Below are positions 1-53,871 of a stretch of DNA of 53,871 bases, in pieces. Source of the DNA: Eubacteriales bacterium (GTDB taxonomy: Bacteria > Bacillota > Clostridia > Lachnospirales > Lachnospiraceae); contig JAUNDV010000015.1 in NCBI GenBank assembly GCA_030525875.1, positions 1-53,871 of the forward strand. Reading direction: 5' to 3'. The notes below the pieces were generated by a model that did no database searches, was not told where the DNA came from, and saw only the letters and a list, made by a program, of their open reading frames with translations. Positions within the stretch are counted from its first letter, which is position 1, and every line of letters starts with the position of its first letter. Made by a program: the position numbers and the translations under genes.

Positions 1-66
1 GATGAGCATTGGCTCTTTCCATTTTATTTTTACACCATTATATGGACATAACTTCAGAGAAGTGAG

Positions 67-233
67 TTTGTACCTAAAAACGTTTACACAAGCTGAGATA
101 GGTACAAAATCCTGCCTAAAATGCAAATTTTTGTACCTAAACGCTCATAAAAAGAAGAAAAAGGTACAAAACGCCCTTCGGGAGAGGTAAGTTTGTACCT
201 AGAAACGTTTACATAAGCCGAAGTAGGTACAAA
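67..233. repeat. Three tandem ~62-bp units, each a 9-bp inverted repeat
   Basis: The 9-mer TTTGTACCT occurs at 67-75, 130-138 and 192-200. Each copy is followed by its exact reverse complement AGGTACAAA, at 100-108, 162-170 and 225-233. Unit spacing is 63 and 62 bp. Units 1 and 3 also share most of the loop, including AACGTTTACA, while unit 2 is diverged. Each unit can fold as a hairpin with a 9-bp stem. There is no credible gene here; the open frame at 2-190 has no ribosome site. Function unknown: it may be part of a longer array entering from the left, a protein-binding array or a processed RNA. Confidence 0.8.
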
Positions 234-249
234 GCCACCTCAAGGCAAC

Positions 250-300
250 AAAAAAGATGTTGCCGGGCAGATTAGTAATTTAATCCACTCTTGCAACATC
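250..300 (-). terminator. Intrinsic terminator of the DtxR/MntR-like gene
   Basis: Read on the minus strand, GATGTTGC and GCAACATC (+ coordinates 293-300 and 256-263) form an 8-bp stem. A second small stem lies inside the loop, and a run of six T follows. It sits about 75 bp past the stop of the regulator gene at 375. Confidence 0.75.
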
Positions 301-374
301 CCTCTTATTTAAAGGAATATCTATTTTCAAAATTCTCTATTCCCAAAACATCTCGTTTAAAAGAACATCCTATT

Positions 375-758
375 TCACTTTTTATGTCTGCTAAGGCAGG
401 CCTTTAGCGCCTGAAAGCTTTCGTCAGAAATCACATGCTCAATACGACAGGCATCATTTTCAGCTGTCTCATGGCTTACACCGAGCCATTCAAAAAAGCC
501 AGTAAGCAGCTCATGCCTTTCGAATATAGTTTCTGCTATAGCACGGCCTTCGCTGGTAAGGCTTATATGACTATATTTGTCTACTGTAACAAGACCCTGC
601 TCTTTGAGATTTTTGATAGCTACGCTGACACTAGGCTTTGAAAAGCCCATTTCAGCGGCAATTTCAATACTATGTACATCTGGATGGTCATTAGAAAGTC
701 TGAGTATAGTCTCAAGATACATTTCTGCTGATTCCTGTGTCCTTGATTTATTTGCCAT
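375..758 (-). CDS. DtxR/MntR-family metal-dependent transcriptional regulator
   Basis: A 127-aa protein, within the usual size of short DtxR/MntR regulators that lack the SH3-like third domain. The N-terminal half is a winged helix-turn-helix (SAEMYLETIL..., then IAAEMGFSKPSVSVAIKNL as recognition region, about residues 10-70). The C-terminal half is the dimerisation/metal-binding helix pair with Glu/His residues (ERHELL, CRIEHVIS). I chose the ATG at 758 rather than the upstream GTG at 764, because GGAG at 766-769 is 7 nt from the ATG but only 1 nt from the GTG. The family represses iron or manganese uptake genes when Fe or Mn is bound; which metal is used here cannot be told. A divergent promoter 60 bp upstream carries a palindrome typical of this family. 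No transporter gene is adjacent. Confidence 0.87.
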   Translation of the reverse strand: MANKSRTQESAEMYLETILRLSNDHPDVHSIEIAAEMGFSKPSVSVAIKNLKEQGLVTVDKYSHISLTSEGRAIAETIFERHELLTGFFEWLGVSHETAENDACRIEHVISDESFQALKACLSRHKK

Positions 759-788
759 AATCACACTCCGTATAAAAAAAGTAACATA

Positions 789-817
789 ATTATATCATCA
801 AAAGAAATAAATCGCAA
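789..817 (-). promoter_or_regulatory. Sigma-A-type promoter of the DtxR/MntR-like gene
   Basis: On the minus strand TTGCGA (812-817) and TATAAT (789-794) are separated by 17 nt, about 30 nt before the start codon. Confidence 0.7.
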
Positions 818-823
818 TAAAGC

Positions 824-852
824 TTGACAAATAAGTTAGTTTAGACTAACAT
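824..852 (+). promoter_or_regulatory. Rightward promoter overlapped by a DtxR-type palindromic operator
   Basis: TTGACA at 824-829 is followed after 17 nt by TAACAT (847-852). The 16-bp palindrome GTTAGTTTAGACTAAC (835-850; 14 of 16 positions symmetric) covers the spacer and the -10. It resembles the TTAG-n-CTAA sites of DtxR/SirR/IdeR regulators. Such a position would block RNA polymerase when the regulator binds. The adjacent divergent regulator gene is the obvious candidate ligand (inference). Confidence 0.6.
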
Positions 853-911
853 ATAAACATCCAAATAATTGGAATTCTCTTTATAAGTGATTTAAATTGA
901 TGTTGAAAATG

Positions 912-939
912 TCCCGGTCAAGTGTCCGGGATATTTTTT
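912..939 (+). terminator. Intrinsic terminator of a short rightward transcript
   Basis: TCCCGG (912-917) pairs with CCGGGA (926-931), followed by a T-run at 934-939 on the plus strand. It overlaps the last codons of the minus-strand LacI-type gene. On the minus strand the same stem is followed by a weaker CATTTTC, so it may serve both directions, but plus is the better fit. It would end a transcript from the 824 promoter after roughly 80 nt. Confidence 0.65.
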
Positions 940-1985
940 GTGTAGTAAAACAGATTCGATCTGAAAATCATACTAGCTTCTACTTTTATATGCCTATTTT
1001 CAGGCTGGGTCTTGCCAGCAAGATATTCACAAAGCATTTTTGCGGAAAGAAATCCCTGCCTTACCGGATCCTTATATACAAGGTTTGTAAAAATACCTTC
1101 CTGCATACCAAGTATAGTCTCTTCAAAAAGATCATTTCCTATAATAGGTATACCAAGTGGAATATCAAGCTCATCATGCATTTCACGTATCAGGGAGCTT
1201 CCTGTAGCAAGCACAGCTCCTATCATATCAGGCATATCAGCATGGATACAGGTGGAAAAATCCTCCTTGAGTTTCTTATAATCATGGTAGCCATATAAAT
1301 TTGTGATTTCAAGTCTGGAAGCATTTTCCTTATTGTAATCACTGAAGCCCTGACACATATTAAAATGAGAGGCTTTCTTGTGGTCACCCGAAAGAAGCAG
1401 TACCTTGCCACCCTCTGGTCTAAGGTTAAGAAACTGTTCAGCCATCATTCGTCCGGCAGTGTAGTAGTCGGCGCATACAGAGCCAACACAGTTTCTAAGC
1501 GGATTGTCATCTGTAACAAAGACTATAGGAAAGGAAATCTGCTCAAGTTTCGATAGAATTCTCTCGCCATCTTCTGATTTAGGCGGAGTCAGTATAAGCC
1601 CGTCAAGACTTTCAGCTTCTACAAAGGAAAATATCTCTGCAAGAACTTCATCCTGCCTGCCGGGTTCGTATGGAAATTCTACAAGTCTGATATTTAGGAG
1701 GTCTTCATTTTTCTGAAAATAATCTCTTATTCCCTCCCATATAAAATCATAAAAAATACGGCTGTTCGTTGTGTTTCCAGGGCAGCAGACAGCTATTGAA
1801 AGAACATTTTTCTTGAGATTTGCGGCAAGCTGGTTTCTCTTGTAGCCACATTCGTCAGCATAGCTAAGAATTTTTTTTCTGGTAGCTTCACTGATGCCGG
1901 GCTTGTCATTTATAGCTTTATGTATGGTATTTAAGGATACACCAAAATGCGCGGCGAGATCCTTCATTGTTACATTATTAGGCAT
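918..1985 (-). CDS. LacI/GalR-family transcriptional regulator
   Basis: A 355-aa protein of normal family length. Residues 1-60 form the LacI-type helix-turn-helix and hinge (VTMKDLAAHFGVSLNTIHKA, then ARK and YKRNQLAANL), which binds a palindromic operator with a central CG. Residues about 62-345 are a periplasmic-binding-protein-like sensor domain (SIAVCCPG, LDGLILTPP, VGSVCADYYTAGRMMAEQFL). The start ATG at 1985 has GAGGAG 8 nt upstream. No sugar genes are adjacent, so the ligand and targets are unknown. A LacI/cre-like site at 2153-2166 lies 170 bp upstream on the other side of the intergenic region and could be its own target or a CcpA site. Confidence 0.88.
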   Translation of the reverse strand: MPNNVTMKDLAAHFGVSLNTIHKAINDKPGISEATRKKILSYADECGYKRNQLAANLKKNVLSIAVCCPGNTTNSRIFYDFIWEGIRDYFQKNEDLLNIRLVEFPYEPGRQDEVLAEIFSFVEAESLDGLILTPPKSEDGERILSKLEQISFPIVFVTDDNPLRNCVGSVCADYYTAGRMMAEQFLNLRPEGGKVLLLSGDHKKASHFNMCQGFSDYNKENASRLEITNLYGYHDYKKLKEDFSTCIHADMPDMIGAVLATGSSLIREMHDELDIPLGIPIIGNDLFEETILGMQEGIFTNLVYKDPVRQGFLSAKMLCEYLAGKTQPENRHIKVEASMIFRSNLFYYTKNIPDT

Positions 1986-2064
1986 TCAATCACTCCTCAA
2001 ATGCGATAAATAAAATATTTAATTCATATTATAATATATAAACCAGGATAATGGTACATGAAAG

Positions 2065-2196
2065 AGCTGTTAAATCAGCTTTTGTAGGGCTGATAAAGTC
2101 TGATAAAGCCAGGGCTGTAGTTAATCACGAGTTAATCACAGGCTAATCACAATGAAAACGCTTTACCTTGACTTTAAGACTGAAAAAAGATAAAAT
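2065..2196 (+). promoter_or_regulatory. Phased repeats, cre/LacI-like operator and strong promoter
   Basis: CTGATAAAG occurs at 2090 and 2100. TTAATCAC occurs at 2121 and 2132, with the variant CTAATCAC at 2143. Spacing is thus 10 or 11 bp, one DNA turn. Next comes TGAAAACGCTTTAC (2153-2166), a close match to the cre consensus of CcpA/LacI regulators. It abuts promoter TTGACT (2168-2173), 17 nt, TAAAAT (2191-2196). A small hairpin (GAGCTG/CAGCT then TTTT) precedes the array at about 2064-2084. The operator identity is inferred from form only. Confidence 0.6.
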
Positions 2197-2243
2197 ATTT
2201 TGGTATGGTTTAACTATAAGCATGTATATAATGTTTACATAAT

Positions 2244-2265
2244 CAAGGACTTTGGTCCTTGTTTT
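2244..2265 (+). terminator. Intrinsic terminator between the 2168 promoter and rny
   Basis: CAAGGAC (2244-2250), loop TTTG, GTCCTTG (2255-2261), then TTTT. A transcript from the promoter at 2168-2196 would stop after about 65 nt. It acts either as an attenuator for rny or as the end of a small RNA. Confidence 0.65.
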
Positions 2266-2382
2266 AGGGAGAGGATTCTGTATCAATTATTGAATGGCTT
2301 TATTCAAGTTATAGATAAAAGATTAGATTTTAGTATACTTTATAGTGGACATTGACAGATTAATAATGTAAGGAGGTGCATG

Positions 2383-3927
2383 ATGGCACAATTAATTATC
2401 GGCTTAGTTATAGTCGTAATTCTTGTAGCGCTTGCATATATGTTCGGAAAAAATAATGCAGTCAAGGATTACGAAGCCAAGGTTGGAACGGCAGAAACAA
2501 GAGCAAGAGCTATTATCGATGATGCGGTAAAGACAGCTGAAACTAAGAAAAGGGAAGCACTCCTTGAAGCTAAGGAAGAGGCTCTTAGAAACAAAAATGA
2601 ATTCGAAAAGGATCAGAGAGAAAGAAGAAGAGAACTTCAGCAGCAGGAGCAGAGACTCTTAAAGAAAGAGGAAAATGCCGACCGCCAGCAGACAGAGCTT
2701 AATAAGAGAGAAAAAGAACTCAATAAGAGAGAAGACGGAATAAATAAAAAGAGTGAAGAGGTTCAGGCTCTTCATGATCAGAAGGTTCAGGAGCTTGAGA
2801 GAATATCAGGACTCACAGCTGATCAGGCTAAGGAAGAGCTGCTTGTATCAGTAAGAGAGGATATCAAGCACGATACAGCAAAAATCATCAAGGAATATGA
2901 CAATATAGCCAAGGAAGAAGCTGAGAAGAAGGCTAAGGAGTATATTGTTACAGCTATCCAGAGATGTGCAGCTGATCATGTGGCAGAGTCAACAGTATCT
3001 GTTGTACAGCTTCCAAATGATGAGATGAAGGGAAGAATTATAGGTAGAGAGGGAAGAAATATCAGAACTCTTGAGACACTTACAGGAGTAGAGCTTATTA
3101 TTGATGATACTCCAGAGGCTGTAGTTCTTTCAGGATTTGACCCAATCAGAAGAGAAGTTGCAAGAATTGCCCTTGAGAAGCTCATAGTAGATGGACGTAT
3201 TCATCCAGCAAGAATTGAAGAAACTGTAGAGAAGGCTAAGAAGGAAGTTGAAAATACTATCCGTGAGGAAGGTGAAGCAGCAGTTCTTGAAGTAGGAGTT
3301 CATGGAATTCACCCTGAGCTTGTAAAGCTTCTTGGACGTATGAAGTTCAGAACTTCATATGGTCAGAATGGCTTAAAGCATTCTGTAGAGGTAGCACAGC
3401 TTTCAGGTCTTATCGCAGCTGAACTTGGCTATGACGTCAGAATGGCTAAGAGAGCAGGACTTTTACATGATATAGGAAAGGCAGTTGACCACGAGCAGGA
3501 AGGAACACATATTTCTCTCGGAGTTGATCTTTGTAAGAAATACCGTGAGCCTGCAATTGTTATCAATGCAGTTGAGTCACATCATGGAGATGTTGCTCCA
3601 ACAAGCCCTATTTCATTTATCGTAGCGGCAGCAGATGCTATATCAGCATCAAGACCGGGAGCTAGAAGAGAATCACTCGAGACATATACACAGAGACTCA
3701 GACAGCTCGAAGAGATAACAAATTCATATAAGGGTGTAGAGAAGTCATATGCTATTCAGGCAGGAAGAGAGGTTCGTATCATGGTAGTTCCTCAGGAAGT
3801 AAGTGAGGATGATATGACTATCCTTTCAAGAGACATTGCTAAGCGAATCGAAGAAGAAATGACTTACCCTGGACAGATCAAGGTAAATGTTATCAGAGAA
3901 ACAAGAGTAGTAGCTACAGCTAAGTAA
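2383..3927 (+). CDS. rny: Ribonuclease Y
   Basis: Membrane-anchored endoribonuclease that begins mRNA decay in many Firmicutes. The 514-aa protein has the full family layout: one N-terminal membrane helix (about residues 2-22), a long charged coiled coil (about 25-200), a KH RNA-binding domain with [10 protein letters not shown] (about 211-270) and an HD metal-dependent phosphodiesterase domain with [12 protein letters not shown] (about 355-450). Two ATGs are adjacent. AGGAGG at 2371-2376 is 3 nt from the first (2380) and 6 nt from the second (2383), so 2383 is the better start. The gene stands alone between a complex regulatory zone and a terminator. Confidence 0.97.
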
Positions 3928-3945
3928 ATAATACATAAAACAATA

Positions 3946-3987
3946 AGACTGTATATTGCTAATAAGGCAGTGTACAGTCTTTTTTAT
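3946..3987 (+). terminator. Intrinsic terminator of rny
   Basis: AGACTGTA (3946-3953) pairs with TACAGTCT (3973-3980), followed by TTTTTATT. Confidence 0.85.
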
Positions 3988-4164
3988 TAATATCACAGGA
4001 TATTACAGTTTGACATTTTAATTATAAATGCTATTATATAAATAGTAATAAAAACTATGTATAATAATTATAGAAAATATATTTTATGATTATTATAACT
4101 ATATCTATTTACTTTAAATGTTTTTATGTTTGTGTGTGATAAAAACAAAGTGAGGTATAGAAGC

Positions 4165-5223
4165 ATGGAAATAAAGGGATTCGACATTGGCAGTCTGCAT
4201 TTGAAAAAGCCTATAGTTCAAGGTGGTATGGGCGTAGGAATAAGTCTTTCAGGATTGGCAGCAGCTGTTGCAGCGGAAGGCGGCCTTGGAGTTATTTCGG
4301 CCGCACATCCGGGATTTAAAGAGCCGGATTTTGAGGAAAATACCAAAGCGGCCAATGTAAGAGCTCTGAAGCATCATATAAAAAAGGCAAAGGCGGATTC
4401 AAATGGAGGCGTTATAGGCGTAAATATCATGTGCGCCATGAATGGTTATGAAGATTATGTGCGTGCAAGCTGTGAAGCAGGAGCGGACATAATAATTTCA
4501 GGAGCAGGATTACCAGCAGAATTGCCAAAGCTTACAGAAGGCTATGATATAAAGCTTGCACCTATAATTTCTCCGCCAAAGGCAGCAAGAATACTTCTTA
4601 AGCTGTGGGACAAAAGATATGGCAGAACAGCTGATATGCTGGTTATAGAAGGTCCAAAGGCTGGAGGACACCTAGGCTATAGCAGGGAAGAAGCCACAGA
4701 GCTTTGTAACAAGGGATATGATAAGGAAATACTTGAAATCAAAGAAATAGTAAAGCTGTATGAGGAAAAATATAATAAACATATTCCTATAGTATTTGGA
4801 GGCGGAGTTTCCGGACACGAGGATTTTTGCCATTATATGGAGCTTGGACTTGATGGAGTGCAGGTTGCAAGCCGCTTTGTAGCCACTAAGGAGTGCGATG
4901 CTGCTGAGGCATTTAAGGAAGCTTATATCAATGCATCCAAGGAAAATATAGGGCTTGTAAGCTCTCCTGTAGGGATGCCGGGAAGAGCTATAAGAAATTC
5001 ATTTATAAAAGATGTAGAAAATAAGAGACCTCATATAGATAAATGCTACAAATGTATAAAAAACTGTAATCCTACGGATACACCTTATTGCATAAGTAAA
5101 GCCCTTATAAATGCAGCAAAGGGAGATACAGAGCACGGACTTATTTTCTGTGGTTCAGAAACGTACCGGATAAAATGTATTACAGATGTGAAAACAGTTA
5201 TTAAGGAAATAATTGAAGGATAA
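4165..5223 (+). CDS. Nitronate monooxygenase / 2-nitropropane dioxygenase-family flavoprotein
   Basis: FMN-dependent TIM-barrel protein of the NPD/FabK group, 352 aa. Visible family marks are QGGMGVGISLSGLAAAVA near the N-terminus, NIMCAMNGYEDYV, SGAGLP, the GPKAGGHLG segment with the His used by nitronate monooxygenases, and the phosphate-binding FGGGVSGHED. Members oxidise alkyl nitronates; some relatives are enoyl-ACP reductases, so the reaction here is not proven. The start at 4165 (GAGG 9 nt upstream) gives the normal N-terminus MEIKGFDIG; an in-frame upstream extension to 4126 has no ribosome site. The C-terminal region carries a compact cysteine cluster (C-x2-C-x3-C-x7-C) suggesting an Fe-S or zinc site. 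Monocistronic. Confidence 0.85.
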   Translation: MEIKGFDIGSLHLKKPIVQGGMGVGISLSGLAAAVAAEGGLGVISAAHPGFKEPDFEENTKAANVRALKHHIKKAKADSNGGVIGVNIMCAMNGYEDYVRASCEAGADIIISGAGLPAELPKLTEGYDIKLAPIISPPKAARILLKLWDKRYGRTADMLVIEGPKAGGHLGYSREEATELCNKGYDKEILEIKEIVKLYEEKYNKHIPIVFGGGVSGHEDFCHYMELGLDGVQVASRFVATKECDAAEAFKEAYINASKENIGLVSSPVGMPGRAIRNSFIKDVENKRPHIDKCYKCIKNCNPTDTPYCISKALINAAKGDTEHGLIFCGSETYRIKCITDVKTVIKEIIEG

Positions 5224-5609
5224 TCAATAAAGTTTTATTTTGTTCATACTTTATTAACATTAATATTTTATAATAAATGCATAAAGAACGAGAGAGTATA
5301 AAGCGAAATACAGAAAAATTGCACATAGATTTTTCATAATTGCCCCGATGGTCGTAAAAAAGCTGTCGGGGTCTCCTCATTTATAGAGATATTTTTAATT
5401 ATCAGAAATTAATTGCAAAAATGTTGAATTAAGTAAGAAAGCACACGAGCATGTCTGGCTAATTTACAGCCATGTACGTGTAGCTTTAGCCATGTGATAC
5501 TTCACATATGAAACATTTTGTGCTATAAAACAATTCGGAACTGTTAAAATAAGAATTATACGGTTTACAATCATTTTAGTAAGAAATATATAGTAAAGAA
5601 GGAATAAAT
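5224..5609. other. 386-bp intergenic region before murC with inverted repeats
   Basis: No gene is visible. A hairpin CCCCGA (5343-5348) / TCGGGG (5366-5371) lacks a following T-run. TGGCTAA (5456-5462) and TTAGCCA (5486-5492) form another inverted repeat, and AGCCATGT is repeated at 5468 and 5488. A promoter-like TTTACA-17-TATATA (5564-5592) lies so near the murC start that its transcript would begin inside the ribosome site, so it is doubtful. Confidence 0.4.
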
Positions 5610-6992
5610 ATGTACCAGATAGACTTTAGTAAACCTTGTGAAGTTCATTTTATAGGTATTGGCGGCATAAGCATGTCAGGACTTGCTGAGATACTTATAT
5701 CTGAGGGCTTCAAGGTAAGTGGATCAGACAGGGCAGAATCAGAGCTTACCATGCATTTAAGAGAGCTTGGAGCTGAAATATATATCGGACAGTCATCCGA
5801 AAATATCAAAAATCCGGATGTAGTTGTATTTACGGCTGCCATAGCTGAGGATAATGAAGAGCTTGTTGCAGCAAGAAAGAAAAATATTCCACTTATGCCA
5901 AGGGCAGAGCTTCTTGGAGAGCTGATGAAAAATTATCAGGAAGCAATAAATATTGCTGGTACGCATGGAAAGACAACTACTACTTCCATGATTACAGAGA
6001 TACTTCTTGAAGCACAGAAGAATCCAACCGTTACAGTAGGTGGTATACTCAATTCTATAGGTGGAAATATCAGAGTCGGCGGATCAGAGCTTTTTGTAGC
6101 AGAGGCCTGTGAATATACAAACAGCTTCTTAAGCTTTTTCCCTACAATATCTGTAATCCTCAATATAGAAGAGGATCATCTCGATTTCTTTAAGGACATT
6201 GATGACATAAGATACAGCTTTAAGCAGTTTATAGAAAGACTCCCTCAAAGCAGAAAGGGATTTCTTGTTATGAACGGAGATATTGAACACAAGGAGTATT
6301 TTCTTAATAACATAAAATGTGATTATGTAACCTACGGTCTATCTGAAAATGACAATTACAGAGCTGAAAATATTACCTATGATGAGCTTGCAAGACCTTC
6401 ATATACCTTAGTGGTAAATGGAAAGAAGTCTGGTACAGTTAAGCTTTCTGTTACCGGAGAGCACAATGTATATAATTCACTCGCTGCAATAGCTGTGGCA
6501 GAAAGATTAGGCATTTCACTTATAGATGCCAAGGCAGGACTTAAGCATTATACAGGAACAAAGCGCCGCTTTGAGCTTAAGGGCGAATACAAGGGAATTA
6601 AGGTAATAGATGATTATGCACACCATCCAAGAGAGATAAGGGCAACTATAGAAGCTGCAAGAAAATATCCTCATGAGAGACTGGTTATAGTTTTCCAGCC
6701 ACATACTTATACAAGGACAAATGCCTTTCTGGATGACTTCGCAAAGGAGCTAGGAAAAGCAGACCTTGTAATTCTGGATGATATCTATGCTGCAAGAGAG
6801 AAGAATACTATAGGCATAAGTTCCAAACAAATTGTTGATAAGATCAATGAAGCAGGAGGAAATGCCTATTATATTCCGGGAGCAGAAAAAATAATAAAAT
6901 TTATTGATGAGAACTTACAAACAGGCGATTTGTTGATAACTATGGGTGCAGGAAACATTGTAGAAGTAGGAAATCAGCTGGTTTCCATGTAG
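5610..6992 (+). CDS. murC: UDP-N-acetylmuramate--L-alanine ligase
   Basis: Cytoplasmic Mur ligase that adds L-alanine to UDP-MurNAc, the first amino acid of the peptidoglycan stem peptide, using ATP. The 460-aa length is typical. It has an N-terminal Rossmann domain (GIGGISMSG, residues 16-24), the ATP-binding loop AGTHGKTTTT (116-125), EACEYTNSFL and EEDHLDFF in the central domain, and a C-terminal domain with DDYAHHP and FQPHTYTRT. The start ATG follows AAGG about 8 nt upstream. The stop codon TAG is followed directly by DnaA boxes. No other mur gene is adjacent. Confidence 0.97.
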   Translation: MYQIDFSKPCEVHFIGIGGISMSGLAEILISEGFKVSGSDRAESELTMHLRELGAEIYIGQSSENIKNPDVVVFTAAIAEDNEELVAARKKNIPLMPRAELLGELMKNYQEAINIAGTHGKTTTTSMITEILLEAQKNPTVTVGGILNSIGGNIRVGGSELFVAEACEYTNSFLSFFPTISVILNIEEDHLDFFKDIDDIRYSFKQFIERLPQSRKGFLVMNGDIEHKEYFLNNIKCDYVTYGLSENDNYRAENITYDELARPSYTLVVNGKKSGTVKLSVTGEHNVYNSLAAIAVAERLGISLIDAKAGLKHYTGTKRRFELKGEYKGIKVIDDYAHHPREIRATIEAARKYPHERLVIVFQPHTYTRTNAFLDDFAKELGKADLVILDDIYAAREKNTIGISSKQIVDKINEAGGNAYYIPGAEKIIKFIDENLQTGDLLITMGAGNIVEVGNQLVSM

Positions 6993-7110
6993 TTATCCAC
7001 ATTATCCACAGAGTTGTAAACAAATTATGTTAATCACTTCTGTGGATATTTTTATTCATCAAAAAGCCTTATTTATAAGGATTGTTAAGAATTCATCCAC
7101 ATTATCCACA
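6993..7110. promoter_or_regulatory. Cluster of five DnaA boxes
   Basis: Perfect TTATCCACA boxes lie at 6993-7001, 7002-7010 and 7102-7110. TCATCCACA at 7093-7101 (one mismatch) makes a second head-to-tail pair exactly 100 bp after the first pair. An inverted box TGTGGATAT (reverse complement ATATCCACA, one mismatch) is at 7041-7049. A hairpin CCTTAT/ATAAGG (7067-7080) lies between them in AT-rich DNA. The cluster is just upstream of the promoter for the DnaD/DnaI genes. DnaA binding is inferred from the 9-mer consensus. Confidence 0.85.
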
Positions 7111-7136
7111 AAAGATTTATGGAAACCTGTCAGGTA

Positions 7137-7165
7137 TTTCAATTTTCAAATGCCTGTGCTATGAT
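7137..7165 (+). promoter_or_regulatory. Extended -10 promoter of the dnaD-dnaI-prs cluster
   Basis: TGCTATGAT (7157-7165) is an extended -10. TTTCAA (7137-7142) sits 17 nt upstream of the hexamer as a weak -35. It lies 27 bp downstream of the last DnaA box. Confidence 0.5.
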
Positions 7166-7209
7166 AACGGAGCACTAAAGACAGGAGATAAAAAGAGGGG
7201 GAGATACAG

Positions 7210-8046
7210 ATGAATTATAGAGATATTTTCGATATAAATGCTACCTTGGTTGCCAATGAATTTCTGGAAGAATATATGCCAAAGGCCAATGGCGACTATG
7301 TTAAAGTTTATCTTTACCTTCTTAAGAACAGAGTCGGAGGTATTGACTACGGTACTATAGCAGAGGCACTCTGTCTCACAGAGGGAGATGTCAGAAGAGC
7401 TGTAAAGTACTGGGAGGAGCTCGGCATTATAACTATCGGCATAGATAAGATAGATAAGCGTAAGGAAGAGAGCAAGGCTGCCGGGTACAACGATACAAGA
7501 TCCAAAGCCACAGAGAGCGATATCAATAAGTCTGGCAGCGGAGCTTACCCAGCTACCAATGAAACAGTAGCTAAGAGCATTGAGGACAGGGAAAGGGCGC
7601 TTCTAAGCGAGGAAGAGCTTAGAAACAGATACAGAAGAACAGACTGCAGGGAGATCATAGATAATCTCTCTGAGGATCCAGAGTACAGGAAGCTGTTATT
7701 TATAGTACAGAAGTATATGTCAAAGATACTTACAGACAATGACCAGCAGGTATTTGCTTATCTGTATGATGGACTCCACCTTCCATGTGATGTAATAGAT
7801 TACCTTGTGGATTACTGTGTACAAAAGGGACATAATAATATAAAATATATAGAAAAGGTTGGTCTTGACTGGGCACGACTTGGTATAAATACCGTAGCTG
7901 CAGCCAAGAACAGAACACGTGAGTTTGACAGACAGAACGATGATTATAACAGGAAGAAGCAGACAAGGAATAGTAAGAGAGGCATAGTCAGAGATACGGA
8001 TTATGACAGCCTTGTTCTGGAACAGGTCATCAGAAAGATGGAGTAA
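7210..8046 (+). CDS. DnaD-domain replication protein
   Basis: A 278-aa protein of the DnaD/DnaB primosome group, which helps DnaA-dependent helicase loading in Firmicutes. Residues about 28-78 form a winged helix (YVKVYLYLLKNRVGG, RRAVKYWEELGIITI). A charged linker follows. Residues about 160-230 are the DnaD (DnaB_2) domain, ending in YIEKVGLDWARLGI, the family's Tyr...Trp signature that binds DNA. A GAGGGGG ribosome site precedes the ATG. The stop TAA abuts the ATG of the helicase-loader gene, so the two are translationally linked. DnaA boxes upstream fit the role. The protein could equally be named DnaB-like (Bacillus sense); sequence alone does not settle this. Confidence 0.88.
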   Translation: MNYRDIFDINATLVANEFLEEYMPKANGDYVKVYLYLLKNRVGGIDYGTIAEALCLTEGDVRRAVKYWEELGIITIGIDKIDKRKEESKAAGYNDTRSKATESDINKSGSGAYPATNETVAKSIEDRERALLSEEELRNRYRRTDCREIIDNLSEDPEYRKLLFIVQKYMSKILTDNDQQVFAYLYDGLHLPCDVIDYLVDYCVQKGHNNIKYIEKVGLDWARLGINTVAAAKNRTREFDRQNDDYNRKKQTRNSKRGIVRDTDYDSLVLEQVIRKME

Positions 8047-9054
8047 ATGGGACTTACAAGGGAGCAGTACAACAGAATAATGCGTGTTTATCAGGACAGA
8101 AGGATAAATGCGCAGCACGATATGGAGAAAAGGCAGGGAGTGGTATATGACCACGTCCCTGCCATTCGAGATTTATCATATAGAATAAGCCAGCTTGCAG
8201 TAAGTGCTGCTGAGGCTCAAATACGCAGCAATGCAGAGCTTGCATCAAAGCTAAAGAAGGAAATCGCAGGACTTTCAGATGAGAAACGGAGACTTCTCGA
8301 AGAGAGTGGCTACGGGGCAGATTATCTCGATATTCATTATGAATGCGAGAGCTGTAAGGATACAGGATATATAGGCAATGAAAAATGCGGCTGTCTCAAG
8401 AAGCTTGAATCTGAGCTTATATATGCAGCCTCAGGACTTCCAGTTATTTTAAGAAAAGAGAATTTTGCAAGCTTTGATCTAAGCGTGTATGACAATGAGG
8501 TACCTATAAAGCGACTTCAGCCAAAGTTCAATCTTACACAAAGAAGCTATATGGCAAATATGATCATGCCAAGAGTTAAGAATTTTGTGGATGAATTTGA
8601 TACGGTAAAAGGCAGAAATATCCTCATGACAGGACCAACAGGAGTTGGAAAGACCTTCCTGAGCAATTGCATTGCAAAGGCCATCATAGATAAGTGCCAT
8701 ACAGTCCTGTACCTCAATGCAGGCGAGCTGTTTGACCTTCTCTCCAAGAACAGCTTCAGCTATGAAAGTGACGAGGTCTTAAGTGGTAAAATCGAAGAAA
8801 TATACGACTGTGACCTGCTTATTATTGACGATTTAGGCACAGAGCTTAGTTCCGGATTTACAAATTCCAAACTATTTATGCTTATTAGTCATAGACTTTT
8901 ACATAACTTATCAACTATAATATCTTCAAACCTAAGTTTGAACAATATCGGAAGCGTCTATGGAGACCGTATAGCTTCCAGATTTATGGAGAACTATATC
9001 AATCTGCCATTTTACGGGGCAGATCTTAGACTTAAAGGAGGAAAGCGTAAATGA
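8047..9054 (+). CDS. DnaI/DnaC-type helicase loader ATPase
   Basis: AAA+ ATPase, 335 aa, that loads the replicative helicase. An N-terminal helical region is followed by a zinc cluster with C100-x2-C103 and C114-x-C116, as in DnaI. The AAA+ core has Walker A GPTGVGKT (196-203), Walker B LLIIDD (257-262), sensor-1 region SSNLSLNNI, and arginine-finger region YGDRIASRF. It starts at the base after the DnaD-like stop codon and overlaps prs by ATGA, so DnaD-like, loader and Prs form one coupled operon. The zinc cluster makes it DnaI-like rather than E. coli DnaC-like. Confidence 0.93.
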   Translation: MGLTREQYNRIMRVYQDRRINAQHDMEKRQGVVYDHVPAIRDLSYRISQLAVSAAEAQIRSNAELASKLKKEIAGLSDEKRRLLEESGYGADYLDIHYECESCKDTGYIGNEKCGCLKKLESELIYAASGLPVILRKENFASFDLSVYDNEVPIKRLQPKFNLTQRSYMANMIMPRVKNFVDEFDTVKGRNILMTGPTGVGKTFLSNCIAKAIIDKCHTVLYLNAGELFDLLSKNSFSYESDEVLSGKIEEIYDCDLLIIDDLGTELSSGFTNSKLFMLISHRLLHNLSTIISSNLSLNNIGSVYGDRIASRFMENYINLPFYGADLRLKGGKRK

Positions 9055-10265
9055 GCATCAACGACGAGAAAAAAGAAAAGAGCAGACCGGGAGAGCAGAC
9101 AATCGAGACAATACCAGTAGGACCTCTTGGACTTGTTCCGCTTAAGGGAGTAAGCTCACTCGCCAAGGAGATCGATTCTTATCTTGTTCAGTGGAGATCA
9201 GAGAGAGAGTCTGAGCATAAGGAAAATATTTTATTTGCAGGATATCAGAAGGACAGCTTCATAATTGAATCAGACTGCCCACGTTTTGGAAGCGGAGAAG
9301 CTAAGGGTATAGTAAAGACCTCTGTAAGAGGAGACGATCTTTATTTCATAACTGATGTTACAAATTATTCAATAACATATTCAGTAAGCGGACTTCAGAA
9401 CCACTATTCTCCTGATGATCATTTTCAGGATCTTAAGAGAGTCATTGCTGCTTCAGCAGGTAAGGCTAAGCGTATGACAGTTATTATGCCATTCCTTTAT
9501 GAGGGAAGACAGCACAAGCGCTCAGGCAGAGAGTCTCTTGACTGTGCACAGATGCTTCAGGAGCTTGTTGCTATGGGTGTAAGCAATATCATTACCTTCG
9601 ATGCACATGATCCTAGAGTTCAAAATGCAATTCCTCTCAGTGGATTTGAAACAGTAAGCCCTACTTATCAGTATATTAAGGCAATTTTAAACGAGGTTCC
9701 TGACCTTGATATTGATTCAGAGCATATGATGATAATAAGTCCTGATGAAGGCGGAATGGGCAGAGCAATTTATTTTGCCAACGTTTTAGGACTTGATATG
9801 GGTATGTTCTATAAGAGAAGAGATTATACAAAGGTCGTAAATGGAAGAAATCCTATCGTTGCTCACGAGTTCCTTGGCGCTTCAGTTGAAGGAAAGGATG
9901 TTATCATAGTTGACGATATGATTTCATCAGGAGAGTCAATGGTAGATGTTGCAAGAGAGCTTAAGAGAAGAAAGGCAAGAAGAGTATTCTGCTGTGCAAC
10001 CTTTGGCCTCTTCACAAGCGGAACAAAGATATTCGACCATGCATATGAGGATGGAATCATTGACAGAGTATTTACAACCAATATGGTATATCAGACTCCT
10101 GAGCTCCTTAAGAGAGAATGGTATGTAAGCGTAGACATGGCGAAGTATATCGCACTCATTATAGACTGTCTCAATCATGACAATTCATTAAGCAATCTTC
10201 TTAGCCCGGTTGAGCGTATTAACAAGAGAGTTAACGCTTACAAGGCAAAGAGAGCTGAAGAATGA
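9051..10265 (+). CDS. prs: Ribose-phosphate pyrophosphokinase (PRPP synthetase), long form
   Basis: Makes 5-phosphoribosyl-1-pyrophosphate from ribose-5-phosphate and ATP for nucleotide, His and Trp synthesis. At 404 aa it is about 90 residues longer than the classical 315-aa enzyme. The extra length includes an N-terminal stretch of about 60 residues and a longer C-terminus. Visible marks are the ATP-loop segment MPFLYEGRQHKR, DAHDPRVQNAI, and the PRPP loop VIIVDDMISSGES (about residues 284-296). AAAGGAGG precedes the ATG, which overlaps the loader stop as ATGA. The 3' end overlaps the acyltransferase start in the same way. Linking PRPP supply to helicase loading in one transcript is noteworthy. 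Confidence 0.93.
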   Translation: MSINDEKKEKSRPGEQTIETIPVGPLGLVPLKGVSSLAKEIDSYLVQWRSERESEHKENILFAGYQKDSFIIESDCPRFGSGEAKGIVKTSVRGDDLYFITDVTNYSITYSVSGLQNHYSPDDHFQDLKRVIAASAGKAKRMTVIMPFLYEGRQHKRSGRESLDCAQMLQELVAMGVSNIITFDAHDPRVQNAIPLSGFETVSPTYQYIKAILNEVPDLDIDSEHMMIISPDEGGMGRAIYFANVLGLDMGMFYKRRDYTKVVNGRNPIVAHEFLGASVEGKDVIIVDDMISSGESMVDVARELKRRKARRVFCCATFGLFTSGTKIFDHAYEDGIIDRVFTTNMVYQTPELLKREWYVSVDMAKYIALIIDCLNHDNSLSNLLSPVERINKRVNAYKAKRAEE

Positions 10266-11452
10266 ATAGGGCTTCAGAAAAAAAGCTAATAAGTAAAGAA
10301 ATAAATGCAGCAGGATCCGGTTCCAAAGATATGATTCTTAGGAACCGGATATATGTATACAGCTTTATTCTTACTGTTCTGGTAATCTGGATACATTCAC
10401 CTAGTCTTGCAGTATTTGATTATGACAAGCTTATACAGGGTAGTAATATGCTGTATCGGAATATCCAGGCGCTTATTTTAAAGATTGCCGGGGCAGCAGT
10501 TCCTGGATTTTTTTTATTGAGCGGATATCAGTTCTTTAGAGATCTCAGAGAAGAGAAAATAGCATATACAGTAGAAGCTGAGGATTGCTGTGGAATCAGA
10601 AGCAGGAAAATGCATATCGCATATGGAATAATAGCCTCAAAGCTGATGAGACGTGTTAAGACCTTGCTGCTTCCTTATCTACTGTGGAATCTTATCTATT
10701 TCGCAATGAATATTGTTGCAAAGGGAGAAATCCTTAGTTTAGGAAATCTTTTTGAAGCAATAGTATACTACAAATACAATCCAGTATTTTGGTATATGCA
10801 TCAGTTGATCAGGATAAGTATACTTACTCCGTTACTGTATCCTCTGATAAGATATAAAAGAACCGCAATACTTTCCCTGTCACTATTTTTTATTGCCGCA
10901 GTAAAATATGATGTACTTCCGTTTCATTTTGCAAATGAGGATGCCATTTTCTACTATGTTGCAGGTGCTGTTATTGTCTTGCACTGGGATTTTATTTCTA
11001 ATGAGCTTAGTGATGTAAATCGAAGAAAAAAACAGCTTCTGGTAGTTTGCTGCAATTTGATGGCAGTAGTAATACTTTTTTTTGTATCTGATATAGCTTT
11101 TGAAAGTAATATTTTATTTTTTAATCCACACGAGCTTATGATAATGTTCCTCATATTGTTTAGAATATCCACAGCTCTGCTTGTAATGAACTTAATCATG
11201 CTCGTAGATCTTAGCAGATTTAAAGCGAGGGATATATTTAAGATCAGCTTCTTTATCTATGCTATTCATCCTATAGAAATCAAGCTTGCGAAGATAGCCC
11301 AGACACTGGCAGGACTCAATGAAAATGTTGTAATAACATTTGTATTATTTATGCTGATGCCGGTTATATGTTATGCGGTATCATACCTTGTATATAGGTT
11401 TATGAAGAGATATATGAATAGGTTTTATCTGATGCTAAGTGGCGGAAGGTGA
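10262..11452 (+). CDS. Integral membrane acyltransferase (acyltransferase 3-like)
   Basis: A 396-aa protein with about ten hydrophobic segments and the pattern of acyltransferase-3 proteins: a first membrane helix with IHSPSL, VPGFFLLSGYQFFRDL in the second, LLPYLLWNLIYF, and a run of C-terminal helices ending FMKRYMNRFY. Such proteins acylate sugars or surface polymers at the membrane; the substrate is unknown. The start ATG overlaps the prs stop (ATGA), so it is the last gene of the operon and translationally coupled. Its link to replication genes is probably only positional. A bidirectional terminator follows at once. Confidence 0.75.
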   Translation: MNRASEKKLISKEINAAGSGSKDMILRNRIYVYSFILTVLVIWIHSPSLAVFDYDKLIQGSNMLYRNIQALILKIAGAAVPGFFLLSGYQFFRDLREEKIAYTVEAEDCCGIRSRKMHIAYGIIASKLMRRVKTLLLPYLLWNLIYFAMNIVAKGEILSLGNLFEAIVYYKYNPVFWYMHQLIRISILTPLLYPLIRYKRTAILSLSLFFIAAVKYDVLPFHFANEDAIFYYVAGAVIVLHWDFISNELSDVNRRKKQLLVVCCNLMAVVILFFVSDIAFESNILFFNPHELMIMFLILFRISTALLVMNLIMLVDLSRFKARDIFKISFFIYAIHPIEIKLAKIAQTLAGLNENVVITFVLFMLMPVICYAVSYLVYRFMKRYMNRFYLMLSGGR

Positions 11453-11493
11453 AAAAAAGAGAATATCCTCTTATTGAGGGTACTCTCTTTTTT
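11453..11493. terminator. Bidirectional terminator between convergent genes
   Basis: AAAAAGAGA and TCTCTTTTT flank an imperfect inner stem around CCTC/GAGG with loop TTATT. A-run and T-run on both sides serve the acyltransferase operon (+) and the solute-binding protein gene (-). Confidence 0.8.
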
Positions 11494-11502
11494 AGTAAAT
11501 TA

Positions 11503-12807
11503 TTATTCAAAAGTCAAATTAGGAATTGCCTCAAGTAATTTTTCTTTGAAGTATTCAAAAGCAGCATTGGCATTCATACCATCAGTATATTTGATTGCGG
11601 CTATCGTATCTTCAAAAGCACTAAGTATAGCAGTAGCATGTTCTTCTGTAGGATATATTTTTGCATTTGGAACTAAATCTTCAAAAATTACATTTCCTAT
11701 ATTTTGTTCTCCAAAACATTCAATATTGAAATTTTTATCTATAGTATCAGATGTTTGCATATGAGCAAGTACTAATCCGGATTTTTTTAGCTGGTTTATA
11801 GCTCCTTCGTCCGACATAAGCCAGTAGTTAAGAAATTCAAAAGCTATATCCTTTTTGTCTGATTTTTTGGGAATTACGCATACAGAGTATCCATATCCGT
11901 AACTTCCTTCAGGAGGAGCGATGAGTTTCCAGTCATTATTTTTATTATTTTCGAAGCTTCCATTTTGCATTAGCCAGCTTGACCAAGGCGTAAATAAATA
12001 TTTGTCATCGGAAAATGTTTCATACCATTTTGGCGAGCAACTTGAAATATTATCGACAAGATTTAAAGATTTTAGCTTACATAAAATTTCAAAGCTGGCT
12101 TTTATATGTTCGCTTTCAGTAAATGTTGAATTTGTAATATAAGGGTTATCTGTTTGATTAAAAAGGATATATCCTGGATCGTCTAAACTTGCAAAAAGAA
12201 ATATATCAGGAGATGATGTACTTTTTATTTCATAAGCCTTATCTATAAGATCATTCCAACTCTGAAAGTTTTGAATTACATCTTCAGGAGCACTAAATCC
12301 AAATGCTTTTTGCATAGCAGTTGTTCTGTACGCTATACCTGAAGCTGGAACATCTACGGGTATTGCTACGAGATTTCCATTTTTGTTTTCCATATGAGGT
12401 ATTAGCTCCTCTGGGAATAATTCTTCATTTAATGAATAAGGTTCTTTATCAAATTCTTCCCATATAGGATATGAAATAAAATCTGAAAGAAAATTTCCAT
12501 GTAATACACAGATATCTGGTAAAGGATTTCCAGCAGCTATTGCTTTTGAAAGACAGCTTGAATACTCATAATTTGGAATATAGGTATAGTCAAGGTTAAG
12601 GTTTGTATATCCATATTTATTTTTAAAGTCTTCAAAAATAGAAACAATGGAACTATCCCAATACCATATACTCAAAGTTTCTTGATCTGAATCCTTTGTA
12701 TTTTCCGAGACATCAGATTTAGGCTTCGTTGCGAAAGATACAAAAGCAGCTATTGAAACATATACAACTATAATTAAGATAAGATTTTTAATTATTTTTT
12801 TGTTCAT
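11503..12807 (-). CDS. Extracytoplasmic solute-binding protein linked to a sensor kinase
   Basis: A 434-aa protein of the family-1 extracellular solute-binding group. The N-terminus MNKKIIKNLILIIVVYVSIAAF is one hydrophobic segment without a lipobox cysteine, so it is either an uncleaved membrane anchor or a cleaved signal. The mature part has the mixed fold seen in sugar-type SBPs (LSIWYWDSSIVSIFEDF, DICVLHGNF, LVAIPVDVPASGIAYR, FTPWSSWLM, AFEFLNYWLMSDEG). No ABC permease or ATPase is adjacent. Its ATG overlaps the kinase stop by 4 bp (ATGA). This suggests a sensory co-receptor presenting ligand to the kinase rather than an importer subunit (inference). Confidence 0.8.
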   Translation of the reverse strand: MNKKIIKNLILIIVVYVSIAAFVSFATKPKSDVSENTKDSDQETLSIWYWDSSIVSIFEDFKNKYGYTNLNLDYTYIPNYEYSSCLSKAIAAGNPLPDICVLHGNFLSDFISYPIWEEFDKEPYSLNEELFPEELIPHMENKNGNLVAIPVDVPASGIAYRTTAMQKAFGFSAPEDVIQNFQSWNDLIDKAYEIKSTSSPDIFLFASLDDPGYILFNQTDNPYITNSTFTESEHIKASFEILCKLKSLNLVDNISSCSPKWYETFSDDKYLFTPWSSWLMQNGSFENNKNNDWKLIAPPEGSYGYGYSVCVIPKKSDKKDIAFEFLNYWLMSDEGAINQLKKSGLVLAHMQTSDTIDKNFNIECFGEQNIGNVIFEDLVPNAKIYPTEEHATAILSAFEDTIAAIKYTDGMNANAAFEYFKEKLLEAIPNLTFE

Positions 12808-14537
12808 AACTTTCCTTTCTTAGGAAAACGTATATACCATGTCGTTCCTTTGAATTCTTCACTATAAACCTGCATTGTATAATTTCCATTATACAGATAG
12901 TTAAGTCTGTCTTTAATTGTCTGTATACCTATAGAATGCGTACTGTCTTCAGACTGAATTTGTTTATTATTTAAATTATCAATAATTTCTTGAGACATAC
13001 CTACACCTGAATCTGATAGATATAGCTCTACAGAGTCTTCGCTTTCATATACAGATAGCTCTATAGTACCTGGATCATCTGATGGTACAATGCCGTGATA
13101 TATAGCATTTTCTATAAGTGGCTGAAGAATATTTTTAGGTATTATTATTTCTTTATTTGATGCATCACATGTAAAGGTAAATTTATCTTTATATCTATAT
13201 TTTTGTATTGTACAATATGCGTCTATAATTTTTAATTCATTATCTAAAGTATCAGTAAGCTTGTCGTCATACATTTTCATTCCGGATTGAAGCATTATAA
13301 TAAGAGAACGTAGCATGTTTTCACAATCATAGGCCTTTTCATTATGAGCAAGATAAACACTTGAATTAAGCGTATTATAAAGAAAATGTGGATGTATTCG
13401 TGACATAAGCATATCTATCTGAAGCTTCTTTTTTTGTTTTTCTTTTTCATTATTATCGGCAATAAGCTGATTTATGTCATCAACCATGGTATTAAAGGTA
13501 TTGCCAAGAAGCTCAAGCTCATCTCCGGTTTTGATATTGACTTTTACGTTTAGTTCTCCATTTGCAAAAGCTTTCATTTTATCTGACAGTTGTGAAAGTG
13601 GCGCCATATAGCTGTTGATAAGAATTATACATAAAAGCGTTATAACTAACATGGTAATAGGTGTTAGTATAAGCATAAAAATAATAAGATAATTCATATT
13701 GGTTGAAAGCGTATTTTCCTTACTAAATGTAACAACTGAAAGTATTCCTTTATTTAGGTGGCTTCTTATTATATAACCATCAGAGTATTTTATTGGTTCT
13801 TCTGATATATTGGAAAGAGAATTTATATTGTCAAAGTATTCTGACAGTACATAAGAATTGTCTTTACTTGTATGTATGAGAACGTTATTATTTTCATCTA
13901 CAAGCATAAATTCTGTAAAGCCATTATAAAATTCAGAAAATTGCTTTTGCCATTCATCTGCGTTTAGATGTATAAGTATCTCTCCAATTTTCAATGTTGG
14001 ATTTTTTGAATGATATATATTGGACTTAACTGTAATAAGTCGTATATTCTTTCTTTCTGATATGTTGAGAAAATGAGGTGCACTAAACTGAATTTGACGG
14101 CTGTCTTTAGATAAATCCTTATACCAATCCATTTTTAAAGATTCATCAAGTGTATCTTCAAATGGGTAAGCAGACCAAATGGAGTGTTGCGGAGAAATAA
14201 GTGAAATACTATGTACAAAAGTACGTCTGTTAGCATAACCTCTCATAAGATCTGAAATATTTTTAATGGTATTAAAATCATTTGCATTTTCAGGATTGAG
14301 GCAGTATTCCTGTATGTCTGATTCGAATGCAAGGCTTTCACAAAATGAATTTAAATCCTGAACAATTATCTGAAGCTGGGAAGCACCAGCATCCTGAATA
14401 AGCTGCTTTTTTTCTAAAGCATCTGCTAAAGTTAGATTCTTTGTGTAGTTTGCAATAAACATCCAGCTTAAAATCATTATTATAAAAATGAAAGCTGCGA
14501 TAGCAGCACTTATTTTTTTTGCAATACTGGTTTTCAT
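12804..14537 (-). CDS. YesM-type sensor histidine kinase
   Basis: A 577-aa membrane kinase. Order: membrane helix (about 8-28), large extracellular sensor region (about 30-270), second membrane helix (about 280-305), HAMP domain (about 306-360), then a HisKA_7TM/YesM dimerisation segment with IHPHFLYNTLNS, the phospho-accepting His at about residue 382. The HATPase domain follows (LQPLIENAIYHGI, DSGVGMS, SIGIQTIKDRL). Start ATG 14537 has GAGG 6 nt upstream, preferred to the TTG at 14543. It is co-transcribed with the solute-binding protein gene. Its likely partner is the YesN-type regulator encoded at 17437-19077, separated by pepT and a permease. Confidence 0.92.
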   Translation of the reverse strand: MKTSIAKKISAAIAAFIFIIMILSWMFIANYTKNLTLADALEKKQLIQDAGASQLQIIVQDLNSFCESLAFESDIQEYCLNPENANDFNTIKNISDLMRGYANRRTFVHSISLISPQHSIWSAYPFEDTLDESLKMDWYKDLSKDSRQIQFSAPHFLNISERKNIRLITVKSNIYHSKNPTLKIGEILIHLNADEWQKQFSEFYNGFTEFMLVDENNNVLIHTSKDNSYVLSEYFDNINSLSNISEEPIKYSDGYIIRSHLNKGILSVVTFSKENTLSTNMNYLIIFMLILTPITMLVITLLCIILINSYMAPLSQLSDKMKAFANGELNVKVNIKTGDELELLGNTFNTMVDDINQLIADNNEKEKQKKKLQIDMLMSRIHPHFLYNTLNSSVYLAHNEKAYDCENMLRSLIIMLQSGMKMYDDKLTDTLDNELKIIDAYCTIQKYRYKDKFTFTCDASNKEIIIPKNILQPLIENAIYHGIVPSDDPGTIELSVYESEDSVELYLSDSGVGMSQEIIDNLNNKQIQSEDSTHSIGIQTIKDRLNYLYNGNYTMQVYSEEFKGTTWYIRFPKKGKL

Positions 14538-14631
14538 AAACAACCTCTTTAGTTAAAAACATACATTATAATCGTATATTTTAGCATATTATAGTATATA
14601 TTTTATCATAATTTTAATAAAAATCCCAATT

Positions 14632-14685
14632 TCTAACATAATATCCGGTTTTCGAAAGTTTATAAAAATTTTATATTTGTATAAT
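14632..14685 (+). promoter_or_regulatory. 27-bp motif (copy 1) and promoter of pepT
   Basis: The motif TCTAACA...AATATCC...TTCGAAAG spans 14632-14658 and is followed 21 nt later by TATAAT (14680-14685), about 60 nt before the pepT ATG. The same motif (24 of 27 positions) recurs at 19224-19250. There is no good -35 hexamer, as expected for an activator-dependent promoter. It lies in the region divergent to the kinase operon and could serve both directions. The YesN-type regulator is the proposed binder (inference). Confidence 0.7.
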
Positions 14686-14745
14686 CAAAATATACACAAA
14701 AGTAATGGCACGACGCCTAAAAAATATATTAAGGGAGGATGTAAA

Positions 14746-15981
14746 ATGAATAGACTTGTAGAACGTTTATTCCGTTACATTGCTATTGATACTCAGTCAG
14801 CTAGAGGAACAGGAACTTTCCCAAGCACTGAGAAGCAGAAAAATCTTGGAAGACTTCTTGTAGAAGAGCTTCAGGCAATGGGAATCACTAATGCTGAGAT
14901 GGATGAATTTGGAACGGTTTATGCAACAATTGAAAGCAGCGAAGGGGTTTCTGAATCTGTGCCAGCTATAGGATTTACAGCTCATATGGATACAGCTCTT
15001 GAGCTTCCTGGTGTAGGAATCAAGGCGAGAGTTATTGAGAATTATGATGGAGAAGACATTGTTCTTAATGAAGAGAAAAACATAATTTTCAAAACATCAC
15101 AATTCCCTAGATTAAAGGTTTATAAGGGAAAAGACCTTGTTGTTGCAGATGGAACAACACTTCTTGCAGCTGATGATAAGGCAGGTGTAAGTGAGATTAT
15201 GGAGCTTGCTCATATACTTATGACAAATCCTGAAATAAAACATGGTGTAGTAAAGCTTTGCTTTACCTGTGATGAAGAGATAGGACAGTCAACACAGCAC
15301 CTTAATCTTGAGAAGTTTAATCCTAATTTTGCCTACTCTCTTGATGGAGGAGAAGAGGGTGAATTCTATTATGACAATTTTAACTGTGGACAGGCAGATG
15401 TAACTATTCATGGTAAGGTTGCCCATACGGGATATGCTAAAGGGCGTATGGTTAACGCAAGTCACCTCGCTATGGAATTCCATAGTATGATAGATCCATT
15501 AGCTATTCCGGCAAATACAGCAAATAGAGAGGGATTTACACATCTTTCAAGCTTAAATTCAGAAGTTGGTATGGCGAAGATGGTATATCTTGTAAGAGAT
15601 CATGAGATGACTCTTTACACACAGAAGAAGGAAAATCTCCAGAGAATTGCTGATTTCATGAATGCAAAATATGGTGAGGGAACTGTTGAAATTAACTTCA
15701 AGGATATTATGTATAACATGAGAGACAAGATCCTTGAAAATCCATTTATTATTGATAATGCTATAGATGCAATGAATGAGCTTGGAATAGAGCCGGTTGT
15801 TATTCCTGTAAGAGGTGGCGTAGATGGAGCAGAGATTACATTTATGGGTCTTCCATGTCCAAACCTTTTCACTGGTAGTGACAACTGTCATACAATTTAT
15901 GAGTATTGCTGTGTACAGTCTATGGAGAAAGCACTTGCGCTTATATTAAAACTTGTAGAAAACTGTGTTAAAAAGGCCTGA
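14746..15981 (+). CDS. pepT: Peptidase T (tripeptide aminopeptidase)
   Basis: Cytosolic M20 metallopeptidase that removes the N-terminal residue of tripeptides; 411 aa, normal length. Zinc-ligand motifs are visible: AHMDT (79-83), LLAADDKAG (about 139-147), CDEEIGQ (about 175-181), and the C-terminal HTIYEY. A dimerisation lid domain is inserted around AHTGYAKGRMVNA. The start at 14746 has GGGAGG 7 nt upstream; an upstream in-frame extension to 14677 runs through the promoter and is rejected. The APC permease follows after 64 bp, probably in the same transcript. Confidence 0.95.
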   Translation: MNRLVERLFRYIAIDTQSARGTGTFPSTEKQKNLGRLLVEELQAMGITNAEMDEFGTVYATIESSEGVSESVPAIGFTAHMDTALELPGVGIKARVIENYDGEDIVLNEEKNIIFKTSQFPRLKVYKGKDLVVADGTTLLAADDKAGVSEIMELAHILMTNPEIKHGVVKLCFTCDEEIGQSTQHLNLEKFNPNFAYSLDGGEEGEFYYDNFNCGQADVTIHGKVAHTGYAKGRMVNASHLAMEFHSMIDPLAIPANTANREGFTHLSSLNSEVGMAKMVYLVRDHEMTLYTQKKENLQRIADFMNAKYGEGTVEINFKDIMYNMRDKILENPFIIDNAIDAMNELGIEPVVIPVRGGVDGAEITFMGLPCPNLFTGSDNCHTIYEYCCVQSMEKALALILKLVENCVKKA

Positions 15982-16045
15982 TATAAAATATAAGATGTAA
16001 AACTGGATAAAGTAGCATAATTAATATCTGGAAGGAGAGAAAATT

Positions 16046-17389
16046 ATGTCAAGCGATGGAAATCAGACAGAGTTTAAACAGGTCTTAACTAAAAAAGATC
16101 TGTTCGGTATTGCTATCGGTATGATCATCGGTGCCGGTGTTATGACACTTACAGGTATCGGAATTGGAAGAACAGGACGTTCAGTATTTATTTCATACCT
16201 TCTTGCAACATTTTTTGCATTGTTCTTTGCAGTACCAGCCATTATAAGTAGTTCAATTGCACGTTTTAAGGGTGGTAACTACACAGTATGGTCACTTACA
16301 GTAGGAGAGAAATGGTGCGGAGCATGGCTCATAATTCTTATCATTGGTGAGCTTGGTATCTGTATGTATGCAATGTCATTTGCAGAGTACTTCTGTGCTT
16401 TATTCCCACAGCTTGAGCCAAGATTTGTTGCTATTGCTATTGCAACTGTATTCTTTGTAATGAACTTCTTTGGAATAAATATCATGGCTAAGATTGAGAA
16501 CATACTTACGGTGGGGCTTGTAGGAGCTATCATTATGTTCATCGTATGTGGAATGCCTCATGTTAAGTGGGATACATTCTTTAGCCAGCCTGATTTCATG
16601 CTTAAGGGAGTAAGTGGAGTATTTGCAGGAGCTGCATTCCTTAACTATGCGCTTCTTGGAGCATCAGAACTTCTTACGTTTTCTGCGGAAACAAAGAATC
16701 CTAAGAAGGATATTCCTACAACAATTATACTCTCAACTGCATTTGTAGCAGCACTTTTCTCATTACTTTCAATCGTAGCAGCAGGAGTACTTCCTGTAGC
16801 AGATGTAATAGGAAAGCCACTTACATTAGTAGCAGATGTTATCTTCCCTAAGCCACTTTACTATGCATTCATAGTACTTGGAGCACTTGGAGCAACAGCA
16901 ACAACACTTAATGTAACAGTAGCATTTATAACAAAGCCATTCGTATTTGCATCAAGAGACGGATGGTTCCCTAAGAAGATGGGTGAGCTTCATCCAAAGT
17001 ACCACACACCACACAGATGGCTTCTTGTATGGTACATTATCTGTATCGTTCCACTTGCACTTGACTTCAGTGTAAGCCAGATTGCAGACCTTGTAATGTT
17101 TATCATCTACCTTCGTACAATAGTATATTCACTCAGCTTCCTTAAGATTCCAAAGATCTTCCCGGAGCAGTGGAAGAAATCAATATTCTATATGCCAAAC
17201 TGGGCATTTACCTTACTTATGGGAAGCTGTGCAGCAGTAGCAGCATACCAGCTTATTGTTAACCTTATGAATGCAGACCCTAAGATGATTATGATCAATA
17301 TCGTAGTTCTTATCGGTGCACTTATCTTCTCAGTAACACGTTACAACAGTGGTAAGGTTAAGATGCAGCCTTCATGGGAAGACGCTTAA
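16046..17389 (+). CDS. APC-superfamily amino-acid permease, copy 1
   Basis: A 447-aa protein with about 12 membrane helices and the APC signature in helix 1 (IAIGMIIGAGVMTLTG). Other segments typical of amino-acid permeases are SSSIARFKGGNYTVWSL, FAGAAFLNYALLGASELL and GATATTLNVTVAFITKP. The substrate is not known; the neighbours pepT and serine dehydratase suggest an amino acid from peptide breakdown, or its exchange. AAGGAGAG lies just before the ATG. It is almost identical to the gene at 20272, with differences confined to the first few codons and a central patch. A bidirectional terminator follows. Confidence 0.9.
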   Translation: MSSDGNQTEFKQVLTKKDLFGIAIGMIIGAGVMTLTGIGIGRTGRSVFISYLLATFFALFFAVPAIISSSIARFKGGNYTVWSLTVGEKWCGAWLIILIIGELGICMYAMSFAEYFCALFPQLEPRFVAIAIATVFFVMNFFGINIMAKIENILTVGLVGAIIMFIVCGMPHVKWDTFFSQPDFMLKGVSGVFAGAAFLNYALLGASELLTFSAETKNPKKDIPTTIILSTAFVAALFSLLSIVAAGVLPVADVIGKPLTLVADVIFPKPLYYAFIVLGALGATATTLNVTVAFITKPFVFASRDGWFPKKMGELHPKYHTPHRWLLVWYIICIVPLALDFSVSQIADLVMFIIYLRTIVYSLSFLKIPKIFPEQWKKSIFYMPNWAFTLLMGSCAAVAAYQLIVNLMNADPKMIMINIVVLIGALIFSVTRYNSGKVKMQPSWEDA

Positions 17390-17423
17390 TCATTATAATA
17401 CATTTAACCCCCCTAAAAATGTA

Positions 17424-17458
17424 AAAAAGTCGTCGGTTATTGAACCGGCGGCTTTTTT
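17424..17458. terminator. Bidirectional terminator
   Basis: AAAAAAGTCG..CGGTT / AACCG..CGGCTTTTTT, an 11-bp stem with one mismatch and A/T runs on both sides, between the permease (+) and the response regulator (-). The minus-strand gene ends just inside it. Confidence 0.85.
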
Positions 17459-19077
17459 GATATGTCATCTATAGAAAAATCTTCTAAATCTAAAAGAACA
17501 TAATCTGAAGGGGAATATCCTGTTACTCTATGGAAGGTAACACTAAAATATTGACTACTTTGATAACCCACGTGAGATGCTACTTCATTTATCTGAAGTT
17601 TGCCACTTTTAAGAAGCTGACAAGCAATCTTCATTCTATAGTTTGTAAGATATTTTGAAAAGCCTGTACCAACTTCTGATCTAAATAGCTTATTAAGATA
17701 TTCTTCGTTAAGGTTAAGCTTATCAGCTATACTATGAATAGTTAAATCTTCCATATAATATTCATGTATTATTTGTATTATTTCGGCTATTCTAGGACTA
17801 TAGCTATGCTTAGGCAACATTTTTGCTTTTTCATAGAATTCTTCAAAAAGATTCCATAATTGAGAGGCAGAAGATGTTCCTTTGAGCTCTTCCTTATATT
17901 CGTTATTTAGAGCAACATTAGAAAGTCTCTTTTCTAATAGGGTGCTCATACCATCTGTACAAATATGTATATCAGAAACTGACTGTGTTTTTACAGCTAA
18001 ATCAAAATAATTTTTTAATTTAGAAAAGCTTTGCTCACTGCTATTAGATGTAAGAGCATTTTGGAATTCTTTACGTTCTGTAAGCAGAGATTTATCCATT
18101 GATTTAACATTATTATTAAGTTCTTGAATTGAAATAATTCTTTTGTTCCCTAAAAAGATACATTTAGGTTGGCATTCCTCAAGTTGCTTTAGCATAGGAT
18201 AAAGATCTGAAGCTTGCATAAAAGGATTTGACGCAAGTACACAGTTAATATGCATATCAGGCGGAGCAACAGCTCCTGAAAGTTCTCGCAGAACGATATG
18301 AAGAAGTTCTGTTTGTTCAAGTATACTAACAAGTCCTGAAAATGATAGAAAAACTAAAATTTGCCCTTGAAGCCATGGAAGGCATACATACTTAAAAGTC
18401 ACAGCATCAGTTTTTGGGAGATTTATGTATTCGAGCTTTTGCTCAATACGTTCTCTTAAAGCTTCACGCTGTGATCTGAAGGTTGAGGCTTCATCATCGT
18501 GATTTACCCAAAAAGGCTGAAATTTTCTTACTAGAGCTAAATAAAAAACATGAGGCGTTTTATGTGGACAAAAAATCTCATTAAATTCTTCTATTGATTT
18601 TTCTGATATAGGAGGAGGCAGTAGTAATTTCTCTATAAGCACATACTGATGAGCGTGATTATGAATCTGCTCAGTTTCTATTTTTGCTATAAGAGGAGCT
18701 AAATTATTCTTTAGAGAATCTACGTTAAATTCATGTTTTAGTATATAACCGCTTGCTCCAAGAGAAACAGCTCTTCTAGCGTAGTCAAAATCTGAATAAG
18801 CTGTAAGAAGTAATACCTCTATATTAGGAAAATCCTTTTTTATAGATTGTAGAAGATCAAGTCCATTCATTTGAGGCATTTGAATATCTGTTATAACAAG
18901 ATCTGCATTTAGTTTTGGAAGCTTAAGTAAGGCTGTACGGGCATTATCAAAAGCACCTACTAGCTCTAAGTTAAGAGCAGGGGATTTGATGATTTCTTCA
19001 GCTGATGATAATGCTAATATATCGTCATCTATAAGAACAACCCTAAGTTTTCTAATTTCCTGAAACTGATTGTACAA
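17437..19077 (-). CDS. YesN-type response regulator with AraC DNA-binding domain
   Basis: A 546-aa regulator. The N-terminal receiver domain (about 10-125) has the acidic pair IDDD, phospho-acceptor Asp in VITDIQMPQMNGLDLL (about residue 62) and LLLTAYSDF with the switch Thr. A long middle region of no clear family follows (about 130-440). The C-terminal AraC/XylS domain (about 445-540) has two helix-turn-helices (IHSIADKLNLNEEYLNKLF and INEVASHVGYQSSQYFSVTF). There is no suitable ATG. A TTG at 19077 has AGGAGG 7 nt upstream, so it is the start; a longer open frame to 19173 lacks a ribosome site. It pairs with the kinase at 12804-14537 by family and locus. Confidence 0.92.
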   Translation of the reverse strand: MYNQFQEIRKLRVVLIDDDILALSSAEEIIKSPALNLELVGAFDNARTALLKLPKLNADLVITDIQMPQMNGLDLLQSIKKDFPNIEVLLLTAYSDFDYARRAVSLGASGYILKHEFNVDSLKNNLAPLIAKIETEQIHNHAHQYVLIEKLLLPPPISEKSIEEFNEIFCPHKTPHVFYLALVRKFQPFWVNHDDEASTFRSQREALRERIEQKLEYINLPKTDAVTFKYVCLPWLQGQILVFLSFSGLVSILEQTELLHIVLRELSGAVAPPDMHINCVLASNPFMQASDLYPMLKQLEECQPKCIFLGNKRIISIQELNNNVKSMDKSLLTERKEFQNALTSNSSEQSFSKLKNYFDLAVKTQSVSDIHICTDGMSTLLEKRLSNVALNNEYKEELKGTSSASQLWNLFEEFYEKAKMLPKHSYSPRIAEIIQIIHEYYMEDLTIHSIADKLNLNEEYLNKLFRSEVGTGFSKYLTNYRMKIACQLLKSGKLQINEVASHVGYQSSQYFSVTFHRVTGYSPSDYVLLDLEDFSIDDISKKPPVQ

Positions 19078-19108
19078 ATTAAATCCTCCTGATAAAAGAT
19101 ATTTAAAT

Positions 19109-19138
19109 ATTATAGCATTAGTAATATAAAGATGACAA
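19109..19138 (-). promoter_or_regulatory. Promoter of the YesN-type regulator
   Basis: On the minus strand TTGTCA (19133-19138), 18 nt, TATAAT (19109-19114), about 30 nt before the TTG start. Confidence 0.55.
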
Positions 19139-19223
19139 TGTAAAAGGAGATATATTGTGTAATATGTATACAAATAATAAAAAAAGTATAAAATTATTAT
19201 ATTTTTATAAAAATATCTTAAAC

Positions 19224-19278
19224 TCTAACAAAATATCCTTTTTTCGAAAGCCTAAAGAAAAGCTTAACTTTGTATAAT
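19224..19278 (+). promoter_or_regulatory. 27-bp motif (copy 2) and promoter of the dehydrogenase operon
   Basis: TCTAACA...AATATCC...TTCGAAAG at 19224-19250, differing from copy 1 only at three positions. TATAAT follows at 19273-19278, after 22 nt. Start codon at 19318. Same arrangement as before pepT, again in a region divergent to a regulatory gene. Confidence 0.7.
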
Positions 19279-19317
19279 TTGTATAAGTTAATGATCAGGA
19301 AGAAAGGTGGTAATAAC

Positions 19318-20217
19318 ATGTTTCATAAAACAGTCGTTGTTGATAATACTGGAATGAATCAGTGGGCTAAGGATCGTTTAAGAGAGTTATCAGAAGAAGC
19401 ATTTTTCTATGATGATTTTCCTACAGATCCAGAAGTAATCAAAAACCGCATAGGTGATGCAGACTGCCTAATGGTTTCATATTGTACTCTTATTACAAGA
19501 GACATTATTGAAGCTTGTCCAAATCTTAAATATATCGGTATGTGCTGTTCTCTTTATAGTGAGAAGAGTGCAAATGTAGATATTGTGTGTTGCCGTGAAA
19601 GAAATATTAAGGTTACAGGAATATTCGATTATGGTGATGGAGGAGTAATAGAATTTGGTGTTAGTGCACTTGTATGGCTTCTTCATGGATTTGGTGGTAA
19701 GAGATGGAAAGAACGTCCAAATGAGCTTGATGGACAGAAAATAGGAATTTTGGGCCTTGGTACCACGGGTTACAAGCTTGCAAAAGCCCTTCAGGATTTC
19801 GGAGCAGATATATATTACTCAGATCTTGTTAGAAAAGAAGAAGCTGAAAGTAGAGGTATGAAGTATCTTCCTCTCAATGAACTTTTAGAAACAGTTGATA
19901 TTCTTTCAACACAGCTTCCTAAAAATTCATGCCTTCTCAAAGAAGCAGAGTTTGAAAGATTTGGAAATGGAAAGATTCTTCTTAATACTTCAATTGGACC
20001 TACATTTTCTGTGCCAGCTCTTAAGAAATGGCTTGAGAATCCGACTAATTTCTATATATGTGAGGAAGTTGGTGTAGGCGATACATATGATGAACTCAAG
20101 GATTACGAGAATTTTATGTATGTACCTGGATGTGCAGGAAGTTCAGAACAGTGCACACTTAGACTTTCACAGAAGTCAATTGCAAATGTGGAAGCATTTT
20201 TAGAGCAGAATGCTTAA
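19318..20217 (+). CDS. Divergent D-isomer 2-hydroxyacid dehydrogenase-like protein
   Basis: A 299-aa protein with the two-domain layout of the D-2-hydroxyacid dehydrogenase family. The NAD-binding Rossmann motif GILGLGTTGYKLAKAL lies at about 143-158, with a preceding catalytic-domain half. The usual catalytic Arg in NTxRG is replaced (NTSIG), and the usual PHxxG histidine motif reads PGCAG. The standard Arg/His chemistry therefore looks lost or changed. It has many cysteines (MCCSLY, IVCCRE). Start 19318 is chosen for AAAGGTGG 7 nt upstream and because the promoter -10 is at 19273; the upstream frame starts inside the promoter. First gene of a probable operon with the second permease and serine dehydratase. 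Confidence 0.8.
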   Translation: MFHKTVVVDNTGMNQWAKDRLRELSEEAFFYDDFPTDPEVIKNRIGDADCLMVSYCTLITRDIIEACPNLKYIGMCCSLYSEKSANVDIVCCRERNIKVTGIFDYGDGGVIEFGVSALVWLLHGFGGKRWKERPNELDGQKIGILGLGTTGYKLAKALQDFGADIYYSDLVRKEEAESRGMKYLPLNELLETVDILSTQLPKNSCLLKEAEFERFGNGKILLNTSIGPTFSVPALKKWLENPTNFYICEEVGVGDTYDELKDYENFMYVPGCAGSSEQCTLRLSQKSIANVEAFLEQNA

Positions 20218-20271
20218 ATATGAATTAAAAAAGGAAAAGCTTTTTTAAATAAAGAAAAAGGAGAAAAAATT

Positions 20272-21615
20272 ATGTCTAACGAGAGTAATCAGACAGAGTT
20301 TAAACAGGTCTTAACTAAAAAAGATCTGTTCGGTATTGCTATCGGTATGATCATCGGTGCCGGTGTTATGACACTTACAGGTATCGGAATTGGAAGAACA
20401 GGACGTTCAGTATTTATTTCATACCTTCTTGCAACATTTTTTGCATTGTTCTTTGCAGTACCAGCCATTATAAGTAGTTCAATTGCACGTTTTAAGGGTG
20501 GTAACTACACAGTATGGTCACTTACAGTAGGAGAGAAATGGTGCGGAGCATGGCTCATAATTCTTATCATTGGTGAGCTTGGTATCTGTATGTATGCAAT
20601 GTCATTTGCAGAGTACTTCTGTGCTTTATTCCCACAGCTTGAGCCAAGATTTGTTGCTATTGCTATTGCAACTGTATTCTTTGTAATGAACTTCTTTGGA
20701 ATAAATATCATGGCTAAGATTGAGAACATACTTACAGTAGGTCTTGTAGGAGCTATTATTATGTTCATCGTATGTGGAATGCCACACGTTAAGTGGGATA
20801 CATTCTTTAGCCAGCCTGATTTCATGCTTAAGGGAGTAGGCGGAGTATTTGCAGGAGCTGCATTCCTTAACTATGCACTTCTTGGAGCATCAGAGCTTAT
20901 TACTTTCTCAGCTGAGACAAAGAATCCTAAGAAGGATATTCCTTCAACAATTATACTTTCAACTGCATTTGTAGCAGCACTTTTCTCATTACTTTCAATC
21001 GTAGCATCAGGTGTACTTCCTGTAGCAGATGTAATAGGAAAGCCACTTACATTAGTAGCAGATGTTATCTTCCCTAAGCCACTTTACTATGCATTCATAG
21101 TACTTGGAGCACTTGGAGCAACAGCAACAACACTTAATGTAACAGTAGCATTTATAACAAAGCCATTCGTATTTGCATCAAGAGACGGATGGTTCCCTAA
21201 GAAGATGGGTGAGCTTCATCCAAAGTACCACACACCACACAGATGGCTTCTTGTATGGTACATTATCTGTATCGTTCCACTTGCACTTGACTTCAGTGTA
21301 AGCCAGATTGCAGACCTTGTAATGTTTATCATCTACCTTCGTACAATAGTATATTCACTCAGCTTCCTTAAGATTCCAAAGATCTTCCCGGAGCAGTGGA
21401 AGAAATCAATATTCTATATGCCAAACTGGGCATTTACCTTACTTATGGGAAGCTGTGCAGCAGTAGCAGCATACCAGCTTATTGTTAACCTTATGAATGC
21501 AGACCCTAAGATGATTATGATCAATATCGTAGTTCTTATCGGTGCACTTATCTTCTCAGTAACACGTTACAACAGTGGTAAGGTTAAGATGCAGCCTTCA
21601 TGGGAAGATGCTTAA
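20272..21615 (+). CDS. APC-superfamily amino-acid permease, copy 2
   Basis: A 447-aa, 12-helix permease nearly identical to copy 1, offset 4226 bp. Protein differences by eye are only in the first five residues and at four central positions (VSG/VGG, ELL/ELI, PTT/PST, AAG/ASG). DNA is identical from about 20286 to 20740 and from about 21020 to the end apart from one synonymous change. The divergent patch lies between (copy 2 about 20741-21015). Upstream and downstream flanks differ from copy 1. It sits between the 2-hydroxyacid dehydrogenase-like gene and sdaAB. Confidence 0.9.
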   Translation: MSNESNQTEFKQVLTKKDLFGIAIGMIIGAGVMTLTGIGIGRTGRSVFISYLLATFFALFFAVPAIISSSIARFKGGNYTVWSLTVGEKWCGAWLIILIIGELGICMYAMSFAEYFCALFPQLEPRFVAIAIATVFFVMNFFGINIMAKIENILTVGLVGAIIMFIVCGMPHVKWDTFFSQPDFMLKGVGGVFAGAAFLNYALLGASELITFSAETKNPKKDIPSTIILSTAFVAALFSLLSIVASGVLPVADVIGKPLTLVADVIFPKPLYYAFIVLGALGATATTLNVTVAFITKPFVFASRDGWFPKKMGELHPKYHTPHRWLLVWYIICIVPLALDFSVSQIADLVMFIIYLRTIVYSLSFLKIPKIFPEQWKKSIFYMPNWAFTLLMGSCAAVAAYQLIVNLMNADPKMIMINIVVLIGALIFSVTRYNSGKVKMQPSWEDA

Positions 21616-21640
21616 TAAGCAATAACCATAAATAAAATTC

Positions 21641-21673
21641 TAAAAGCCCTTCTCACAAGAGAGGGGCTTTAAA
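21641..21673 (+). terminator. Weak terminator or attenuator hairpin before sdaAB
   Basis: AAAGCCC...GGGGCTTT with an inner CTC/GAG pairing forms a stable stem, but only a short T stretch follows. It may partly separate the permease from the serine dehydratase genes or stabilise the 3' end. Confidence 0.5.
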
Positions 21674-21704
21674 TTCTAAAACGCCTTATATTAGGAGATG
21701 TACT

Positions 21705-22385
21705 ATGGATCTAAGCATATTTGATATTGTGGGACCAGTAATGGTTGGACCATCATCCAGTCACACAGCTGGAACTGCAAAACTTGCAAGAATTGCTGCC
21801 CAAATAGCAGGAAAAAATTTCATAGAGGTAAGTTTTGGACTTCATGGCTCTTTGGCAAAGACTGGACAGGGACATGGAACACCGAAGGCGCTTTTGGCTG
21901 GTGCAATAGGCATTTATGAAGATGATGAAAAATTAAGAGATGCCTATCTTTATGCAAAAGCTAAAAATATAAAGTATAGCTTTTATGAGGCAGAGCTTGA
22001 TGACTGCCATGAAAATACTGTTTTAATTACATTTAAATATAAAAATGGTAAAGAACGTAATATTCAGGGAAGTAGTATTGGTGGCGGAAGAATTGTAATT
22101 ACTAAAATTGATGGAACAGATACTAATATATCGGCTGAATGTCCGACTATTATGCTTACACATAAAGATATTCCAGGAATGGTAAGTGAAATAAGCCGTG
22201 TTCTTACTGAAAGTAATATAAACATTGGTATTATGAGAGTATCTAGAAAAATCAAAGGAGATAAGGCAACAACAGTGATTGAAACGGATTCCGTTATTCC
22301 AGAGGATGTTGCTTCTAGACTAGAGAGAATTAGTGGAATAATCAATGCATGTGTGATAAATCCAGCTTATAAGGAGGTTCAGTGA
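21705..22385 (+). CDS. sdaAB: L-serine dehydratase, beta subunit
   Basis: A 226-aa subunit of the two-chain Fe-S L-serine ammonia-lyase that turns serine into pyruvate and ammonia. The N-terminal domain has the family segment VGPVMVGPSSSHTAGTAKLA and LHGSLAKTGQGHGT. The C-terminal ACT domain (about 150-226: LTHKDIPGMVSEISRVL) probably binds an amino-acid effector. A TTAGGAG ribosome site precedes the ATG. Its stop overlaps the start of the alpha subunit gene (TGATG), the usual pairing in clostridia. Confidence 0.95.
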   Translation: MDLSIFDIVGPVMVGPSSSHTAGTAKLARIAAQIAGKNFIEVSFGLHGSLAKTGQGHGTPKALLAGAIGIYEDDEKLRDAYLYAKAKNIKYSFYEAELDDCHENTVLITFKYKNGKERNIQGSSIGGGRIVITKIDGTDTNISAECPTIMLTHKDIPGMVSEISRVLTESNINIGIMRVSRKIKGDKATTVIETDSVIPEDVASRLERISGIINACVINPAYKEVQ

Positions 22386-23245
22386 TGTACAATACTATAG
22401 AACAGCTTATAGCTGAAGCTAAAGACAAGGATCTCTTTACCGTTATTGTTGAAAATGAAAAGCAGATTCAGGGAAAAACAGAAGAGGAGATTTGGAAATC
22501 ACTATCAGACAGATGGGATGTAATGTATAGAAGTTCACATAAAGCACTTTATTCTTCACAGACTATGGTAGGTAATCTGATAAGCGGTCAGGCTTCTAAA
22601 CAGGAAGATTATTCAGGTGGAAAAACATTATGCGGACTTGAATTAAATCACATGATGTCTATGGCTCTTTCAAGTAGTGAAGTTAATGCGGCTATGGGAA
22701 GAATTTGTGCAGCGCCTACAGCAGGAGCCTGTGGCATTCTTCCAGCAGTATTGCAGACAGCTGCCAACCATCTGAGATTGTCACAGGAAATGATTATTAA
22801 AGCTATGGCAGTTGCTGCTGGCTTTGGAGCAGTTATTACAAAAAATGCAACTGTTTCAGGTGCAGAAGGTGGTTGTCAGGCAGAATGTGGAGTTGCAGCA
22901 GCTATGGCATCAGCAGGTGTTGTGTATATGGCAGGAGGAACAGCACAGGCATGTGCAAATGCATGTGCAATAACATTAATGAATTGTATGGGGCTTGTTT
23001 GTGACCCAGTGGCAGGACTTGTACAACTTCCATGTTCATATAGAAATGCTAGCCAAAGTATGAATGCGTTATTAAGTGCAGATTTGGCACTTGCTGGGCA
23101 AGATCCTGTTATTCCATGTGATGAAGTAATTGATTCAATGTTCAGAGTAGGAAAGAAGCTCCCTATGGAGTTAAGAGAAACCGCTCTAGGAGGCATAGCT
23201 GCAACACCTACAGGAAAACAACTAGCTAAGAAAATTTATAATTAA
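22385..23245 (+). CDS. sdaAA: L-serine dehydratase, alpha subunit (Fe-S)
   Basis: A 286-aa catalytic subunit carrying the oxygen-sensitive 4Fe-4S cluster. Family cysteine motifs are visible: CAAPTAGACGILPAV, EGGCQAECGVA and VCDPVAGLVQLPC. The start ATG at 22385 has AAGGAGG 7 nt upstream and overlaps the sdaAB stop as TGATG; the GTG at 22382 is too close to the ribosome site. It completes a peptide import, PepT and serine breakdown theme in this locus. Confidence 0.95.
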   Translation: MYNTIEQLIAEAKDKDLFTVIVENEKQIQGKTEEEIWKSLSDRWDVMYRSSHKALYSSQTMVGNLISGQASKQEDYSGGKTLCGLELNHMMSMALSSSEVNAAMGRICAAPTAGACGILPAVLQTAANHLRLSQEMIIKAMAVAAGFGAVITKNATVSGAEGGCQAECGVAAAMASAGVVYMAGGTAQACANACAITLMNCMGLVCDPVAGLVQLPCSYRNASQSMNALLSADLALAGQDPVIPCDEVIDSMFRVGKKLPMELRETALGGIAATPTGKQLAKKIYN

Positions 23246-23306
23246 AACTTTGCATATATACCCCTTTTTAGCCATATTTGAATGGCACATATAATTGAAT
23301 AATTTT

Positions 23307-23400
23307 ATACGTTCTTTCCCCTATACCATAACCGGAACGTATATTATTAGAAAATGGACTGTAGCTAAAGTAGATGTGTAAACTACTGAAGTTACAGTCC
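23307..23400 (+). terminator. Inverted repeats downstream of sdaAA, second one terminator-like
   Basis: ATACGTTC (23307-23314) pairs with GAACGTAT (23335-23342). Next, GGACTGTA...TACAGTCC (about 23354-23397) with an inner TAG/CTA pairing is followed by TATTTTC. The second is the likely end of the serine dehydratase transcript; the T-run is imperfect. Confidence 0.5.
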
Positions 23401-23439
23401 TATTTTCTTGCAATGAATTTTATAATATTATCAAAAATA

Positions 23440-23556
23440 TTCGCTGTAAAAAGAGTGACTATAATACACAAGTTCGTTGTAAAAAGTGTAGTTGTAATAC
23501 ATAAGTTCACTGTAAAAAATGTGTTTATAGTACATAAACTCGTTGTAATTTTTGTT
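23440..23556 (+). repeat. 33-bp direct repeats, three and a half copies
   Basis: Units start at 23440, 23473, 23506 and 23539 (last one partial), each exactly 33 bp. The shared core is TTCGYTGTAAAAA-(n)-GT-(n)-TAATACAYAAG. The array ends about 45 bp before the ATPase start codon. Because 33 bp is 11 codons, the plus strand has an open frame (23374-23586) with an 11-residue repeat, but no ribosome site, so I treat the array as DNA repeats. They may be operator iterons for the ATPase gene. Confidence 0.75.
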
Positions 23557-23602
23557 ATACCACGCTATAGTATATTTATATCATAGTAATGGGGGTGTCT
23601 GT

Positions 23603-24910
23603 ATGTATCGTATTGCTATTGAAAAATTACTAAAATGGAAAGAGAGTAAGCATCGTAAGCCAATGATTATTGAAGGTGCCCGTCAGGTTGGTAAGACTTG
23701 GCTGATGAAGGAATTTGGAAGACAGGCATATGCAGATACTGTATACATCAATTTTGATTCAAATTCTAGAATTGCAGAGCTGTTTGCCTCTGATTTAGAT
23801 ATAAATCGTTTGATTATGGGGTTGGAACTGTATATTGGATGTAAGATAGACCCAGACAAGTCTTTGCTGATTTTTGATGAAGTTCAGGAAGTTCCAAGAG
23901 CACTGTCATCACTTAAATATTTTTATGAGAACGCTCCACAGTATCATATTGTATGTGCTGGATCTTTGTTAGGAATCGCTTTGCATCAGGGAACCTCTTT
24001 TCCTGTAGGTAAGGTTGATTTTATGAAGTTATATCCGCTTTCGTTCAAAGAGTTTTTAATGGCAACGGATAAAGAACGTTTTGCCAAATTGCTGGATGAG
24101 AGAGACTTTCAGATGATTACTAATTTTAAACAAACATATATTGATGCTCTTAAGCAATATTATTTCGTAGGTGGAATGCCTGAAGCGGTTCAAAGTTTTG
24201 CGGAGAATGAAGACTTTAACGAAGTTCGTGAGATCCAAAAGCGAATACTTATAGCCTATGAACAGGACTTTTCTAAACATGCTCCAAATGAAATCGTTCC
24301 AAGATTACGTATGTTGTGGAATAGTATTCCTTCTCAGTTGGCAAAAGAAAATAAGAAGTTTATCTATGGACTGGTTCGTGAAGGAGCTCGTGCAAAAGAA
24401 TATGAAACAGCAATTATGTGGCTTAGTGATTGTGGCCTCATACATAAGGTCAGTCGTGTCAATGCAACAGGTATACCTTTAAGAACGTATGAGGATCTAA
24501 AAGCATTCAAATTGTTCGTGTTGGATGTTGGTCTTCTTAGCTGTATGACTGGTCTGCGCCAAAGTACCTTACTTGATGGTAACGATCTCTTTGTAGAGTT
24601 TAAAGGTGCACTTACTGAACAGTATGTCTGTCAACAGTTAAAGACTATTCAAGATTTAGATGTTTATTACTACACCAATGACAGAGGGTCTTGTGAGATT
24701 GACTTTGTTATTGATACAGGCGAACTTATTGTTCCTGTTGAGGTAAAGGCAGAAGTAAATCTAAGAGCTAAGAGTTTGAAAACTTATCAGGAAAAATACT
24801 CGCCTAAAGTTTCTGTTCGTACTTCTATGACAGACTATAAAAAAGAGGAATGGCTTGTTAATTTACCTTTGTATGCGATAGAGCAGATTAAGGCCGTGAG
24901 TGAAGCTTAA
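23603..24910 (+). CDS. AAA ATPase with DUF4143-type C-terminal domain
   Basis: A 435-aa ATP-binding protein of the AAA_14/DUF4143 group. The P-loop GARQVGKTW is at about residues 22-30, Walker B LLIFDEVQEVPRALSSL at about 91-107, and sensor-region CAGSLLGIAL follows. The C-terminal half has the nuclease-like fold typical of DUF4143 (LFVEFKGALTEQYVCQQL, CEIDFVIDTGELIVPVEVKAE), resembling PD-(D/E)xK spacing. Function is not known; members are common in gut Clostridia and Bacteroides and often accessory. Start 23603 follows GGGGGTG; the longer frame from 23552 runs out of the repeat region. Its more CGT/GTT-rich codon use looks unlike its neighbours, which suggests transfer. Confidence 0.87.
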   Translation: MYRIAIEKLLKWKESKHRKPMIIEGARQVGKTWLMKEFGRQAYADTVYINFDSNSRIAELFASDLDINRLIMGLELYIGCKIDPDKSLLIFDEVQEVPRALSSLKYFYENAPQYHIVCAGSLLGIALHQGTSFPVGKVDFMKLYPLSFKEFLMATDKERFAKLLDERDFQMITNFKQTYIDALKQYYFVGGMPEAVQSFAENEDFNEVREIQKRILIAYEQDFSKHAPNEIVPRLRMLWNSIPSQLAKENKKFIYGLVREGARAKEYETAIMWLSDCGLIHKVSRVNATGIPLRTYEDLKAFKLFVLDVGLLSCMTGLRQSTLLDGNDLFVEFKGALTEQYVCQQLKTIQDLDVYYYTNDRGSCEIDFVIDTGELIVPVEVKAEVNLRAKSLKTYQEKYSPKVSVRTSMTDYKKEEWLVNLPLYAIEQIKAVSEA

Positions 24911-24917
24911 TAGTCTT

Positions 24918-24953
24918 GGCGGAAATATCATTGCTGGTATTTCCGCCATTTTT
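24918..24953 (+). terminator. Intrinsic terminator of the ATPase gene
   Basis: GGCGGAAATA (24918-24927) pairs perfectly with TATTTCCGCC (24938-24947), followed by ATTTTTAT. Confidence 0.92.
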
Positions 24954-24974
24954 ATGTATTCTTTGCACTATTTC

Positions 24975-25003
24975 TTGATGTAACCACTTCAATACTATAT
25001 AAT
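24975..25003 (+). promoter_or_regulatory. Promoter of the methyltransferase gene
   Basis: TTGATG (24975-24980), 17 nt, TATAAT (24998-25003), 33 nt before the start codon. Confidence 0.75.
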
Positions 25004-25036
25004 GTAAATATTTGATATGAAAGGTATATATAAAAT

Positions 25037-25957
25037 ATGTGGATAGCAGAGCACTGGACAGATTATCAGGTTAAAGATACATCAAATGGAGAAAAACTTG
25101 AGGATTGGGGCGGTTATCTTCTTGTAAGACCGGATCCTCAGGTTATTTGGAATACAGCAAAAAAACATAGCGGATGGAAAAAGCCAAATGCACATTATCA
25201 TCGTTCAAAGAAGGGCGGAGGAGAATGGGAGTTTTTTGATTTACCTGAGCAGTGGAGCATAGATTATGTGCTTCCTGAAGGAGTTTCTTCCTATAATAAT
25301 AAGGCGGAGCATGGAGACAGGCTTACATTTCAGTTAAAGCCATTTGCATTTAAGCATACGGGTGTATTTCCAGAGCAGGCAGTTAACTGGGATTGGACCT
25401 CAGCTCTTATAAAGGATAGAATTGAAAAAAGCGGCAAAGCACCTAAGATTCTCAATTTATTTGCCTATACAGGCGGAGCGACAATGGCTGCCGCAGCAGC
25501 AGGTGCAAATGTGACTCACGTTGATGCCTCAAAGGGAATGGTACTGTGGGCTAAGGAAAATGCTCAGGCCTCTGGTTTGCAAGATGCTCCTATAAGATAT
25601 CTCGTAGATGACTGCATCAAATTTGTAGAAAGAGAAATCAGGAGAGGAAATCACTATGATGGAATAATTATGGATCCTCCATCATATGGAAGAGGACCAA
25701 AGGGCGAGATATGGAAAATCGAGGAAAATGTATTTCCATTTATTGAACTTTGCTCAAATCTTATGAGTGACGATCCTCTTTTCTTCCTTATTAATTCATA
25801 TACAACAGGACTTCAGCCAGCAGTTTTAAAATATATGTTAGACCTTGCTGTTAAGAGTAAGTTTGGAGGACATATAGAATCAGAAGAGATAGGGCTTCCG
25901 GTTGGACAGACAGGACGAGTTCTTCCATGCGGAGCAAGCGGAAGATGGATGGCATAA
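25037..25957 (+). CDS. Class I SAM-dependent methyltransferase, RlmI/RlmK-like
   Basis: A 306-aa Rossmann-fold methyltransferase. SAM-binding motif I is ILNLFAYTGGATMAAA (about 137-152), motif II is THVDASKGMV, and the catalytic region is IIMDPPSYGRG (about 210-220). FALINSY-like FFLINSYTTGL follows. This matches the 23S rRNA cytosine-C5 / guanine-N2 methyltransferase group (RlmI, RlmL C-terminal), but the N-terminal PUA domain of RlmI is absent. The RNA target is an inference. A single gene with its own promoter; the ribosome site is weak. Confidence 0.83.
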   Translation: MWIAEHWTDYQVKDTSNGEKLEDWGGYLLVRPDPQVIWNTAKKHSGWKKPNAHYHRSKKGGGEWEFFDLPEQWSIDYVLPEGVSSYNNKAEHGDRLTFQLKPFAFKHTGVFPEQAVNWDWTSALIKDRIEKSGKAPKILNLFAYTGGATMAAAAAGANVTHVDASKGMVLWAKENAQASGLQDAPIRYLVDDCIKFVEREIRRGNHYDGIIMDPPSYGRGPKGEIWKIEENVFPFIELCSNLMSDDPLFFLINSYTTGLQPAVLKYMLDLAVKSKFGGHIESEEIGLPVGQTGRVLPCGASGRWMA

Positions 25958-25998
25958 GCTTATAAGATATTCGTAATAATTCAGAAAGCTTTTGTTCC

Positions 25999-26027
25999 TT
26001 GTTTATTGAAGTTTTAACTGTTATACT
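25999..26027 (+). promoter_or_regulatory. Promoter of the first GW-repeat protein gene
   Basis: TTGTTT (25999-26004), 17 nt, TATACT (26022-26027), about 50 nt before the ATG. Confidence 0.55.
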
Positions 26028-26079
26028 ATCAATAATTAAAGTGTATTCAGCAATATTATAAATTGGAGTTTAAATAATT

Positions 26080-27438
26080 ATGAAGAAGATGTTTAAAGTC
26101 ATGGCTCTTACAATAGGAATAATGAGTGCAGCTGCACTTACCTCATTTGCTGATGGCTGGACAAAGGAGAATAATCAGTGGGTCTACTATCAAAATGGAA
26201 GTAAGATCTACAATGATTGGAAAACAGGAGCTGATGGAAGCTATTTCTATCTTGGAAATAACGGCAACATGGTGACCAATAGCTTTATTGATGGAGAGCG
26301 ATATGTAGATCCTGATGGAAAGATGGTAACAAATTCGTGGAGACAGATAGATTCTAAGTGGTATTTTTTTGACAGCAACGGCAAGATGATCAAATCTCGC
26401 TCAAAGCAGATCAATTCAAACTGGTACTTCTTTGATGATATGGGTGTTATGCAGACCGGCTGGGTATATGACAATGGCGACTGGTACTACTGTGATGCCA
26501 ATGCAGGTGGAAGGATGCTTACAAATACCTGGCGCAATATAGAGCCGGATCCTGAGATGATATATGATGATTCAAGCTTTTATCCAGAGGATAATAAGTG
26601 CTGGTTTTACTTCATGTCTACGGGAAAGGTATGTAAGGCAGAGTCATCAGGTACTTATAGAGAGATTATGATCAATGATCACAGATATGCATTTGATGAG
26701 TTCGGACGTATGCAGACCGGATGGGTTAAGCTTGAAGACAAGACACCGCAGATTGCAGGATATAAGTATTACAATGATTCAGATGAGATAGGAGTTTATG
26801 GAGCAGCACATCAGGGCTGGCTTTCAGCATATCCTCCTGAGGAGCAGGGCTTCGGTACAGATGTTCAGTGGTTCTACTTCGGGTCTAACGGATATCCATA
26901 TTATGGAACTGATGTTTCAAATGGTGGAGATGACGAAGAGGTTCTTGAAGCTAAGTTTAAGAGATTAGATAAGAATGGCAAGAGCATGACATACCTCTTT
27001 AATGAGTATGGCAATCCTGTACACGGACTTCGCAAGGTTAGAAGAAGCGATGGAACTGTAACAAGTATGTATTTTGGTACAAAGGACGAGTGTTGCTTAC
27101 AGCTTGGTGATAAGTCTGTTACAGATGCAAATGGAGAGACAAAGACATTTTACTTTGACTCAAGAGGATATGGATATAATGGAGTCAAGAATGGAAAGCT
27201 TTATTACATGGGACTCCTTCAGAAGGCAGTAGATTCAAGCTTTGCATATTATCAGCTTCCGGGAAGCGACGATGTCTGGCTTGTAAATAAATCAGGTAAT
27301 ATCGTTAAGAATAAGAATATCAACACCAAGGAAGATTATGTAGATTATCAGTCTGATTCCCATGGTAAGAAGGGACCTAAGGCTACAGAGGATTTATCCG
27401 AGCTTACAGAGCCGGCATTCGAGGTTTCCTACATCTGA
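26080..27438 (+). CDS. Exported protein with choline/cell-wall-binding GW repeats (1)
   Basis: A 452-aa secreted protein. A signal peptide covers about residues 1-25 (MKKMFKVMALTIGIMSAAA, then SFADG). Almost all of the remainder is aromatic-rich repeats of about 20 residues typical of cell-wall/choline-binding proteins: GWTKENNQWVYYQNG, SWRQIDSKWYFFDSNG, QINSNWYFFDDMG, TGWVYDNGDWYY, and degenerate longer units later. There is no recognisable enzyme domain. Such repeats attach proteins to teichoic acid choline or glucans; whether this host has choline-decorated polymers is unknown. GGAG lies 12 nt before the start, so the ribosome site is weak. A terminator follows. It may be a surface scaffold. 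Confidence 0.85.
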   Translation: MKKMFKVMALTIGIMSAAALTSFADGWTKENNQWVYYQNGSKIYNDWKTGADGSYFYLGNNGNMVTNSFIDGERYVDPDGKMVTNSWRQIDSKWYFFDSNGKMIKSRSKQINSNWYFFDDMGVMQTGWVYDNGDWYYCDANAGGRMLTNTWRNIEPDPEMIYDDSSFYPEDNKCWFYFMSTGKVCKAESSGTYREIMINDHRYAFDEFGRMQTGWVKLEDKTPQIAGYKYYNDSDEIGVYGAAHQGWLSAYPPEEQGFGTDVQWFYFGSNGYPYYGTDVSNGGDDEEVLEAKFKRLDKNGKSMTYLFNEYGNPVHGLRKVRRSDGTVTSMYFGTKDECCLQLGDKSVTDANGETKTFYFDSRGYGYNGVKNGKLYYMGLLQKAVDSSFAYYQLPGSDDVWLVNKSGNIVKNKNINTKEDYVDYQSDSHGKKGPKATEDLSELTEPAFEVSYI

Positions 27439-27540
27439 TATATTTGTAATTGTATATCATAGATAAGCTATGAATATGATAAGAAAAAACAGATAAAATG
27501 TTCTTTAAAAAATACAATTTAAAATAAAAACAAAGTTATA

Positions 27541-27568
27541 AAAGCACTTGCATTGCAGGTGCTTTTAT
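27541..27568 (+). terminator. Intrinsic terminator of the GW-repeat gene
   Basis: AAAGCACTTGC (27541-27551) pairs with GCAGGTGCTTT (27555-27565), one G-U pair, followed by TTTATG. It also marks the left border of the ribosomal leader. Confidence 0.8.
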
Positions 27569-27683
27569 GTTATTCTAATGAAGCTGTGGCATGATAGCGT
27601 GGATTCATGAGGTTGCGGCAGGATGCAAAAACATAAGTACCTGCTGGTTTTCATGAGGAGCGAATGTCAAGACAAATCGTTGG

Positions 27684-27816
27684 CGACAAGTCACTGTACC
27701 AGAGAGAATAGTTCAGATTAATAAGAACTACGGGCAAATGAAGCTGTGTCAAAAATTACGACACACCCGATAACGTGTACAGTCACCACTTGTCGTACTG
27801 CATTTCTAAAGTACGA
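27684..27816 (+). promoter_or_regulatory. Folded mRNA leader of the S10 ribosomal operon
   Basis: Long-range stem P1: CGACAAGT (27684-27691) with ACTTGTCG (27788-27795), and ACTGTAC (27693-27699) with GTACAGT (27777-27783). Inside are P2, TAGTTC/GAACTA (27709-27714, 27725-27730), and P3, CGGG/CCCG (27731-27734, 27766-27769) stacked on TGTGTC/GACACA (27745-27750, 27760-27765). P4, TCGTACT/AGTACGA (27793-27799, 27810-27816), shares bases 27793-27795 with P1 and ends beside the AGGAGG at 27819-27824. P1 and P4 cannot both form fully, so a switch is possible. E. coli uses an L4-binding leader here; this one is not that sequence. Confidence 0.7.
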
Positions 27817-27835
27817 ATAGGAGGCGACTTTTTTT

Positions 27836-28261
27836 ATGGCAAAACAGATTATGAGAATCACACTTAAGGCTTACGATCATCAGTTAGTTGATCAGTCAGC
27901 TGCAAAAATCGTTGAGAGCTGCAAGAAGACAGGTTCAGAGGTTAGCGGACCAGTACCTCTTCCAACAAAGAGAGAGGTAGTTACAATCCTTAGAGCTGTA
28001 CATAAGTATAAGGATAGCCGTGAGCAGTTCGAGCAGAGAACACACAAGAGACTTATTGATGTTATCAATCCAGGTCCTAAGACAATGGAGTCTTTACAGA
28101 GACTTGATATGCCTGCAGGAGTTTATATCGATGTTCAGATGAAGAACGATTCAGATAACAAGAGAGCTCCAAGAAAGCAGCTTATCACAAAGCCAGCTTC
28201 AGCTAAGAGAGTAGCTAAGAAGCCAGTAGCTAAGAAGCCAGCAGCTAAGACAGAGGCTTAA
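27836..28261 (+). CDS. rpsJ: Ribosomal protein S10 with a C-terminal basic tail
   Basis: Small-subunit head protein, also NusE in antitermination. The first 102 residues are standard S10 ([46 protein letters not shown]). Residues 103-141 are an unusual Lys/Ala/Pro-rich tail with [16 protein letters not shown], like histone H1 tails. AGGAGG lies 11 nt before the ATG, separated by a T-run. First gene of the S10-spc-alpha supercluster; 170 bp of structured spacer precede rplC. Confidence 0.97.
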
Positions 28262-28431
28262 GAAGAAAAGACAGAGTGTTATACGGAATATGAAGAACAC
28301 CGACCTTTAGGGACGGAAGTTTCAAAAACGTTTAACCATATAGAAAGAACCTTTCATTACAAATTGTAATGCGCTGGTCTTTCATGAATGCAGAAGCATT
28401 CCGCTGTAGATTAAAAAGGAGGAAACATTTA
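28262..28431 (+). other. 170-bp spacer between rpsJ and rplC with hairpins
   Basis: CATTACA/TGTAATG (28354-28370) and GAATGC-AGAA-GCATTC (28386-28401) form two small hairpins before the rplC ribosome site. Neither has a T-run, so they are not terminators. Possible processing or translation-control elements. Confidence 0.45.
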
Positions 28432-29067
28432 ATGAAGAAAGCAATACTTGCTACAAAAGTTGGAATGACTCAGATCTTCGCAGAGAATGGTGAGTTAGTT
28501 CCAGTAACTGTTCTTCTTGCTGGACCATGTGTAGTAACACAGGTTAAGACAGAAGAGACAGATGGTTACAACGCAGTTCAGGTAGGTTTCTCAGATATCA
28601 GAGAGAAGCTTGTTAACAAGCCTGAAAAAGGACATTTTGACAAGGCAGGCGTATCTGTTAAGAGATATGTAAGAGAGTTTAGATTTGAGAACGCTGCTGA
28701 GTACAATGTTAAGGATGAGATCAAGGCAGACATCTTTGCAGTAGGAGATAAGGTAGATGCTACCGCTATTACAAAGGGTAAGGGATTCCAGGGTGCTATC
28801 AAGAGATATGGTCAGCACAGAGGACCTATGAAGCATGGTTCTAAGTTCCACAGACATCAGGGATCAAACGGATCAGCTACAACTCCAGGCCGCGTATTTA
28901 AGGGCAAGGGAATGCCTGGTCACATGGGATCAGTTCAGAGAACCATTCAGAACCTTGAGATCGTTAGAGTTGATGCAGAGAACAATCTGCTTTTGGTTAA
29001 GGGCTCAGTTCCAGGACCTAAGAAGTCACTTATAACCATCAAAGAGACTGTAAAGGTATCACGATAA
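28432..29067 (+). CDS. rplC: Ribosomal protein L3
   Basis: Large-subunit protein that initiates 50S assembly near the peptidyl-transferase centre; 211 aa, normal length. Marks: [17 protein letters not shown] at the start, [46 protein letters not shown]. Start at 28432 follows AAGGAGG; a longer in-frame reading from 28369 passes through the upstream hairpins and is rejected. rplD starts 29 bp later. Confidence 0.98.
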
Positions 29068-29096
29068 TTTGGTGGAGAGAAAGGAGGAAGCTTAAC

Positions 29097-29717
29097 ATGG
29101 CAAATGTATCTGTATTTAACATGCAGGGTAATGAAGTTGAGAAGATGGAACTTAACGACGCTGTATTCGGCGTAGAGGTTAACGAAAATCTTGTACATAT
29201 GGCTGTAGTTGCTCAGCTCGCTAATATGAGACAGGGCACACAGAAGGCTAAGACCAGATCTGAAGTATCAGGTGGCGGAAGAAAGCCTTGGAGACAGAAG
29301 GGAACCGGTCATGCAAGACAGGGATCTATCAGAGCTCCACAGTGGGTAGGCGGAGGAGTTGTATTTGCGCCAACACCAAGAGACTACTCAGTATCAATGA
29401 ATAAGAAAGAGAAGAGAGCAGCTCTTAAGTCTGCACTTACAAGCAGAGTAGAAGCTGGCAAGCTTATTGTTTTAGATGAGCTCAAGCTTGAGAACGTTAA
29501 GACAAAGGATTTTGCAGCTGTACTTAAGGCTCTTAATCTTGACAAGGCACTTGTAGTTCTTGATTCAATGGATCAGAACGTAATCCTTTCAGCAAGAAAT
29601 ATTCCTTCAGTAAAGACAACTCAGATCAATACACTTAATGTATATGACATTATGAAGTATTCAACAGTTGTTGTTACAAAGAAGGCAGTTTCAAATATTG
29701 AGGAGGTATATGCATAA
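29097..29717 (+). CDS. rplD: Ribosomal protein L4
   Basis: Large-subunit exit-tunnel protein; 206 aa. Recognised by SGGGRKPWRQKGTGHARQG, the loop reaching the tunnel, and WVGGGVVFAPTPRDY. In enterobacteria L4 represses the S10 operon through the leader RNA; the folded leader before rpsJ makes a similar loop conceivable here (inference). AAAGGAGG lies before the ATG. The stop overlaps the rplW start (TAATG). Confidence 0.98.
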   Translation: MANVSVFNMQGNEVEKMELNDAVFGVEVNENLVHMAVVAQLANMRQGTQKAKTRSEVSGGGRKPWRQKGTGHARQGSIRAPQWVGGGVVFAPTPRDYSVSMNKKEKRAALKSALTSRVEAGKLIVLDELKLENVKTKDFAAVLKALNLDKALVVLDSMDQNVILSARNIPSVKTTQINTLNVYDIMKYSTVVVTKKAVSNIEEVYA

Positions 29718-30016
29718 TGGCAGCGATTCAGTATTATGACGTAATCCTTAAGCCAGTTGTAACAGAGACATCTATGAATGCAATGGCAGCAAACAAGTAC
29801 ACCTTCCTCGTAGCTCCTGAGGCTACAAAGTCACAGGTTAAGGAAGCTGTAGAAAAGATGTTCCCAGGTACAAAGGTTGAGTCTGTTAACACAATGAACA
29901 GACCGGGTAAGGACAGAAGACGTGGACTTGTTATTGGTAAGACAGCTAAGACAAAGAAGGCTATCGTTACATTAACAAAGGATTCTAAGTCAATCGAGAT
30001 ATTCCAGGGATTATAA
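29717..30016 (+). CDS. rplW: Ribosomal protein L23
   Basis: 99-aa protein at the tunnel exit, docking site for trigger factor and SRP. Typical start YDVILKPVVTETSM and KYTFLVAPEATKSQVKEAVE, then the basic loop NRPGKDRRRG. The ATG overlaps the last base of the rplD stop, so the two are translationally coupled; 62 bp separate it from rplB. Confidence 0.98.
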   Translation: MAAIQYYDVILKPVVTETSMNAMAANKYTFLVAPEATKSQVKEAVEKMFPGTKVESVNTMNRPGKDRRRGLVIGKTAKTKKAIVTLTKDSKSIEIFQGL

Positions 30017-30078
30017 TTTCAGGAAAATATGCAGAATAGAACTGCGAGAATAAACTAACAAAGGAGAAAAAACGAGTC

Positions 30079-30924
30079 ATGGGTATTAAGACATATAAGG
30101 CTTATACACCTTCAAGAAGAAATATGACTGGTTCAGACTTTAACGAGATTACAAAGTCAACACCTGAGAAGTCACTTCTTGCCGGCAAGAAAAAGACAGC
30201 CGGACGTAATAACCAGGGTAAGATCACCGTTAGACATCACGGTGGTGGAAATAGACAGAAATACAGAATTATCGATTTCAAGAGAAATTCAAAGGATGGA
30301 ATATCTGCAACAGTTATCGGTATTGAGTATGATCCAAACAGATCAGCAAACATCGCTCTCATCTGCTATGAGGATGGAGAGAAGGCTTATATCCTTGCAC
30401 CAGCTGGACTTACAGATGGTATGAAGGTTATGAGTGGTGAGAATGCCGAGGCAAGAGTAGGTAACTGCCTTCCACTTTCAAAGGTTCCTGTAGGTGCTAA
30501 CGTTCATAACATTGAGCTCCTTCCAGGAAAGGGCGGACAGATGGTTCGTTCAGCTGGTAACAGCGCACAGCTTATGGCTAAGGAAGGAAAGTATGCAACA
30601 CTTCGTCTTCCTTCTGGCGAGATGAGAATGGTTCCAATCGAGTGCCGTGCAACAATCGGTGTTGTAGGTAACGGTGAGCACAACCTTATCAACTATGGTA
30701 AGGCAGGACGTAAGAGACATATGGGATGGAGACCAACAGTTCGTGGATCTGTTATGAACCCTAATGACCACCCACACGGAGGTGGAGAGGGACGTGCTCC
30801 AATCGGACGTCCAGGTCCATGTACACCATGGGGCAAGCCAGCTCTTGGTCTTAAGACAAGAAAGAAAAAGAAGGCTTCTAACAAGATGATCGTTAGAAGA
30901 CGTGATGGCAGAGCCATTAAGTAA
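30079..30924 (+). CDS. rplB: Ribosomal protein L2
   Basis: 281-aa rRNA-binding protein needed for subunit joining and peptidyl transfer. Marks: [34 protein letters not shown], and the highly conserved [15 protein letters not shown] near the C-terminus with its key His. Full length and intact. GGAG lies before the ATG. rpsS follows after 19 bp. Confidence 0.98.
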
Positions 30925-30943
30925 GATAGGAGGATAAAGGATT

Positions 30944-31228
30944 ATGGCACATCGTTCATTAAAAAAAGGACCATTCGCAGATGCTTCATTACTTAAGAAA
31001 GTAGATGCAATGAATGCTTCAGGCCAGAAGTCAGTAATTAAGACCTGGTCACGCCGTTCTACTATCTTCCCACAGATGGTAGGCCACACAATTGCTGTTC
31101 ATGACGGCAGAAAGCATGTTCCTGTATTCGTAACAGAGGACATGGTTGGACATAAGTTAGGTGAGTTCGTAGCTACCAGAACCTACAAGGGTCATGGTAA
31201 GGACGAGAAGAAGTCTGGCGTAAGATAA
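30944..31228 (+). CDS. rpsS: Ribosomal protein S19
   Basis: 94-aa head protein that contacts the A-site tRNA region. Family marks [36 protein letters not shown] and [22 protein letters not shown] lies before the ATG; rplV follows after 26 bp. Confidence 0.98.
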
Positions 31229-31254
31229 TCGCCGCGTGAAAGGAGGAATCTACT

Positions 31255-31644
31255 ATGGCAAAAGGACATAGATCACAAATTAAAAGAGAAAGAAATGCCG
31301 TTAAGGATACCAGACCAAGCGCGAAGCTTTCATACGCTAGGGTTTCGGTTCAGAAGGCATGTTTTGTATTAGATGCCATCAGAGGTAAGGATTTAAATAC
31401 TGCACTTGGTATTGTTACATACAATCCAAGATATGCTTCATCCTTAGTTAAGAAGTTGCTTGAGTCTGCTGCAGCTAATGCAGAGAACAACAACAACATG
31501 GATAGAGAGAACTTATACGTAGCAGCTTGCTATGCAGATAAGGGACCTACTATGAAGAGAGTACAGCCTAGAGCACAGGGCAGAGCTTATCGTATTGAGA
31601 AGCGTACAAGCCACATCACAGTTGTTTTAGACGAGAAGAAGTAA
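31255..31644 (+). CDS. rplV: Ribosomal protein L22
   Basis: 129-aa tunnel protein whose beta-hairpin lines the macrolide region. Recognised by AKLSYARVSVQKACFVLDAI, LLESAAANAENN and the hairpin RAQGRAYRIEKRTSHITVVL. AAAGGAGG lies before the ATG; 15 bp to rpsC. Confidence 0.98.
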   Translation: MAKGHRSQIKRERNAVKDTRPSAKLSYARVSVQKACFVLDAIRGKDLNTALGIVTYNPRYASSLVKKLLESAAANAENNNNMDRENLYVAACYADKGPTMKRVQPRAQGRAYRIEKRTSHITVVLDEKK

Positions 31645-31659
31645 TCAGAGGAGGAAAGC

Positions 31660-32316
31660 ATGGGACAGAAAGTTAATCCACACGGCCTCAGAGTCGGTGT
31701 TATTAAAGACTGGGATTCCAAGTGGTATGCTGAGGGCAATGAGTTCGCAGATAGCTTGGTTGAAGACTATAACATAAGAAAGTTCCTTAAGAATAAGCTC
31801 ATGGCTGCTGGTATCTCTAAGATTGAGATCGAGAGAACAGCTGACAGAGTAAGAGTTATCATCTACACAGCTAAGCCTGGTGTTGTTATCGGTAAGGGCG
31901 GAGCAGAGATTGATAAGCTTAAGGCAGAAGTTCAGAAGTTTACTGCAAAGAAGCTTTTTGTTGATATAAAGGAAATCAAGAGACCTGACAAGGATGCACA
32001 GCTTGTAGCTGAGAGCATTTGCCAGCAGCTTGAGAACCGTGTATCATTCAGACGTGCTCTTAAGCAGGCTATGCAGAGAACAATGAAGTCAGGAGCTCTT
32101 GGTATCAAGGCAGCTGTTTCAGGAAGACTCGGCGGAGCTGATATTGCACGTAGTGAGTTCTACTCAGAGGGTACTATTCCTCTTCAGACAATAAGAGCTG
32201 ATATTGACTATGGATTCGCAGAGGCTGATACAACTTACGGAAAGTTAGGTGTAAAGGTTTGGATCTATAAGGGAGAAGTACTTCCAGGAAAGAAAAAGGA
32301 AGGGAGCGATAGATAA
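31660..32316 (+). CDS. rpsC: Ribosomal protein S3
   Basis: 218-aa protein at the mRNA entry site with helicase activity. It has an N-terminal start [17 protein letters not shown], the KH type II motif [13 protein letters not shown] (about 75-87) and C-terminal GLGGADIAR-like [21 protein letters not shown] lies before the ATG. Two bp separate it from rplP. Confidence 0.98.
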
Positions 32317-32318
32317 TC

Positions 32319-32756
32319 ATGTTAATGCCAAAGAGAACAAAATATCGTAAGCAGCAGCGTGGTTCCATGAAGGGAAGAGCTCAGAGAGGCAACAAGATTG
32401 CATACGGTGAGTTCGGTCTTGTCGCTACCGAACCATGTTGGTTAAGAGCTAACCAGATTGAGGCAGCCAGAGTTGCTATGACACGTTACATCAAGCGTGG
32501 CGGTCAGGTTTGGATCAAGGTTTTCCCAGATAAGCCGGTATCATCAAAGCCTATCGGAGTACGTATGGGAAAAGGAAAAGGTGCTGTAGAGTATTATGTA
32601 GCAGTTGTTAAGCCAGGACGCGTTCTTTTCGAGATCGCAGGTGTTCCTGAGGAGACAGCTAGAGAAGCATTACGTCTTGCTATGCATAAGTTACCGCTTA
32701 CATGCAAGATCGTTTCAAAGGCAGATTTAGAAGGCGGTGATAACAGTGAAAAGTAA
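32319..32756 (+). CDS. rplP: Ribosomal protein L16
   Basis: 145-aa protein near the A site that organises the elongation-factor region. Marks: [60 protein letters not shown]. The ATG at 32319 is closer to the AGGGAG site than the next ATG (32325), and MLMPKR is the common start. The 3' end overlaps rpmC by 11 bp. Confidence 0.97.
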
Positions 32757-32952
32757 AAAGTATTTAGAAGAGCTCAAGGCTAAAGACGTTAAGGCTTTAA
32801 ACGAGGATCTCGTAGCAGCTAAGAAGGAACTTTTTAACTTAAGATTCCAGAATGCGACTAATCAGTTAGATAACACAGCTAGAATCAATGAGGTACGTAA
32901 GAATATCGCTCGTATTCAGACTGTTATTACTGAGAAGTCTAATGAAAATTAA
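32746..32952 (+). CDS. rpmC: Ribosomal protein L29, GTG start
   Basis: 68-aa exit-region protein made of two helices. [20 protein letters not shown] and [12 protein letters not shown] are typical. The best start is GTG at 32746 giving [10 protein letters not shown], 8 nt from AAGGCGG inside rplP; the upstream GTG at 32737 overlaps that site. Coupled to rplP by an 11-bp overlap. Confidence 0.93.
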
Positions 32953-32976
32953 CCGTAGGGAAGGAGAACATTAACC

Positions 32977-33231
32977 GTGGAAAGAAATCTTAGAAAAACA
33001 CGTACCGGTAAGGTGGTAAGTAATAAGATGGATAAGACCATCACAGTTGCCATCGAGGATAATGTTAAACATCCTTTAATCGGTAAGATCGTTAAGAAGA
33101 CATACACACTTAAGGCTCATGATGAGAACAATGTATGTAATGAAGGCGATATCGTAGAAGTAATGGAAACAAGACCTCTTTCAAAGACAAAGAGATGGAG
33201 ACTTGTTAGAGTTATAGAGCAGGCTAGATAA
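32977..33231 (+). CDS. rpsQ: Ribosomal protein S17, GTG start
   Basis: 84-aa OB-fold primary rRNA-binding protein. [20 protein letters not shown] and [16 protein letters not shown] identify it. AAGGAG precedes a GTG start at 32977. The neighbouring starts of rpmC and rplE are also GTG. Confidence 0.97.
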
Positions 33232-33251
33232 CAGAAAGGAGTAACAACAAT

Positions 33252-33620
33252 ATGGTACAGCAGGAAACCAGACTTAAGGTTGCTGATAATACCGGTGCTA
33301 AGGAACTCCTTTGCATCCGTGTTATGGGCGGCTCAACAAGAAGATATGCACGTATTGGTGATGTAATAGTTGCTTCTGTTAAAGACGCAACACCAGGCGG
33401 CGTTGTAAAGAAGGGTGATGTTGTTAAGGCTGTAGTTGTTCGTACAGTTCAGAAGACACGCCGTGCAAATGGATCTTACATCCGTTTCGATGAGAACGCA
33501 GCAGTTATTATCAAGGATGACAAGACCCCTAAGGGAACCCGTATTTTCGGGCCGGTTGCAAGAGAGCTTCGTGATCGTCAGTATATGAAGATCGTTTCAC
33601 TTGCTCCGGAAGTATTATAA
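33252..33620 (+). CDS. rplN: Ribosomal protein L14
   Basis: 122-aa protein at the subunit interface, also the binding site of the silencing factor RsfS. Marks: [62 protein letters not shown] lies before the ATG; 11 bp to rplX. Confidence 0.98.
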
Positions 33621-33631
33621 GGAGGTGCCCC

Positions 33632-33937
33632 ATGCGTAAGATTAAGAGAGACGATATGGTCAGAATAATCGCTGGTAAGGATAAGGGTAAGGACGGTAAG
33701 GTATTAAGCGTTAATACAAAGACCAACAAGGTTGTTGTAGAGGGATGCAATATGGTTACCAAGCACCAGAAGCCTTCAGCAGCTAATCCACAGGGTGGCA
33801 TCGTTAAGAAGGAAAGTCCACTTGACATTTCAAACGTTATGCTTCTCGTGGATGGACAGCCTACAAAGGTTGGATTTAAGATGGACGGGGACAAGAAGGT
33901 CCGCGTTGCAAAGAAGACCGGTAAGGTTATAGCATAA
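33632..33937 (+). CDS. rplX: Ribosomal protein L24
   Basis: 101-aa KOW-domain assembly initiator. [20 protein letters not shown] is the KOW segment; [19 protein letters not shown] and the short basic C-terminus are typical. AAGGAGG lies before the ATG. 19 bp to rplE. Confidence 0.98.
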
Positions 33938-33956
33938 GCGAAAGGAGGAAGAAACT

Positions 33957-34496
33957 GTGGCCAGATTAAAGGACATCTATAATTCAGAGATTAAGGACGC
34001 CATGATCAAGAAGTTCGGTTACAAGAACGTCATGGAAGTACCTAAGTTAGAGAAGATTGTCATCAACATGGGTGTTGGTGAAGCAAAAGAAAATGCCAAG
34101 GTTTTAGACTCAGCTGTTAGAGACTTAGAAATCATCTCAGGACAGCACGCTGTAACTACCAAGGCTAAGAAATCAGTAGCAAACTTCAAGATCCGTGAGG
34201 GAATGCCAATCGGATGTAAGGTTACTCTCCGTGGAGAGAAGATGTACGACTTCGCAGATCGTCTCATCAACCTTTCACTTCCACGTGTACGTGACTTCAG
34301 AGGAGTTAATCCTAACTCATTTGACGGAAGAGGAAACTACGCACTTGGACTTAAAGAGCAGCTTATTTTCCCTGAGATCGAGTACGATAAGGTAGATAAG
34401 ACAAGAGGTATGGATATTATATTCGTTACCACTGCTAAGACAGATGAAGAGGCTAGAGAACTGCTTAGACTGTTCAACATGCCTTTTGCTAAGTAA
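33957..34496 (+). CDS. rplE: Ribosomal protein L5, GTG start
   Basis: 179-aa 5S-rRNA-binding protein of the central protuberance. Marks: [87 protein letters not shown] precedes the GTG start. In E. coli S8 represses the spc operon around this gene; here no matching hairpin was seen at its start. Confidence 0.98.
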
Positions 34497-34512
34497 GGGA
34501 GGAACTTAAGAG

Positions 34513-34698
34513 ATGGCTAAGACTTCTATGAAGATTAAGCAGCAGCGTCCTGCTAAGTTCTCAACCAGAGAATACAATAGATGCAGAATCTGCGGAAGAC
34601 CACACGCTTACTTAAGAAAGTACGGCATCTGCCGTATCTGCTTCCGTGAGTTAGCTTACAAGGGAGAGATTCCGGGAGTTAAGAAAGCAAGCTGGTAA
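34513..34698 (+). CDS. rpsZ: Ribosomal protein S14, zinc-binding short form
   Basis: 61-aa type-Z S14 of the 30S head. It has four zinc cysteines, C24-x2-C27 and C40-x2-C43 (RCRICGR and GICRICF). GGGAGG lies before the ATG. A long spacer with strong hairpins separates it from rpsH. Confidence 0.98.
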
Positions 34699-34773
34699 AA
34701 AGCACGGGCCAGATGGCTCATTGATAAAAAATAAATGTATTATTTCTAAATGAAAGGAATACGTTAGAGGCTG

Positions 34774-34835
34774 GTTTTAGGAATAGCATGAAACATTTTC
34801 ATGCCTATTCTAAAACTAAAGCTGTTTAAAACAGC
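34774..34835 (+). other. Tandem hairpins upstream of rpsH
   Basis: Hairpin 1 (34774-34816): GTTTTA/TAAAAC, GAATAG/CTATTC and CATGAAA/TTTCATG stacked in one arm with single-base bulges, loop CATT region. Hairpin 2 (34821-34835): GCTGTTTAAAACAGC, a perfect palindrome around its central base. No T-run follows, so these are not ordinary terminators. They lie in the 172-bp gap before rpsH, whose own ribosome site (GCAGGA, 12 nt) is weak. A role in S8-dependent control or RNA processing is possible. Confidence 0.65.
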
Positions 34836-34870
34836 ATTAAGCCTTATAACGTGCAGGATATCGTATAATT

Positions 34871-35272
34871 ATGACTATGAGTGATCCTATTGCAGATATG
34901 CTTACAAGAATTCGTAATGCAAATACCCGCAAGCACGAAACAGTTGATGTTCCAGCATCAAAGATGAAGTTAGCAATCGCTGACATTCTTGTAAAAGAAG
35001 GATATGTAGAGAAGTATGATATTGTTGATAACGGTAAGTTCAAGGATATCAGAATTACTCTTAAGTATACAGCAGATAAGTCTGAGAGAATTATCACAGG
35101 ACTTAAGAAGATCTCTAAGCCAGGTCTTAGAATCTACGCTAATAAGGAGAATATGCCAAAGGTACTTGGCGGTCTCGGTACAGCTATCGTATCAACCAAC
35201 GTTGGTGTGCTTACAGATAAGGAAGCACGTCAGAGAGGCGTTGGCGGTGAAGTTCTTTGCTTCATCTGGTAA
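34871..35272 (+). CDS. rpsH: Ribosomal protein S8
   Basis: 133-aa central 16S-rRNA-binding protein and, in E. coli, the repressor of the spc operon. Marks: [65 protein letters not shown]. The ATG at 34871 gives the common MTMSDPI start; an ATG two codons later is also possible. The ribosome site is poor compared with all neighbours, which fits special control through the upstream hairpins. Confidence 0.97.
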
Positions 35273-35327
35273 TAGATAATCTGAAAACGACTTAAGGTCG
35301 ACAATTTAAGAAGGAGGAAAATACGAC

Positions 35328-35870
35328 ATGTCACGTATTGGAAGACAGCCGGTTACTGTTCCGGCAGGAGTTACCGTTACTATTGCTGACGGAAACAAAG
35401 TGACTGTAAAGGGTCCTAAGGGCGAGCTTACAAAGGTATTCGCAACTGAGCTTACAATCGTAGAAGCAGACGGTAAGATTGAAGTTACACGTCCTAACGA
35501 TTTAAAGAGAATCAAGGCTCTTCACGGTTTAACAAGAACATTAATCAACAACATGGTTATCGGTGTATCTGAGGGATACCAGAAGGTACTCGAGGTTAAT
35601 GGTGTTGGTTACAGAGCAGCTAAGCAGGGCAAGAAGCTCGTGCTTAACCTTGGATATTCACATCCAGTAGAGATGGATGATCCAGAAGGCATCGAGACAA
35701 TCGTTGAGGGCCAGAACAAGATCATTGTTAAGGGTATCTCAAAGGAAGCTGTTGGTCAGTATGCAGCTGAAATCAGAAGTAAGAGACTTCCTGAGCCATA
35801 TAAGGGCAAGGGAATTAAGTATGACACCGAGATTATCAGACGTAAAGTCGGTAAGACAGGTAAGAAATAA
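35328..35870 (+). CDS. rplF: Ribosomal protein L6
   Basis: 180-aa protein near the factor-binding site. [26 protein letters not shown] and the C-terminal [21 protein letters not shown] are typical; the second copy of the duplicated fold is intact. AAGGAGG lies before the ATG. Confidence 0.98.
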
Positions 35871-35887
35871 TCTAAGGAGAGTGTAAG

Positions 35888-36253
35888 ATGATTAGCAAAA
35901 AGTCAAAGAGCGAGATTCGTCGCAAAAAGCACGCAAGACTTCGTAATCGTATCTCAGGAACAGCTGAGAGACCACGTCTTAGCGTATTCAGAAGTAATAA
36001 TCATATGTATGCTCAGATTATTGACGACACTGTCGGCAATACAATTTGTGCAGCTTCAACTCTTGAGAAGGCTGCAAGTGAGTTAGAGCATACTGACAAT
36101 GTAGAAGCAGCAGCATTTGTTGGAAAGTTAATCGCAGAGAGAGCACTCGAGAAGGGTGTTAAGGCTGTTGTTTTCGACAGAGGCGGATTTATTTATCACG
36201 GAAAAGTACAGGCACTTGCAGATGCAGCACGTGAAGCCGGACTTGAATTTTAA
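35888..36253 (+). CDS. rplR: Ribosomal protein L18
   Basis: 121-aa 5S-rRNA-binding protein. [34 protein letters not shown] and [20 protein letters not shown] identify it. AAGGAG lies before the ATG. 14 bp to the rpsE start. Confidence 0.98.
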
Positions 36254-36267
36254 TGGGAGGAGAAAGA

Positions 36268-36777
36268 ATGAAGCGTAATATTATTGATCCTAAGTCATTA
36301 GAATTAAACGACAAGGTTGTTGCTATCAAGCGTGTATCTAAAACCGTTAAGGGTGGACGTACCATGAGATTCTCAGCACTTGTTGTTGTAGGAGATGGTA
36401 ACGGACATGTAGGCGTTGGCCTTGGAAAGGCTGCCGAGGTTCCTGAGGCAATCAGAAAGGGCAAAGAAGCAGCTACAAAGAACTTAGTTTATATTCCTAT
36501 GGATAAGAACTGTTCAGTACCACATGATTTCACAGGTAAGTTCGGAAGCTCAACTGTACTTCTTAAGAGAGCTCCAGAAGGTACTGGTGTTATCGCAGGC
36601 GGTCCTGCTCGTTCAGTAATCGAGCTTGCAGGTATCAAGAACATTCGTACAAAGTCACTTGGCTCAAATAATAAGGTAAACTGTGTACTTGCTACACTTG
36701 AGGGTCTTAAGTCAATGAAGACTCCTGAGCAGTATGCAGCACTTAGAGGCAAGACTGTAGACGAGTTATTTAAGTAA
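36268..36777 (+). CDS. rpsE: Ribosomal protein S5
   Basis: 169-aa protein at the mRNA entry, important for decoding fidelity. [39 protein letters not shown] and [20 protein letters not shown] are visible. ATG 36268 is preferred to 36253, because GGGAGGAG lies between the two and serves only the second. Confidence 0.97.
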
Positions 36778-36792
36778 TAGGAGGAATAAGAG

Positions 36793-36975
36793 ATGGCAGA
36801 AAGATTAAAGGTAACTCTTGTAAAATCTCCTATCGGTGCAGTTCCAAAGAATAAGAAGACTGTTGCAGCATTAGGACTTCGTAAGATAAATTCTACCAAT
36901 GAGCTTCCTGATAACAAGGCAGTTAGAGGTATGCTTCAGCAGGTTCAGCACATGGTTAAAGTTGAAGAGCTTTAA
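36793..36975 (+). CDS. rpmD: Ribosomal protein L30
   Basis: 60-aa protein. KVTLVKSPIGAVPKNKKTV and LGLRKINSTNELPDN are typical of bacterial L30, which some bacteria lack. GGAGG lies before the ATG; 15 bp to rplO. Confidence 0.97.
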   Translation: MAERLKVTLVKSPIGAVPKNKKTVAALGLRKINSTNELPDNKAVRGMLQQVQHMVKVEEL

Positions 36976-36990
36976 TTAAGGAGGTTAACG

Positions 36991-37431
36991 ATGGAATTAT
37001 CAAACTTAAGACCGGCAGCTGGTTCAAAACACAGCAATAACTTCAGAAAAGGCCGTGGACACGGATCAGGAAACGGTAAGACTGCTGGTTACGGACATAA
37101 GGGTCAGAAGGCACGTTCAGGTGCTCCAAGACCAGGCTTTGAAGGTGGCCAGATGCCTCTTTACAGAAGACTTCCAAAGAGAGGCTTCAACAATAGAAAC
37201 AGAGTAGAGTATGTTGGAATCAATGTTTCAACTCTCAACAGATTTGAGGATGGTGCTGTAGTTGATGTACAGGCACTTCTCGACAATAAGATCATCAAGG
37301 AAACACTTGGCGGAGTTAAGATCCTTGGTTGTGGAGAGCTTACAAAGAAGCTCACAGTTAAGGTTAATGCATACTCTGAGACAGCTAAGTCAAAGATCGA
37401 GGCATGTGGTGGAACCTGCGAGGTGATCTAA
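36991..37431 (+). CDS. rplO: Ribosomal protein L15
   Basis: 146-aa late assembly protein. The glycine-rich N-terminal extension ([20 protein letters not shown]) and [17 protein letters not shown] are characteristic. AAGGAGG lies before the ATG; one base separates it from the secY start. Confidence 0.98.
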
Positions 37432-37432
37432 T

Positions 37433-38752
37433 ATGTTTAAATTTCTGAAGAATGCATGGAAGGTAGATGAAACAAGAAAGAAACTCATTTTCACTTTCCT
37501 TATGCTCATAGTGATCAGATTTGGTTCTGTACTTCCTATTCCGGGAGTTAACACAGGATATTTCAATGATCTCTTTAAGAATATTAGTGGAACAGATGCA
37601 TTCGGATGGTTTAATGCAATGACCGGTGGCTCTTTTACAGAGCTGTCGGTATTTGCGCTTAGTATCACTCCGTATATCACATCTTCTATTATAATGCAGC
37701 TCCTTACAATTGCCATTCCGGCATTGGAGCGTTTACAAAAAGATGGTGAGGACGGACGTAAGAAAATTGCCGAATATACAAGATATATGACTGTTGCTCT
37801 TGCACTTATAGAGTCTTCAGCAATGGCTATAGGATTCGGTGGTAATGGCTTGCTTTACAACTATAATTTTGGCAGCATAGCAGTCTGTGTCGTTACTATG
37901 ACAGCTGGTTCTGCAATACTTATGTGGATAGGTGAGCGCATCACAGAAAAGGGAATTGGAAATGGTATTTCAATAGTTCTCTTATTCAACATTGTTTCAG
38001 GACTTCCTGATGATCTTAATACAATGTATGTTTCATTTATTAGAAACAAATCTGTAGCAGTAGCTACTGTTGCAGTCATCATCATCGCTGCTTGTATCAT
38101 AGGAATGGTTGTATATACTATCGTTCTCAATGATGCAACAAGAAATATCCCTGTACAGTATTCAAGAAAGATGCAGGGAAGAAGACTTGTTGGAGGAAAT
38201 AGCTCTAGCATTCCTCTTAAGGTAAATACAGCAGGTGTTATACCGGTTATTTTCGCATCATCAATAATGTCAATGCCGGTTATGATAGCATCATTCTTCC
38301 AGGTTGATTATTCAACAATCGGAGGAAAGATACTTTTCGCACTTAATTCAAGTTCATGGTGCAATCCTGCATATCCATGGGCTAGCATAGGTCTTGTTGT
38401 TTACCTTATACTTGTTGTTCTTTTCGCTTACTTCTATACAAGTATTACTTTCAACCCACTCGAGGTTGCAAATAATATGAAGAAGGGCGGCGGATTTATC
38501 CCTGGTATCAGACCAGGAAAGCCAACAAGTGATTATCTCAGTCACATACTTAACTATATTATTTTCATTGGTGCAGTAGGCCTTAGTATTGTATGTGTAA
38601 TTCCAATTGCCGTTTCAGGTATCTTTGGGGTTGGACAGCTTTCTCTCGCTGGAACATCATTGATAATCGTTGTAGGTGTAGTACTTGAGACTATCAAACA
38701 GATCGAGTCACAGCTTTTAGTAAGAAATTACAAAGGCTTTTTAAATGATTGA
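37433..38752 (+). CDS. secY: Protein translocase channel subunit SecY
   Basis: 439-aa, ten-helix core of the SecYEG channel in the cytoplasmic membrane. Marks: RFGSVLPIPGVNTGYF at the first helix, SIIMQLLTIAIPALERLQKD, ITEKGIGNGISIVLLFNIVS, and NNMKKGGGFIPGIRPGKPT in the cytoplasmic loop C5 region that meets SecA/ribosome. It starts one base after rplO; ATGTTTAAATTTC start. Confidence 0.98.
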   Translation: MFKFLKNAWKVDETRKKLIFTFLMLIVIRFGSVLPIPGVNTGYFNDLFKNISGTDAFGWFNAMTGGSFTELSVFALSITPYITSSIIMQLLTIAIPALERLQKDGEDGRKKIAEYTRYMTVALALIESSAMAIGFGGNGLLYNYNFGSIAVCVVTMTAGSAILMWIGERITEKGIGNGISIVLLFNIVSGLPDDLNTMYVSFIRNKSVAVATVAVIIIAACIIGMVVYTIVLNDATRNIPVQYSRKMQGRRLVGGNSSSIPLKVNTAGVIPVIFASSIMSMPVMIASFFQVDYSTIGGKILFALNSSSWCNPAYPWASIGLVVYLILVVLFAYFYTSITFNPLEVANNMKKGGGFIPGIRPGKPTSDYLSHILNYIIFIGAVGLSIVCVIPIAVSGIFGVGQLSLAGTSLIIVVGVVLETIKQIESQLLVRNYKGFLND

Positions 38753-38766
38753 TTTGGAGGCAAATC

Positions 38767-39408
38767 ATGAAAATAGTAATGCTTGGAGCGCCAGGAGCTG
38801 GCAAGGGTACCCAGGCACTTAATATAGCAAAGGAATATGATATCCCCCACATTAGTACAGGGGATATCTTCCGTGCTAATATTAAGAATGGTACTGAGCT
38901 TGGCATAAAGGCAAAAGAATATATGGATCAGGGAGCTTTAGTTCCTGATGAAATAACTATCGGAATGCTTCTCAACCGTATTTCAGAATCAGATTGTGAA
39001 AACGGCTATGTACTTGACGGATTCCCACGTACTATACCTCAGGCGGAGAGTCTTAGAGCTGCTCTTTCAGAAAATGGAGATAAGCTTGACTATGCTATAG
39101 ATATAGAAGTGCCGGATGAAGAGATTACAAAGAGAATGTCAGGAAGACGTTCATGTCCAAAATGCGGTGGAACCTATCATATCGAGTTTAATAAGACAAA
39201 GGTAGAGGGTATCTGCGACGTATGCGGAACAGAGCTTATTCAGAGAGCAGACGATAAGCCAGAAACAGTTTTATCAAGACTTGAGACTTATCACAAACAG
39301 ACACAGCCACTTATTGACTTCTATAAAGAGGAAGGAATATTAGAGACTGTAGATGGAACTGTAAGTCCAAAGGAAGTATTTAAGGCTGTTACGGAGGTGC
39401 TTGGCTGA
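38767..39408 (+). CDS. adk: Adenylate kinase, zinc-lid type
   Basis: 213-aa enzyme converting ATP + AMP to 2 ADP. P-loop GAPGAGKGT (7-15), AMP-binding region DIFRANIKNGTELG, GFPRTIPQAE, and a LID domain with four cysteines (CPKCGG and CDVCG) that normally hold zinc. ATG 38767 has TTGGAGG 6 nt upstream; an earlier frame at 38749 overlaps the secY end and lacks a site. Confidence 0.98.
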   Translation: MKIVMLGAPGAGKGTQALNIAKEYDIPHISTGDIFRANIKNGTELGIKAKEYMDQGALVPDEITIGMLLNRISESDCENGYVLDGFPRTIPQAESLRAALSENGDKLDYAIDIEVPDEEITKRMSGRRSCPKCGGTYHIEFNKTKVEGICDVCGTELIQRADDKPETVLSRLETYHKQTQPLIDFYKEEGILETVDGTVSPKEVFKAVTEVLG

Positions 39409-39410
39409 TC

Positions 39411-40190
39411 ATGGTAACGATAAAGTCTGAGCACGAAGTAGAGCTGATGAGAAAAGCAGGGGAAATCCTTGCAAAAGTTCATCTCGAGCTTGCACAGTAT
39501 GTCAAAGCGGGTATATCAACATATGAGCTTGACCAGCACTGTGAGAAAATAATAAGAGCACATGGATGTTTACCTTCCTTTAAAGGTTATGGTGGTTTTC
39601 CAGGATCTGCATGTATTTCTATAAATGATGAAGTAGTACATGGACTTCCAGATAAGAAGAAAATCATTCAGGAGGGTGACATAGTATCAGTGGATACAGG
39701 TGTCATTTACAAGGGATGGCAGTCAGATGCTGCAAGAACTCATGCAGTCGGACAGATAAGTGAGGAAGCTGCCTTACTTATAGAAAGAACGAGACAAAGT
39801 TTTTTTGAAGGTATAAAGGTTGCACGTGAAGGAAATCATGTAAATGATATCGGAAGAGCTATAGAAGACTATATCATACCATTCGGATACGGAATAGTAG
39901 AGGATCTGGTTGGTCACGGCATCGGACAGGAAATGCACGAAGAGCCGGAAGTACCAAACTTTACTTGCAGAAGAAGAGGCATCAAGCTCCGTAAAAATAT
40001 GACTCTTGCTGTTGAACCAATGATAAATCTTGGAACATGGCAGGTAAGAGATACAGAGAGCGGATGGACATATGTAACTGCAGACGGATCACTCTCAGCA
40101 CATTATGAAAATACTATCCTCATAACAGATGGAGAACCTGAGGTACTCTCTCTTACAGCAGAGGAGAAGAAACTTTATAATGTAAGATGA
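39411..40190 (+). CDS. map: Methionine aminopeptidase, type I
   Basis: 259-aa dinuclear metal enzyme removing the initiator Met. Metal-ligand segments are visible: VDTGVIYKGWQSDAA (two Asp), VGHGIGQEMHEEPEVP (His), AVEPMINLG and YENTILI (Glu). Two bp after adk, with GGAGG in the adk end 13 nt upstream. Confidence 0.98.
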   Translation: MVTIKSEHEVELMRKAGEILAKVHLELAQYVKAGISTYELDQHCEKIIRAHGCLPSFKGYGGFPGSACISINDEVVHGLPDKKKIIQEGDIVSVDTGVIYKGWQSDAARTHAVGQISEEAALLIERTRQSFFEGIKVAREGNHVNDIGRAIEDYIIPFGYGIVEDLVGHGIGQEMHEEPEVPNFTCRRRGIKLRKNMTLAVEPMINLGTWQVRDTESGWTYVTADGSLSAHYENTILITDGEPEVLSLTAEEKKLYNVR

Positions 40191-40257
40191 TGTATCCGAT
40201 AAAAATACAAATAGAGCGTTAACACAATATTCGTATTAAATTGATCAGGAGGTAACG

Positions 40258-40476
40258 ATGTCTAAGGCAGACGTAATTGAACTCGAAGGTACAGTAACCG
40301 AGAAACTTCCAAATGCGATGTTTCATGTAGAGCTTGAGAACGGACATCAGGTGCTTGCAACAATCAGCGGTAAGCTCCGTATGAACTATATAAGAATTTT
40401 ACCTGGTGATAAGGTAACTCTTCAGATGAGCCCATATGATTTATCAAAGGCTCGTATAGTATGGAGAGATAAATAA
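40258..40476 (+). CDS. infA: Translation initiation factor IF-1
   Basis: 72-aa OB-fold factor that blocks the A site during initiation. [20 protein letters not shown] and [19 protein letters not shown] are typical. AGGAGG lies before the ATG. A 213-bp gap with a predicted hairpin follows. Confidence 0.98.
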
Positions 40477-40491
40477 AAAAGTTAAAATAGG

Positions 40492-40557
40492 ACAGAAAAA
40501 GTATTGCATTTTAAGAATATGTTTGATACAATATTTTGGCAACTCTGTCCAGGAAAT
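40492..40557 (+). other. Hairpin in the infA-rpmJ spacer
   Basis: GGACAG (about 40492) and CTGTCC (about 40545) enclose AGTATTG / CAATATT pairing in a long arm. No T-run follows. The rest of the 213-bp spacer up to rpmJ shows no gene. Possible leader or processing element for rpmJ-rpsM-rpsK-rpsD. Confidence 0.4.
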
Positions 40558-40689
40558 ATTAGCCGCCTTGAAAAATGCGGTGAATCCTGTATGCTTTAAA
40601 TGAAATAAATGCAGCGTTTCATTTTAGTATTAATTGAGAGGTTGCATGCATTTTCACAATAAGGCTGCACAGCAGAAAGGAGATTCGTA

Positions 40690-40803
40690 ATGAAAGTCAG
40701 ATCTTCAGTAAAACCAATTTGCGAAAAGTGCAAGGTTATTAAGAGAAAGGGTACTATCAGAGTAATCTGTGAGAACCCTAAGCACAAACAGAGACAAGGT
40801 TAA
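40690..40803 (+). CDS. rpmJ: Ribosomal protein L36 (zinc form)
   Basis: 37-aa protein read directly from the sequence: ATG at 40690, stop TAA at 40801-40803. [17 protein letters not shown] start, zinc ligands C11-x2-C14, C27 and H32, ending KHKQRQG. AAAGGAG lies before the ATG. Position between infA and rpsM is canonical. Confidence 0.96.
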
Positions 40804-40817
40804 TCAGGAGGTAGAAC

Positions 40818-41186
40818 ATGGCTCGTATAGCAGGTGTCGATCTTCCAAGAGAGAAGCGTGTAGAAATCGGTCTTACATACATTTACGGTATTGGACTTCA
40901 CTCATCACAGCGTATCCTCAAGGAAGCAAATGTTAATCCGGATACTCGTGTCAAGGATCTTACTGATGACGAAGTAAAGGTAATTGCAGAAATTATTTCA
41001 GAGACTCAGGTAGTTGAGGGTGATCTTAGAAGAGAAATCGCTATGAACATCAAGAGACTTCAGGAGATCGGCTGCTACCGTGGTATTCGTCATAGAAAGA
41101 GCCTTCCTGTTCGTGGTCAGAAAACTAAGACCAACGCAAGAACACGTAAGGGTCCGAAGAAGACAGTCGCAAACAAGAAGAAGTAA
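40818..41186 (+). CDS. rpsM: Ribosomal protein S13
   Basis: 122-aa head protein forming bridges to the large subunit. [25 protein letters not shown] and the basic tail [18 protein letters not shown] are typical. AGGAGG lies before the ATG. 80 bp to rpsK. Confidence 0.98.
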
Positions 41187-41266
41187 TGGATTCTGTAATT
41201 TATACATGGATTTGCATGTTTTAAAAACAGAAACCGAACAGTAGAAAGAAAGTAGGTTAGTTTGAT

Positions 41267-41671
41267 ATGGCAAAGAAAGTGTCAGCTGGCGCAAAGAAAG
41301 TCGTAAAGAAGCGCATTAAGAAAAACGTTGAACACGGACAGGCACACATCCAGTCATCTTTCAATAACACAATCGTTACATTGACAGATGCTCAGGGTAA
41401 TGCTTTATCATGGGCAAGTGCCGGTGGTCTGGGATTTAGAGGTTCAAGAAAATCTACTCCATACGCAGCTCAGATGGCTGCTGAAACTGCCACAAAGGCA
41501 GCTTTAGTGCATGGTTTAAAGTCAGTAGATGTTATGGTAAAGGGTCCTGGTTCAGGACGTGAAGCAGCAATTCGTGCCCTTCAGGCAGCTGGATTGCAGG
41601 TAACCAGCATTAAGGATGTAACTCCGGTTCCACACAACGGATGTCGTCCACCAAAGCGCAGAAGAGTCTAA
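41267..41671 (+). CDS. rpsK: Ribosomal protein S11
   Basis: 134-aa platform protein. [39 protein letters not shown] and [13 protein letters not shown] are diagnostic. The ribosome site (AGAAAGAAAG) is weaker than its neighbours. 13 bp to rpsD. Confidence 0.98.
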
Positions 41672-41684
41672 TTGGAGGTAAGAG

Positions 41685-42278
41685 ATGGCAGTAGATAGAG
41701 TTCCTGTTCTTAAAAGATGCAGATCCCTCGATTTGGATCCAGTATTTTTAGGAATTGATAAAAAATCTAACAGAAAGTCACAGAGAGCTGGCAAGAAGCT
41801 TTCTGAGTACGGCTTACAGCTTCGTGAGAAGCAGAAGGCTAAGTTCATCTATGGTGTACTTGAGAAGCCTTTCCGTAATTACTATGCTAAGGCAGAGCGT
41901 ATGGAAGGTCAGACAGGTGAGAACCTTATGATCATGCTCGAGCAGAGACTTGACAATGTTCTTTTCCGTCTTGGATGGGCTCGTACCAGAAAAGAGGCTA
42001 GACAGATCGTTGACCACAAGCACGTATTAGTAAACGGTAAGCTTGTTAATATCCCTTCATACCTTGTTAAGGCTGGGGATACAATTGAGATCAAAGAGAA
42101 ATATAAGGCAGCTCAGAGATATAAGGATATCCTTGAGGTGACAGGAAGCCGTATGGTTCCAGAATGGCTTGAGTCAGACAAGGAAGCACTTAAGGGCGCT
42201 GTCAAGGAGCTTCCAAAGAGAGAAGCAATTGACGTTCCTGTAGATGAAATGCTTATCGTCGAGCTGTATTCAAAGTAA
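41685..42278 (+). CDS. rpsD: Ribosomal protein S4
   Basis: 197-aa body-assembly protein and mRNA entry helicase component; in Bacillus it represses its own gene and in E. coli the alpha operon. [39 protein letters not shown] and the S4 RNA-binding segment [17 protein letters not shown] are visible. GGAGG lies before the ATG. The stop codon lies inside a perfect 12-bp hairpin. Confidence 0.98.
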
Positions 42279-42299
42279 TGCGTTTAACGCATTACTTTG
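42271..42299 (+). other. Perfect 12-bp hairpin over the rpsD stop codon
   Basis: CAAAGTAATGCG (42271-42282), loop TTTAA, CGCATTACTTTG (42288-42299). The rpsD stop TAA is at 42276-42278. No T-run follows (TGCGCTCC), so it is not an intrinsic terminator. It may protect the upstream mRNA end, guide cleavage, or be a protein-binding site between rpsD and rpoA. Confidence 0.75.
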
Positions 42300-42326
42300 T
42301 GCGCTCCATGGAAAGGAGTCTTATAT

Positions 42327-43286
42327 ATGTTTGATTTTGAAAAACCAAACATCGAGATCGCAGAGATTTCAGATGATAAAAAATATGGAAAGTTCGTATG
42401 TGAACCTTTAGAGAGAGGCTATGGAATCACTTTAGGTAACTCTCTCAGAAGAATCATGCTTTCATCACTTCCTGGTACTGCAGTAAGCAGAATCAAGATT
42501 GATGGTGTTCTTCACGAGTTTTCATCTATCCCTGGCGTTAAGGAAGACGTTACAGAGATAGTTATGAACATTAAAGAGCTTGCAATTAAAAATCATAGCA
42601 TGGATTCAGCTCCAAAGACTGCTTACATTGACTTTGAAGGTGAGGGCGTTGTAAGAGGATCAGATATTCAGGTTGATAGTGATATCGAGATCATGAATCC
42701 TGATCAGGTTATCGCAACACTTAGCGGACCAAATGCAAAGCTCAACATGGAGCTTACACTTGTCAATGGACGCGGATATTTAGGTGCAGATAAGAACAAA
42801 TCAGAGGATCTTCCAGTAGGAAGCATCGCTATCGATTCTATATTTACACCAGTAGAGCGTGTTAATATGACTGTTGAGAATACACGTGTAGGTCAGCAGA
42901 CAGACTATGACAAGCTTACACTTGATGTTTATACAAATGGTACACTTGATCCTGATGAGGCAGTAAGCCTTGCAGCAAAGGTATTAAGTGAGCACTTAAA
43001 TCTCTTCATTGATCTTTCAGAGAATGCCAAGACAGTTGACATCATGATTGAGAAGGAAGATGATGAGAAGGGCAAAGTACTTGAGAGAAATATCGACGAG
43101 CTTGAGTTCTCAGTTCGTTCATATAACTGTCTCAAGAGAGCAGGAATCAACACAGTTGAGGAACTCTGCTCAAAGACTCCTGATGAAATGATGAAGGTAC
43201 GTAACCTCGGAAGAAAGTCACTTGAAGAGGTTCTTGCTAAGCTTAAGGAGCTTGGACTTTCACTCAATACACAGGATGAAATGTAA
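42327..43286 (+). CDS. rpoA: RNA polymerase alpha subunit
   Basis: 319-aa subunit that starts polymerase assembly. The N-terminal dimerisation domain has [20 protein letters not shown] and [20 protein letters not shown]. The C-terminal DNA-binding domain has [20 protein letters not shown] and [23 protein letters not shown] 42327 lies 8 nt after AAGGAG; the in-frame upstream ATG at 42297 is inside the hairpin. Confidence 0.98.
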
Positions 43287-43321
43287 TTAAAGTTGAAAAA
43301 GTTTTTATAATATAAATTAGG

Positions 43322-43356
43322 TTTACCGCATCAGCTGGTCTGATACGGTTTTCCCA
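43322..43356 (+). terminator. Hairpin between rpoA and rplQ, possible partial terminator
   Basis: ACCGCATCAG / CTGATACGGT with loop CTGGT, one mismatch, followed by TTTTCCC. It may reduce read-through to rplQ or mark RNA cleavage. Confidence 0.5.
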
Positions 43357-43393
43357 TTGATAAGACCACAGGCACAATAGGAGGAAATTAATA

Positions 43394-43942
43394 ATGGCAA
43401 AGTACAGAAAGTTAGGAAAGACCTCATCTCAGAGAAAGGCTCTTTTAAGAAACCAGACAACAGCTCTTTTATACCATGGAAAGATTGTTACAACTGAGGC
43501 TAGAGCTAAGGAAATCCGCAAGCAGGTAGAGCCACTTATCGCTCTCGCTGTTAAGGAGAAGGATAACTTCGAAGAGGTTAAGGTTATGGCTAAGGTTGCA
43601 CGTAAGGATGCAAACGGAAAGAGAGTTAAGGAGACTAAGGAAGTAAACGGAGTTCAGAAGAGAGTTACTGTTTATGACGAAGTTGAGAAGACAATCAAGA
43701 AGGATAAGCCATCAAGACTTAATGCAAGACGTAAGATGCTTTCAGTTCTTTACGATGTAACAGAGGTTCCTACAAAGGCAGCTGGACGTAAGGCTAACAC
43801 AAAGAAGGCAGATCTCGTTGCTAAGCTTTTTGACGAGTACGGAACAAAGTACGCATCACGTAACGGTGGATACACACGTATCGTTAAGATCGGTGCACGT
43901 AAGGGTGATGGAGCTATGGAAGTACTTCTCGAGCTTGTTTAA
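43394..43942 (+). CDS. rplQ: Ribosomal protein L17, long form
   Basis: 182 aa against about 115-130 in most bacteria. N-terminal [20 protein letters not shown] and the helix [14 protein letters not shown] are standard, as is C-terminal [20 protein letters not shown]. Between them is a charged insertion of roughly 60 residues (about 60-120: [32 protein letters not shown]). The insertion may be lineage-specific. AGGAGG lies before the ATG. It ends the ribosomal supercluster with a terminator. Confidence 0.96.
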
Positions 43943-43995
43943 TTTATAAGTAAGAGATTAAGTCATAGTATAAAAATACATTATAAAGTAATAAG

Positions 43996-44026
43996 AGTCC
44001 TGGAGTTATAGCTCTGGGACTTTTTT
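43996..44026 (+). terminator. Terminator of the ribosomal supercluster
   Basis: AGTCC..GGAG / CTC..GGGACT around TTATAG, followed by six T. Confidence 0.88.
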
Positions 44027-44163
44027 GGTACTACATTTTTAATTATTTGTTATGATTTTGTAATTTGACTTATATATAGGGCACATTTATAATGAAAATA
44101 CACAAGAAAATCATGATTTATCAATATAAATCTGTTTAGATAGAGCTGGAGGGGGAAATGAAT

Positions 44164-45459
44164 ATGAAAAAGATAGTAAAACTTACAAGTCTAACAGCTT
44201 TGTGGTTATTTATAATGTGCAGTACAGTATTTGCCTATTACGAGAGGATCAAAGATATACCTTCGGTAAAGATCAACGTGGTAACAAACGACCTTCACTT
44301 GGGAGATGAGCTGCCACAGGATGCAAGCTCTTGCGTGTCAATTCCGCAAAATGACTATTATTATCTTGAAGATGCTGTCTGGATTGATGATATATATTCA
44401 TTAAAAGTTGGTGCTGAGCCACGTATGAAGGTTTATCTGGCTGCAACCCCAAAGGAAGTTTCTACAGACAAATATTCCACTCTATACTTGTTTAGAAATA
44501 ATTATTCATCGTCAAATGTACGTATTAGTGGAGGAAGCTATATATCTTCCGCAAGAAGAGATAATGGGTATACACTTGAAGTAACACTTAGAGTAAAACC
44601 AATATCTGGGTCATATGACATGCCTTACAATGCATACTGGACAAGCTCTAAGGGAACAGGAAGATGGGAAGCATCAGAGAATTCTTCAGGATATTATGAT
44701 GTAATATGCTATAGAGGTTCAACCATTGTAAAGAAGTTAAGTGATTACAAGGGGACAAGCTACAATTTCTTCCCTTATATGACCAAGGAGGGAGATTACA
44801 CATTTAAAGTGCGTTCTGTCGCTCCTGAAGGAGTAAGCTCATCTGTTGGCAAGAATTCAGAGTGGTGTGAATCGGATACTGTTTACATAGGAGCTGATGA
44901 TGTATCAGATGGAAGCGGACAGACCTCATCAGATGAAAATGGCAGTACACAGCCAAATGGAAATAATTATCCAAATGGAACAGGCAATTTAAATGTTGCC
45001 GGCTGGGTACAGAATAATGGAATTTACTATTTCAGATATCCAAATGGCGAGTATGTAAGAGATGGCTGGCTTAAACTTGATGACAAATATTATATGTTTG
45101 ATGCTGAAGGCAGGATGGTTACAGGCTGGGCTCAAAATAAATATAAGATCTGGTATTATATGGATAAGAAGACAGGTGCTATGAAGACAGGCTGGCTTCA
45201 GGATGGAGATTACTGGTACTTTTTAAATACAACCAAAGATGTATACGAGGGTTGTATGGTAAGAGGCTGGTGGACATATAATGGCAAGAAATATTATTTC
45301 AATGACAGCGGAATAATGGTTACTGGCTGGTATCAGATAGATGGAAAATGGTATTATTTCTATCCAGAAGGAAGTACAAATGGTGCATATGGATATCTTG
45401 CAACTGATACAAAAATAGGACCATTTAAGGTCGATTCAAATGGTGTGTGGGTAAATTAA
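44164..45459 (+). CDS. Exported protein with choline/cell-wall-binding GW repeats (2)
   Basis: A 431-aa secreted protein. The signal peptide MKKIVKLTSLTALWLFIMC... runs to about VFA-YY. A non-repeat N-terminal region of about 230 residues follows (VKINVVTNDLHLGDELP, RISGGSYISSARRDNGYTLE) with two beta-rich segments of no clear family. A Ser/Asn/Gly-rich linker follows, then GW repeats to the end (GWVQNNGIYYFRYPNG, GWLKLDDKYYMFDAEG, GWYQIDGKWYYFYPEG). Start 44164 is 8 nt after GGAGGGGG; the ATG at 44158 is only 2 nt away. The repeats suggest surface attachment. Confidence 0.87.
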   Translation: MKKIVKLTSLTALWLFIMCSTVFAYYERIKDIPSVKINVVTNDLHLGDELPQDASSCVSIPQNDYYYLEDAVWIDDIYSLKVGAEPRMKVYLAATPKEVSTDKYSTLYLFRNNYSSSNVRISGGSYISSARRDNGYTLEVTLRVKPISGSYDMPYNAYWTSSKGTGRWEASENSSGYYDVICYRGSTIVKKLSDYKGTSYNFFPYMTKEGDYTFKVRSVAPEGVSSSVGKNSEWCESDTVYIGADDVSDGSGQTSSDENGSTQPNGNNYPNGTGNLNVAGWVQNNGIYYFRYPNGEYVRDGWLKLDDKYYMFDAEGRMVTGWAQNKYKIWYYMDKKTGAMKTGWLQDGDYWYFLNTTKDVYEGCMVRGWWTYNGKKYYFNDSGIMVTGWYQIDGKWYYFYPEGSTNGAYGYLATDTKIGPFKVDSNGVWVN

Positions 45460-45466
45460 AAAAATA

Positions 45467-45520
45467 AAAGCTGCGGCTTCATTACAGAAATAGTACCTCT
45501 GTAGAAGCAGCAGCTTTTTT
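45467..45520. terminator. Bidirectional terminator between GW-repeat gene and metK
   Basis: AAAGCTGC-GCTTC ... GAAGC-GCAGCTTT with an inner ACAGA/TCTGT arm, followed by TTTTTT. The A-rich left side allows use from metK on the minus strand also. Confidence 0.85.
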
Positions 45521-45566
45521 ATGTTGCTTACATATGTTATATTTTATATCTTATTTTGGCACGCTA

Positions 45567-46772
45567 TTACTTTGTAAGTCTCTCAACTTCTGCCTTAAGC
45601 TCTTCAACCTTATCAAGCTTCTCCCAAGGAAGCTCTACATCTGTACGTCCAAAATGTCCGTAAGCAGCAGTCTGCTTAAAGATAGGTCTTCTCAGATCCA
45701 TCATCTTGATCATACCAGCAGGACGGAAATCAAATACATTTCTGACAGCATTTGTAAGGATTTCCTCGCTTACCTTGGCTGTTCCAAAGGTATCAATCAT
45801 AATAGATGTAGGATGGGCAACACCGATAGCGTAACTAAGCTGGATTTCAGCACGCTCACAAAGTCCAGAAGCAACAAGGTTCTTTGCTGCATAACGAGCT
45901 GCGTAGCAGGCTGTACGGTCAACCTTTGTTGGGTCTTTTCCTGAAAATGCTCCGCCGCCATGTCTTGCAAATCCACCGTAGGTATCTACGATAATTTTAC
46001 GTCCAGTAAGTCCAGAGTCACCCTGAGGTCCACCTATAACAAAACGTCCGGTTGGATTGATGTAGAATTTGGTATTTTCATCAATCATATCCTCTGGAAG
46101 AACAGGATCAAAGACATACTTCCTGATATCTTCTACTATCTGTTCGTGAGTAACATCAGGATCGTGCTGTGTAGAAAGAACTACAGCTTCGAGACGTACA
46201 GGCTTTCCATTGTCGTCATATTCTACTGTAACCTGGGATTTTCCGTCAGGACGAAGATACCTGAGTGTACCGTTTTTACGAACCTCAGTAAGCTTTCTGG
46301 TAAGTCTGTGAGCAAGAGTAATAGGATAAGGCATATACTCCTCAGTCTCGGTGCAGGCATATCCAAACATCATACCCTGATCGCCAGCTCCTATTGTATC
46401 AAGCTCAGCATCGGTCATGTTGTTTTCCTTAGCCTCAAGACATTTGTCTACACCCATAGCGATATCGCCTGACTGTTCGTCAATACTAACGATGACACCA
46501 CAGGTATCGCAGTCAAAGCCATATTTGGCACGATCGTATCCGATTTCACGAATTGTTTCACGTACTGTTTTTTGAATATCTACGTATGCGTTGGTTGTAA
46601 TTTCACCCATAACAAGAACCAGTCCTGTAGTACATGCTGTTTCACAGGCAACACGGCTCATAGGGTCTTTTTCTAAAAGTGCATCAAGAATAGCGTCTGA
46701 AATATTGTCACAGATTTTGTCAGGATGACCTTCAGTAACACTTTCAGAGGTAAATAAATGTTTTTCCTGCAT
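45567..46772 (-). CDS. metK: S-adenosylmethionine synthetase
   Basis: 401-aa enzyme making SAM from methionine and ATP. Marks: [33 protein letters not shown], the glycine-rich [20 protein letters not shown], and C-terminal [22 protein letters not shown] precedes the start. A SAM-type riboswitch with terminator lies directly upstream on the same strand, so expression should fall when SAM is plentiful. The MTA/SAH nucleosidase at 50432 belongs to the same cycle. Confidence 0.98.
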
Positions 46773-46800
46773 AAAAGCTCCTTTCGTAAATAAATAAAAT

Positions 46801-46954
46801 AAAAACCCGTATTCATATCGAACACGGGCTGAAAATGCTGGCTGCTTTTCTTGTTGTTCGAAACGAATATGTTTCGCTCAGGCGGGCACCTTCCTTAAGA
46901 AAAGGGGTTGCCGTGACTTCACAGGTCCTATGTACCTCCATCACTCTGAACAAG
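46801..46954 (-). promoter_or_regulatory. SAM-I-type (S-box) riboswitch with terminator, controlling metK
   Basis: On the minus strand: P1 left strand CTTGTTC (46948-46954), conserved AGAGTGATGGAGG, then GACCTGTGAAGTCACGGCAACC, GGTGCCCGCCTGAGCGA, and P1 right strand GAACAACAAG (46850-46859). These match the S-box order of conserved blocks (GGAGGGAC, GAARCCYGGCAACC, GGTGC). A terminator CCCGT...ACGGG followed by TTTTTATTTT lies at 46801-46828, 28 nt before the metK start. SAM binding would favour the terminator. The subclass is assigned by eye. Confidence 0.88.
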
Positions 46955-47104
46955 TAATACAATATTAAATTGCTATAAAACTATAGCACAGCAAATATTA
47001 TAAATCAATAGAAAATTACAAATAGTCATTAAAATAGTCATTAAGATAAAGGGATAGTAAAGACTCGGAGTAAAGGTAAAAAAACAAAAATAAAAAGTTT
47101 TATA

Positions 47105-47133
47105 TTGACAAATAAAAAAACAAATCATATAAT
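47105..47133 (+). promoter_or_regulatory. Consensus promoter upstream of the TRAP transporter
   Basis: TTGACA (47105-47110), 17 nt, TATAAT (47128-47133): a perfect match to the sigma-A consensus. Transcription would begin about 47140. Confidence 0.85.
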
Positions 47134-47166
47134 ACAGGACAAGTTAAATAATTTTTGTACGAAGCA

Positions 47167-47201
47167 ACGGAGCTTGATTTTGGGTCAAGTTCCGTTTTTT
47201 T
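47167..47201 (+). terminator. Terminator in the TRAP leader
   Basis: ACGGA-CTTGA / TCAAG-TCCGT stem with loop TTTTGGG and a run of seven T, about 60 nt after the consensus promoter and 57 bp before the TAXI start. Either an attenuator or the end of a small RNA. Confidence 0.85.
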
Positions 47202-47257
47202 GTGTCTGAATTAAGCAAATAATATTGGATAAAGAACATAAAGAAGGAGAATTGATT

Positions 47258-48262
47258 ATGAAAAAGAAAGCATTGGGATTAGTAATGGCACTTGTAGCTG
47301 TAGCAGCACTTACAGCATGCGGAGGAAACAGCAACGCATCAGATAATGCGCAGGAGACAACCAAGGCTCAGGCATCTGCTGGTAAGGAAATCAAATTCAC
47401 TACTGGAGGAGACCAGGGAACCTACTATGGATTCGGAAGCGTGCTTGCTGGACAGGTTTCAGGTTCTACAGATTCAAAGATAACAGCTATAACCTCAGGA
47501 GGCTCACAGGCTAATATTGAAGCTATGGAAATTGGTGATGCCCAGCTTGGTTTTGTGCAGTCAGACGTTATGGCATATGCATATGATGGAACTAAGACAT
47601 TTGAAGGAGCAGCGGTTAAGGATTTTTCAACTGTAGCTGCTTTATATATGGAACAGGTTCAGATAGTTACCTGTAATCCAGATATTAAGACAGTTGCTGA
47701 TCTTAAAGGTAAAAATGTTTCCATAGGTGCACCTGGATCAGGAGTTTATTTCAATGCAATGGATATTTTAGGTGCGTACGGACTTACAGAAAAAGATATA
47801 AATCCAACCTTTGAAAGCTTTGGAGACAGCGTTGAAAGTCTTCAGGATGGAAAGATAGATGCAGCCTTTATTACAGCAGGTGCTCCAACAACAGCTGTTA
47901 CCTCTCTTGGAACATCAAAGAAAATATATCTTGTTGGAATTGACGATGAGCATATCAATAAGCTTGTTGAGGAGTGTCCATATTACTCAAAGGACGTTAT
48001 TGCTAAGGATGTATACGGAACAGATGCAGATACTACAACCGTTGCAGTAGGTGCAGTTGTAGTTGCAAGAGACGATGTAAGTGAGGATGATGTTTATAAC
48101 TTCGTACAGGGCGTATTTGAAAATACTGACAAGATTAAATCAGCACATGCAAAGGGCGCAGAACTTGACCTTGAGTTTGCAGGTTCAGTAACAGCAGTTC
48201 CTTATCACAAGGGAGCAGCGAAGTATTTTCAGGAGAAGGGAATGGAAGTCCCTGTAAAGTAA
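47258..48262 (+). CDS. TAXI-family TRAP transporter solute-binding lipoprotein
   Basis: A 334-aa extracytoplasmic receptor. A lipoprotein signal with lipobox LTAC lies at about 19-22 (VAALTACGG), followed by a Ser/Asn/Gln-rich spacer. The TAXI fold has FTTGGDQGTYYGFGSVLAGQ, GDAQLGFVQSDVMAYAYDG, VSIGAPGSGVYFNAMDIL and DAAFITAGAPTTAV. It delivers a ligand (organic acid or glutamate-like in known TAXI systems) to the fused permease; the ligand is unknown here. Start 47258 with AAGGAG 8 nt upstream; an in-frame TTG at 47225 is rejected. The permease follows after 67 bp. Confidence 0.93.
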   Translation: MKKKALGLVMALVAVAALTACGGNSNASDNAQETTKAQASAGKEIKFTTGGDQGTYYGFGSVLAGQVSGSTDSKITAITSGGSQANIEAMEIGDAQLGFVQSDVMAYAYDGTKTFEGAAVKDFSTVAALYMEQVQIVTCNPDIKTVADLKGKNVSIGAPGSGVYFNAMDILGAYGLTEKDINPTFESFGDSVESLQDGKIDAAFITAGAPTTAVTSLGTSKKIYLVGIDDEHINKLVEECPYYSKDVIAKDVYGTDADTTTVAVGAVVVARDDVSEDDVYNFVQGVFENTDKIKSAHAKGAELDLEFAGSVTAVPYHKGAAKYFQEKGMEVPVK

Positions 48263-48329
48263 TAACATTTAGGAAAATATTTTCAGGCAAAAAGCTAAGC
48301 CTTAAAAAAACACTAGGAGGGGACGTTGG

Positions 48330-50285
48330 ATGAGCTTTTTTAAGAAGCATGACGGAGAACAGGAAATACACACAACAGAGTGCGGCGGAGCAGAAGATGT
48401 TGCAGCTGTAATGAAAAAATATGACAAGGAGTCAAATGTGCGTATATGGGAAGGCAGACCAAAACAGGTTGTGCGTTATCTGATGGCGGCATTTGCTGTA
48501 TATAGTATAGCAGTAACACTTTTTGGAAGAGGCCTTAGAGAAGAGCGGCTTGCCAACTTCCTTGCTATGATAGTTATAATAGGATATCTTAATTATCCAG
48601 CATCTAAGCATCATAGCAGAGTTAATCATATTCCATGGTATGACATAGTGATTATGCTTGCAGGTGCCTTTGGATTTATTTATTTTTCTTTAAATGCAAA
48701 AGAAATACTTATGCTTGCAACAAAGGTAACCAGAGATCCTTTCATGGTAGCGATAGCCATAATTTCAATACTTTCGCTTATGGAACTTTGCAGAAGAGCA
48801 GTAGGAATTCCGATTTTGATAGTTGTTGGAGCTTTGCTTGTATATACATTTTCAAATGTTAGATTTGGTAAAGTTATATATGATCTTTTCTATACAACCT
48901 CAGGTGTAATGAATACACCGATTGATGTATGTGCAAAGTATATAGTAGTATTTATTATATTTGGTGCTTTTCTTGAGAGAACAGGCATTGCAAACTTTTT
49001 CATCAATCTTGCTAACTCAATTGCCGGAGCTTCTGCAGGCGGACCAGCAAAGGTTGCTGTAATTTCTTCAGCTCTTTGCGGAATGGTATCAGGATCTTCA
49101 GTTGGAAATACTGTTACAACAGGTTCTGTAACCATACCGATGATGAAAAAGACTGGATACAAGGGAGATTTTGCAGGAGCAGTAGAGGCAGCAGCATCTA
49201 CAGGAGGACAGATCATGCCTCCTATCATGGGAGCAGCAGCCTTCCTTATGGCGGAATATATGGGAATAAGCTATGGAGAAGTAGCTCTTAGAGCTATACT
49301 TCCAGCTGTACTTTATTTTGCTGGTATATATATTGCTGTACATCTTGAAGCTAAGAAGCTTGGTCTTAAGGGAATTCCTAAGGATGAGCTTCCTGATAAG
49401 AAGAAGCTTTTTAAGAAGGCCTACCTTCTCCTTCCTTTGGTAGTACTGGTAGTACTTGTATCTACAAATACAAGAACAATGCAGTTTTCAGCTGCTGTTG
49501 CTATTGGAGTTACAATAGTAGTCGGACTTATTAATAAGGATGACAGAATCACTTTTACAAAGTTTATAGATGCACTTGAGGCTGGTGGTAAAGGAACAAT
49601 TACCGTAGCAGTAGCCTGTGCAATGGCAGGAATAGTAGCAGGATGCATAACTTCAACAGGACTTGCTTCAAAGCTTATCACAACTATAGTATCTGTATCA
49701 GGTGGACATCAGATCATTGCTCTTTTTCTTACAATGCTTTGCTGTATCGTACTTGGTATGGGTGTTCCTACAACAGCGAATTACTGTATCATGGCAGCAA
49801 CCTGTGCTCCTATACTTATAAGTCCAGAGATAGGAATCAATCTTATAGCAGCACATTTCTTTGTATTTTATTTTGGTATAGTTGCAGATATTACACCACC
49901 AGTAGCACTTGCAGCCTATGCAGGAAGTGCAATAGCAAAGGCACCTCCTATGAAGACAGCTATCAATGCAACAAGACTTGCAATAGCAGCTTTCATAGTA
50001 CCTTATATTTTTGCATTTAGTCCGGCTATGCTTTTTGTAGATACAAATGTATTTGAAATAATTATTATCTGTATATCAGCAGTTATTGGTATTACAGGTG
50101 TGGCAGCAGGCCTTAGTGGATTCCTTCATACAAAGATGTCAAATATAATTAGAATTGTCAGCGTGGCTGGTGGTCTTACACTCCTTATTCCTGGTATCGT
50201 AACAGATACAATAGGAATAATCCTTCTAGTAAGTGTTTATCTTATCCAGAAGAAAAAGGCAGCAGCAAATGTACTTATAAGCTAA
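48330..50285 (+). CDS. TRAP transporter fused permease (DctQM-type)
   Basis: A 651-aa membrane protein combining a small 4-helix DctQ-like N-terminal part with the large DctM-like part, as is usual for TAXI-TRAP systems. Marks: VRYLMAAFAVYSIAVTLFGR in the first helices, SSALCGMVSGSSVGNTVTTG, GAVEAAASTGGQIMPPIMGA, LTMLCCIVLGMGVPTTANYC. It drives ligand uptake with an ion gradient (Na+ in studied TRAP systems). AGGAGGGG lies before the ATG. A terminator follows. Confidence 0.94.
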   Translation: MSFFKKHDGEQEIHTTECGGAEDVAAVMKKYDKESNVRIWEGRPKQVVRYLMAAFAVYSIAVTLFGRGLREERLANFLAMIVIIGYLNYPASKHHSRVNHIPWYDIVIMLAGAFGFIYFSLNAKEILMLATKVTRDPFMVAIAIISILSLMELCRRAVGIPILIVVGALLVYTFSNVRFGKVIYDLFYTTSGVMNTPIDVCAKYIVVFIIFGAFLERTGIANFFINLANSIAGASAGGPAKVAVISSALCGMVSGSSVGNTVTTGSVTIPMMKKTGYKGDFAGAVEAAASTGGQIMPPIMGAAAFLMAEYMGISYGEVALRAILPAVLYFAGIYIAVHLEAKKLGLKGIPKDELPDKKKLFKKAYLLLPLVVLVVLVSTNTRTMQFSAAVAIGVTIVVGLINKDDRITFTKFIDALEAGGKGTITVAVACAMAGIVAGCITSTGLASKLITTIVSVSGGHQIIALFLTMLCCIVLGMGVPTTANYCIMAATCAPILISPEIGINLIAAHFFVFYFGIVADITPPVALAAYAGSAIAKAPPMKTAINATRLAIAAFIVPYIFAFSPAMLFVDTNVFEIIIICISAVIGITGVAAGLSGFLHTKMSNIIRIVSVAGGLTLLIPGIVTDTIGIILLVSVYLIQKKKAAANVLIS

Positions 50286-50323
50286 AATAATAAACTACTA
50301 AACAATAAATTATGAAAATAAAA

Positions 50324-50377
50324 CTCCTTAAATCCTTTAGATACTTTAAAAGTATTCTGGATTAAGGAGTTTTTTAT
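50324..50377 (+). terminator. Terminator of the TRAP operon
   Basis: CTCCTTAAATCC (50324-50335) with GGATTAAGGAG (50359-50369), inner ATACTTT/AAGTAT pairing, and a T-run. It may also slow leftward transcription from mtnN. Confidence 0.88.
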
Positions 50378-50431
50378 TTAATAATAATGAAAATGCATTT
50401 CGTTAATTTAATATAATGAAAATGTATTTTA

Positions 50432-51124
50432 TCAATATGCTTCAATCAGACTAAGTGAGAGAGCGATAGAATTATTTGCAGCAAGCTGTTCGAATTCAGT
50501 ATAGTTCATGGTAGCCGAATCATCAGCACTGTCTGAAATGGCACGTATAATAAGAAATGGAATGCTGTTTAAGTAGCAAACATGAGCAATTGCGGCTCCC
50601 TCCATCTCACAGCAGCTTCCATCAAAGGTGTTTATAAGCATTTCCTTTACTTCCTTTGAACCTACAAAACGGTCGCCTGTAAGGATACGTCCTTCCATAC
50701 ATGAAATATTGTTTAGTTTTTCTGAAGCAAGCTCATAGCAGAGCTTTCTAAGCTGTTCAGAAGCTTCAAATGAAAATATATCCATCTCAGGAATCTGACC
50801 GAGCTTATATCCAAAAACTGTAGCATCCATATCATATTCAACGGCATCGGTTGAAAGAACTATATCACCAATATTAAGCTCTTTTTTCAGGCTTCCTGCT
50901 ATACCTGTGTTTATTACAGCATCAACCTTAAAATTATCTATAAGAAGCTGGGTGCACATTGCTGCGTTAACCTTTCCGATTCCGGCTTTAACGACCACAA
51001 CCTCTTTGTCTTTATAGCTTCCCTTTGTAAATGTAAGCCCTCCTTTTGATAAGACTGAAATATCTGAAAGCTCAGATATGATACCATTTATTTCCTCATC
51101 CATTGCTCCAATAAATCCAAGCAT
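50432..51124 (-). CDS. mtnN: 5'-methylthioadenosine/S-adenosylhomocysteine nucleosidase
   Basis: 230-aa hydrolase releasing adenine from MTA and SAH, products of SAM use. Marks: MLGFIGAMDEEINGI at the start, NTGIAGSLKKELNIGDIV, EMEGAAIAHVCYLNSIPF, and RAISDSAD with the catalytic Asp. The ATG at 51124 has GGAGG upstream; the longer frame to 51178 has none. It stands alone, leftward, but links functionally to metK. Confidence 0.96.
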   Translation of the reverse strand: MLGFIGAMDEEINGIISELSDISVLSKGGLTFTKGSYKDKEVVVVKAGIGKVNAAMCTQLLIDNFKVDAVINTGIAGSLKKELNIGDIVLSTDAVEYDMDATVFGYKLGQIPEMDIFSFEASEQLRKLCYELASEKLNNISCMEGRILTGDRFVGSKEVKEMLINTFDGSCCEMEGAAIAHVCYLNSIPFLIIRAISDSADDSATMNYTEFEQLAANNSIALSLSLIEAY

Positions 51125-51207
51125 AATTATCCTCCGGCATATAAATTTAAAATAATTTTTATAGCAAAAAGTATACATGATATGTGCAAAATCTGCAATG
51201 GATGTGA

Positions 51208-51296
51208 TATACTAAAGAAAAACATATATTTTCTTAATTTTTTAAAAGTTAAAAAATATTTTTATTCACTGTATGAGGCGAGCTTAGTCCCATACA
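51208..51296 (+). promoter_or_regulatory. Promoter and hairpin leader of pgi
   Basis: Extended -10 TGATATACT at 51205-51213 with no clear -35. About 60 nt later TGTATG/CATACA (51270-51275, 51291-51296) form a hairpin just before GGGAGGAG of pgi. Confidence 0.45.
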
Positions 51297-51315
51297 CTAA
51301 AGGGAGGAGAATAAG

Positions 51316-52665
51316 ATGTCAAAAAATGTAAAACTTGACTATTCCAAAGTAATGGGGTTCGTATCAGACGAAGAAATCTGCAATTTTAAGAAAACTGCAG
51401 AACTTGCAAAAGATACACTTTTAAACGGAAGTGGAGCTGGAAATGACTATATAGGCTGGATTGATCTTCCAGAAAATTATGACAGGGAAGAGTTTGCAAG
51501 AATCAAAAAGGCAGCAACAAAAATCCAGTCTGATTCAGATGTACTTGTAGTTGTAGGAATTGGCGGCTCATATCTTGGAGCAAGAGCTGCTATAGAATTC
51601 CTTACAAATTCATTTTATAACGTAATGGATAAGAAGGACAGAAAATATCCTCAGATTTTCTTTGCTGGAAATTCAATAAGCTCAAAATACTTAAACGACC
51701 TTCTTGAAGTGATTGGCGATAAGGATTTCTCTATAAATATTATTTCTAAGTCAGGAACAACAACAGAACCTGCTATTGCATTCAGAGTACTCAAAGAAAA
51801 GCTTATTGCAAAGTATGGAAAGGAAGAGGCAGCGAAGAGAATTTACGCTACAACAGACAAGGCAAGAGGAGCATTAAAACAGCTTGCAGATCAGGAAGGC
51901 TACGAGGAGTTTGTAGTACCTGATGATGTAGGTGGAAGATTCTCTGTTCTTACAGCTGTAGGTCTCCTTCCTATCGCAGCAGCAGGATGTGATATAGATG
52001 CACTTATGGAAGGTGCAAATGATATGCGTAAGCTCTGTCTTTCTTCAGAATATGAGGAAAATGATGCAATGCTCTATGCAGCAATCAGAAATATGCTCTT
52101 AAGAAAGGGCAAAACAATAGAAATAGTAGCAAACTATGAGCCATCATGTCACTATGTATCAGAGTGGTGGAAGCAGCTCTATGGAGAGTCAGAGGGCAAG
52201 GACCAGAGAGGTATTTTCCCGGCAGCAGTAGACCTTACAACAGATCTGCATTCAATGGGACAGTTTATTCAGGATGGAAACAGATGTCTGATGGAGACAG
52301 TTCTCAATATTGAAGAAAGCCCGGAAACTGTAGTATTAAAGGAAGAAGAAATCGATACAGATGGAATGAACTATCTTAAGGGAAAGACAGTTGATTTTGT
52401 AAATAAGTCAGCTATGAATGGAACACTTCTTGCGCATACAGATGGAAATGTTCCATGTATGAAGCTTGATATAACAAAGCAGGATGCATATTCACTTGGA
52501 CAGTTATTCTATTTCTTTGAGTTTGCCTGTGGTATAAGCGGATACATACTTGGTGTAAATCCATTCAATCAGCCAGGTGTTGAAAGTTATAAGAAAAATA
52601 TGTTTGCTCTCCTTGGAAAGCCAGGATATGAGGAGCTTGGAAGAGCTTTAAGAGAAAGACTTTAA
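51316..52665 (+). CDS. pgi: Glucose-6-phosphate isomerase
   Basis: 449-aa glycolytic enzyme interconverting glucose-6-phosphate and fructose-6-phosphate; length is typical of the Firmicutes type. Marks: [54 protein letters not shown] and [26 protein letters not shown] lies before the ATG. Its own promoter is upstream; fba follows after 68 bp with a separate promoter element. Confidence 0.97.
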
Positions 52666-52680
52666 GAAAGAGCATACATA

Positions 52681-52689
52681 TGCTATAAT
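52681..52689 (+). promoter_or_regulatory. Extended -10 promoter of fba
   Basis: TGCTATAAT (52681-52689) with a poor -35; ribosome site GGAGGA at 52721. Confidence 0.5.
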
Positions 52690-52733
52690 AAAAAAGTTGT
52701 TATAAGAAGAAATTAATTTTGGAGGAAACAAAG

Positions 52734-53609
52734 ATGTCAAGACTTGTTCCAGCAACAGAAATGTTAAAGAAGGCCCTTGAGGGCAAGTATGCAATCGCTC
52801 ATTTTAATATCAATAATATTGAGTGGACAAAAGCAGTTCTTACAGAGTGTCAGGCACTTAATACAGCTGTAATCTTAGGTGTATCAGAGGGTGCTGGTAA
52901 ATACATGACAGGATTTAAGACTGTAGCAGCAATGGTTAATGCAATGATGGAGGAGCTTGATATTACAGTTCCTGTTGCACTTCATTTAGATCATGGTTCA
53001 TATGAAGGATGCAAGAAATGTATCGAAGCTGGATTCTCATCAATTATGTTTGATGGTTCACATTTTAGTATTGAAGAGAATATCGAGAAGACAAAGGAGC
53101 TCGTAGAACTTGCACATGCACATGGTATGTCAATTGAGGCTGAAGTTGGTTCAATTGGCGGAGAAGAAGATGGAGTTGTTGGCATGGGTGAGTGTGCTGA
53201 CCCTGAAGAGTGCAGACGTATTGCTGAGCTCGGAGTTGACTTCCTTGCAGCAGGTATTGGAAATATTCACGGAGTATATCCTGAGAACTGGCAGGGACTT
53301 TCATTTGAAACTCTTGCAAAGGTAAAAGAAGCAATAGGAGATCTTCCGCTTGTTCTTCATGGAGGTACAGGTATCCCAACAGAGATGATCCAGAAGGCTA
53401 TTTCTCTTGGAGTATCTAAAATTAATGTAAATACAGAGTGCCAGCTCGCATTCGCAGCTGCAACCAGAAAGTATATAGAAGAAGGCAAGGATCTCAGCGG
53501 AAAGGGCTTTGACCCACGTAAGCTTCTTAAGCCAGGTACAGACGCTATCATGGATGTTGTTAAGGAGAAGTGCGAAATCTTCGGAAGTATCGGAAGTGCA
53601 GCAAACTAA
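52734..53609 (+). CDS. fba: Class II fructose-bisphosphate aldolase
   Basis: 291-aa zinc aldolase splitting fructose-1,6-bisphosphate. Zinc and active-site segments are visible: LHLDHGSYEGCKKCIEAGF with Asp-His, AEVGSIGGEEDGV, AAGIGNIHGVYP and LVLHGGTGIP with zinc histidines, SKINVNTE. ATG 52734 with GGAGGA 7 nt upstream; the TTG at 52719 overlaps the site. Relatives act on other sugar phosphates, but the pgi neighbour supports glycolysis. Confidence 0.95.
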   Translation: MSRLVPATEMLKKALEGKYAIAHFNINNIEWTKAVLTECQALNTAVILGVSEGAGKYMTGFKTVAAMVNAMMEELDITVPVALHLDHGSYEGCKKCIEAGFSSIMFDGSHFSIEENIEKTKELVELAHAHGMSIEAEVGSIGGEEDGVVGMGECADPEECRRIAELGVDFLAAGIGNIHGVYPENWQGLSFETLAKVKEAIGDLPLVLHGGTGIPTEMIQKAISLGVSKINVNTECQLAFAAATRKYIEEGKDLSGKGFDPRKLLKPGTDAIMDVVKEKCEIFGSIGSAAN

Positions 53610-53705
53610 TTTAATTTTATTGAATCAAACATATTTAAGTGCTGTTTTGATAAAATGAATTAAATAAGTTTAAAAGCCGTTTAACATTTAAAATATAAGA
53701 GAAAA

Positions 53706-53752
53706 AACGCATCTGGATTATCTTAGGATATGAAGGATGCGTTATTTTTTTC
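53706..53752 (+). terminator. Terminator of fba
   Basis: AACGCATC (53706-53713) with GATGCGTT (53736-53743), then ATTTTTTT. Confidence 0.88.
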
Positions 53753-53804
53753 TTTATGAAAATGAAAAATAAAACATAAAAACAAAAAAATATAAAAAAA
53801 GAGC

Positions 53805-53833
53805 TTGACGGGAGAAAAAAAAGCATATATAAT
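53805..53833 (+). promoter_or_regulatory. Consensus-like promoter leaving the window
   Basis: TTGACG (53805-53810), 17 nt, TATAAT (53828-53833), followed by only 38 bp before the window ends. It could drive a stable RNA or other highly expressed gene to the right. Confidence 0.75.
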
Positions 53834-53871
53834 ACGAACCACTGCGACAGAAACAGCCAGTAAAACAGCTT

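Follow-up and report, generated by a model that had tools for sequence, protein, structure and literature searches.

A candidate three-component sensor with a split regulator gene and two near-identical candidate operators at peptide and amino-acid genes of a Lachnospiraceae bacterium

The window, i.e. the whole stretch of DNA analysed here (53,871 nucleotides; contig JAUNDV010000015.1 of the Eubacteriales bacterium assembly GCA_030525875.1), carries the genes of a solute-binding protein (SBP), a YesM-type sensor kinase and a YesN-type response regulator, next to genes of peptide and amino-acid use (Table 1). The start codon of the SBP gene and the stop codon of the kinase gene share a 4-bp ATGA overlap, as expected from the translational coupling that an earlier note on this DNA had claimed. 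The regulator gene, whose Pfam domains agree with the type proposed in that note, lies 2.9 kb from the kinase gene and not adjacent to it. The most probable start codons are ATG 14537 for the kinase and TTG 19077, which follows an AGGAGG, for the regulator, in preference to the starts of the longest frames.

Table 1. Genes and candidate control elements of the locus (positions of the window).
Feature	Position	Strand	Basis and remarks
Solute-binding protein (SBP)	11503..12807	-	Pfam SBP_bac_8/SBP_bac_1; hydrophobic N-terminus, no lipobox cysteine
YesM-type sensor kinase	12804..14537	-	Pfam HAMP, His_kinase (PF06580), HATPase_c
Candidate kinase-SBP promoter	14588..14617	-	TTAAAA-18-TATAAT, consensus scan
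Candidate operator 1	14619..14658	+	Two putative tandem 20-bp units; contains 27-mer 14632-14658
-10 TATAAT, pepT operon	14680..14685	+	Consensus scan; no -35 found
PepT (tripeptide aminopeptidase)	14746..15981	+	NCBIfam NF003976
APC-family amino-acid permease 1 (APC1)	16046..17389	+	Pfam
YesN-type response regulator	17437..19077	-	Pfam Response_reg and AraC HTH
Near-consensus regulator promoter	19109..19138	-	TTGTCA-18-TATAAT; outside the shared block
Candidate operator 2	19211..19250	+	Two putative tandem 20-bp units; contains 27-mer 19224-19250
-10 TATAAT, dehydrogenase-APC2 operon	19273..19278	+	Consensus scan; no -35 found
2-Hydroxyacid-dehydrogenase-like protein	19318..20217	+	Pfam; without the usual catalytic Arg and His
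APC-family amino-acid permease 2 (APC2)	20272..21615	+	Pfam
12-bp hairpin, APC2/sdaAB gap	21643..21670	+	-19.9 kcal/mol, z -5.7; weak T tail
Serine dehydratase beta subunit (sdaAB)	21705..22385	+	TIGR00719; regulon membership uncertain
Serine dehydratase alpha subunit	22385..23245	+	TIGR00718; regulon membership uncertain

The kinase displays the sensor-kinase features of two hydrophobic segments and an extracellular part (the Pfam dCache_1 match is below cut-off), and its catalytic boxes are intact (PHFLYN, the H-box; QPLIENA; GVGM), as are the receiver motifs of the regulator, which combines a receiver with an AraC HTH. A scan with the kinase returned at least 591 relatives among 596 stretches, the best 80 of which were kept for counting neighbours; a YesN-like gene is present at 76 of these 80 loci. 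Adjacency of the regulator gene to the kinase gene was not taken as defining, and these data support the assignment of the SBP, the YesM-type kinase and the YesN-type regulator to the gene set of a three-component sensor.

The earlier statement that the SBP has no transporter holds in so far as the genome revealed no importer clearly in need of this SBP. Of its 24 matches to the PF00528 permease family, 21 share a cluster with a Pfam-confirmed SBP gene; two more, on contig C6, are clustered with an SBP_bac_6 gene and an unclassified lipoprotein gene; and for the last, on contig C13, the 8 kb read show no SBP gene. As an SBP may be encoded far from its permease, this C13 match is what would favour the reading that the window SBP serves an ABC importer from another part of the genome and is not a sensor. 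We hold this to be very improbable, in view of the SBP or SBP-like genes accompanying 23 of the 24 permease matches, of the overlap between the SBP and kinase genes, and of the fact that the C13 match is a single permease gene, whereas SBP_bac_8/SBP_bac_1-type importers usually have a pair of them. The idea that sensor SBPs are marked by a membrane anchor lacking a lipobox was rejected: the lipobox is absent from the SBPs of the window and of the related loci L045 and L048, but present in the kinase-coupled SBPs of loci L047, L197, L046 and L281.

No orthologous locus was found in the genomes searched, and scanning genome contigs for the SBP gave 142 pattern matches and no relative, in a search that may leave out records near the own genome. 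The closest relatives of the SBP (32-33%) and of the kinase (33-35%) among the genomes searched are those of L045 and L048 (genomes G327 and G348), from a family, f7, that has two genomes in the set. These loci resemble the window in their SBP without lipobox and in their regulator, kinase and SBP genes, there in a row, and differ from it in standing next to a divergently encoded ABC importer that has a lipoprotein SBP of its own; L045, home of the nearest SBP relative, also carries the first part of a beta-galactosidase (GH42) gene. Two further loci are like the window in their overlapping SBP and kinase genes and in showing no ABC importer gene, namely L047 (G027; regulator, kinase and SBP in a row; 19 kb read) and L197 (an uncultured Roseburia contig; 6.3 kb read), and unlike it in their SBPs, which are 24% identical and have a lipobox, and in their neighbours, which are unrelated genes. 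At eight loci with orthologues of the dehydrogenase gene (one at a contig end), BLASTP at 1e-5 gave no match to the window kinase, SBP, regulator, pepT or APC, and at three loci with APC relatives nothing but the APC gene matches the window. By eye, one dehydrogenase locus (L114) has its own importer and SBP about 6 kb away.

Because the SBP belongs to sugar/polyamine-type families and its nearest relative stands beside an ABC importer and a beta-galactosidase gene, an amino-acid ligand is unsupported; sensing of peptides or amino acids, which the earlier note would have added to the mutants, is doubtful, and the SBP families and relatives point to sugars or polyamines. The same observations would suit a sensor of sugars that once belonged to a carbohydrate locus, or that arrived without one, with its true targets elsewhere and its place by peptide and amino-acid genes accidental. 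So would the lack of a close relative of the locus in the genomes searched, and the neighbours of the kinase relatives (best 80 of at least 591), where a pepT homologue occurs at 0/80 and an APC homologue at 1/80 loci. We nevertheless consider this explanation unlikely, since the element described below occurs in the divergent regions between the sensor genes and the operons, and nowhere else in the genome when as many as 3 mismatches are allowed.

In agreement with the earlier note, the kinase/pepT and regulator/dehydrogenase intergenic regions each contain one copy of a 27-bp element (24/27 identical), followed after 21 and 22 nt, respectively, by a TATAAT with no good -35, the promoter scan giving no -35/-10 pair that ends at either TATAAT (over all sites, the scans for promoters and terminators gave totals no higher than shuffled sequence, and they were applied to named sites only). 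The best 27-mer match between the two regions is 24, with a maximum of 22 in 1000 dinucleotide shuffles (0/1000 reach 24), and their local alignment scores 89, whereas none of 2000 shuffles scored above 76. The likeness covers a block of about 95 bp that begins with AGTATA and ends with TATAAT (75.8%, E 5e-11). Either copy can be read as a tandem pair of 20-bp units, a period near the two helical turns expected between the direct-repeat half-sites of an AraC-type class II activator site, but the signal is modest: the two units agree at nine positions in both copies (mean of column shuffles, 6.2; 37/2000 as good), and the repeat is not significant in the single copies (145/1000 and 119/1000 shuffles as good). 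Counted from TATAAT, the element ends at about -34/-35, abutting the presumed -35 position. We infer from this layout, which resembles that of an AraC-type class II activator site, that the regulator would bind there. For AraC/XylS-type activators generally, a consensus binding site was not identifiable (PMC3572039).

With as many as 3 mismatches allowed over 24 fixed positions, the genome search suggested in the earlier note returned only the two window copies (reversed-pattern control, 0). The half motif gave 20 matches, including the two window copies, versus 31 in the control, i.e. no excess; four of its matches in the own genome have 2 mismatches. Among 299 family genomes, the 27-bp motif matched in three (the own genome; G160, 3 mismatches; G294, 2 mismatches) and the reversed-pattern control in two; the G160 and G294 matches were taken as chance, because the control was equal and the surrounding ORFs (3 kb, by eye) are unrelated. 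Among 271 fetched loci besides those with the window copies, a match of at least 20/25 occurs only in L003 and L004 (both fetched by pattern) and in L280 (20/25), and the element is absent from L045 and L048. Known consensus boxes for CodY, cre, Rex, Fur, PerR, LexA, ArgR, sigma-54 and FNR-like proteins fit the core poorly; the closest match anywhere is a PerR-like one in the left flank at 14603 (2/15 mismatches; 3 in the other copy). The CodY consensus is the 15-bp palindrome AATTTTCWGAAAATT, whose best matches, with 3 and 4 mismatches, both lie outside the core; TTTTCGAAAG is without the central W of this box, and when the W is dropped copy 1 has at best 3 mismatches at the core.

Since the flanks next to the core are partly alike, part of the match could reflect a shared ancestry of both promoters, with no operator involved. 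We regard it as rather unlikely that both promoters stem from one duplicated promoter and that the element is bound by another, global regulator (e.g. of amino-acid or carbon status), the sensor controlling other genes. In its favour, the likeness extends over about 95 bp and past the core into the adjacent 40 bp (4/2000 shuffles as good), the 98.0% DNA identity of the APC1 and APC2 genes, one in each operon, indicates that duplication or conversion occurred at the locus, and peptide and amino-acid genes are often under global nutrient control. However, the core (24/27) is better kept than the other aligned positions (about 48/68), the further sites that a global regulator should have in the genome are not seen with the full motif (up to 3 mismatches), the half motif shows no excess over its control, and the known consensus boxes do not fit the core well.

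The regulon proposed in the earlier note is retained as a prediction for the pepT-APC1 and dehydrogenase-APC2 operons, the only ones preceded by the element, and left uncertain for the serine dehydratase genes, because a strong hairpin, possibly a terminator or an attenuator, separates them from the second operon. PepT is encoded by one of two copies in the genome. The dehydrogenase-like protein has NTSIGP at the site of NTSRGP in 1wwk and PGCAG at the His site (the positions that we take to be the catalytic Arg and His of D-2-hydroxyacid dehydrogenases); the Arg is absent in 7/7 aligned orthologues, and L114 alone has His at the site. The protein thus appears degenerate, without the residues expected of an active D-2-hydroxyacid dehydrogenase.

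We think it probable, with considerable reserve, that the locus is a three-component sensor whose regulator activates pepT-APC1 and dehydrogenase-APC2 through the two copies of the element. In the mechanism that we propose, the membrane-anchored SBP would capture its ligand outside the cell and dock on the extracellular domain of the kinase. The kinase would then phosphorylate the YesN-type regulator, as suggested by the intact kinase and receiver motifs and by relatives with neighbouring genes. A regulator dimer would bind the two tandem 20-bp units upstream of each promoter (perfect -10, no -35) and, judging from the layout, activate both like a class II AraC-type activator, with perhaps some read-through into the serine dehydratase genes. 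The regulator itself would be made from its own near-consensus promoter, probably constitutively. Altogether, the locus seems to vary a nutrient sensor of known type, the unusual part being its predicted output: pepT, two near-identical APC permeases and a dehydrogenase that appears degenerate. A further proposal is tentative, and we hold it as a possibility rather than a likelihood: by way of the separated YesM and YesN genes and the two closely similar operators, a sugar/polyamine-type SBP would have come to switch on peptide cleavage and secondary-carrier amino-acid uptake, so that an outside signal of one nutrient class governs the use of another, in a locus assembled in a single species lineage. 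If true, SBP-based three-component sensing, which in Firmicutes is described for sugars and sugar phosphates, would reach peptide and amino-acid use, and the locus would be a compact case of a sensor gaining new outputs, with one regulator acting on two operons through operators that are almost the same. It would also supply a concrete hypothesis for the operator of a YesN-type regulator.

Among known systems, the HptS/HptR pair of Staphylococcus aureus is YesM/YesN-like, and its partner HptA is of a different SBP family from the window SBP. HptASR consists of the outside solute sensor HptA, the kinase HptS and the regulator HptR, which control the divergent uhpT gene; its target, as predicted for the window, is a divergent non-ABC secondary transporter (antiporter) gene, but it is unlike the window in being listed as one unit, with a verified target, uhpT, and glucose-6-phosphate as the sensed solute (PMC6291074, PMC8774646). 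In the window, by contrast, the regulator gene is split off, the element occurs at two operons and the neighbours concern peptides and amino acids. The XylFII-LytS-YesN system of Clostridium beijerinckii has a sensor SBP complexed with its kinase, as proposed for the window, but responds to D-xylose and controls sugar import (cited in PMC10384115, PMC13068155). In Pseudomonas aeruginosa, the AgtS and AruS kinase genes similarly lie near those of SBPs for amino-acid-like ligands; such SBP-kinase pairs, where tested, did not interact, which calls for caution, as an SBP gene next to a kinase gene need not have a functional link with it (PMC11113362). CuaDSR of Ruminiclostridium cellulolyticum has a kinase and a YesN/AraC regulator, as the window does, and a dedicated sensor SBP of high affinity, a sensor role that is proposed for the window SBP; it has a constitutive sensor operon, and differs in that CuaD is a predicted lipoprotein and the target is a cellobiose ABC importer with a phosphorylase (PMC10384115), whereas no ABC target is seen in the window. 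The earlier note knew of no described system with this exact set; the gene set was indeed not found in the literature searched, whose coverage leaves subscription journals largely outside, whereas the type of system is in print. Since CuaDSR and HptASR already describe that type, the novelty of the locus lies in its gene set and arrangement.

The anatomy of the locus is real. Domain searches confirmed the solute-binding protein (SBP), the YesM-type kinase and the YesN-type regulator described in the earlier note. They also confirmed PepT, the pair of APC permeases, a protein with the fold of 2-hydroxyacid dehydrogenases, and serine dehydratase with its two subunits. The SBP and kinase genes overlap by ATGA. 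The two copies of the 27-bp candidate operator also lie where they had been placed, with mismatches at 3/27 positions. First, the best 27-mer match between the two intergenic regions is 24, as compared with a mean of 19.1 and a maximum of 22 in 1000 dinucleotide shuffles. Second, the local alignment score of these regions is 89 (maximum of 2000 shuffles, 76). Third, a scan of the own genome (1,826,976 bases) with a pattern of 24 fixed positions, allowing up to three mismatches, retrieved only these two places, and the reversed pattern used as a control gave 0 matches at the same limit. Outside the own genome, the motif search proposed earlier gave no support for the element in the 299 family genomes or the fetched loci.

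The two promoters are alike over about 95 bp (75.8% identity, AGTATA through TATAAT), the core being the best-kept part. The left-adjacent 40 bp were as alike in just 4/2000 shuffles, and the likeness of the stretch from the core to the end of TATAAT was reached in 0/2000; without TTTGTATAAT this right-hand stretch was weaker (66/2000). Entire flanks, aligned locally without constraint, were not significant (692/2000 and 168/2000). Each copy can be read as a pair of units that repeat every 20 bp (AAnATCn6TCnAA) and are alike at 12/20 positions; single copies were not significant (145/1000 and 119/1000 shuffles as good), and joint scoring with alignment columns kept gave 37/2000. Between the element and TATAAT lie 21 or 22 nt, so that the element stops where a −35 would be expected; a promoter scan detected no −35 for either TATAAT of the two operons. 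AraC-type activators at class II promoters have their site at the −35 position. By analogy, the element has the layout of a candidate site of this kind, and we regard it as somewhat probable that the YesN-type regulator acts on the predicted operators. The candidate promoter of the regulator lies outside the shared block, which would be in line with constitutive expression, as is stated for cuaDSR in PMC10384115.

Coordinates of the features of the locus and of related loci
Feature	Position	Strand	Remark
Element, copy 1	14632-14658		27 bp
Element, copy 2	19224-19250		27 bp
Candidate regulator promoter	19138-19109	(-)	TTGTCA-18-TATAAT; promoter scan
APC1	16046-17389	(+)	
Dehydrogenase-like protein	19318-20217	(+)	
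APC2	20272-21615	(+)	
Hairpin, APC2-sdaAB gap	21643-21670		12 bp; −19.9 kcal/mol; z −5.7
Dehydrogenase to SAM methyltransferase	19318-25957		
Second SBP-kinase-regulator set (L281, C6:96001-103000 of the own genome)	2658-6251		SBP_bac_6 type
RR-kinase-SBP row (L047, genome G027)	8484-13203		
Dehydrogenase orthologue and SAM methyltransferase (L125, genome G123)	9322-11115		

The earlier note had set against an orphan sensor an ABC importer elsewhere that uses this SBP. The own genome holds 24 PF00528 permease matches in 15 clusters, 13 of which (21 matches) contain a Pfam-confirmed SBP gene. On contig C6 (two matches), an SBP_bac_6 gene precedes a kinase and an unclassified lipoprotein gene precedes the permease, whereas no SBP gene was seen within 8 kb of the single match on C13. 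As 23/24 matches already have an SBP or SBP-like gene, with C13's the exception, an importer lacking its own SBP and awaiting that of the window is unlikely. The C6 genes make up a second SBP-kinase-regulator set in this genome, and an importer cluster follows them. Another orphan three-component sensor is found in L047, with overlapping genes and a lipoprotein SBP; the genes read there, over 19 kb, include no importer.

The N-terminus of the window SBP is hydrophobic and has no lipobox cysteine. In this it resembles the SBPs coupled to kinases in L045 and L048 (RR-kinase-SBP loci of genomes G327 and G348). A missing lipobox does not mark sensor SBPs in general, since the cysteine is present in the kinase-coupled SBPs of L046, L047, L197 (an uncultured Roseburia contig) and L281, the last found by reading after the pattern had missed it.

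The proposed peptide or amino-acid ligand found no support, given the following. The SBP matches SBP_bac_8 and SBP_bac_1; its best solved relatives by sequence are the cellobiose-binding protein 8bfy (E 1.8e-9), then PotF, which binds putrescine (E about 1e-5), and SBPs for sugars; a profile built from eight relatives ranks 5ixp and 8bfy top; the closest relative (L045, 33% identical) has an ABC importer nearby, together with the first part of a gene for a GH42 beta-galactosidase; and other genes of the genome encode SBPs of the amino-acid (SBP_bac_3) and peptide (SBP_bac_5) families. What stands out most in this system is the contrast between a sugar- or polyamine-type sensor and the predicted amino-acid output.

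Regarding the predicted outputs, pepT occurs twice in the genome (47% identity). The copy on contig C32 lies beside a GHMP-kinase-type gene, as does pepT in the three congeners read (L116, L117 and L118; a fourth, L120, lies close to a contig end), so that the window copy looks like the accessory one. APC1 and APC2 are 98.0% identical in DNA over 1359 bp, a block bounded by the ribosome-binding site and the stop codon, while their promoters share just ~76% identity. The pair may be explained by a recent duplication or by gene conversion. Two of three foreign APC relatives (L278 and L280) adjoin a gene that, by eye, resembles those of PLP-dependent lyases of the MalY/PatB type, and this neighbour may point to the substrate. 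As for serine dehydratase, both subunit genes were identified, but its place in the predicted regulon is weakened by the strong hairpin ahead of sdaAB (A-rich 5' side, weak T tail), which speaks for expression that is separate or attenuated.

The dehydrogenase-like protein lacks the usual catalytic arginine, as do 7/7 aligned orthologues (L111-L115, L124 and L125); the site reads NTSIGP in the eight aligned members, window included, except L125 (NTALSP). This subfamily is a candidate pseudoenzyme or one of altered chemistry. A Pfam-confirmed aspartate-dehydrogenase-type gene adjoins 6/8 foreign orthologue loci, and BLASTP found in none of the eight a match to PepT, to an APC permease or to any of the sensor proteins. 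In L125 the orthologue adjoins a SAM methyltransferase gene, and the same Pfam family occurs 4.8 kb downstream of the dehydrogenase in the window, which hints at an older linkage.

No orthologous locus was found among the genomes and loci searched. The SBP has a match at E 0.001 in 24/116 genomes (own included), the best foreign one being 33% identical (G327); among 21 listed congeners, only G315 has a match, a weak one (23%). The top foreign regulator match by E-value in 25 congeneric genomes, own included, is 25% identical (G316). None of 20 listed congeners reaches 1e-60 for APC, the best foreign relatives being 40-43% identical.

Our literature search found no description of this gene set, and PMC11113362 cautions that neighbouring SBP and kinase genes do not assure a functional link. 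Three-component sensors made of an SBP, a kinase and an AraC-type regulator are already described, as CuaDSR in PMC10384115; XylFII-LytS is cited as a three-component sensor in PMC10384115 and PMC13068155. HptASR, a further such sensor, controls a divergent secondary transporter according to PMC6291074 and PMC8774646. The window system is a variant of the described SBP-kinase-AraC-type sensors.
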